Below, in pieces: positions 1 to 34,001 of a stretch of DNA of 34,001 bases (its first letter is position 1; each line of letters begins with the position of its first letter). Position numbers and translations under genes: made by a program. Below the pieces are notes generated by a model that did no database searches, was not told the DNA's origin, and saw nothing but the letters and a program-made list of their open reading frames with translations. The stretch lies in the NCBI GenBank assembly GCA_029862185.1, contig JAOTXX010000044.1:1-34001 (forward strand), in the 5' to 3' direction. The DNA is from Myxococcales bacterium (GTDB lineage Bacteria > Myxococcota_A > Polyangia > Polyangiales > Houyiibacteriaceae).

Positions 1-1
1 A

Positions 2-37
2 GGCGCCAGCGTCAGTGCCAGTGCCAGTGTCAGCGCT
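2..37. repeat. Hexamer satellite copy 1 (RGYGYC x 6)
   Basis: Six consecutive 6-bp units fit RGYGYC on the plus strand: GGCGCC, AGCGTC, AGTGCC, AGTGCC, AGTGTC, AGCGCT. The last unit departs from the consensus at its final base. The array may continue off the left edge of the window. The trmD stop codon (complement of 30-32) lies inside it, so the array starts exactly at the end of the coding region. The unit is the same as in the arrays at 3970, 9403 and 10972. Confidence 0.8.
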
Positions 38-761
38 CGGCGCGGATCTCCTGTAGGAGCTTGCGGTCCTCGTCGGTCAGCGCCGCGGTCTCCAACAGGT
101 CCGGCCTTCGCTCGAGCGTCCGGCGCAGCGATTCCTTTCGCCGCCAGCGGGCGATGGCCGTGTGGTTTCCGGAGCGCAAAACATCAGGCACCGTCTCCCC
201 GCGAAATTCTTCGGGTCGCGTGTACTGCGGGTACTCCAGCAGGCCGTCGGCGTGGGATTCGTCGGCCGCCGACGCTTCGTTCCCGAGGACACCTGGCAGC
301 AGGCGTGCGGTCGCTTCGATGACCGCCAGTGCGGCCGCCTCGCCGCCGAGCAAGACGAAATCACCGAGTGAAATCTCTTCGTCAACGAGCCCACGGATGC
401 GTTCGTCGAAGCCCTCGTAGCGGCCGCAGACCAGCGTCAGCGAATCAAGCGCGGAGAACTTACGCGCGTGTGCTTGGGAGAAACGCGCGCCTTGCGGGGT
501 AAGGAGCACGCGGTGGGTGGGCTGCCCTCCCCTCGCTTCGTCGAGATGCTCCAAGGTCTCGGCGATTGGGGTGGGCATGAGGACCATGCCGCTGCCGCCG
601 CCGTACGGGGAATCGTCGACGGTGCGATGACGATCGGCTGTAAACTCGCGCGGGCTGATCGCTTGGACGTCGATCGTGCCCGCGTCTTGTGCTTTTCCGA
701 GAAGCCCCGTTCGTAGAACATCGAAGAGCTCCGGGAAGAGCGTGACGATCTCAAATCGCAT
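30..761 (-). CDS. trmD: tRNA (guanine(37)-N1)-methyltransferase TrmD
   Basis: It transfers a methyl group from S-adenosylmethionine to N1 of G37 in tRNAs, which prevents +1 frameshifting. The 243-residue product is full length for TrmD. It opens with the typical [13 protein letters not shown] start. It carries the trefoil-knot SAM-binding elements: [13 protein letters not shown] (about residues 110-122), then [13 protein letters not shown] (about 128-140), followed by LLPGVLGN and the [12 protein letters not shown] motif near 175-185. The ATG overlaps the rimM stop codon by one base (TGATG), which suggests translational coupling. It is the last gene of the rpsP-khpA-rimM-trmD operon inside the window; rplS, the usual next gene, would lie beyond the left edge. 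A hexamer satellite begins at its stop codon. Confidence 0.97.
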
Positions 762-1300
762 CAGGGAGACTTCTGCAGTGGAATGTCATCGAGGTCTTTG
801 AGGAGCACTTTGCCGGCCTCGACGTCGACTCGATCGAGCCACTTCGGGAGCATCGGCACCTCGAGGAAACCACCTGGGCGCTCGATCTTCAAGCACTCGG
901 CGCTCGGATAGTCGAGGACATCGACGACTCTGCCTATCGATTCGGTGCCTTCGAACGCTTCGAGGCCGATCAGGTCTGCGTGGTAGTACTCGCCGTCTTC
1001 GAGGTCGGGCAACACCGCGCGCGGGATGCACAAGGTGTAGCCGCGAAGCGCTTCGACGTCTTCGCGCGAGCTCACGCCCTCCAAGCGCATGAGCAATGCT
1101 TTCGGACCGCGGCGCGCGGATCGAATTTCGACCAGCGCCGGTTCTTCCCCGTCTTCGCCGATCAAAAAGACCTCGGCCAGCTCTTCGAGCAGGGTCGAGT
1201 GCGGATTGAACACGTGGACTCGGATCTCGCCATTCACGCCCTGCGGCCGCGCGATGACACCCAGCTCGATCCAGGAAACCGGTTCGGCACGTTTGGTCAC
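761..1300 (-). CDS. rimM: Ribosome maturation factor RimM
   Basis: RimM binds ribosomal protein S19 and assists maturation of the 30S head. The 179-residue product has the two expected parts. The N-terminal RimM barrel (about residues 9-90) carries the [19 protein letters not shown] start, typical of the family (GxIxxxxGxxGEIRV). The C-terminal PRC-barrel (about 100-172) contains the [13 protein letters not shown] motif and ends with [18 protein letters not shown]. The start is GTG (complement of 1298-1300), chosen because it lies just upstream of the conserved N-terminus and has an AAGG ribosome-binding motif about five bases before it. It sits between khpA and trmD, the normal order in proteobacteria, and overlaps trmD by one base. 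Confidence 0.96.
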
Positions 1301-1333
1301 AGGTGCCTTTCCGTACCCCGCCGGGGCACAGGG

Positions 1334-1579
1334 TTACTCGAGGATGTCGAGGATGGCGCGCTTGCGAAGGCGCGCCGAGGTGGCAGCCAGAAGCGTGCGC
1401 ATCGCACGGGCGGTGCGGCCTTCTTTACCGATGACCTTCCCGAGGTCGTCAGGGGCCACGGTCAGCTCGAGAACGACGGCGCGGTCTTCTTCGACCACGT
1501 TCACCTCGACCGCGTCGGGGTCATCGACCAGTGAGCTCGCGATGTACGCGATCAGGTCCTGCAGCTTGTCTCCAGCCAT
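1334..1579 (-). CDS. khpA: KH-domain RNA-binding protein KhpA
   Basis: This small (81-residue) single-KH-domain protein belongs to the YlqC/KhpA family, RNA-binding proteins that often partner KhpB/Jag. The type-II KH signature is visible: DDLGKVIGKEGRTARAMRTLL (about residues 43-63), with the GKEG loop contacting RNA and the flanking helix rich in Ala/Arg. Length and gene position (between rpsP and rimM) are typical. The ATG start has only a weak GGCGAG ribosome-binding motif, and translation may depend on coupling to rpsP, whose stop lies 13 bp upstream. The identity is firm from motif plus synteny; its specific RNA targets in this organism are unknown. Confidence 0.94.
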   Translation of the reverse strand: MAGDKLQDLIAYIASSLVDDPDAVEVNVVEEDRAVVLELTVAPDDLGKVIGKEGRTARAMRTLLAATSARLRKRAILDILE

Positions 1580-1591
1580 TTCGGTGCTCGC

Positions 1592-1855
1592 CTAAGACGC
1601 GGCGGCTTCAGCAGCCACGGCCTTGTTGTGCCCTTTGACCACATCGCGGACGCGATCGCTGACCTGGGCGCCGACCCCGACCCAGTAGTCGAGACGCGCT
1701 TGGTTGACGCTGGCTTCCGCGATGGGGCGGCTTGGATCGTAGGTGCCGATCTGCTCGATAAAGCGCCCGTCGCGAGGCTTTTCCTTATCGGTGACGACAA
1801 TGTGATAGTAGGGACGCTTCTTGGCGCCAGCGCGTGCCAGTCGAACCTTGACCAT
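1592..1855 (-). CDS. rpsP: 30S ribosomal protein S16
   Basis: S16 is a structural protein of the 30S body. The 87-residue product starts MVKVRLARAGAKKRPYYHIVV and continues with DGRFIEQIGTYDP, both hallmark S16 sequences. The short Ala/Glu-rich tail (VAAEAAAS) is a common variable end. The ATG is preceded by a good ribosome-binding motif (GAGGAA, about 4 bases upstream). It is the first gene of the minus-strand translation operon and follows the candidate promoter at 1901-1929. Length and motif agreement make this one of the safest calls in the window. Confidence 0.97.
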   Translation of the reverse strand: MVKVRLARAGAKKRPYYHIVVTDKEKPRDGRFIEQIGTYDPSRPIAEASVNQARLDYWVGVGAQVSDRVRDVVKGHNKAVAAEAAAS

Positions 1856-1900
1856 GGATTCCTCGTAAGCGGCGGGTCGAGCCCCACCAAAAGACGCCGG

Positions 1901-1929
1901 AAGCTAGTCAGAGCCTGCCTCGGCGTCAA
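1901..1929 (-). promoter_or_regulatory. Candidate sigma-70 promoter of the rpsP operon
   Basis: On the minus strand a -35 hexamer TTGACG (complement of 1924-1929) is separated by 17 bases from TAGCTT (complement of 1901-1906). The -35 is strong; the -10 matches only its outer bases. It lies about 45 bp upstream of the rpsP ATG in the 130-bp gap between rpsP and the divergent cytochrome gene. The position is right for the ribosomal operon, but no second piece of evidence supports it. Confidence 0.45.
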
Positions 1930-1985
1930 GCCGCCGCCCTGGATGGTCTTTTGCGGCTTGGCGTTCGGTTGCTAGAACCAATGGG

Positions 1986-3500
1986 ATGCGTTGCTTCCTT
2001 GCGGTATTGGCCCTCAGCCTCAGCCTTGGCTGCAGCCGGGGCCAGCCCAAGGGGGCAGATGGCGCAAAAACGCCCAGCGTTCGGATCGCGCTCGTCACCG
2101 ACCTCAAGGGCTATCTCGAGCCCTGCGGCTGCACGAGCGATCCACTGGGAGGCATCGACCGGCTTGCGGCTCAGATTCGAGCCCTCCGCGATGGGCCTGC
2201 GCCGGTGGTACTTCTGATCGCCGGAGATACGTTCTTCGACACGGCCACGCTCGAGCCGGTGCGCGTCGACCAGGCGAGCCGCAACGCCAAGACCCTTGCG
2301 GGGATTCTCGATGGCTTGGAGGTCGCTGCCGTTCTGCCTGGCCGCAGCGATCGCGCGCAGCCATCCGAAACCCTCGAGGCCTTGAAAGCGGCATCCGATT
2401 TTCCTTGGCTTGCGATGGGGCGCGACGCCGAGCTGCTCCGCGTGAAGGCTGGCGACCTGCGCCTGGCCATCGTTGGTGTACGTCCCGGCGCGGACCGAAA
2501 CCCGGTCAAGCCCCTGGTTGCGTCGGCGGAGGCAGACTCCGACCTGACGATCGCCCTCGTCGACGGGTCGCGCCGTGACGCCAATCGTATCGGCGCCATC
2601 GACGGCGTCGACCTGGTGGTTCAGGGCGGGCTCGACGAGGACGATCCGGTGTCGCCCCGTGAAGCGGGGCGTGCCTGGCTCCTGCACGCGAGCCGGCAGG
2701 GCCAAGGGCTCACAGTAGTCGACGTGTACCAGAAGAAGAAGGGCGAAGCGTTCGTCGATCGCAGCGACTGGTCGCGCGCCGAGCGCGCACGCCGTCTGGA
2801 CGCGCAGCTCTCGGACCTAGGCGACAAGATCGCGGCCTGGGAGAAGTCGGACGATGTCGACGCAGCGGACCTCGATTCGCAGCGGGCCCGCTTGGCCGCA
2901 CTTCAGAAAGAGCGGCAGGCCCTGGATGGGCCCGCGCCGTCCACGGACGGCAACGCGCTCTATGCGACTTGGATTCCCCTTTCGAAGAAGGCGCCGAAAG
3001 ACCCGGCGGTCGAGGCGCTCATGCGCAAGCACGACAAGGTCGTGAACGACGCCAATCGCGTCGCGTTTGCGAACCTCAAACCTCCGCCGCTTGGACCGGA
3101 CAACATCGCCTACGTGGGGTCGGCCGCGTGCGGCGGTTGTCACCAGCCTGCCTATGCCTGGTGGAGCACTCACGCCCATGGCCACGCCTATCGCACGCTG
3201 CAGGAGCGCAATAAGGAATACAACCTCGACTGCGTGGGGTGTCACGTGACCGGCTATGGACAGCCCGGTGGATCGACGGTGACCCACAATCTCGATCTCG
3301 CGCTTGTGAACGTGGGGTGCGAGAGTTGTCACGGGCCTGGGGCCGCACACGCGAAGGACCCGGAGGAGTTCGGTATTCTCCGCGAGACGCCCGAGTCTAC
3401 CTGCCTGCAGTGTCACAACACCGAGCACAGCGACCTCTTCGACTACGAGGGCTACAAAAAGACCTTGGTCGTTCCGGGTCACGGCCTTCCGCCGGGGTGA
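1986..3500 (+). CDS. Tetraheme cytochrome c lipoprotein with 5'-nucleotidase-like N-terminus
   Basis: The 504-residue product starts with a lipoprotein-type signal (ALSLSLGC, Cys16). Residues about 30-230 resemble the metallophosphatase half of 5'-nucleotidase/UshA proteins: VTDLKGYLEPCGC, PLGGIDRLAAQIR and LLIAGDTFF. However, the usual NDxHG metal site reads TDLKG and the GNHE-type site reads LPGRSD, so hydrolase activity looks lost or changed. A charged helical stretch (about 260-325) leads to a C-terminal cytochrome c554-like domain. This has four CxxCH heme-binding motifs at residues 382-386, 416-420, 445-449 and 473-477, plus HAHGHA and SCHGPGAAH typical of that family. It is probably an envelope-anchored electron carrier. 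The ATG is used because it directly precedes the signal; no strong ribosome-binding site is seen. It is divergent from rpsP. Confidence 0.85.
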   Translation: MRCFLAVLALSLSLGCSRGQPKGADGAKTPSVRIALVTDLKGYLEPCGCTSDPLGGIDRLAAQIRALRDGPAPVVLLIAGDTFFDTATLEPVRVDQASRNAKTLAGILDGLEVAAVLPGRSDRAQPSETLEALKAASDFPWLAMGRDAELLRVKAGDLRLAIVGVRPGADRNPVKPLVASAEADSDLTIALVDGSRRDANRIGAIDGVDLVVQGGLDEDDPVSPREAGRAWLLHASRQGQGLTVVDVYQKKKGEAFVDRSDWSRAERARRLDAQLSDLGDKIAAWEKSDDVDAADLDSQRARLAALQKERQALDGPAPSTDGNALYATWIPLSKKAPKDPAVEALMRKHDKVVNDANRVAFANLKPPPLGPDNIAYVGSAACGGCHQPAYAWWSTHAHGHAYRTLQERNKEYNLDCVGCHVTGYGQPGGSTVTHNLDLALVNVGCESCHGPGAAHAKDPEEFGILRETPESTCLQCHNTEHSDLFDYEGYKKTLVVPGHGLPPG

Positions 3501-3533
3501 CGCCGGCGCGCTACTGCGGTTACGGGAGGCGAT

Positions 3534-3947
3534 TCAAAGCTCGACAGACCGGGGCTTCACATGGCTGTGAATCCACTGGACGATTTCATCGAGCGGCGCG
3601 CCGGGGGTAAAGATGGCGCCGACTCCTTTGGCGAGGAGAGCCTCCAGGTCTTGTTCCGGGACGATCCCGCCGCCGAAGACCAGGATGTCGTCGGCGCCGC
3701 GCGCCGAAAGGGCGTCCATCACGGCGGGAAACAGGGTGTTGTGTGCGCCGGACATCACCGAGAGCCCCACGGCGTCGACGTCTTCCTGAACAGCTGCCAC
3801 GGCGATCATGTCGGGCGTCTGGTGAAGCCCCGTGTACACCACTTCGAAGCCCGCATCACGCAGCGCGCGCGCGACTACTTTGGCCCCGCGATCGTGACCG
3901 TCGAGCCCGGGCTTCGCGACGAGAATGCGGATCTTGGGCGCGGGCAT
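3534..3947 (-). CDS. Cobalamin-binding domain protein (methylmalonyl-CoA mutase C-terminal domain type)
   Basis: The 137-residue product is a stand-alone B12-binding domain of the kind that forms the C-terminal part or small subunit of acyl-CoA mutases. The base-off/His-on cobalamin signature is intact: DGHDRG (D16, H18, G21), followed by the family sequences [25 protein letters not shown] and the FGGGIVP loop near residue 93. It begins [17 protein letters not shown], typical of the methylmalonyl-CoA mutase family. No large catalytic subunit is nearby, so it may partner a mutase encoded elsewhere (methylmalonyl-CoA or isobutyryl-CoA type). It is divergent from the kinase at 4051, with a hexamer satellite filling the gap, and convergent with the cytochrome gene. 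Confidence 0.92.
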
Positions 3948-3969
3948 TGTGGAGGTTTACTTCAGTGGG

Positions 3970-4029
3970 GGTGTCGGCGCCAGTGACAGTGCCAGCGTCA
4001 GTGTCAGTGTCAGTGTCAGTGTCGGTGCT
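3970..4029. repeat. Hexamer satellite copy 2 (RGYGYC x 10)
   Basis: Ten tandem 6-bp units follow RGYGYC on the plus strand, including four identical AGTGTC units in a row (4000-4023). Differences between units are nearly all C/T or A/G changes. The array fills most of the 103-bp gap between the divergent B12-protein and kinase genes. Read in the kinase frame it would encode an artificial Ser-Val repeat, so open-reading-frame callers may extend the kinase start through it. A TATAAG box at 4038-4043 lies directly after the array. Confidence 0.88.
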
Positions 4030-4050
4030 GGCGATGGTATAAGAGGCCTC

Positions 4051-4980
4051 ATGCTTTGGCCCCGGTCCTTTGGTGGCAGTATTCGCGCGCCGGTTCCCGA
4101 CATCCGTGCCGACGTCGAGGCCTGGTGTTCTGAGGAAGGGATCCCTCGGCCGTCGGACGCATTGATCGCGGATTTCTATGTGCCGATGACGGCCTGGGTC
4201 GCGGATCATGTCGAAGATCGCACACTGGTTCTCGGGCTCAATGGTGCGCAGGGGACCGGGAAGTCGACCTTGGCTCGGCTGCTGCAGCGGCTTGTTCTGC
4301 GCGTTCATGGGCTGCGCACGGCGATCCTATCGCTCGATGACCTCTACCTTTCGCGGGCGCAGCGGCTCGAGCGCGCCCAGACGGTTCATCCTCTGCTGGC
4401 GACGCGCGGTGTGCCCGGGACGCACGATGTGGATCTCGGGATTCGCGTGCTTCGCTGTTTGCGGGAGGGCCGACCGATCGCGTTGCCGAGGTTCGACAAG
4501 GCCAAGGACGAGCGCCATCGGGTGGCCGACTGGCCTCCTTGGGAGGGGCGCTGCGACCTCGTGATTTTCGAGGGATGGTGCATGGGGGCGCGACCGCAGC
4601 GCGCAGCAGAGCTCGAAGCGCCGGTCAACGAGCTCGAGCGGGTGGAGGACACGGCCGGGGACTGGCGCTGGTACGTGAATCGCGAGCTCGGCCGTCGCTA
4701 CCAGGCGCTCTTCGCCGAGCTGGACGTGCTTCTCATATTGCGCCCACCGAGCTTCGACAAAGTGTATGCTTGGCGCGAAGAACAGGAAGCGCGCCTTCGG
4801 GCGGAGCGCAGCGGCCCCGAAGTCATGACGCCGGCCGAAGTGCGCCGCTTTGTCATGCATTTCGAGCGCCTGACCCGCTTCATGTGGGAAGAGATGCCGG
4901 GCCGCGCCGATGCGGTCGTCTACCTCGGCGATGACCATGCGCCGGCGCGGGTCGAGCTCGGCGACGAGCGCGGCGCCTAG
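4051..4980 (+). CDS. D-glycerate 3-kinase-like P-loop kinase
   Basis: A 309-residue P-loop kinase of the GLYK/YggC-like group, which phosphorylates D-glycerate to 3-phosphoglycerate using ATP. Visible elements: Walker A GAQGTGKST (residues 65-73), the SLDDLYLS motif near 93-100 that carries the catalytic Asp, the family sequence HPLLATRGVPGTHD, LPRFDKAKDER, and VIFEGWCMGARP, which resembles the substrate-binding region of this family. I chose the ATG at 4051 because the open frame upstream is made only of the hexamer satellite. TATAAG (4038-4043) ends only seven bases before this ATG, so the transcript may have a very short leader; AGAGG also lies in that interval. The stop codon overlaps the end of the broken transglutaminase remnant on the other strand. 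A different small-molecule kinase in the same fold is possible. Confidence 0.82.
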   Translation: MLWPRSFGGSIRAPVPDIRADVEAWCSEEGIPRPSDALIADFYVPMTAWVADHVEDRTLVLGLNGAQGTGKSTLARLLQRLVLRVHGLRTAILSLDDLYLSRAQRLERAQTVHPLLATRGVPGTHDVDLGIRVLRCLREGRPIALPRFDKAKDERHRVADWPPWEGRCDLVIFEGWCMGARPQRAAELEAPVNELERVEDTAGDWRWYVNRELGRRYQALFAELDVLLILRPPSFDKVYAWREEQEARLRAERSGPEVMTPAEVRRFVMHFERLTRFMWEEMPGRADAVVYLGDDHAPARVELGDERGA

Positions 4981-5152
4981 CTGGCCTCGTCGCGGGTCTC
5001 TTCGACGACGTCGCGATCGCCGTCACGAACCGCGTAGTAGAGTTGGACCGCCCGCTCGCGAGGTTGCTCGCTCCCGCATGTTCCTCGGCGAAGGCGACGA
5101 CTTCGGCGTGGTCACAGTCGATGGTCGGCGTAGCCGCCAAGGCGTCGTTCAT
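4977..5152 (-). pseudogene. 5' remnant of a transglutaminase-like protein gene, frameshifted
   Basis: An ATG at 5152 opens a frame reading MNDALAATPTIDCDHAEV then VAFAEEHAGAS, which matches the N-terminus of bacterial transglutaminase-like proteins (pattern TPxIDxDHPxVxAFAxxxAG). Around 5050-5065 the similarity moves to the next frame: AVQLYYAVRDG, again family-typical, then DRDVVEETRDEAS and a stop at 4977-4979. The whole product would be only about 57 residues, without the catalytic Cys-His-Asp domain. It therefore looks like a truncated, frameshifted remnant, cut off where the convergent kinase gene ends. It follows arsS directly and overlaps its 3' end. The family assignment rests on a short stretch. 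Confidence 0.5.
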
Positions 5153-6233
5153 AAAAGGATTGAGACCCATCGGTCACGCCCGTGCAGCTCGAGCCCGAGC
5201 CGGCGGTGCAGCCGTAGCAGTGCCTGTTGGTCTGAATCGTACGGGCCTGGAGCTTGGTGAGATCGAAGTCGCGAATGTGCCGGGGGGCTTCGTCCGACAC
5301 CGGGATATCTAGCATTTGATTGAAGTCGCAATCGAAGAGCCGCCCGTTCCAGCCAACCGAAACCATGGTGCGGCACATCAGGCCTTGCGCCGCCTGCGGA
5401 TTGAACGATTCGATCAGTCGCCGCATGTAGCCTTCGAGATTGCCCGTTTCGAGCAGCCAATCCAGGTATCGGCTGATCGGCATGTTCGTGATCGTATAAA
5501 GTGAGTCGAACGACAGGTCGTGCAGGCGCTTCATCTCGCGTTTCCACTCCGCCTCCAAGCACGCTTGCGCCGCCGGAAGCACCGCGCCAACCGGGTTGGT
5601 CACCAGGACCAGGCGAAGCCCCGAGCGGCCGTCCCCGTACCCGAGCGCGTTCAGGCGCCGCAGCGCGCGCAGGCTCTTTTCAAACACGCCGTCCCCTCGC
5701 TGTGTGTCGGTGCCAGCCGCTTGGTAGTGAGGCAGTGAGCAAACGAGCTCGACGCGGTGTCGCGCAAAAAACTCCGGCAAATCCCGGTGTGGGCCGGTTT
5801 CCAAGATCGTGAGGTTGCAGCGGTTGATGACGTGCCGATCGAGTGCGGCGCACTGCTCGACGAGCCAGCGGAAATTCGGATTGAGCTCGGGCGCGCCGCC
5901 GGTGATGTCGACGGTGGGAATTGCGTTTCGCCGAAGTGCCTCGACGCAGGATGCGGCGGTCTCCCGAGACATGACCTCGGTTCGATCGGGGCCCGCGTCG
6001 ACGTGACAGTGACGGCAGGTCTGGTTGCAGAGCTTGCCGACGTTGATCTGAAGAATGTCGATCGCGCTGGGTTGCAGCGGCCAAAGCCCTTCTCGGCTCA
6101 GCGCCTCGTGGAAGTCGCCATCGATGGGCAGTGCGCCGAGCTGCCTGAGCTGTTGGCTGGCCGCGGCCAAGGGCAGGCGCCGAGCCTGAAGGGAGCGCCG
6201 CGGGGTTGCGTGGGGTTGGGGATCGGATGGCAT
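5112..6233 (-). CDS. arsS: Arsenosugar biosynthesis radical SAM protein ArsS-like
   Basis: A radical SAM enzyme of the ArsS type (radical SAM plus C-terminal DUF3641), proposed to transfer a 5'-deoxyadenosyl group to methylated arsenic in arsenosugar synthesis. The [4Fe-4S] motif CNQTCRHCHVDAGP is intact (CxxxCxxC). It is followed by VDITGGAPELNP, RCNLTIL and the C-terminal DCDFNQML and CYGCTAGSGSSC clusters characteristic of this family. I prefer the ATG at 6233; a TTG at 6257 with an AGGA motif would add eight residues. The usual family end, shortly after SSC, is replaced by about 20 extra residues (TGVTDGSQSFYERRLGGYAD...) that read into the start of the downstream transglutaminase remnant. 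This suggests a small frameshift at the 3' end. No arsM methyltransferase is in the window. Confidence 0.88.
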   Translation of the reverse strand: MPSDPQPHATPRRSLQARRLPLAAASQQLRQLGALPIDGDFHEALSREGLWPLQPSAIDILQINVGKLCNQTCRHCHVDAGPDRTEVMSRETAASCVEALRRNAIPTVDITGGAPELNPNFRWLVEQCAALDRHVINRCNLTILETGPHRDLPEFFARHRVELVCSLPHYQAAGTDTQRGDGVFEKSLRALRRLNALGYGDGRSGLRLVLVTNPVGAVLPAAQACLEAEWKREMKRLHDLSFDSLYTITNMPISRYLDWLLETGNLEGYMRRLIESFNPQAAQGLMCRTMVSVGWNGRLFDCDFNQMLDIPVSDEAPRHIRDFDLTKLQARTIQTNRHCYGCTAGSGSSCTGVTDGSQSFYERRLGGYADHRL

Positions 6234-6317
6234 TGTTCGGCGGTGGGTGAGTGCCAAGAGGTCCTACGGGAACGAGTCGGGCACGTTAGCAGCCGCTTGC
6301 GATCCCGTTAGTAGAAA

Positions 6318-7538
6318 TCAGAGGCGGGTATACTTCCCGTCGAAGGTCCCCATCGCGAACGGGGTGAGGCAGACGGTGGTGCCGGCGTCGGTGAGGCGCC
6401 CGGCCAGCCAGGACGGCTCGATGCCACGGGCGAGCAGCTCGTAGAACGCGAGAACCGCGCCCCGACGCTCGGAGCGATCGAGAACGAGCTGATGCCCCTC
6501 GGCGTCGAAGGCCTTGAACACGCCGTCCCGCTCGATGCGAAATGGCGCAATGAGCGCGAACGGCTCGGACAGTGACGGGCTCGCCTGTAGCGTCCGTCGG
6601 TATTCCTCCGTGACCTCGACGAAGCTCTGGCTCGCGACTTGGTGGAGGCGGTCCCAGCTCTCGGCGGGGACGTCGGGCTCGACCTCGTATTGCAGCACTC
6701 GGATTCGCCTAGGGTTGGGTCCGGACTCGACCTCGGCCAAGCCGACTTGAAGCTGCCGCGGGCATGGGCCGAGCGATGCGTTGGCGTTTCGGAGGCGCTC
6801 TTCGCGATAGATGCTGCCCGAATGGGTGTCGATGAGATACCGGCGCTCGAGGCTTGCCCGCTCGGTCCCCAGCAGCCATTCGCGACCGACCTCGACCATG
6901 GTGCGGTCGTACAGGAGCTCGACCTCCGGCATCGCACCGGGCCGCGCCCCAAGCCACGCGCCGATGCGCTGCTCGGCTTCCGGGGTTGGAGTCACGGCGC
7001 GAAGCGTGTCGGCAAGCTGGGAGGCGCCTTCTAGAAGTCGTGCGACACGCCGGATCTCAGCCGATCGGAGCGCTTGTTGAAGGCGGCCGATGAAACGGCC
7101 TAGGCCCGACGGAGTGGGTTTGGGCGCCACGCCAATCAGGCGCTCGAGCGCTGCGTCGACAGAGGGCGCGTGCTGCGCCTTGTCCACGCCGATGCGCGTG
7201 ATCGCGGTGAGCAGGTCGTCGAGTGCATCGGCGAGCTCGCTCGCTGGACTTTTCTCCGGCGACTGAGCCGCGATGGAAACGAGCGTGCCGGGCGGCGAGG
7301 AGTCTTCGCGTGTCTCCATCCCGGCGACGAATTGGAGGGCCGCGAGAACGTGGGGACCGTCGTTCCGGGCGTCGCTCGACACGCACTGCAGCTCGCCGTC
7401 GCGCAGGCTCAGCGTGACCATCTCGACACGGCCTTCGAATTCGATGTCCATGGTGAGTCGACGAATCGCTCCCTCGCCGGTCGCAGCGCCGAGCGAGCGC
7501 AGGTGCCGAATCGCAGCGTCACGCAGCCGAGTCGACAT
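6318..7538 (-). CDS. Unrecognised 406-residue protein, partner of the HEAT/TPR gene
   Basis: I do not recognise this protein. It has no signal peptide or obvious membrane segment, so it is probably cytoplasmic. The first 75 residues are beta-rich, and LQCVSSDARNDGPHVLAAL (about 50-68) loosely recalls the C...HVxA tail of SWIM zinc fingers, but the CxC half is absent. The middle (about 95-190) is helical. The C-terminal half is charged and contains YLIDTHSGSIYREER and GPCPRQLQVGLAEVESGPN, which look like conserved blocks. The ATG has a good AGGAG motif upstream. It overlaps the last 20 bases of the HEAT/TPR gene, so the two are probably cotranscribed and act together. It is confidently coding because of length, codon pattern and coupling. 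Confidence 0.7.
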   Translation of the reverse strand: MSTRLRDAAIRHLRSLGAATGEGAIRRLTMDIEFEGRVEMVTLSLRDGELQCVSSDARNDGPHVLAALQFVAGMETREDSSPPGTLVSIAAQSPEKSPASELADALDDLLTAITRIGVDKAQHAPSVDAALERLIGVAPKPTPSGLGRFIGRLQQALRSAEIRRVARLLEGASQLADTLRAVTPTPEAEQRIGAWLGARPGAMPEVELLYDRTMVEVGREWLLGTERASLERRYLIDTHSGSIYREERLRNANASLGPCPRQLQVGLAEVESGPNPRRIRVLQYEVEPDVPAESWDRLHQVASQSFVEVTEEYRRTLQASPSLSEPFALIAPFRIERDGVFKAFDAEGHQLVLDRSERRGAVLAFYELLARGIEPSWLAGRLTDAGTTVCLTPFAMGTFDGKYTRL

Positions 7539-9291
7539 TCTCCTGCTCCCCGCGCCTCAAGACGTCGTGCTTGCGTTTCAGCTCGAAGCGGACGGTGCCC
7601 GGCGCGCGTCGAAGATCCAGCGTCAGCACCTCTCCGACGAGGCCTCGCGCGACATCGTCGCGCCCTTCGCGCTCGACCTGCTCGGCTCGGTGTAAGAACG
7701 CCTTCGCCATCGCGCGGACGAGTATCGGATTTCGTTCGATCCGCAGACGGTCGACTTCAATCGCACGCCGGAATGCCGGTAATGCGAGGGCGTACTGTTC
7801 GCGGCGTGCAAAGGTCATCCCGATGCCGATGAGCGGCGCGGCCCAGTCGTCGCGGCGAGCCGCTGCAGACTCGAATCGGGCAATCGCCCAGGTGACGCGC
7901 CCAAGCAGAAGCCACAGGCGCCCCATGAAGTAGTCGCGCCAGCCTAGGGTGATCGCCGGAAGGCTATCGCGCGGGCCCTTCCGAGGCACGGGCTTGATGC
8001 CGACCTCGGACCAGTCGATCGTCGTCGCCTCCTCACCCCGAAGCTCCATGCGGGCCGCGATGGCGGATAGGGCATCCTCGATCGCAGCGCGAAGCGCGGG
8101 CACCGCGGTGGCGTTGTACCGGTCGGTCAGCTCGTCGAGCGCGCGTCCGTCACCGATGCGGGCGCAGGTACGCGCCGCCTGAATGGCAACGCTCGCGTCC
8201 GCATGGTCGAGAAACTTGGCCACGAGGTCGGTGCTGTCCGGAGAGCCCAGGCTTTCCATCGCCTCGAGCGCTTGGATCGGTAGCTTGGGATGGTCCTCAT
8301 CGAGCAAGTTCCGTACTTCGCTAAGACCGCGCAGGTCCCCGTGCATCCCAAGCGCGCCAGCAAGGGCAATCCGCTCTTCGGCAACGAAGCTTCGTTCGAA
8401 GCGCTCCGCGAGCGCCGGCTGCGCCCTGGCGTCGTCCATGCCTCCGAGCACCCGAGCGGCACTCGCTACCAACTCGCCACGTTCGGCCTCGAGCACGGCC
8501 ACCAGCGCGGGCACGAGCCGCGGATCTCTGGCGAAGCGAAGCGAGGTGATGAGCCCAATCCTCGATTCCAAGGGTACGCAGCCGTCACTGCCTTCGATGA
8601 TCGCCGTGATGTGATGAACGACCAGGTCGGAAAGCTCAGAAACGCGCATCAGCAACAGCGCCCGCTGGTCGCCGGGCAGCCCACGAAATGCATCGACGCT
8701 CGATTGACCGTCCCAAAACGCGCGAATCTCGAATTCGGTGCGTTGCGCCAAACGTTTCCACTGCTCATGTTCTTGACGCGCCGTGCGGCCGGGGGCGCCC
8801 GGAAGCTCGGCCCGCAGCTGCGCGAGCTCGTAGCCGAGCTCGACGTCCCGGAGCTTCGAAATCGTTTGAGTCGCTTTGCGCAATTCATCGCTCTGCAGCA
8901 AGCGCCGGTCCACAAGCCGCTCCCGAAGGCGAGCAAGCGCGGCACGGCGTTGCCGCCTCGACCCCGCACGAAGCACCGCAAGCAGCGTGGGAACGTCATC
9001 GATCCGTTCTACCGAGAGTCCCTGGTCGCCACTGGTGCTCAGTCGGCCGAGAAAGGAGGGGTCCGCTGTCACCTCGGTCGGTGGGCGTACGGATGGATGA
9101 CGCGCAGCCTCGGGCCGAACGCTCTGGATTCCCATTTGTGCGAGGTCGTGAGCCGCAACGACGCGCACCAGCGCACGCGCAACCTCGGCGTCGTCGGTAT
9201 CCGCCGTGCAGCCAAGCGCCTCCCGAGGGTCGGCATACTCATTGCCGGCAATCCCTTCCCGCAAGCAAAGCTCGAGCGTATCGAAGTCCAT
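7519..9291 (-). CDS. HEAT-repeat and TPR protein
   Basis: The roughly 590-residue cytoplasmic protein appears to be a scaffold. After a helical N-terminus, HEAT-like helical repeats run from about residue 90 to 410, clearest in DPRLVPALVAVLEAERGEL, ARAQPALAERFERSFVAEER and STDLVAKFLDHADASVAIQAA. A TPR-like pair follows (about 450-540: YFMGRLWLLLGRVTWAIARF, then REQYALALPAFRRAIEVD). No catalytic motif is visible. I use the ATG at 9291, whose product begins MDFDTLELCL; a GTG at 9309 would add six residues. Neither start has a clear ribosome-binding site. Its 3' end overlaps the 406-residue gene by 20 bases. The region upstream contains hexamer satellite copy 3. Confidence 0.78.
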   Translation of the reverse strand: MDFDTLELCLREGIAGNEYADPREALGCTADTDDAEVARALVRVVAAHDLAQMGIQSVRPEAARHPSVRPPTEVTADPSFLGRLSTSGDQGLSVERIDDVPTLLAVLRAGSRRQRRAALARLRERLVDRRLLQSDELRKATQTISKLRDVELGYELAQLRAELPGAPGRTARQEHEQWKRLAQRTEFEIRAFWDGQSSVDAFRGLPGDQRALLLMRVSELSDLVVHHITAIIEGSDGCVPLESRIGLITSLRFARDPRLVPALVAVLEAERGELVASAARVLGGMDDARAQPALAERFERSFVAEERIALAGALGMHGDLRGLSEVRNLLDEDHPKLPIQALEAMESLGSPDSTDLVAKFLDHADASVAIQAARTCARIGDGRALDELTDRYNATAVPALRAAIEDALSAIAARMELRGEEATTIDWSEVGIKPVPRKGPRDSLPAITLGWRDYFMGRLWLLLGRVTWAIARFESAAARRDDWAAPLIGIGMTFARREQYALALPAFRRAIEVDRLRIERNPILVRAMAKAFLHRAEQVEREGRDDVARGLVGEVLTLDLRRAPGTVRFELKRKHDVLRRGEQENVDSAA

Positions 9292-9402
9292 ATTCGAGTT
9301 GTGCGCCACGTTACTGATTCAAGGATAGCGAGTGCAGGGGCGGACCCCCAATTGGCCGCGACTTCCACCCGAATCGCCCCGTTCCCAGCCGGGGCCACAG
9401 CC

Positions 9403-9480
9403 ACCGACACGGCCACCGACACTGACGCTGACGCTGGCGCTGGCACTGACGCTGACACCGCCGCCGACACTGGCGCTCGC
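9403..9480. repeat. Hexamer satellite copy 3 (RCYGRC x 13, reverse orientation)
   Basis: Thirteen tandem units follow RCYGRC on the plus strand, the reverse complement phase of RGYGYC, so this copy is inverted relative to the other three. Units differ almost only by transitions (ACTGAC, GCTGAC, GCTGGC, ACTGGC), with slightly more decay at the ends. It lies in the 217-bp gap between the divergent HEAT/TPR and queD genes. In the queD frame it would encode a Thr-Leu-Ala-Leu repeat upstream of the true start. Confidence 0.85.
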
Positions 9481-9508
9481 TCGCCGCAGCGCCCAGACTC
9501 CCCGTCGA

Positions 9509-9865
9509 ATGGAGATCTGGAAAGAGTTCAGCTTCGAAGCGGCACACCTGCTTCCAAACGTGCCCGATGGACACAAGTGCAAGCGCCTCCACGGCCACTC
9601 GTATCGTGTTCGGGTCTGCGTTGAAGGCGAGCCGGATTCGGAGCTTGGCTGGGTCGTCGACTTCGCCGAAATCAAAGAGGCGTGCGACCCGATTCGGCAT
9701 CGCCTGGACCACTACTACCTAAACGAGATCGAGGGCCTCGAGAACCCGACCAGCGAAGTCCTGGCTGAATGGATTTGGCGCCATTTGAAACCGGTGCTGC
9801 CCATCCTGAGCTGCATCGAGGTGAGCGAAACCTGCACCTCTGGGTGCTCGTACCGGGGCGACTGA
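9509..9865 (+). CDS. queD: 6-carboxy-5,6,7,8-tetrahydropterin synthase QueD
   Basis: QueD converts 7,8-dihydroneopterin triphosphate to 6-carboxytetrahydropterin, an early step of the queuosine/7-deazaguanine pathway. The 118-residue product matches the family length when started at the ATG at 9509. Zinc ligands are H13 (FEAAHLL), H28 and H30 (LHGHSY); C24 (HKCKRLHGH) is the catalytic cysteine. LDHYYLNEI supplies the Asp-His pair, and the late Glu is in [12 protein letters not shown]. The frame is open upstream only through the hexamer satellite, so longer versions are artefacts. No strong ribosome-binding site is seen. The queC-like gene follows after 3 bp, forming an operon. Confidence 0.93.
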
Positions 9866-9868
9866 CCG

Positions 9869-10603
9869 ATGGCCGGTGCGGCGCGGCCGAGCACGATCGT
9901 GCTGCTCAGCATGGGTTACGACAGCCTGAGCACCTGGCATCAGCTGGGGCGGCCGGCAGCGGTCTACTTCGACGTGGGCTCGCAGTACACCGATCCCGAA
10001 ATCGACCGGTACCGAAAGCTGCGCACCTCGTTTCCCCAGCTTCTTCCGGTGCAGGACATGCGTTGGCTCGGTGAACAGGAACAGGATGACCGCTGGGTGC
10101 CGCTGCGCAATCTCGTCATGACGGTTCGGGCCGCGGCGCTCGGCTACGACGACATCGTCATGTCGGCCCCCGCAGACTGGGCCCCGGACAAGCGGCTCAC
10201 GTTCACGCTCGCGACGAGCTTGGCGCTGCGGGTCGCACAGCCTGGCGTGGGCTACCGCGTTCGCCGACCGTTCAGCCACTGGACCAAGGCCAAGCTGATC
10301 GCGGCCACGCCCCCAAAGCTCCTCGAGGAGTACGCATACTCCTGTTACGAAGGGACCGAACCTCCTTGCGGCCGATGCGCGGCCTGCGGTCGCGCCACCA
10401 TTGCGCATTTGGCAGCCGGTCGTCAGCCGCCGACTGAGCTCCTCTCGGGGATGAGCTTCCGCGAGCTCACCGATCTGCGACGCGGGAGCTCCAACGGCTC
10501 GCGACTCCGCGAAACAGCACGCATGCATCCTGGCGAGCTCCTCTATGTTCCGTTGCGCGGCTGGGAGCTCTTTCGTGCGTGGAACAACTACCGCCGGCGC
10601 TGA
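9869..10603 (+). CDS. QueC-like 7-cyano-7-deazaguanine synthase with altered PP-loop
   Basis: The 244-residue product resembles QueC, which uses ATP and ammonia to turn 7-carboxy-7-deazaguanine into preQ0. Supporting elements: an N-terminal PP-loop position (STIVLLSMGYDSL, residues 8-20), VPLRNLVM (77-84; QueC has VPxRN), APDKRLTF (105-112, where QueC has its PDCRxEF-type motif), and the zinc cluster SCYEGTEPPCGRCAAC with C159, C167, C170 and C173. The PP-loop reads SMGYDS instead of the usual SGGxDS, so one conserved Gly is Met. The C-terminal 70 residues (MHPGELLYVPLRGWELFRAW) are not familiar. Coupling to queD supports a deazaguanine role, but no queE gene is present here. A divergent paralogue with another substrate is possible. 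Confidence 0.75.
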   Translation: MAGAARPSTIVLLSMGYDSLSTWHQLGRPAAVYFDVGSQYTDPEIDRYRKLRTSFPQLLPVQDMRWLGEQEQDDRWVPLRNLVMTVRAAALGYDDIVMSAPADWAPDKRLTFTLATSLALRVAQPGVGYRVRRPFSHWTKAKLIAATPPKLLEEYAYSCYEGTEPPCGRCAACGRATIAHLAAGRQPPTELLSGMSFRELTDLRRGSSNGSRLRETARMHPGELLYVPLRGWELFRAWNNYRRR

Positions 10604-10636
10604 TGTGAAGGGATGGCGGGCGGCGTCGGGTTTCGG

Positions 10637-10951
10637 TTACTTCCGGCGGCACTCCCCGAACGCCCGCGGATCCGGATCGCTGGATCTTCCATTGGTCTCA
10701 GCGTTCTCCGTCATCCCCGGTCCGACGCTCAGCATCGTTGGCGGCTGGGGATCGACGTTCGTCCAGACCGAACACTGCAGCCAGTAGTCGCAGTCGTTTT
10801 CCACGTACACGATGTGACGGAAATGCGATTCCATTGCTTGGGCTTCGGCCCGGATGCTGTAACAGCCTCCCGCCTCGACCTGCGTGCCGAACCCTGCGAA
10901 AAGTGCCAGCGCGACCGCGGCACTCGAGAGGATTGTGATGATCGTCTTCAT
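10637..10951 (-). CDS. Small secreted protein of unknown function
   Basis: A 104-residue protein with a clear Sec signal peptide: MKTI, then a hydrophobic core ITILSSAAVALALFAGF, and a probable cut after VEA (about residue 27). The mature part is about 77 residues. It has four cysteines (in GGCYSI, NDCDYW, LQCSVW and GECRRK) that could form two disulfides, and a YVENDCDYWLQCSVW block of beta-strand character. No family is recognised. The gene stands alone on the minus strand, convergent with the queC-like gene and downstream of hexamer satellite copy 4. The ribosome-binding site is weak. It is probably real because of the complete signal peptide and the GC-rich codon pattern. Confidence 0.68.
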   Translation of the reverse strand: MKTIITILSSAAVALALFAGFGTQVEAGGCYSIRAEAQAMESHFRHIVYVENDCDYWLQCSVWTNVDPQPPTMLSVGPGMTENAETNGRSSDPDPRAFGECRRK

Positions 10952-10971
10952 GAAGTGACGAACGGTACATC

Positions 10972-10995
10972 AGCGCCAGCGTCAGCGCCAGCGGC
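10972..10995. repeat. Hexamer satellite copy 4 (RGYGYC x 4)
   Basis: Four tandem units on the plus strand (AGCGCC, AGCGTC, AGCGCC, AGCGGC) have the same phase and orientation as copies 1 and 2. It lies in the 57-bp gap between the end of the uracil-DNA glycosylase gene and the start of the small secreted protein gene. It is the shortest copy and could be dismissed alone, but the three longer copies nearby make it convincing. Confidence 0.65.
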
Positions 10996-11008
10996 GCGCC
11001 CCGCTATG

Positions 11009-11785
11009 CTAGCGGGCGCGTTTCGGAACTTCGCGGTTGAGCACGCCGAGGACCGCTTGCAGGTCTTCCCAGACTGGCTTCTTGAACTGCGGGCTCCTGA
11101 GCAGAAACGCCGGGTGATACGTGGGCATGACGGGCACGCCCCGCCACTCTCCCCACACGCCGCGCCAGGGCCCCGCCGGTGGCACGCACTGCAGGTTCTC
11201 CGCGGCGCAGCGGCCGAGCGCGACGATCACTTTCGGCTGCACGAGCTCGAGCTGTGGCACGAGAAAGTGCGCGCACGCCGCGGCCTCGCTTGGGAGGGGT
11301 GTTCGGTTTTCGGGGGGTCGGCATTTCACCACGTTGCAGATGTAGACGCCGTCGCGCGGGTAGCCCATCGCGGTGATCATCCGGTCGAGCAGTTGCCCAG
11401 CTCGCCCGACGAACGGGAGCCCTTCCTGGTCCTCGTGATAGCCGGGGCCCTCACCGACGAAGACCAGGTCGGTATCCTGCGTCCCTCGCGCGAAGACACT
11501 CTTGGTGCGTCCCTTGCTGAGCTCGCAGCGTTCACAGGCGGCGGCTTCTTCGGCGAGAACCTGCAGGCGTGCCCAACAGTCCTGATCCGCGTCGGAGGTC
11601 CCAGGGTCACTGGCCGATCCCGGCTGTGTCACGATCGGGTCCGACCCTGGAAAACCCTGAGCGCCCAGGCTCTTCTCCCAAAGCACAAGCTCGCGCGTGC
11701 TGGCGATCACCGAGGCAAGCTCGTTTTCGGGTTCGCTTGGCACCTCGGGGCGAGTATAGGCCGCTTTCGTTGACTTGGCCGTCAC
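11009..11785 (-). CDS. Uracil-DNA glycosylase, family 4 (iron-sulfur type)
   Basis: It removes uracil from DNA and so protects against cytosine deamination. The catalytic part starts near residue 72. It shows the four cluster cysteines C84, C87 (CERC), C155 (VKCRPPENRTP) and C171 (SEAAACAHFL), motif A GEGPGYHED (family 4 usually has GEAPG), GLPFVGRAGQLLDRM, and the C-terminal TYHPAFLLRSP motif. Residues 1-70 are a low-complexity extension, as in many deltaproteobacterial members. The annotated start is GTG at 11785, with no clear ribosome-binding site; an internal GTG 14 codons later is an alternative. The start region overlaps the -35 of the divergent phosphatase promoter. Confidence 0.92.
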   Translation of the reverse strand: MTAKSTKAAYTRPEVPSEPENELASVIASTRELVLWEKSLGAQGFPGSDPIVTQPGSASDPGTSDADQDCWARLQVLAEEAAACERCELSKGRTKSVFARGTQDTDLVFVGEGPGYHEDQEGLPFVGRAGQLLDRMITAMGYPRDGVYICNVVKCRPPENRTPLPSEAAACAHFLVPQLELVQPKVIVALGRCAAENLQCVPPAGPWRGVWGEWRGVPVMPTYHPAFLLRSPQFKKPVWEDLQAVLGVLNREVPKRAR

Positions 11786-11799
11786 TGGGTCGCTAATCT
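11770..11799 (+). promoter_or_regulatory. Candidate sigma-70 promoter of the PP2C phosphatase gene
   Basis: TTGACT at 11770-11775 and TAATCT at 11794-11799 are separated by 18 bases. The start codon of the phosphatase follows 28 bases after the -10, preceded by AAGGGGAAG. The -35 lies inside the first codons of the divergent glycosylase gene. This is based on hexamer match and position only. Confidence 0.4.
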
Positions 11800-11827
11800 C
11801 ATAATCCAGGGGGATTCGAAGGGGAAG

Positions 11828-12604
11828 ATGTCACGGGCTCGGGTCTTGGCCATTGGGGACACCCATGTGGGGATGAAGCGCACCCACAACGAGGACAGCT
11901 TCATGCTGGCCGAGGAGGATAACCTCTACGTCGTGGCCGACGGTATGGGCGGGCACTCCTCGGGCGAAGTCGCGAGCGGAATGGCCATCGACACCCTTCG
12001 CGAGTTCTTTCGCGCGACCAGCGCGGACGCGGAAGCGACCTGGCCGTACAAGATGGACAAGGCGCGGGGCTACGAAGAGAACCGCCTGATCACCGGCATC
12101 AAGCTCGCCAACCTTCGCATCCACGAAGCCGCGCAAAAAGACCCGCGGATGCACAGCATGGGCACGACGGTCTGCGGCATCCTCGTCGTCGAGGACGGTG
12201 TGCTAATCGGACACGTCGGGGATAGTCGCGTGTACCGAATCCGCGACGGCAAGATGGAGCAGCTCACGAGCGACCACTCGCTGCTGAACGATTACATCAA
12301 GATGAAGCGGCTCTCCGAAGAGGAGATCGAAAACTTCCCGCTCAAGAACGTCATCGTTCGAGCGCTGGGAATGAAGTCCACCGTCAAGGTCGACACAGTG
12401 CTCGACCGTCCGGAAATCGGCGACATCTACGTGCTGTGCAGCGACGGACTGTGCGGCCCGGTCACCGACGCGGAGATCCAGCGCATCGTCGGGTCCCATC
12501 AAGACCTACAGACCGCGGCGAACAAGCTCATCGAGAGCGCCAATGAAGCAGGCGGTCCGGACAACATTACCGTGGTGTTGGCCAAGGTGATGGGGCTCAG
12601 CTGA
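11828..12604 (+). CDS. PP2C-family serine/threonine protein phosphatase
   Basis: A 258-residue Stp1/PrpC-type metal-dependent phosphatase that would dephosphorylate Ser/Thr kinase substrates, abundant in myxobacteria. Metal-binding and catalytic motifs are all present: GMKRTHNEDSF (about 15-25), VVADGMGGHSSGEVAS (about 36-51), MGTTVCGILV, GHVGDSRVYRIRDG (about 129-142), LCSDGLCGPV (about 203-212) and GGPDNITVVLAKV near the C-terminus. It has no membrane segment, so it is cytoplasmic. A strong ribosome-binding motif (AAGGGGAAG) precedes the ATG. Its last eight bases overlap the end of the convergent nucleotidyltransferase gene. No partner kinase gene lies in the window. Confidence 0.95.
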   Translation: MSRARVLAIGDTHVGMKRTHNEDSFMLAEEDNLYVVADGMGGHSSGEVASGMAIDTLREFFRATSADAEATWPYKMDKARGYEENRLITGIKLANLRIHEAAQKDPRMHSMGTTVCGILVVEDGVLIGHVGDSRVYRIRDGKMEQLTSDHSLLNDYIKMKRLSEEEIENFPLKNVIVRALGMKSTVKVDTVLDRPEIGDIYVLCSDGLCGPVTDAEIQRIVGSHQDLQTAANKLIESANEAGGPDNITVVLAKVMGLS

Positions 12605-13517
12605 GCTCGATTCGGTGCTCGGGCGTGAGGACCGCGTTGGTCGCCGAGCCGGTGACATGGGTGCCTGGCCACACGACGCATCGGTCGAGTTGGACGCCCG
12701 GTGCAATTTCGGCCTTCGGGCCGATCACGCTTCGGCGAACGCTGGCGGAGGGTTCGAACGCGCCGGGCAGGATGCATCCGTCGCGCGGCTCGACGCCAGG
12801 CCAAGTGAACGAACCTTCGGCGAGCGCGAGGTTCAGCCGGTGGTACTCCGCTACGGTTCCGAGGTCCGCCCAGGGCGACTCGTCGATCACGCCGAGCACC
12901 GGCGCTCCGCGGTCCACCCACTGCCGGTAGGTACTCCGGATCACGCAGCCGGACTCCGGGAACGCCGAAAAGGCCTCCGGCGCGAAGATGTGAACACCGG
13001 TGAACATCAGCGACTCGTCGGCCCGGTCGTCGTGCGGAGCGCCGAGTAGGCTCCGCACCCAGCCGTTTGCGTCGACTCCGATCGCGCCGAAGCGTTCGGC
13101 CTCGGAGCTGCGGCGCAGTATCATCGTTGCAACAGCGCCGCGGCTGAGGTGCTCCGCATGAGCCCTGCCGAGGTCGGGGCCGAAGAGCGTGTCGCCGTTC
13201 ATGACGATCACCGAGCTTTGTAGGTCATCGAACAGAACGTGCGCTTTTCGGAGGCCGCCGCCCGTCCCACGAAGCTTGTTTTCACGCGAAAACCGAAGCT
13301 CCACGCCTTCCGGACATGCGGCGCTCAGGGTCGATTCGACCAGCTCGGGCTGGGGGTGGCTGTTCGCGACGATGCTGCGCACCCCGCTTAGGGCCAAGTG
13401 ATCCATGGCAAACGCGGCAAGCGGGCGATTGGCGACAGGGACGATCGGCTTGGGGCGAAGCTCGGTGAGCGGCCGGAGGCGCGTCCCGAGTCCGGCTGCT
13501 AAGAGCATGGCTTGCAC
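12597..13517 (-). CDS. NDP-sugar pyrophosphorylase (nucleotidyltransferase)
   Basis: The roughly 306-residue enzyme would make a nucleotide sugar from a sugar-1-phosphate and NTP. The N-terminal signature LAAGLGTRLRPLTELRPKPIVPV gives the nucleotide-binding G-rich loop and the catalytic K, and VIVMNGDTLFG gives the metal-binding Asp. The C-terminal 60 residues (PRDGCILPGAF, SVIGPKAEIAPGV) look like left-handed beta-helix turns, as in mannose-1-phosphate guanylyltransferases and glucose-1-phosphate thymidylyltransferases. The exact sugar cannot be read from the sequence. I chose the GTG at 13517, giving VQAMLLAAGLGTRL, close to the family MQAMILAAGLGTRL start; a longer start at 13553 is less likely. 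It is divergent from the sugar-nucleotide operon it probably serves. Confidence 0.86.
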   Translation of the reverse strand: MQAMLLAAGLGTRLRPLTELRPKPIVPVANRPLAAFAMDHLALSGVRSIVANSHPQPELVESTLSAACPEGVELRFSRENKLRGTGGGLRKAHVLFDDLQSSVIVMNGDTLFGPDLGRAHAEHLSRGAVATMILRRSSEAERFGAIGVDANGWVRSLLGAPHDDRADESLMFTGVHIFAPEAFSAFPESGCVIRSTYRQWVDRGAPVLGVIDESPWADLGTVAEYHRLNLALAEGSFTWPGVEPRDGCILPGAFEPSASVRRSVIGPKAEIAPGVQLDRCVVWPGTHVTGSATNAVLTPEHRIELS

Positions 13518-13575
13518 CGGGATATGGTATTCCCGACTGCGCAATCGTTCCAAGCAACTTGGGTCGACAAGGGCG

Positions 13576-13581
13576 TATACT
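13576..13581 (+). promoter_or_regulatory. Possible -10 element of the sugar-nucleotide operon
   Basis: TATACT lies 19 bp upstream of the ATG of the epimerase gene, and a strong GAGGGGGAG ribosome-binding motif fills the last ten bases. No good -35 hexamer lies 16-18 bases upstream, so this could be an activator-dependent or alternative-sigma promoter, or a chance match. Confidence 0.3.
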
Positions 13582-13600
13582 CATCGGGCACGAGGGGGAG

Positions 13601-14578
13601 ATGAAGAAGATCCTGCTGACGGGGGCCGCCGGGTTCATTGGGAGCAACGCCGCAACGGCGCTGCTCCGCCGTGGGGATATGGTCGTCGGGGTCGACAACC
13701 TCAACGACTACTACGACCCGGCCCGTAAGCACGCGAACTTAGAGGAGGTTCGCGGCAGGGCGCCCGAGCCGGAGAAGCTCGTTTTTCACCGGATGGACAT
13801 CCGCGATGAGGCGGGGATCGAGGAGCTCTGCGCCAAGCATGGCTTCGACGTCATGATTCACCTCGCCGCGATGGCGGGCGTTCGCGCGTCCATCGACGAC
13901 CCGAAGCTCTACCTCGACGTGAATCTCGTCGGGACGCTGAATTTGCTCGAGGCTGCACGGCGCCACGGGCACCCCCCATTCGTCTTTGCGTCTACGTCCT
14001 CCGTCTATGGCCCGACGAAAGTGATCCCCTTCATCGAAACCGACCGAGCCGACCGCCCTCTCGCGCCGTACCCGGCGAGCAAGCGAGCGGCCGAGCTCCT
14101 CGGCCATTCGTACTTCCACCTGTTTGGGCAGGACTTCACCGCGCTTCGATTTTTTACCGTCTACGGACCGCGCGGCCGTCCCGACATGATGGCCTACAAG
14201 GTCTTGGACAACATCTTCGAGGGCGTGGAAGTCCCTCTCTACAACAACGGGCAGATGCACCGCGATTGGACGTACGTCGACGACATCGTCCAGGGCGTTC
14301 TCGCCGCCGCCGACCGACCGCTTGGCTACGAGGTCATCAATCTTGGGAGAGGCAAACCAACGCTTCTCGCCGATTTCGTGCGGCTCATCGAAGATCAGGC
14401 GGGCAAGCGCTCGAACCTGGTCGACAAGCCGATGCCTGCCGCGGACATGGAGTACACCTACGCAAACATCGATCGCGCCAAAGAGCTCCTCGGCTACGAG
14501 CCTACGGTGTCCGTCGAGCAGGGCGTCAAAGAATTCTGGAATTGGTATCGGGGTTCCGTCTTGGAGGCTCGGAAATGA
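13601..14578 (+). CDS. NAD-dependent epimerase, UDP-glucuronate 4-epimerase type
   Basis: A 325-residue extended short-chain dehydrogenase of the CapI/LpsL type, which interconverts UDP-glucuronate and UDP-galacturonate. Visible: the NAD-binding LLTGAAGFIGSNAATALL start, VVGVDNLNDYYDPARK (a hallmark of this subgroup), MIHLAAMAGVRASIDDP, the Ser of FASTSSVYGP, and the catalytic Tyr-Lys pair in YPASKRAAEL (Y157, K161), then RFFTVYGPRGRPDM. The ATG at 13601 follows a very strong GAGGGGGAG motif; the longer frame upstream is not coding-like. Its stop overlaps the next start (ATGA). It is the first gene of the four-gene plus-strand sugar operon. Specificity for glucuronate is by family resemblance only. 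Confidence 0.88.
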   Translation: MKKILLTGAAGFIGSNAATALLRRGDMVVGVDNLNDYYDPARKHANLEEVRGRAPEPEKLVFHRMDIRDEAGIEELCAKHGFDVMIHLAAMAGVRASIDDPKLYLDVNLVGTLNLLEAARRHGHPPFVFASTSSVYGPTKVIPFIETDRADRPLAPYPASKRAAELLGHSYFHLFGQDFTALRFFTVYGPRGRPDMMAYKVLDNIFEGVEVPLYNNGQMHRDWTYVDDIVQGVLAAADRPLGYEVINLGRGKPTLLADFVRLIEDQAGKRSNLVDKPMPAADMEYTYANIDRAKELLGYEPTVSVEQGVKEFWNWYRGSVLEARK

Positions 14579-16512
14579 TTAGCCGGCTTCGGACGCGAAC
14601 GTCGCAGTTTTTGATCGACATCACCGTGCTAATGCTCGCCTTCGTCCTTGCGATGCTCGTCCGTTTCGACTGGGACGTGCCGGGCTTGATGTTTCGACAG
14701 TTGATGATCGTGCTGCCCTACGTGGTCCTCTTGCAATACGCGTTCCTTTCCGGGTTTGGGATCACGCGCTTTTCGTGGCGCTACATCGGCCTTCGCGACA
14801 CGGTTCGGATCTTCGCCGCGATTTCCTCCGCGACGGCGGTACTGGTCGCGCTTCGCCTCGCAAGCCCGATGCTGGTCGACCGCTTTCCGATTGCACGGTA
14901 CGGCATCGTTCCGCTCGGCGTCTTGCTCGGCGACTTCGTTTTGGCGTTCATCGGTCTCTCGGGCGTCCGAGCGCTTCGACGAATGCTGGGGGAGCGCCTG
15001 GCGAGCAATCAGCACAAGCGCGAGGAGAAGCCCCGGGTGCCGACCTTGCTCGTCGGTGCGGGTCAGGGCGGGGTCCTGATCGCGCAGGAGATCGCGCGCC
15101 GCCCCGACCTCGGCATTCGCCCGGTCGCGTTCGTCGACGACGACCCAGTGAAGCAGGGCGCCGTGATTCACGGAATCAAGGTTCAAGGGACGAGTAAGGA
15201 GCTGTTGCGTGTCGCCGAACGGCACGGCGCAACTCAAGCCCTCATCACGATTTCCAACGCGCCAGGGTCGGCGATTCGCCGCATCACCGAGCGCTGCAAG
15301 GAGGCGGGCCTCAAGGTGAAGATCGTGCCTGGCGCCTACGAAATCGTTGGCGGGCGGGTGAACCTCTCCCGCATTCGTGAAGTGGCCATCGAGGACCTCC
15401 TGCGCCGAGAGCCGGTGAAGCTTCAGACCGAGGTGGTGAGCGAGCTCGTTCGCGGGCAGCCGGTGATGGTGACCGGGGCCGGAGGCAGCATCGGTTCGGA
15501 GCTCTGTCGTCAGGTCGCCGCGTACCGCCCTTCCCGCCTGGTGCTCGTCGAGCGCTCCGAAAACGCCCTGTTCGAAATCCATTCCGAGCTCTCCAGGCGG
15601 TTCTCCGAGCTCGAAGTCGTTCCTTGCGTCGCCGACATCATCGACGTGCCGCGCGTCACGCAGGTCTTTCGCGACTACCGGCCGATGATCGTGTTTCACG
15701 CGGCCGCCCACAAGCACGTCCCGATGATGGAGTGGAATCCAGCCGAAGCCGTGAAGAACAACGTCCTTGGCACTCAGATCATCGCTGACTTGGCCGATCA
15801 ACTCGCGGTCGAGCGCTTCGTGATGATTTCGACCGACAAGGCGGTGAACCCGACATCGATCATGGGCGCGACCAAACGAGCCGCGGAGCTCTACGTGCAG
15901 GCGCTCTCCACCCACAGCGCCACCCATTTTGCCACCGTGCGCTTCGGCAACGTGCTCGGCTCGGCGGGGAGCGTCATTCCAATTTTTCGCCGGCAGATTC
16001 AGGATGGCGGCCCGATTACGGTGACGCATCCCGAGATGACCCGGTACTTCATGACCATCCCCGAGGCTGTTCAGCTCGTCATGCAGGCGGCGGCGCTCAG
16101 TCAGGGCGGGGAAACGTTCATCTTGGACATGGGGCAGCCCGTCCGCATCGTCGATCTCGCCCACGACCTGATTCGGTTGAGCGGTCTCGAGCCCGAGAAG
16201 GACATTGAAGTCCAATTCACCGGCATTCGCCCCGGCGAGAAGTTGTTCGAGGAGCTTTCGAACACGAGCGAAGGGATTGAGCGAACGACACACCCGAAGA
16301 TTTTCACGGGCACCTACGAATCGCCGCACCTGCCTGGGCTTCGCGCACAGTTCGACACGCTCGGCGCGCTATGCACGGCCGTGAATCCAAACTCGATACG
16401 CCAGGCGCTGGTGCAGCTCGTGCCCGAATACGAAGACGACAGCCTGGACAGCGAGCCTCCTACGCGAACCGGCGAAGCGTTCAGGGAGTCTAAGCCCGCG
16501 GGGAGAGCTTGA
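14575..16512 (+). CDS. WbpM/PglF/CapD-type membrane nucleotide-sugar 4,6-dehydratase
   Basis: A 645-residue inner-membrane enzyme that probably removes water from UDP-GlcNAc (4,6-dehydratase) to start synthesis of deoxy amino sugars. Four hydrophobic segments occupy about residues 10-130 (for example IDITVLMLAFVLAMLV and VLPYVVLLQYAFL). A first Rossmann-like domain starts at TLLVGAGQGG (about 157) and the catalytic dehydratase domain at MVTGAGGSIGSELCRQV (about 297). The active-site Tyr is replaced by Met in MGATKRAAEL (about 430), as is normal for this subfamily. HAAAHKHVPMME, RFGNVLGSAGSVIPIF and TGIRPGEKLFEEL are family blocks. The ATG overlaps the upstream stop (ATGA) and has GGAGG upstream. 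Confidence 0.93.
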   Translation: MISRLRTRTSQFLIDITVLMLAFVLAMLVRFDWDVPGLMFRQLMIVLPYVVLLQYAFLSGFGITRFSWRYIGLRDTVRIFAAISSATAVLVALRLASPMLVDRFPIARYGIVPLGVLLGDFVLAFIGLSGVRALRRMLGERLASNQHKREEKPRVPTLLVGAGQGGVLIAQEIARRPDLGIRPVAFVDDDPVKQGAVIHGIKVQGTSKELLRVAERHGATQALITISNAPGSAIRRITERCKEAGLKVKIVPGAYEIVGGRVNLSRIREVAIEDLLRREPVKLQTEVVSELVRGQPVMVTGAGGSIGSELCRQVAAYRPSRLVLVERSENALFEIHSELSRRFSELEVVPCVADIIDVPRVTQVFRDYRPMIVFHAAAHKHVPMMEWNPAEAVKNNVLGTQIIADLADQLAVERFVMISTDKAVNPTSIMGATKRAAELYVQALSTHSATHFATVRFGNVLGSAGSVIPIFRRQIQDGGPITVTHPEMTRYFMTIPEAVQLVMQAAALSQGGETFILDMGQPVRIVDLAHDLIRLSGLEPEKDIEVQFTGIRPGEKLFEELSNTSEGIERTTHPKIFTGTYESPHLPGLRAQFDTLGALCTAVNPNSIRQALVQLVPEYEDDSLDSEPPTRTGEAFRESKPAGRA

Positions 16513-17453
16513 AGATTCTCGTGACAGGAGGCGCGGGTTTCATTGGCAGCCACGTCGCGGAAGCCGCTCTCGAAGGCGGCCATGAGGTGCTCGTGGTCGA
16601 CGACCTGAGCACCGGCCGGATGGAGAACCTTCCTCCAAGCGTGGAGTTTCACCCGATCGACATTCGGAATCGCGACGCGTTGCGGGAGATTGGGCTCCGC
16701 TTCGCGCCGGACGCGATCAGCCACCACGCCGCGCAGGCCAGCGTTTCGGTCAGTGTGCGCGAGCCGGCCCGCGACGCCGAGATCAACGTCTTGGGGTCGC
16801 TCCATGTCGCCGAGGTCGCCCTCGAGTGCCAGAGCCGGTTCGTTTTTTCGAGTACCGGCGGAGCGCTGTATGGCGAGGTCCCAGCGGGCCAAGTCGCCGC
16901 AGAGGGCTGGCCGGCGCGGCCGTCGAGCCCCTACGCCTGCAGCAAGGCGAGCTTCGAGCTCTACCTGCGGGCCTATGGGCAGGCCACCGGGCTGCGCTAC
17001 ACCATCCTCCGCTATGGGAACGTGTACGGGCCACGACAGGACCCCCACGGCGAAGCAGGCGTGGTCGCAATCTTCCTGCGGCGGTTGCTTTGCGGAGATC
17101 CGATTCAAGTCAATGCGCGCTCCACCGCGGGGGACGACGGCTGCATTCGGGATTACGTGTACGTGCGAGATGCGGTTCGGGCGAACCTCGCGGCGTTCGA
17201 AGGCGCGCTCGACGGCCGCACGATCAACATCGCCACCGGCGTTGGGACTTCGACGCGGACGCTTGCCGAGCGTCTGGTACGCCTCGTCGACCAGCCGGCT
17301 GTCGTCAACGACGGCGCCTTCCGCGCCGGCGACTTGGAACGATCGGTTCTGGACCCCTCCGTCATGATTTCCTCGCTCGGCGACCCGACTCCGTTGGAAC
17401 GCGGCTTATCGGACACGACCGAGTGGTTCCGCGAGGAGGTGCAGTCGTCATGA
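16509..17453 (+). CDS. NAD-dependent epimerase, UDP-glucose 4-epimerase-like
   Basis: A 314-residue extended short-chain dehydrogenase. It starts MKILVTGGAGFIGSHVAEAAL (GxxGxxG), has VVDDLSTGRMENL after the second strand and HHAAQASVSVSV, the Ser region FSSTGGALYGE, the Tyr-Lys pair in SPYACSKASFELYL, and RYGNVYGPRQDPHGEAGVVAIF. These point to the GalE/WbpP group, which epimerises UDP-hexoses or UDP-HexNAc at C4. The start is TTG overlapping the previous stop (TTGA, 16509-16512), with GGGGAGAG about five bases upstream. This rare start codon may keep its translation coupled to, and below, the dehydratase. The downstream ATG also overlaps its stop. The exact substrate is not determined. Confidence 0.88.
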   Translation: MKILVTGGAGFIGSHVAEAALEGGHEVLVVDDLSTGRMENLPPSVEFHPIDIRNRDALREIGLRFAPDAISHHAAQASVSVSVREPARDAEINVLGSLHVAEVALECQSRFVFSSTGGALYGEVPAGQVAAEGWPARPSSPYACSKASFELYLRAYGQATGLRYTILRYGNVYGPRQDPHGEAGVVAIFLRRLLCGDPIQVNARSTAGDDGCIRDYVYVRDAVRANLAAFEGALDGRTINIATGVGTSTRTLAERLVRLVDQPAVVNDGAFRAGDLERSVLDPSVMISSLGDPTPLERGLSDTTEWFREEVQSS

Positions 17454-18727
17454 GTGAACGGATCGCTGTGGTTGGGCTCGGGTATGTGGGTCTTCCGGTG
17501 GCCTTGGCATTTGCCCGCAAGTTCGAAGACACCGTCGGCTTCGACGTGTCCGAGGCCCGAGTGAGCGCACTGGCTGGTCATCGCGACTGGACCGGCGAGG
17601 TGACCCAAGCGGAGCTCGAGGAAAGCAGCCTGCGGCTGACGAGCGACCCCGCGGACCTTCGTGGCTGCACGTTCTTCGTGGTCGCGGTGCCCACACCCAT
17701 CGATTCGGACCGCCGTCCCGACCTCGGGCCGCTTCGCTCGGCGACGCGAATCGTCGGCAGCGCCCTCGCACCCGGGGCGGTCGTGGTCTACGAATCCACC
17801 GTCTACCCGGGCGTGACCGAAGAGCAGTGCGGGCCGCTCCTCGCCGAAACCTCCGGCCTGCGCCAATCGTCGGATTTCAAGCTCGGCTACTCGCCGGAGC
17901 GAATCAATCCCGGCGACAAGCTTCATACATTCGAAAAGATCATAAAAGTCGTTTCGGGCGAAGACCCGGAGAGCTTGGAGCGCGTCGCTCGTGCGTATGA
18001 AGCCGTCGTCGATGCAGGCGTCCATCGCGCGTCTTCGATCAAAGTCGCCGAGGCGGCCAAGGTCATCGAGAACACCCAGCGCGACGTCAACATCGCGCTC
18101 ATGAACGAGCTGGCCCTCATCTTCGACCGTCTCGACATCTCGACGCGGGACGTGCTCGAGGCGGCCGGAACGAAGTGGAACTTCTTACGCTTCACCCCCG
18201 GCCTCGTCGGCGGGCATTGCATCGGAGTCGACCCGTACTACCTGACCGCGAAAGCCGAAGCGCTCGGCTATCATCCGGAAGTCATTCTCGCGGGCCGCCG
18301 CATCAATGACGACATGGGCAAGTTCGTGGCGCAGCGAACGGTGAAGCTGCTCCGCAAGCAAGACCGTCCCATCAAGGGGGCGCGCATCGGCGTCCTTGGG
18401 CTGACCTTCAAAGAGGACGTGCCGGACTTGAGGAACAGCCGGGTGCCGGACATCATCGAGGAGCTTCGCGAATACGGCATCGAACCGGTCGTTCACGATC
18501 CAGTGGCATCCGCGGAAGAAGCGATTCGCGAGTACGGCATCGAGCTAAGGCCATTCGACGCGGTCGCAGACCTCGATGGCTTGATTCTCGCCGTTCCGCA
18601 TCGGCAGTACATGGACCAGCGCGACCGAATCGTTGCGAGCGTTCGCCAGGGCGGTCTGATCATCGACGTGAAGTCCGTGCTGAGCGCCGATGAGCTCCGG
18701 AGCGACCAGGTCTACTGGAGCCTCTGA
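17450..18727 (+). CDS. UDP-N-acetyl-hexosamine 6-dehydrogenase (WbpA/TviB type)
   Basis: A 425-residue UDP-sugar dehydrogenase that oxidises C6 of a UDP-HexNAc to the uronic acid in two NAD-dependent steps. Domains: N-terminal NAD binding (IAVVGLGYVGLPVALAFARKF shortened to the GxGxxG core at residues 9-14), PTPID (81-85), YESTVYPGVTEE (114-125), central helix with ENTQRDVNIALMNE (207-220), the catalytic cysteine C257 in GGHCIGVDPYYL, and the C-terminal UDP-binding domain with LGLTFKEDVPDLRNS. The TviB/WbpA/VipA branch is indicated by GHCIGVDPYYL and NTQRDVNIALMNE. The ATG overlaps the previous stop and follows GAGGAGGT. It is the last gene of the sugar operon; the convergent Wza-like gene ends 5 bp away. 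Confidence 0.94.
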   Translation: MSERIAVVGLGYVGLPVALAFARKFEDTVGFDVSEARVSALAGHRDWTGEVTQAELEESSLRLTSDPADLRGCTFFVVAVPTPIDSDRRPDLGPLRSATRIVGSALAPGAVVVYESTVYPGVTEEQCGPLLAETSGLRQSSDFKLGYSPERINPGDKLHTFEKIIKVVSGEDPESLERVARAYEAVVDAGVHRASSIKVAEAAKVIENTQRDVNIALMNELALIFDRLDISTRDVLEAAGTKWNFLRFTPGLVGGHCIGVDPYYLTAKAEALGYHPEVILAGRRINDDMGKFVAQRTVKLLRKQDRPIKGARIGVLGLTFKEDVPDLRNSRVPDIIEELREYGIEPVVHDPVASAEEAIREYGIELRPFDAVADLDGLILAVPHRQYMDQRDRIVASVRQGGLIIDVKSVLSADELRSDQVYWSL

Positions 18728-18731
18728 GCCG

Positions 18732-19340
18732 CTAAAACATGCGCTCGGGGACGAAGATGATGTCCCCAGCCGCGACTGCGATGTCGGCTGCTTGGCCCTT
18801 GGTCACGCGGTCGACGGGGACGCGGTAGCGAATGATCTCTTCATCGACTCGCCGCGTGACGACGGTTGCGTCTCGGTCGGCGAGCGACGAAAATCCGCCA
18901 GCCATGCTGATCGCCTGCACCACCGTCATGCCAGGTGCGAGCGCGAACGTGCCTGGGTTCGCCACGGCGCCCACCACGCTTACGCGCTTGGAGGCGTACT
19001 CCTCGACGTAAACGGAGACATGGGGCGCCCGCAGCAGATCTCGCTCGACGAGCTCGGACTGGATTTTTTGCGCGACTGCGCTCGGCTCCAAGCCGCTGAC
19101 TTGAACCGCACCGAGCAGCGGGAAGTTGATGGTGCCATCGGGCGCGATTTGGTGGCTGCCGGTCATCGCCTCTTCTCCGTAGACGCGGACCGAGAAAACG
19201 TCTCCGGGACCGAGTGTCGTGTCGTTGGTTGCAGGCGGCGGCACCTCGGTCACCTGGACGCCGCGCTTGCTGCATGCGGACGATCCAAACGCCAGAAAGG
19301 CCAGCGCGCCGATCAGTAGAAGACGCGAAGACCAAGCCAT
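18732..19340 (-). CDS. Wza-like polysaccharide export lipoprotein
   Basis: A 202-residue outer-membrane/periplasmic export protein of the Poly_export family. It has a lipoprotein signal (LAFLAFGSSAC, Cys23) and then the export domain starting at TLGPGDVFSVRVYGEE (about 42-57), with the family sequence IAPDGTINFPLLGAVQVSGL and VSVYVEEYASKRVSVVGAV. A SLBB-type beta-grasp region follows (about 120-170: GAVANPGTFALAPGMTVVQAI, split by the family's ISMAGGFSSLADRDA). At 202 residues it is shorter than E. coli Wza, as is common for single-SLBB members (GumB/EpsY-like). Its start overlaps the end of the beta-barrel gene by 28 bases, so it is part of the minus-strand export operon. Confidence 0.93.
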   Translation of the reverse strand: MAWSSRLLLIGALAFLAFGSSACSKRGVQVTEVPPPATNDTTLGPGDVFSVRVYGEEAMTGSHQIAPDGTINFPLLGAVQVSGLEPSAVAQKIQSELVERDLLRAPHVSVYVEEYASKRVSVVGAVANPGTFALAPGMTVVQAISMAGGFSSLADRDATVVTRRVDEEIIRYRVPVDRVTKGQAADIAVAAGDIIFVPERMF

Positions 19341-20644
19341 GCTTCAAATCTCTGGTAGTTGGCGACCGGATCGAGCAGCGTCGGACTGAGCCCAACGTAA
19401 CGGTAGTCCGTGAAGTCCGCCAGGTAGCCTAGGTCGGCGAACAGAGCGAGCCAGGACGTGAATCGGTACTCGCCAAAGATTCCAGCGTAGACCCGCGTGC
19501 CTTTGCGGAACGGTTGGTCGCCGAGCAAGGTCCCATCCGGGCTCAGCGCCAGGCCAGTCTTATAAATCGAAGCCCAGGCCTGCAAACCCAATTGCAGTGC
19601 GCCTATCAGCGTGAACGTCGTTTTTGCGTGGAGCCGGTTGAGCAGAACGAAGTTACCGATGTAGGACGGGACAATATCGCGGTCGTAGCTGAGTGAAACA
19701 CCGATCGTGGGTCGAGCCTGCCAGCGCAGCTCGACGCGGGCGATGACGTCATCGAAGTTTTGTCCGACTTTGTAGAAGCCAGCCGCGTATCCAAGCATCG
19801 CCGTGAGCGAAAAGCGTTCGGTTATCGCACCGTTGTATCCGATCAGATTCGAGACGCGATTGTTCTTGGACAGCAAGGTCGGCGAGGTCGCTATCTCGGA
19901 AGGGTTTACGAACTCCTGGTTTGTGTATTCGACCGTGTACACCAGAGCGGAGGTCGGAAAGAAAAGCCAACTGAAGCTTGCCGGCACACGATGGCTGATG
20001 TTGTTGCCGTACCCATAGATATTCGCGTCGAAGAACTCAAGCCTGTTCGTGTAGCCAATCGTGCTCTCGAGCACTTGGCTCTTGCTTCGGCCAACCAGGT
20101 TGAGCGATGCGGTGTTGATGTTCCGGCCGTAGCTGATCGTGGAGCCTTGTAGCGTGTTGGGGTCGGAGAACGGCCTCACCGTACGCCGGAACACGTCGTT
20201 GATGACCAGGCTGAAGACTTTCGATGGGTTGTAAGCGAAGTTGATGTGACCATCTCCTCCGACCGTGTCGCCCACGCGGTCGGTGAAGTAGTGCAAGTAG
20301 TCCACCCCAATACCCCCTCGAAATTGGATCTTCTGGGGCTCGGCAGCATTTGAATCGCCCTCGCTTTGGCGCACGGTTCCTTCGGTGGCGATGTCGAGAT
20401 AGCCCTGGACGAGCAGGATGAACGACGACAGCTCGCCAGCGCTCTGAAGGAACACGTTCGAGTCGTAGCCTCCTCCGACGGCGACACCGGGGTGTAGGAC
20501 GAGCCGTCCTACCTTAACGCCCGGGCCCTCCCGCGCTGCGCGGTCTGGGTCAAAGACCTGCGCGCCGGCCGTTGTGCTCAACGACGCAATGCCCAAGCCG
20601 GCCGCGAAAGCCAGAGCGAGCCCTAACTTCGAGCAACCGCGCAT
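19313..20644 (-). CDS. Outer-membrane beta-barrel protein of the exopolysaccharide system
   Basis: The 443-residue product has a Sec signal peptide (MRGCSKLGLALAFAAGLG..., cut after TAGA near residue 28) and then many alternating hydrophobic strands. It ends in an aromatic residue (GLRVFY), the usual outer-membrane insertion signal. LVLHPGVAVGGGYDSNVF is typical of the barrel family found beside Wza/GumB-like genes (putative beta-barrel porin 2 type). It may form the outer-membrane exit pore or support the shorter Wza-like protein. A GGGGGGAA-type ribosome-binding motif precedes the ATG. It lies 42 bp after the small Cys-containing gene and overlaps the Wza-like gene. The family call is by topology and neighbourhood; the sequence itself is poorly conserved. 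Confidence 0.82.
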   Translation of the reverse strand: MRGCSKLGLALAFAAGLGIASLSTTAGAQVFDPDRAAREGPGVKVGRLVLHPGVAVGGGYDSNVFLQSAGELSSFILLVQGYLDIATEGTVRQSEGDSNAAEPQKIQFRGGIGVDYLHYFTDRVGDTVGGDGHINFAYNPSKVFSLVINDVFRRTVRPFSDPNTLQGSTISYGRNINTASLNLVGRSKSQVLESTIGYTNRLEFFDANIYGYGNNISHRVPASFSWLFFPTSALVYTVEYTNQEFVNPSEIATSPTLLSKNNRVSNLIGYNGAITERFSLTAMLGYAAGFYKVGQNFDDVIARVELRWQARPTIGVSLSYDRDIVPSYIGNFVLLNRLHAKTTFTLIGALQLGLQAWASIYKTGLALSPDGTLLGDQPFRKGTRVYAGIFGEYRFTSWLALFADLGYLADFTDYRYVGLSPTLLDPVANYQRFEAWLGLRVFY

Positions 20645-20686
20645 GATCCCTTGTTCCCCCCGCCCATACGAACACCAATCCGCTAG

Positions 20687-21286
20687 TTAGCTCACTCCAC
20701 TGACTGGTGGCGGGATAAAAGGAATCGGCCAGTCTATCACGGGGTTCGTCACGGCAGGATTCTCGTCTGGGACGAAGAGGTCGACGTCTTTTCGTACCTG
20801 CGTCTCGCCCGTGTCGAAGAGGTCTTGCCCCACGCACTGGTTTGCGGCCTGGGCCAAAGCCTTGGACTTCTGGGAGAGGACGCCGATCACGGTAAACTCG
20901 TGGTTGCCGCTGCCGGAGTCGCCGGCGGCAATCGCTTGATCGAGGGCCGCCTGCCGGCGCTTCATGCTCTGCAGGCTGGCGTTGCACTGGTCGAGCTTGT
21001 CCCTGAGGCAGGTCGCTCGAATGATGTCGCTCTCGCGCTTGGCGCCCTTGAGGGCCTGCGATTGCGCCGCGCAGCTTGCCGATGCGCTCTTCAACGCAGA
21101 CCGCGCGGCTTTGGCCTGTGCCGCCGGCGAGAGCGATCCGGCTTCGTCAGGCGCTCCCAGCGGCTCGACCTGGATGACGTCGAGGGTCGAGTCGCTGGCC
21201 TCCTGGGCGAGGGCATAACCTAGGCTTCCTCCGACCAAGAGCGCGGCGAGAAGCGCCCGTCCCACGGTTCCCATACGACTAAACAT
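20687..21286 (-). CDS. Periplasmic helical protein of the export operon, function unknown
   Basis: The 199-residue product has a Sec signal peptide (VGRALLAALLVGGSLGYALAQ, shortened; cut near residue 28). The mature part is a long Ala/Lys/Gln-rich helical region (about 50-125) with cysteines at regular places (ASCAAQ, ATCLRDKLDQC, NQCVGQ), followed by a Pro-rich tail (NPVIDWPIPFIPPPV). It is probably a coiled-coil periplasmic protein. I do not recognise a family. The ATG at 21286 lies seven bases after TAGGAG; the TTG one codon upstream is less likely. It is the first gene of the minus-strand export operon and follows the strong promoter at 21311-21338. Confidence 0.75.
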   Translation of the reverse strand: MFSRMGTVGRALLAALLVGGSLGYALAQEASDSTLDVIQVEPLGAPDEAGSLSPAAQAKAARSALKSASASCAAQSQALKGAKRESDIIRATCLRDKLDQCNASLQSMKRRQAALDQAIAAGDSGSGNHEFTVIGVLSQKSKALAQAANQCVGQDLFDTGETQVRKDVDLFVPDENPAVTNPVIDWPIPFIPPPVSGVS

Positions 21287-21310
21287 CAACGATCTCCTAA
21301 ACTTGCGACG

Positions 21311-21338
21311 ATTATACGCCGCGCGATTCTCGTGTCAA
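21311..21338 (-). promoter_or_regulatory. Near-perfect sigma-70 promoter of the export operon
   Basis: On the minus strand TTGACA (complement of 21333-21338) and TATAAT (complement of 21311-21316) are both full consensus matches, separated by 16 bases. Transcription would begin near 21304. The ribosome-binding motif TAGGAG (complement of 21294-21299) and the ATG at 21286 follow at normal distances, giving a leader of about 20 bases. It separates the export genes from the upstream Glt-like operon, so the two can be expressed independently. Confidence 0.85.
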
Positions 21339-21384
21339 CGTACACACAATACAGTTAAGCAGGAAATATGCACCCATGGCGACC

Positions 21385-22848
21385 CTAATTTTGAGGCTGA
21401 AAAACAAACGGATAACGGAACGTCACGCTGCCCCCATCAGGCCCCGGGTTGAATCGAAAGCGGCTGATGGTGCGCGTCACACAGGCAGCGACGGCAGGGC
21501 TGCCGGTCGTATTCTCGGTGGCCTTGGCATTTGTCACGTTGCCACGTTCCTGGATGGTGAACGTCACGGTGACTTTGCCTGAAAGGCTGGGGTTCTTGCG
21601 AAGCTCGGACTCGTAGCAGCGTGTGATCGACTTGAGGCGCTGTTTGATCTGCCGTTGAACCAGCGCTTGATCGAAGTCGCCGCTGCCGCCGATGTCCCCT
21701 CCGGTGTTGAGCCCGACGTTTCCTCGTACTTCGCGCTCTTTGACCGCTTGGCCTTCCTGCGCGGCCTTTCCAGCGCCCTTGCCCTTCTTGAGCGAGCCGA
21801 GGCCGGCCTTCTGCCCACTGCCCCCGCCGCTTCGCGTCCGCAGCTTGCCCGCTTCGCTCTTGGTCGCGACGCCGATACCGGACGCCTGTGCGAGGACGTC
21901 TGCGGCGTTGCCCGTGACCGCGCCGCCGGAGAGCACGTCTCCAAGCGCGCCGCCCGAGCCGCCCAGGGCTCCCAACAGCATCGCTTCGGCCTGCGCGGCA
22001 GCTTCTTGCGCAATGCGTGCGCGGCCTTCCGCGGTTGCGCCGGTCGGCTCTTCGCCCGGCGGCTCCCTGCCCTCGGCCTTCACGGGTTTCTTGTCGGGAG
22101 CTTTGCCCGCGGCCTTTTCTTCTTCTTCCTCTTCGCCCTCACCTTCTTCGATCGGCTCCTCTTCGACCGTGGGCGGTTCCATGGGGGCTTCGAAGATGAG
22201 GCGTGCGAGGTTTTCAGGCACCTCCTGGACGCCCCTGTCGACCTTCCAGTCGGCGTTCTCCATGTAGATGATGAAACCGAAGAACATCATGTACGAAAAG
22301 ATCACCCAGGTGGTGAACGTCCAGTCGATGTTCTTGACGAAGCCTCGCTGCACCGCGGCTGGGAGCTGTGGCTTCGGGGTGATGGGCGGTGCCGAGACGA
22401 ACTCGAAGAAGACGGTGAAATCGCCGATTCGGATGTTGCCGCGCGACGTATCAGCGAGCTTGATCTGGTAGTGGGTACCGGCGTTGCGCGCGGCGCCGGT
22501 GTCGCGCAGATGCTCGAGCTTCTGCACTCCGCCGGGCAAGGCGATCTTGCCGGTCATCTCGCCGGTGAAGTTCAGGATGTAGTCGTCGCCAACCAGCTGA
22601 AAGAGCTCGAAACGCGACTCGAGCTTCGGGGGCAGCGTCCCGGCCCGGATGATGAGGTGGTTTTTGGCTGCGGTGCCGATCGAGACGGTTTCCCGACGTC
22701 GAACGATGCGTTCTTCGACGATCTTCTTATCTCGAAAGAGGCCGACCCGCAGGACTTTCGACCCCGCCTGCTTCCCGGGAACGGCCTGCATCGCCTGTGT
22801 CATGGCGCCAGGACGGGTTCCCTGCCTCGGACTCCGCGGTTGGGCCAT
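21385..22848 (-). CDS. GltG-like protein: FHA-like region, one membrane segment, AgmX/PglI C-terminal domain
   Basis: The 487-residue product has a cytoplasmic N-terminal region (about 30-150) with FHA-like spacing (VSIGTAAKNHLIIRAG, GDDYILNF, IRIGDFTVFFEF), one membrane segment at about 175-196, an acidic Glu/Pro linker (220-250) and Gly/Ala-rich spacer. It ends in an AgmX/PglI TonB-like periplasmic domain (about 395-487: CYESELRKNPSLSGKVTV, GSPAVAACV, FRFNPGPDGG). This matches the architecture of GltG/PglI in Myxococcus, where such proteins carry inner-membrane energy to periplasmic and outer-membrane parts. The ATG overlaps the upstream stop (TGATG). It is the last gene of the Glt-like operon. 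Another TonB-like system is the alternative. Confidence 0.85.
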   Translation of the reverse strand: MAQPRSPRQGTRPGAMTQAMQAVPGKQAGSKVLRVGLFRDKKIVEERIVRRRETVSIGTAAKNHLIIRAGTLPPKLESRFELFQLVGDDYILNFTGEMTGKIALPGGVQKLEHLRDTGAARNAGTHYQIKLADTSRGNIRIGDFTVFFEFVSAPPITPKPQLPAAVQRGFVKNIDWTFTTWVIFSYMMFFGFIIYMENADWKVDRGVQEVPENLARLIFEAPMEPPTVEEEPIEEGEGEEEEEEKAAGKAPDKKPVKAEGREPPGEEPTGATAEGRARIAQEAAAQAEAMLLGALGGSGGALGDVLSGGAVTGNAADVLAQASGIGVATKSEAGKLRTRSGGGSGQKAGLGSLKKGKGAGKAAQEGQAVKEREVRGNVGLNTGGDIGGSGDFDQALVQRQIKQRLKSITRCYESELRKNPSLSGKVTVTFTIQERGNVTNAKATENTTGSPAVAACVTRTISRFRFNPGPDGGSVTFRYPFVFQPQN

Positions 22849-23105
22849 CAGAAGGGCTCCTTTTGGACGGTGCGAACCACTTTGCGAAGAAAGCTCGTAC
22901 GCAGCTCGAGCACTTCGTAGCCCAGGTTGGAACGATTCAGAATGTAAAACGCGTTCGGTTTCTGCACGCGGCCCTCGATGACAATTTCTTCGAGCTGGAT
23001 GACACGAGGCTGCCGCTTGTTTTTGGCCCTCTGAGCGAGGCCGGCGCTCGCCGTCGCCGCGACGAGCATCAGAGCAAGCAAGATCGCCGAAGTCGCACGT
23101 TTCAT
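22848..23105 (-). CDS. Small secreted protein, GltF-like by position
   Basis: An 85-residue protein with a signal peptide (about 1-25, ending in ASAGLAQ). The mature part starts basic (RAKNKRQPR) and contains VIQLEEIVIEGRVQKPNAF and LNRSNLGYEVLELRTSFL, the first of which recalls the TonB-box/plug style IEEIVIEGR sequence of outer-membrane partner proteins. No known domain is assigned. It starts inside the stop of the TPR lipoprotein gene (ATGA) and its stop overlaps the next start (TGATG), so it is firmly within the operon. In Myxococcus the gene at this position is gltF; the match here is by place and size, not proven sequence homology. Confidence 0.75.
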   Translation of the reverse strand: MKRATSAILLALMLVAATASAGLAQRAKNKRQPRVIQLEEIVIEGRVQKPNAFYILNRSNLGYEVLELRTSFLRKVVRTVQKEPF

Positions 23106-24418
23106 GAAGCGCCTCCCTGTTCGCGCTCGAGCTGACGCCGCGCTCGTTTAATCATTCGGTCCAAGTCTCGGAGATACTCCTCCGATTGATCGTCTTTGGC
23201 TAGGCGCGGCCCCATTTCCCTCCGGTATCGATTGAGCTCGTCCACGGCCTTCTCGTAGGCGGTGAGCGCGTCGAGGCCCGGAAAATCGCCAGCCGCAGAA
23301 AGGAATAGCAGGCCCAGGCCGTAGTGTGCCTCAGGGAGCTTCGACTGCAGCTCGAGGGCTCGCCGGTACGCGCGCTGAGACTCCGTCCACTGCTTGGTAG
23401 CCCGGTACGCGTCGCCCAGGTTGACGTGCACCGCGGGAAGCGTCGGCACCAGGCGCTCCGCAGCCTGGAAGTGGGACAGGGCGCCCGGGTAGTTGCCGCC
23501 CGCCAGGAGCTGGATCCCTAGCGCCATCTGAGCCTCGGCATAGCTCGGGCGCAGCTGAACGGCGCGCTGGTAGGCTGCCATCGCTTCGCGCAGACGCCCG
23601 GGCTCAGTCTTGAGCCTTTCGCCGTCGAGGAAGTGGAGCTCGGCTACATTCGGGTCGACTTGCAGCGCCTGATCGAGGATCGAATCTGCGAGCTCGTCAC
23701 GGCCCTGCGCGCGGCTTGCTTTGAAGAGCGCGATGAGTGCGGGCACGAATCGCTCGTCGCACTTGAGCGCACGTCTCGCTGCCATCCAGGCTTCGTCGTA
23801 GCGCCTCGCTTCGACCAATACCTCGGCGTAGAGCGCCTGCATCTCGAGATTGGAGCGATACCGATTGGCTAGGGGCTCGACGGCCGCGACCGCGGCCTGA
23901 ACTTGGCCGCGTCGGATTTGGATCGTCGAAATGCCGCGCGCAGCCAGCTCGTAGTCGGGCAGCATTTGCAGCGCGCGCTGGTAGTCGTTGATGGCCTCGC
24001 GCTCGTTGCCCGCACGGTCAGCGAGAACGCCGAGATTGTACATCGCGGGGTAGGCGTTCGGGTCCCGCTTTAGCGCGGCTTGGAACTCCGCCTCCGCCTT
24101 GGCGTCATCGCCGGAAGCGGCCGCGCTCACGCCGGCGTTGAACGACCTGGTCGCCTTCGAAGACATCGTCGGGCGCGCCGGCCGGCGGCACTGCTCGGCT
24201 TGCGTTGCGCCCCACGGGCTTTCCGCGGGTTTGGTTGCCGTCCCTGCCGCGGTGGCTGGGCCGGGCTTGCCCTCGACCGGCTCGCCGCCGGCCATGGGCA
24301 CCTCGCCGCCCGAGCTCGGCTCCGAGTCGACGGGCGCCGAAGCCGACGAGCCCCTGCAGCCGTACGTGCCGAAGAGCATCGCAGCGATCAAGACCGCGGT
24401 CTGTACCCCCATGCGCAT
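23102..24418 (-). CDS. TPR lipoprotein, GltE/AglT-like
   Basis: The 438-residue product has a signal sequence with a probable lipobox cysteine (LFGTYGC, Cys21), then a low-complexity Ser/Gly/Pro linker (about 22-85). TPR repeats follow from about residue 87 to 390, for example AEAEFQAALKRDPNAYPAMY, REAINDYQRALQMLPDYELA and SQRAYRRALELQSKLPEAHY. The C-terminal helix is highly charged (YLRDLDRMIKRARRQLERE). The lipid anchor and TPR array match the outer-membrane lipoprotein AglT/GltE of Myxococcus. The start ATG overlaps the stop of the 1283-residue gene (TGATG); the much longer open frame upstream is a shadow of that gene. It likely binds GltD-like and other envelope parts of the complex. Confidence 0.85.
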   Translation of the reverse strand: MRMGVQTAVLIAAMLFGTYGCRGSSASAPVDSEPSSGGEVPMAGGEPVEGKPGPATAAGTATKPAESPWGATQAEQCRRPARPTMSSKATRSFNAGVSAAASGDDAKAEAEFQAALKRDPNAYPAMYNLGVLADRAGNEREAINDYQRALQMLPDYELAARGISTIQIRRGQVQAAVAAVEPLANRYRSNLEMQALYAEVLVEARRYDEAWMAARRALKCDERFVPALIALFKASRAQGRDELADSILDQALQVDPNVAELHFLDGERLKTEPGRLREAMAAYQRAVQLRPSYAEAQMALGIQLLAGGNYPGALSHFQAAERLVPTLPAVHVNLGDAYRATKQWTESQRAYRRALELQSKLPEAHYGLGLLFLSAAGDFPGLDALTAYEKAVDELNRYRREMGPRLAKDDQSEEYLRDLDRMIKRARRQLEREQGGAS

Positions 24419-27400
24419 CAGTTGTTCTCCTTGCTGATAGCAGGCGGGGCGATTCCAGGTCGAATCTCGAGCGGTTTGCCTCTGGGCGAGCGCGCGAATT
24501 CGCCCGGGGTGTAGCCTTGGAAAGTGGCATCGGCGGCCTGCGCCTCGGCGATGCATTCGGCAATGCGCTCGTCCCCGTACGCCTGGAGACGATCGATGGC
24601 GATGCGGGTGTACTGGTCGTCGAAGCTCCCGGCCCGGCCCGCGCGCGCTGCCAGGGCGTAACGCGCGACCGCGAAGCACTCCACCGGACGAACCTGGGTG
24701 TCGAGCACCTGGCGAACCTTGTCCTCGAAGTCGAGTTGGTACTCTTCGCGCTCGTATTCGTCGGCCTTGCGGAGCACCCGTTGCAGGTCGGTTGGAACGA
24801 CGACCGGGGTGTTGAGGATCGAACGCGCCAAGATTTCGTAAGCGCGCCCTTGGCGTACGTACGACGCGATCGTCCAGCGCGGGCGGCGGTAAGGGAAGAC
24901 CGGCTCGTAGCCGTTCGCGACCGACTGGGCCTGGGTGGCGCCGTTGCTCATCTGCTTGGTGATCGTCTCGATGTAGGCTTCGACGGTCTTTGGCTTGCCG
25001 GGCTTGATTTGGAAATTCTCGAAGCGGGCGAGCTTGCCGTCTACCAGGATGAAACGCGCCTCCGCGGCGTAGCCGGCGGCGATCGACCCCGCGGGCTGTC
25101 CGGTGCGCTGGAATGTCGCCGTCACGTCCTGGAGCGCGCTGCGGTAGTCGCCCATTCGGCCGCGCGCCTTCCAAGACTGGGCGATGCGCCAGTACGCCTG
25201 AACCAGCAGGTCACCGGCCTCCCCGTCGCCGCCGTAGGCCTTGATGAACTCTCGCATGCCGCTGATCGCCTGAGGATAGCGTTTTTGACGGTAGGCCATC
25301 TCGGCGATGCGATAGAGTGCGTTTCGCTTCGTGTTGGCGTCGTCGACCGTGGCGTACACGCGGCGGTAGTACTGCGTCGCTTCGGAATACCGCTGGAGGC
25401 GTTCGAGCAGAATCGCCGAGTTGACGAGACCGTCGGCGCGCTTGCTCTGCACCTCTGGGTCGGTCGATTTGGCAAAGCGCTGTGAATCGGCCAACACGCG
25501 GTAGTTGTCGACCGCTCGGTCGAAGTCGAAGTTGCGGCTCGCCGTGTACGCGAGCTTGAAGTGCGCGTTTGCCAGAATCGCGTCGAGGCTCTGTTGCTCT
25601 TCGGCGTCGGCTGCTTCGCGAGGCCCGACTTCGTCGATGATGCGCTGGTAGAGCTGAGCCGCCGAGTCGAAGCGGTTGGTGGCCTCGAGCGCAAGAGCTG
25701 CGTATTCGAGTGCGAGAGGCGCTTGCTTGTCGTTCGGATTGCTGTTGACCGCGGCGAGCAACATCGTGGCCGATTGCTCGTACAGAAGAACGCTTTCGCT
25801 GCCAGTCGTTTGGCCGGCTCGCTTGTAGACGTCGAGGGCGTCCTGATAGACGAGCGCGTTGAGGTCTGCGCCCGCGCGACAAATCGGCTTGTCGCGGTTG
25901 GAAGGCTTGCTGCAGTCGATCTTCGTGGCACCCGCCGTGAACGTGCAGCCGCGCTCTTGGATGTCGGTCGCGAGGCGGCGAATCTCGTCGCTGTCCTCCG
26001 TAGCCATCGCCATCGCGCGTAGATTCTCCCACGCGATTTGGCCGGTCGCATCGGCCTCCGCACCGGAGCAGCGTTCTTCATAGATTCGCGTGAAGCGGCT
26101 CTCGGCTTGTGGCCAATAGCCGTACCAGTAAAGCAGCAGCGCGTTGTTGTAGTCGTAGGCCGTGCGCACGCCTTCGGTATCGCGTTGGGGGCTCACCCGG
26201 CTCAGATAGATTTCCCTGGCGCGCGCCAGCCTTTGCACCGTTTCGGGCATTGCGGTGGGCTGAACCGTCGGCGGTTCGCCGGCTGGCGGCGGCGCTTCGC
26301 TACGAATGACCAAACGCCCCTCTTCGACATCACGATCGGCGATTCGCTTCAACGATTCGACCACGCGCCGCGCGGATTCAGCGAGGTAGCTGTCGTCCAC
26401 GTTCGAATCGCGAACCTCGGCGTATTCGGTCGCGGCCTGCTCATAGCTCTTGGACCAGTAGAGGGCGTCGGCGAGGTTGTAATGAAGCTCGTAGCCTTGA
26501 GGGTTGTTCGGGTATCGTTCGAGGTAGCTGCGATACGCGCTGGCCGCCAAGCCATACTCGGACTGCGAATCGCTGCAGAGCTTCACGTTGCGCTCTTGAA
26601 CGCACCGCTGACGAAGCCGTTGAGCAGCCTGGTGGTGGTGAATCGCGGTGACGATGAGCGCGTTCTCGGCGAGTTGCTCCGCGGCCCGCTGCTCCGACGG
26701 ACGGTCCATGTTGGCGTTCCACCATGGGCTGCCCTGCACGTATTGGGTGAGCTCCGAACGCGCTACGATGGCGTTTTCGAACTCGTTGTGCATCTGGTGA
26801 GCGTTCGCGATCTGGTTGAGAATCTCCGGCGTACGGTGATGGTTCGGCCACTTCGAGATCGCCATCCGCCACGCTGCGATGGCTTCAGGATACTTCGCTT
26901 CGTCGAAGTAAACCTGACCGAGCTGGAAGTAGACTTCGGGCGTCCAGGGCCTCTGCTGCGGGAGAAGCGAGGCGTCCTGGATGCGCTCGATCCCCGTGGG
27001 CCTACCCTCCACCGGATCGGCAACCTGGTTCTCGTTCCAGTCGTCGTACGCGAACGCGATGCCGAGGTATTCGATCGCCTCGGGCCGAAGCTCCGAGCCG
27101 GCCTTGCCCGTCTCCTTGCGCGTGTCGTCCGACCATTGGACGAGCTTGCCGAAGTTCTGGATCGCCTCGGGGTAGCGGCTCGCGCGATAGTAGGCCCAAG
27201 CGACTTTGTAGAGAGCGAGGTTGTAGTTGCGGTCTTCGCTGTTCTCCAAAATGCGCCCGTACGCTGCGATCGAAAGGTCCAGCGCGTGGTCGCCTCCGAA
27301 ATCATCGAAGTGGTGCTCGCCGATTCGGAACCAGGTTTCGCTGACGAAGCGGGCCTGCTCAGAAATGGGCTCACAGCGCGCATAGGCGTTGACGAAGACG

Positions 27401-28269
27401 CCGCCGACCGTCGCGCCGAGCGGCCGGCCATCGAGCGTCAAGGCGGGATACTTTGCTTGCGCTGCCAGCGATGCGTCGGCGGACGGCGGGCGCCAATCTG
27501 GGTTGTAGTCGTAGTTATTGGCGCAGACGAGCGCGAGCCAGGCGGCCAGCGCTTCCTCGGGGCGTCCCATTTCGTTGAGGGTGTACCCGATCAAGTAGTA
27601 CACGCCGTCCGAGCGCTCATAGTCGGGGAACCGACGTGCCAAGGACTTGTAGAGAAGCACTGTTGGCGTGAAGTCCGGCGAGCTCGGCAGTTGGTCTTCT
27701 GCGGTCAAGTCGCCGGCCTCGCGGGCCGCCTGTGCTTGGTCGTAGAGATTTTGGAACTCGACCGCGCTGCGTTCGAAGTAGAGCTCGCCGAGACGAAACA
27801 TCGCATCCGGCGTGTACTTGGGGTGGCTCGGATAGCGGCGAAGGAAGTCCTCGAAGACGCGGATCGAGCTTTCGCGGGCCTCGTTGAACTCGAGCTCCTC
27901 GGCCTCGAGCTGCTCGCCGTACCAACGGTCGCGCTCCCGCCGCTGCTGAAGGTATTCGCGGCGCACGAGGGATGTAACGGTGGAGCGAAACGCTTCTCCC
28001 GTTTGACCGAATCGCTCGACCTCTTCTTCGAGCTGTTTCAAAGCTTCGAGCTGTTGCTCGGTCGGAGGCGGGCGCTGGTCGACGATGCGTTTGCCCGTGT
28101 CCTGCAGGAATGGGGGCAAGCTGACGTCGGTGGCGCCTTCCCAGGGTGCGGCCTCCTTTGGTTCCGGGTCCGCCTCAGACTCCTGGGCAAAAGCGAGACC
28201 GGGGGGCGAGCAGGCCGCGGCCAGCGCCGCGATCCAAAGGAGCGATGCGAGCGGGTGACGCCTGCTCAT
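24418..28269 (-). CDS. Very large periplasmic TPR protein, GltD/AgnA-like
   Basis: The 1283-residue secreted protein has a signal at residues 1-28 (LLWIAALAAACSPPGLAFA); Cys20 may be a lipid site, or the cut may be after AFA. A Glu-rich coiled region (about 70-130) is followed by repeated TPR and TPR-like helix pairs across nearly the whole length (SSIRVFEDFLRRYPSHPKYT, DWRPP region, AKYPEAIAAWRMAISKWPNH, SAYRSYLERYPNNPQ, RYSEATQYYRRVY, KRYPQAISGMREFIKAY). No enzyme motif is visible, so it is a scaffold. Size, secretion and position directly upstream of the TPR lipoprotein match GltD (AgnA) of the gliding machinery. The ATG overlaps the stop of the 797-residue gene by four bases. Confidence 0.85.
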   Translation of the reverse strand: MSRRHPLASLLWIAALAAACSPPGLAFAQESEADPEPKEAAPWEGATDVSLPPFLQDTGKRIVDQRPPPTEQQLEALKQLEEEVERFGQTGEAFRSTVTSLVRREYLQQRRERDRWYGEQLEAEELEFNEARESSIRVFEDFLRRYPSHPKYTPDAMFRLGELYFERSAVEFQNLYDQAQAAREAGDLTAEDQLPSSPDFTPTVLLYKSLARRFPDYERSDGVYYLIGYTLNEMGRPEEALAAWLALVCANNYDYNPDWRPPSADASLAAQAKYPALTLDGRPLGATVGGVFVNAYARCEPISEQARFVSETWFRIGEHHFDDFGGDHALDLSIAAYGRILENSEDRNYNLALYKVAWAYYRASRYPEAIQNFGKLVQWSDDTRKETGKAGSELRPEAIEYLGIAFAYDDWNENQVADPVEGRPTGIERIQDASLLPQQRPWTPEVYFQLGQVYFDEAKYPEAIAAWRMAISKWPNHHRTPEILNQIANAHQMHNEFENAIVARSELTQYVQGSPWWNANMDRPSEQRAAEQLAENALIVTAIHHHQAAQRLRQRCVQERNVKLCSDSQSEYGLAASAYRSYLERYPNNPQGYELHYNLADALYWSKSYEQAATEYAEVRDSNVDDSYLAESARRVVESLKRIADRDVEEGRLVIRSEAPPPAGEPPTVQPTAMPETVQRLARAREIYLSRVSPQRDTEGVRTAYDYNNALLLYWYGYWPQAESRFTRIYEERCSGAEADATGQIAWENLRAMAMATEDSDEIRRLATDIQERGCTFTAGATKIDCSKPSNRDKPICRAGADLNALVYQDALDVYKRAGQTTGSESVLLYEQSATMLLAAVNSNPNDKQAPLALEYAALALEATNRFDSAAQLYQRIIDEVGPREAADAEEQQSLDAILANAHFKLAYTASRNFDFDRAVDNYRVLADSQRFAKSTDPEVQSKRADGLVNSAILLERLQRYSEATQYYRRVYATVDDANTKRNALYRIAEMAYRQKRYPQAISGMREFIKAYGGDGEAGDLLVQAYWRIAQSWKARGRMGDYRSALQDVTATFQRTGQPAGSIAAGYAAEARFILVDGKLARFENFQIKPGKPKTVEAYIETITKQMSNGATQAQSVANGYEPVFPYRRPRWTIASYVRQGRAYEILARSILNTPVVVPTDLQRVLRKADEYEREEYQLDFEDKVRQVLDTQVRPVECFAVARYALAARAGRAGSFDDQYTRIAIDRLQAYGDERIAECIAEAQAADATFQGYTPGEFARSPRGKPLEIRPGIAPPAISKENN

Positions 28270-30659
28270 GGCTCGCCCTCGCTGCCCTGATTCTGATCCA
28301 TCACGTCGCGAAACTCGTCGTCGAGCGCTTGAAGCTCACGCGCGCGTTCGCGGGTCAGGGTGTCGATACGGACCCTGTGGTCCTCGCGTCGTGCCCAGGA
28401 GACGTCGATTTTGCCGACGTCGGCGCGGAGGACCAGATCGTAGAAGCGATCGTGGATGCGGTTGAAGTTGAGATAGGTGATCGCGCCGACGACGTCTTCG
28501 GTCTCGCCTTCGAGCGAGCCGAGCGCGGCGCGATACCGCTGGAGGTTTGCGGTTTCCTCGTCGACGGTCGCCAACATCGTGGAGACGCGCCGCTTGACGA
28601 CGGCCGCCAGCTCGGCGTCACGCTGATCGAGCCGGCGCTCGAGGGCAGCCACGCGCGAGAAGGCTTCGTCGAATGGGGGGCCGCCAGAACCCGCAAGCTG
28701 GCGCTCGCGGCCGACCAGGTCGATGAACTCGTCCCGCTCCACGTCGTCGGCCTGGTATCGCTTGTCGCCTACGCCCACGTGGAGACGGCCCACTTCGAGG
28801 CGGCGCCGAATCCAGATGAGCTGCTCTTCGTACTCCTTGATTTCCCCTTCGTGTTCGTTGAGCTCTGCGGCGAGGGCCTGCGGATCGGCCTTCTGCGGGT
28901 CGATCGATGGCAGGCCTGCCCTCGAGGCCACGATGCGCGCTTCGAGACCCAGGATTTCGATCCGGAGTCCCTGCAGATCTCGTTCGGCGGCCCTGAACTC
29001 CCCGAGCCGCTCCATGTCTCGGTCGACGAAATCCTCGGTGCCGACCGGCATCTTCATCACCTCGGCCTGGACCTCGCGACGTCGCGAGCGCACCGGCGCA
29101 ACTCGACCCGGAGGATTGCCCCGGGCTTGGCTCTCGGCTTCGATCAGGCTGCCGCGGGTGCGCGCGGCCCGGTTTCGAAGGCCGGTCGTCCGTTCGCGTT
29201 GACGGCGGAGGTCGGCAAAGACGCTGATGCGGTTCGGCGCGCTCAGAGCAGCGGTGATCCGTTCGGCGAGATCGTTGGTCTCTTGGACGAGCTGCTTGGC
29301 CTCGCTGAGGTCCGCGAGCACTTCGAGTGCGCGCTCGTAGTCGCCTTCCAGCTCGATCCAGCGCCTGGCCGACTCGGGGAGGAAGTCGTCAATCTCGAAA
29401 TCGTCTAGGTTTTCGCGGACAACCTTTCGGAAATACGCGTGAAGATCGGGGTATTCGCTGTGCTTGGCCGAGAGCTCGTCGCGAATGGGACCGAATGTGG
29501 ACCGCACCTCGTCGAACACGACCTCGGCTTCGTCGTAGCGGCCGTTTCTCGCCAGGAGGTCACCCCGCAGCACCTTGCCATCCGCGTTGAGCGGGCTGTC
29601 GGGAGCGGCAACGGAGAGCACCTCGAGGGTCCGCTCTGCCTGGATGGCATCGCCTATGCGAATGTAGGTCCAAGCGAGCTCGAATAGCGCCTGATCGAAT
29701 TGAGCCGAGGTCCGGTCGACGGCGCGGTAAGCCTCAACCGCCTGCTCCAACTGCTCGGTTTCGTAGTACAGGCGCCCCAGCGCAAGATAGGCCAGCTCGA
29801 GGATTGCACGCTCCTCCTCGTTGGCAGGGTCGTGCCCCAGGATGCCGCGGAACGCTGCAATGCCGTCGAGGTACTCCCCGCGAAGGGTGTGAATGGTGCC
29901 AACGAAATACTTGGCGCGCAGTGAGAATTCGGTGCCGCTCGGGATGGCGAGAAAGCCTTTGCGCGCCTGCTCGAGGCGGCCCTGATCGACCCCGCGAATC
30001 GCGGTGCTGAGCGGGGCGTTGAGCACGTCGTCGACGGGCACGGCACGGTTGTACAAATACTTCGCTCGAAAGTACGCGGTCGTGATCGAGAGCGTGGAGG
30101 ATGGGATGGCGTCGAGACGCGAAAAGTAGCTGTCGACGTCACGGAAATCGCGCGTGTGGATCGCGATTTGAATGAGACGGCTGAGCGAGCGCTGCAGGTA
30201 CGGGGAAAACGGTGGCTGGGCGCCACGGTCGATCACCTGGGCGTAGCGCCGACGCGCGCCCAGGTAGTCGTCGGCAAAGAACAGCGACTCCCCGAGAAGA
30301 AAGAGTGCCTCCGGGTATGCGCGATGGGTCGGGTAGTGCTCGACGATGTCGGTCAGGAGAATGGCCGCGCGAAGGTAGTCCTCGAGCCGCAGGTAGAGCT
30401 CTCCGTCCGTTAGGCGCTCTTCGACGAAGGTCTCGCTCTTGAGGTCGAGGGGCCGCACCGGATCGGCCATCAGGCGCCGCGCGTCCGCTTCGAGGTCAGA
30501 TAGATCGCGGTTCGCCGCGGCCAGATCCTGGGCCGTGGTATGCGACACGAAGGACGTAAGGAGCCCAAGGGCCAGGAAGAAACCCAGCCAAATCCTTTGC
30601 ACCCGCCCCCTGCCTAGTGTCGGTGAGGGCGGCGATACGCTCGCGCCGCCAGGTCGCAT
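28266..30659 (-). CDS. Secreted TPR and coiled-coil protein of the Glt-like operon
   Basis: The 797-residue product has a signal peptide after a long N-terminal lead (hydrophobic core IWLGFFLALGLLTSFV, probable cut after TTA near residue 43). TPR-like repeats fill about 80-400 (LYLRLEDYLRAAILLTDIV, PEALFLLGESLFFADDYLGA, ALGRLYYETEQLEQAVEAYR). The second half (about 430-780) is Arg/Glu-rich coiled coil (LAAELNEHEGEIKEYEEQ, VAALERRLDQRDAELAAVV). The ATG overlaps the upstream stop (TAATG); a GTG at 30602 with a GGGGG motif would give a more normal signal peptide and may be the true start. Structurally it suits a periplasmic spacer or filament-like part of the envelope complex. I do not assign a Glt letter. 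Confidence 0.82.
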   Translation of the reverse strand: MRPGGASVSPPSPTLGRGRVQRIWLGFFLALGLLTSFVSHTTAQDLAAANRDLSDLEADARRLMADPVRPLDLKSETFVEERLTDGELYLRLEDYLRAAILLTDIVEHYPTHRAYPEALFLLGESLFFADDYLGARRRYAQVIDRGAQPPFSPYLQRSLSRLIQIAIHTRDFRDVDSYFSRLDAIPSSTLSITTAYFRAKYLYNRAVPVDDVLNAPLSTAIRGVDQGRLEQARKGFLAIPSGTEFSLRAKYFVGTIHTLRGEYLDGIAAFRGILGHDPANEEERAILELAYLALGRLYYETEQLEQAVEAYRAVDRTSAQFDQALFELAWTYIRIGDAIQAERTLEVLSVAAPDSPLNADGKVLRGDLLARNGRYDEAEVVFDEVRSTFGPIRDELSAKHSEYPDLHAYFRKVVRENLDDFEIDDFLPESARRWIELEGDYERALEVLADLSEAKQLVQETNDLAERITAALSAPNRISVFADLRRQRERTTGLRNRAARTRGSLIEAESQARGNPPGRVAPVRSRRREVQAEVMKMPVGTEDFVDRDMERLGEFRAAERDLQGLRIEILGLEARIVASRAGLPSIDPQKADPQALAAELNEHEGEIKEYEEQLIWIRRRLEVGRLHVGVGDKRYQADDVERDEFIDLVGRERQLAGSGGPPFDEAFSRVAALERRLDQRDAELAAVVKRRVSTMLATVDEETANLQRYRAALGSLEGETEDVVGAITYLNFNRIHDRFYDLVLRADVGKIDVSWARREDHRVRIDTLTRERARELQALDDEFRDVMDQNQGSEGEP

Positions 30660-31381
30660 TAGCGATCGCCCTCACCCATTTCGTCGGGTCGAACGGGACG
30701 CTCGACTCGTTCGATGTATCGGACCGCCGGCCGCTCTTCGAGCGGAGTCGCCGGACCACCCTTTTCGTAGCCCACCACGTGGACCGTCGAAACGCGGCCT
30801 TCCGGCACCGCGAAGGTGTACGTCGACCGCACCTTGAAGCGATACCCTTTGAGGTACGCAAAAACGCCGTAGCCGTGTCCGCGATACTCGAGGCTGACGG
30901 TGAGCGTGTGCTCGCCGGGAACGATGCTTCCGTTGTAGACTTCGAACTCTTTTTGATCGCCGAGCGTGCCTTCTTCGTCGGCCTTGGTGAAGATCGGCGC
31001 GCCGTCGAGGGCGTAGACCACCCTGACGAGCTTGTAGGACTTCGACATGCGGTTCTCGTGGACGATGGCCGCTTGGCCTCCGCCCACGACGCCTTCGAGC
31101 ACGGTTTCGGCGAGCAAGGAGAGCCGAGCCTTCGAACGGAAGATTTGCTCTTTCAGCTCGTTGATCCGCTGCTCTAGATCCCGAAGGCGTACCGCGTACG
31201 TGCCAGCGTCAATCGGCCTGCTGGGCGCGCTGGGCACGGCCGCTTGTGCTGGAGCTGAATCTGGAGCCGAGGCCTGCGTGCCGGTTTCCGGCGATGCGGC
31301 ACCCTCGGCCTGCGCCGCCGCAACGGAGCCCCCCACCCAAATGGACGCCGCAACAACGGAGAGCGCAACTATCCCGCGCAT
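30659..31381 (-). CDS. Secreted protein with coiled coil and beta domain, first gene of the Glt-like operon
   Basis: A 240-residue protein with a signal peptide (about 1-24, SVVAASIWVGGSVAAAQA). An Ala/Pro/Ser-rich linker (about 25-58) leads to a short coiled coil (YAVRLRDLEQRINELKEQIF). A beta-rich domain (about 100-205) contains VRVVYALDGAPIF, GSIVPGEHTLTVSLEYRGHGYG and FKVRSTYTFAVPEGR, an arrangement like the PEGA/carboxypeptidase-regulatory type of small beta-sandwich. The tail is rich in Arg/Glu/Pro. A strong AGAGGGGAA motif precedes the ATG, and the promoter at 31443-31472 lies upstream. Its stop overlaps the next start. It may attach the complex to another envelope layer; function is not known. 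Confidence 0.8.
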   Translation of the reverse strand: MRGIVALSVVAASIWVGGSVAAAQAEGAASPETGTQASAPDSAPAQAAVPSAPSRPIDAGTYAVRLRDLEQRINELKEQIFRSKARLSLLAETVLEGVVGGGQAAIVHENRMSKSYKLVRVVYALDGAPIFTKADEEGTLGDQKEFEVYNGSIVPGEHTLTVSLEYRGHGYGVFAYLKGYRFKVRSTYTFAVPEGRVSTVHVVGYEKGGPATPLEERPAVRYIERVERPVRPDEMGEGDR

Positions 31382-31425
31382 CGCATTTCCCCTCTAATTG
31401 ACCACCATCTGACGCGGAATTGCCC

Positions 31426-31442
31426 CTCCGGCGGTCCCGGAG
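31426..31442. promoter_or_regulatory. Inverted repeat at the expected transcription start of the Glt-like operon
   Basis: CTCCGG (31426-31431) and CCGGAG (31437-31442) form a 6-bp inverted repeat with a 5-base centre. It directly abuts the -10 box (31443-31448) and covers the expected transcription start, a usual place for a repressor operator. A small hairpin in the leader RNA is the alternative. GC-rich DNA gives such repeats by chance fairly often. Confidence 0.3.
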
Positions 31443-31472
31443 CTTATACCGCAGCGCAAGCGGCCGGGTCAA
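31443..31472 (-). promoter_or_regulatory. Sigma-70-type promoter of the Glt-like operon
   Basis: On the minus strand TTGACC (complement of 31467-31472) is followed after 18 bases by TATAAG (complement of 31443-31448). Each hexamer differs from consensus by one base. The transcript would have a leader of roughly 55 bases ending in AGAGGGGAA before the ATG at 31381. It lies in the 185-bp gap between the STAS-like gene and the operon, the only sizeable gap upstream of these six genes. Confidence 0.65.
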
Positions 31473-31566
31473 TGAAGGTCGGCGGCATTTCTGGCTCGAG
31501 CGGATCGCCGAGAAGCCGTGGATTGTCGTTCACTTGCATCGAGGCGATCGCCCGGCCGCCGCGCCC

Positions 31567-32394
31567 TCAGCGGAGCAGCCGGCGGAGATGCGCTCGCCAG
31601 CTCGGCGTCCGTTCTTTGGCGTCCCGATCGGCCGAATTCCGCGCGGCTGCCAGCGCTTCGGCCAGGTTGGCCGCGGTCTGCATCGCGTCCAGGGGAATAC
31701 GGGCATCGGTTGCGGCGGCCCTCCAGCGGGCATCGACTCCCGTGAAGACGCACTGGCCGCCGAGCATCTTGGCGATCTCGTCGGCGGCAAACACCGCGAT
31801 GGCTCGCTCCCGGTTTGGCTCGTCAAGCTGCGTGAGGTCGACGATCGCCAGCTCGACATCGGCCTCGAGCATGGCCCGGCCGAGCGCGTCGACCGTGTCG
31901 CTCAAGACCGCAGGCTCGTGTGCCCCCGAAATGATCAGCGCGAAGATCGAGCCATCGATGCGCAGCGGTTTGAGGCAGCTCGCGGCGCGTTTCAACGCGA
32001 GCTGAGAGACGCGCTCTTCTCGTCCAAGCACGAACCCTTCGACCGCCGCGGCGACGGCGTGTTGCGCAAATCGTTCCACGCCCGCCTCGTTCCGCGGGTC
32101 GACGGACTGCAACGCGAGGCGCGTCACTTGAATCGCGGTGGTCGGCGTGAGGTCGAGCAGGGCAAGGCGCCGGCCGACGAGTGTGAGCACGGTGAAGCAC
32201 TCGCGGAATTCGAACGAACCGAAATTGCCTGCGGCTCGCTTCTCGGCGGGGAGCTCGGTCAAGAGCGGCAGCAGCGGCATCACCTCGGCAAGAAGGTCTG
32301 CGAGCGGCACGCCTCCGGTGGCTGGCTTGGCCGCTTCGAGCGCGCCTCGGAAGCGCTCGGTGACGGACGTCGTATCACTCTTTGGGTCGGCCAT
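31567..32394 (-). CDS. STAS-domain-like regulatory protein
   Basis: The 275-residue cytoplasmic protein has a helical N-terminal half (about 1-130) and a C-terminal part that looks like a STAS fold as in RsbR/RsbS-type regulators. IDGSIFALIISGAHEPAV gives the first strand, DTVDALGRAMLEADVELAIVDLTQL the helix and core strand, and AADEIAKMLGGQCVFTGVDARWR the typical late helix-strand. Ser/Thr positions that could be phosphorylated exist, but the canonical DxS motif is not clear. The start ATG at 32394 is chosen because the sequence upstream overlaps the response-regulator gene in antisense. It is divergent from that regulator with only 28 bp between starts, which suggests a shared control region inside the coding sequences. 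Confidence 0.65.
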   Translation of the reverse strand: MADPKSDTTSVTERFRGALEAAKPATGGVPLADLLAEVMPLLPLLTELPAEKRAAGNFGSFEFRECFTVLTLVGRRLALLDLTPTTAIQVTRLALQSVDPRNEAGVERFAQHAVAAAVEGFVLGREERVSQLALKRAASCLKPLRIDGSIFALIISGAHEPAVLSDTVDALGRAMLEADVELAIVDLTQLDEPNRERAIAVFAADEIAKMLGGQCVFTGVDARWRAAATDARIPLDAMQTAANLAEALAAARNSADRDAKERTPSWRAHLRRLLR

Positions 32395-32422
32395 CGTCCA
32401 GCATGATATAAACCGATGCTCC

Positions 32423-33820
32423 ATGGCTGCCACCATCCTCGTCGTCGACGATGAAAAGAACATCCGACGCACCCTTCGGATGGTGCTCGAAGGGTCCGGC
32501 TTCAACACGCTCGAGGCGTCATCGGCCGAGCAGTGCCTGGATATCGTCCAAACGGGAGAGGTCGATCTGGTGATCCTCGACGTTCGTCTCCCCGAGATGA
32601 GCGGCATCGAAGCGCTTCAAAAGATTCGCAGCGAACCGGAAACGCGAAAGCTGCCGGTCCTGATGGTGTCGGGCCACGCATCGCTCGCCGAGGCTGTGCA
32701 GGCGGTCCAGCTCGGCGCGACGGATTTCTTCGAGAAGCCACTCGACCGTGACCGTGTTTTGGTCACCGTGCGCAACGCGTTGAAGACCTGGCAACTACAG
32801 CGCGAGGTCGAGCAGCTCCGGGCCGACGTCGAGCATCGTTACGAGATGATCGGCGAGAGCGATTCAATTCGCGCGCTCTTCGCGCAGCTCGAGAAGGTGG
32901 CGCCGACGAACGGTCGCGTCCTGATCTCGGGAGAGAGCGGCACAGGCAAGGAGCTGATCGCTCGCGCCATCCATCGGCTGAGTCCGCGCGCGGACAAGCC
33001 GTTCATTAAAGTGAACTGTGCGGCGATTCCGGCTGAGCTCATCGAAAGCGAGCTCTTCGGCTACGAGCGTGGGGCGTTCACCGGTGCACAAGGCCGCAAG
33101 AAGGGCATGTTCGAGCTCGCCAACGGAGGCACCCTTTTCCTCGACGAGATTGGCGACATGAGCGCCAGCGCACAGGCCAAGGTGTTGCGCGCGCTCCAGA
33201 GCGGGGAGATCTCGCGCGTCGGCGGCGAAGTGTCGATTGCGGTCGACGTGCGCGTCCTGGCCGCGACCAACAAAGACCTCGAGCTAGAGGTCCGCGACGG
33301 CCGCTTTCGCGAAGACCTCTTCTTTCGCCTCAATGTCGTCCCGATCGTCAGCCCCCCGCTGCGGGACCGGAGTACGGACATTCCTCTCTTGGCGAAAGGC
33401 TTTCTTCGCGAATTCTCGATCGAAAATGGGCTTCGAGAGAAGCCGATCGACGAGGGTGTGCTCGAGGCCTTGAGCGAGCGCTCCTGGCCCGGGAACGTTC
33501 GAGAGCTTCGTAACGTCGTAGAGCGGATGGCGATTCTGAGCGGCGACCGGATCACCCTCGACGATCTGCCGGAGGAAGGGGTCCTAAGCGACGCCCGGCG
33601 CACCTCGTCACCCCCGTCGGACATGCCCGCCACGCTCGACGAGAGTGGCGAACGCCTGACCTTAAGGGAGTATCGAGGCCGCGCGGAGAAGGACTACATT
33701 CTGCAAACGCTCGATCAGGTGGGCTGGAACATTTCGCGCGCAGCGACAATTTTGGGAGTCGAGCGCACCAACCTTCACAAGAAAATGCGGAGCTATGGTA
33801 TCCGTCGAGAAGAGGAATGA
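32423..33820 (+). CDS. Sigma-54-dependent response regulator (NtrC family)
   Basis: The 465-residue activator has all three NtrC modules. The receiver (1-120) has the acid pocket D9/D10, phospho-acceptor D53 (VILDVRLPEMSG), S83 and K105 (FFEKPLD). The AAA+ domain (about 140-370) has Walker A GESGTGKE (170-177), the sigma-54 contact loop GAFTGA (217-222), Walker B GGTLFLDE and the arginine-finger region FREDLFFRLNVVP. The Fis-type helix-turn-helix is at about 425-465 (SRAATILGVERTNLHKKM). It should activate sigma-54 promoters on phosphorylation by a sensor kinase, which is not in the window. The ATG at 32423 starts MAATILVVDDEKN. Its stop overlaps the next start (ATGA). Confidence 0.95.
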   Translation: MAATILVVDDEKNIRRTLRMVLEGSGFNTLEASSAEQCLDIVQTGEVDLVILDVRLPEMSGIEALQKIRSEPETRKLPVLMVSGHASLAEAVQAVQLGATDFFEKPLDRDRVLVTVRNALKTWQLQREVEQLRADVEHRYEMIGESDSIRALFAQLEKVAPTNGRVLISGESGTGKELIARAIHRLSPRADKPFIKVNCAAIPAELIESELFGYERGAFTGAQGRKKGMFELANGGTLFLDEIGDMSASAQAKVLRALQSGEISRVGGEVSIAVDVRVLAATNKDLELEVRDGRFREDLFFRLNVVPIVSPPLRDRSTDIPLLAKGFLREFSIENGLREKPIDEGVLEALSERSWPGNVRELRNVVERMAILSGDRITLDDLPEEGVLSDARRTSSPPSDMPATLDESGERLTLREYRGRAEKDYILQTLDQVGWNISRAATILGVERTNLHKKMRSYGIRREEE

Positions 33821-34001
33821 TCCGACGGACGATTAGGCTGATTTGGACGGGGGCTGTTCTGGCGTTTCTGGCCTACGTGCTTTTCTTCGTCAGGCTCGGG
33901 GAGCGCACGCCCTTCCAGCACCTCATGCGAGTGGCCGGCACCGAAGAAGCCCAGGAGCTTGGTCGCGAGGTCGGCGTGGCGACCGAGCGCATCACGAAAA
34001 A
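33817..34001 (+). CDS. Small single-pass membrane protein (partial, runs off the window)
   Basis: The reading frame starts at an ATG that overlaps the regulator's stop (ATGA, 33817-33820) and stays open to the end of the window, giving 61 residues. The N-terminus MIRRTIRLIWTGAVLAFLAY is positive-inside followed by one hydrophobic segment (about 8-27); the rest (TPFQHLMRVAGTEEAQELG, then REVGVATERITK) is a charged helix. It is probably an inner-membrane protein with a periplasmic helix, cotranscribed with the NtrC-type regulator. No family is recognised and the 3' end is missing. Confidence 0.7.
   Translation, partial: MIRRTIRLIWTGAVLAFLAYVLFFVRLGERTPFQHLMRVAGTEEAQELGREVGVATERITK

Follow-up and report, generated by a model that had tools for sequence, protein, structure and literature searches.

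Gene content and layout of the locus

The window, meaning the entire 34,001-nucleotide stretch of DNA that was analysed, carries six minus-strand genes between positions 31381 and 21385, encoding a 240-residue protein followed by the Glt-like proteins C, D, E, F, and G, with each ORF overlapping its neighbour by 1 or 4 bases (Table 1). A preliminary description of this DNA had recognised the gltD-E-F-G order in four of these genes and had proposed that two genes upstream are coupled to them by overlaps; the order was borne out (E and G by NCBIfam models, D by profile-profile comparison, and F weakly), and the 1- or 4-base overlaps were indeed seen throughout the six genes. The end of the unit at 21385 had been drawn too early, as three further genes (21289-18732), namely d200, a beta-barrel gene, and an OPX gene (together, the export trio), continue on the same strand in a conserved order. 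An Rfam scan of the window gave no match.

Table 1. Positions and supporting matches of the Glt-like operon, the export trio, and the adjoining sugar-nucleotide genes in the window.
Feature	Position	Strand	Support or remark
240-aa secreted protein, conserved family (240)	30659..31381	(-)	Signal peptide, disordered stretch, helix, 8-strand beta sandwich
GltC-like TPR protein, 797 aa, extra C-terminal coiled coil (C)	28266..30659	(-)	NCBIfam GltC, residues 68-410
GltD-like TPR protein, 1283 aa (D)	24418..28269	(-)	Profile-profile E 6e-44
GltE-like TPR lipoprotein, 438 aa (E)	23102..24418	(-)	NCBIfam GltE 108 bits
GltF/CglF-like small secreted protein, 85 aa (F)	22848..23105	(-)	Weak: 25 bits, profile-profile 73%; position conserved
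GltG-like inner-membrane protein, 487 aa, AgmX/TonB-like C-terminus (G)	21385..22848	(-)	NCBIfam GltG 162 bits, myxo_SS_tail 97 bits
Promoter-like TTGACA-N16-TATAAT before export trio	21311..21338	(-)	12/12 match
d200, secreted protein; likely ATG start 21286	20687..21289	(-)	Order conserved
Outer-membrane beta-barrel, EpsX/ExoB/WzpB position, 443 aa	19313..20644	(-)	Weak BBP2_2 match; adjoins OPX in all complete loci; PMC9601211
OPX polysaccharide export protein, short WzaB-type form, 202 aa	18732..19340	(-)	Poly_export E 3e-20 + SLBB
Sugar-nucleotide genes convergent with OPX gene	12597..18727		Nucleotidyltransferase minus; epimerases, PseB-like 4,6-dehydratase, TviB-like C6-dehydrogenase plus

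The promoter-like element before d200 is a perfect sigma-70-type sequence, and near-consensus copies lie at the same place in loci L063, L065, L067, and L068; separate transcription of the export trio is therefore also probable. By eye, we further noted TTGACC-N18-TATAAG near 31470, a candidate that could be the promoter of the six-gene unit. Upstream of the operon, the window encodes (i) a YtvA-like protein (31567-32607; a weak match to this blue-light receptor family), which is kept nearby in several relatives, and, next to it, (ii) a sigma-54 response regulator (32138-33820).

Relationship of the operon proteins to the Glt families

Against the NCBIfam models, the C, E, F, and G proteins scored below the curated equivalog cut-offs, as is expected for paralogues. 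The 797-residue protein reached 84 bits with GltC (E 8e-24; cut-off 450), the E protein matched GltE against a cut-off of 225, the F protein matched CglF/GltF only weakly (cut-off 90), and the alignment of the G protein with GltG (cut-off 650) starts only at profile position 197 of 650. Profile-profile comparisons with a second glt set in the same genome (see below) gave E-values of 2e-29 for C, 3e-43 for E, and 5e-30 for G, in addition to that listed for D in Table 1, while F remained weak. The TPR genes are homologues of the Glt genes, and the 797-residue protein, which had been placed outside the Myxococcus gliding set, is a GltC homologue. A Pfam search found no FHA domain on the operon GltG-like protein.

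The 240-residue protein and d200

The 240-residue protein belongs to a mostly single-copy family that is present in 54 of 57 near relatives drawn from its genus, family, and order, in 136 of the 188 Myxococcota genomes sampled, and in 66 of the 76 sampled genomes of the Myxococcus family. It gave no meaningful match in Pfam or NCBIfam and none to plasmids by tblastn, and d200 likewise had no family match in profile searches. In the structural model, the 240-residue protein begins disordered and continues with a helix and a sandwich of eight strands, and a fold search with this model returned transthyretin/Ig-like sandwiches at Z 8-9 and ∼10% identity. Since this sandwich is a common arrangement, we do not take the fold matches as evidence of function. 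A GltA/NfsA-type barrel was considered and ruled out, given the helix-plus-sandwich model and the lack of a match to an outer-membrane barrel family. Like d200, the 240-residue protein is probably an adaptor in the periplasm or at the outer membrane; an adaptor or glycan-contact role for it is a guess. A conceivable counterpart of its gene is the extra gene of the gammaproteobacterial core clusters, which is reported to be without a homologue in Myxococcales (PMC3169522).

Two genomes of one family carry a tandem duplicate of the 240-type gene (L052:14153-15721 and L054:13364-14922). Further, five loci (L059, L061, L062, L064, and L066) represent a third cluster type, which consists of a distant 240-like gene (∼25-30% identity), C, D, E, and G; no OPX gene was found within these stretches.

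Conservation of the locus and its probable counterpart in Myxococcus xanthus

Twenty-two loci, including the window, preserve the full order 240-C-D-E-F-G-d200-barrel-OPX; they span Polyangiales, Archangium/Myxococcaceae MAGs, and one complete Myxococcus-family genome (8,973,512 bp; locus L204), and the retention of this order in all of them rules out chance as its source. The presence of both the family and the whole gene order in this complete genome also speaks against the earlier view that the 240-residue protein lies outside the Myxococcus set. In some Myxococcaceae loci (L183, L187, and L188), ∼1.5 kb separate G from d200, leaving space for another gene.

In the complete Myxococcus-family genome, the operon locus lies at 2.32 Mb, two other OPX genes lie at 3.81 and 8.85 Mb, TIGR04565 barrels at 1.58, 2.95, and 3.95 Mb, and RQS motors at 3.54 and 8.16 Mb. 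The locus, OPX genes, barrels, and motors are collinear with MXAN_1915, 3225, 7417, 1327, 2539-40, 3371-72, 3003-05, and 6860-62, among which MXAN_3371-72 are nfsA/B. The MXAN numbers other than those of nfsA/B are from published work (PMC3169522, PMC9603273). From this collinearity, and from the gene order of the window at the 2.32-Mb position, we infer that the counterpart of the window operon in M. xanthus is the G4 cluster together with wzaB and wzpB.

In M. xanthus, G4 and M2 were reported in 2011 without a function; a polar mutation in MXAN_1922, the G4 gltD homologue, to which no function was assigned, leaves motility unaffected, as does deletion of MXAN_3004, the aglQ homologue of M2 (PMC3169522). 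MXAN_1915 and MXAN_1916 were described in 2020-2022 as WzaB and WzpB of the biosurfactant polysaccharide pathway (PMC7310880, PMC9603273). The M. xanthus G4, OPX, and barrel genes span eight locus tags, and the remainder of the polysaccharide pathway is ∼1 Mb off (PMC7310880), whereas in the window the sugar-precursor genes adjoin the OPX gene.

The exporter and its probable polymer

The OPX gene of the locus is the sole OPX gene in this genome. Its product comprises a Poly_export domain (residues 36-112) and an SLBB domain reaching to residue 197, with no long C-terminal part, and an OPX tree separated the proteins of the locus, including the WzaB position, from the EpsY and ExoA positions (split support 0.998). 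As in the known OPX/18-strand barrel systems (EpsX/EpsY, ExoB/ExoA, and WzpB/WzaB), the short OPX gene adjoins a barrel gene, which here is only weakly matched by BBP2_2; unlike the locus, none of these systems was found to be described alongside a Glt-like machine in the literature examined.

In two related genomes, loci L275 and L276 encode beside the OPX gene a sugar-nucleotide dehydrogenase, an epimerase, a PseB-like dehydratase, a Wzy-like polymerase, and a Wzc-like protein with a fused kinase domain, with a Wzx-like flippase additionally present in L275. The precursor genes of the window are of the same kinds, including the TviB-like dehydrogenase, which is predicted to make an acidic sugar. 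The M. xanthus biosurfactant polymer is rich in mannosaminuronic acid (PMC9603273). The export trio of a Sandaracinus-sized genome is 660 kb from the 240-G unit and has a Wzc-like gene nearby, and this neighbour agrees with the published contiguity of wzaB with the biosurfactant pathway in Sandaracinus (PMC7310880).

Motor genes and a second glt set

The preliminary description had noted the absence of motor genes and of other Glt parts. This is true of the window as regards the motors; the genome, however, carries on another contig (C161) two divergent AglRQS-like sets (L010:7169-11992), made up of a MotA/ExbB-type R subunit and two ExbD/TolR-type subunits. The arrangement of divergent motor sets side by side is kept in all seven of the Polyangiales genomes examined, and several Polyangiales genomes have a membrane-anchored protein (288 aa here) behind the AglRQS-type set. 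As for the other Glt parts, a second gltC-D-E-F-G set, which is more Glt-like, lies on contig C49 (L007:3755-12590) and encodes an FHA-bearing GltG (387 bits) and a GltC of 294 bits. The profile of the GltA/GltB-type barrels, TIGR04565, had no match in this genome. In a genome of the same genus (G016), the contig with the second GltC also has two TIGR04565 barrels. A GltJ search of our genome gave partial matches only, the best at 47 bits (cut-off 450).

In six distant loci (L192, L193, L195, L197, L198, and L199), an AglRQS-like RQS motor sits within the operon, between F and G, with C and F not detected in L195. Motor, G, and export trio are contiguous in L193, L195, and L197; L192 and L199 have no export trio next to G. 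When the R, Q, and S subunits were concatenated, the resulting tree grouped these in-operon motors with the M2-type set of this genome (MB; L010:10188-11992) and with the 3.54-Mb set of the Myxococcus-family genome (bootstrap 100), whereas the other set of this genome (MA) and the 8.16-Mb set, at the AglRQS position, fell apart from this group. Consistent with this, an R-subunit tree with TolQ/ExbB-type outgroups recovered the same split (support 0.973). On the basis of these trees and of the motor inside related operons, the most likely partner of the window operon is the M2-type motor, and that of the C49 gltCDEFG set is the AglRQS type. Wartel et al. reported that MXAN_3003, the M2 R subunit, binds neither GltG nor NfsG (PMC3858216), which fits a third partner.

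Proposed function

We consider it fairly probable that the operon encodes a G4-type Glt/Nfs trans-envelope machine which, together with an M2-type motor (unlinked here), is coupled to an acidic polysaccharide of the Wzx/Wzy type that leaves the cell by way of the OPX/beta-barrel pair. We infer this function, and the coupling of machine, motor, and export, from gene order and phylogeny, which suggest that machines of this type act on a secreted polysaccharide and do not serve to move the cell. An earlier proposal of a non-motility Glt-like machine beside an exopolysaccharide locus thereby gains support, as M. xanthus mutants in G4 and M2 keep their motility (PMC3169522). In the proposed mechanism, (i) the proton-driven M2-type motor would act on G; (ii) force would travel from the TonB-like periplasmic end of G to the outer membrane by way of the TPR proteins C, D, and E; and (iii) the force there would move or release the polymer emerging from the barrel. 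By analogy with the spore-coat polymer moved by Agl-Nfs and the slime moved by Agl-Glt, the machine probably acts at the outer membrane by moving, placing, or releasing polymer; Agl-Nfs is known to move the OPX-exported Exo polymer over the spore surface (PMC3858216).

Several observations weaken the coupling. The trio lies far from the 240-G unit in the Sandaracinus-sized genome and is not beside G in L192 and L199, its own promoter would allow it to be expressed apart, the motor is on another contig here and is paired by phylogeny, and the homology of F is weak. More tentatively, and on balance doubtfully, secretion itself may be motor-powered, with a proton-driven MotA/TolQ-type motor actively driving, gating, or releasing polymer through the OPX/barrel pair by way of a periplasmic G-C-D-E relay; on this view, the Nfs and gliding machines would have evolved later, out of this older function.

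G4, M2, and WzaB/WzpB were each known before; the joint locus, the motor inside the operon, and the pairing with M2 are the new points. A search of the article texts of the open-licence literature found no paper joining the three. G4 and M2 have been without a function since 2011 and WzaB has been called orphan-like, and one conserved locus joins them all. The locus also bears on the role of the gliding machine before motility, since a phylum-wide form of that machine is tied to polysaccharide export.

Alternative explanations

Three other readings were weighed against a machine coupled to polysaccharide export. The operon shares GltC, D, E, F, and G homologues, in order, with the Agl/Glt gliding apparatus of clusters G1, G2, and M1, and AglRQS-like motors are present in the genome, so that it could be the envelope part of that apparatus in this organism. 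We regard this as very improbable: the C49 set, by its FHA-bearing GltG and its scores, is the better Glt candidate, the G protein of the operon bears no FHA domain, the operon would pair with an M2-type rather than an AglRQS-type motor, the genome has no GltA/B-type barrel, and gliding is normal in the M. xanthus mutants of G4 and M2 (PMC3169522). It also appears quite improbable that the operon encodes an Nfs-like spore-coat machine, by which a coat polymer would be drawn tight around resting cells. The Agl/Nfs system of M. xanthus does share with the locus a homologous C-D-E-F-G order, a proton-driven RQS motor, and an OPX-exported polymer, Exo, as its cargo (PMC3858216); however, NfsA/B barrels are absent from both the operon and the genome, the OPX protein falls outside the ExoA-position group, and the locus differs further in its motor clade, in the extra 240 and d200 genes, and in having export genes of its own. 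Moreover, Nfs uses AglRQS, no binding of NfsG to the M2 R subunit was seen (PMC3858216), and the complete Myxococcus-family genome has the operon locus besides TIGR04565 barrels at the nfs position.

If the locus instead combined two independent neighbours by history only, a Tol/Ton-like envelope-maintenance machine and an exporter of polysaccharide, the separate promoter of the trio and its distance from the 240-G unit in one genome would be explained. We nevertheless consider this unlikely, as the adjacency is held across the whole phylum and, in L193, L195, and L197, the motor, G, and the export trio occur in one run.
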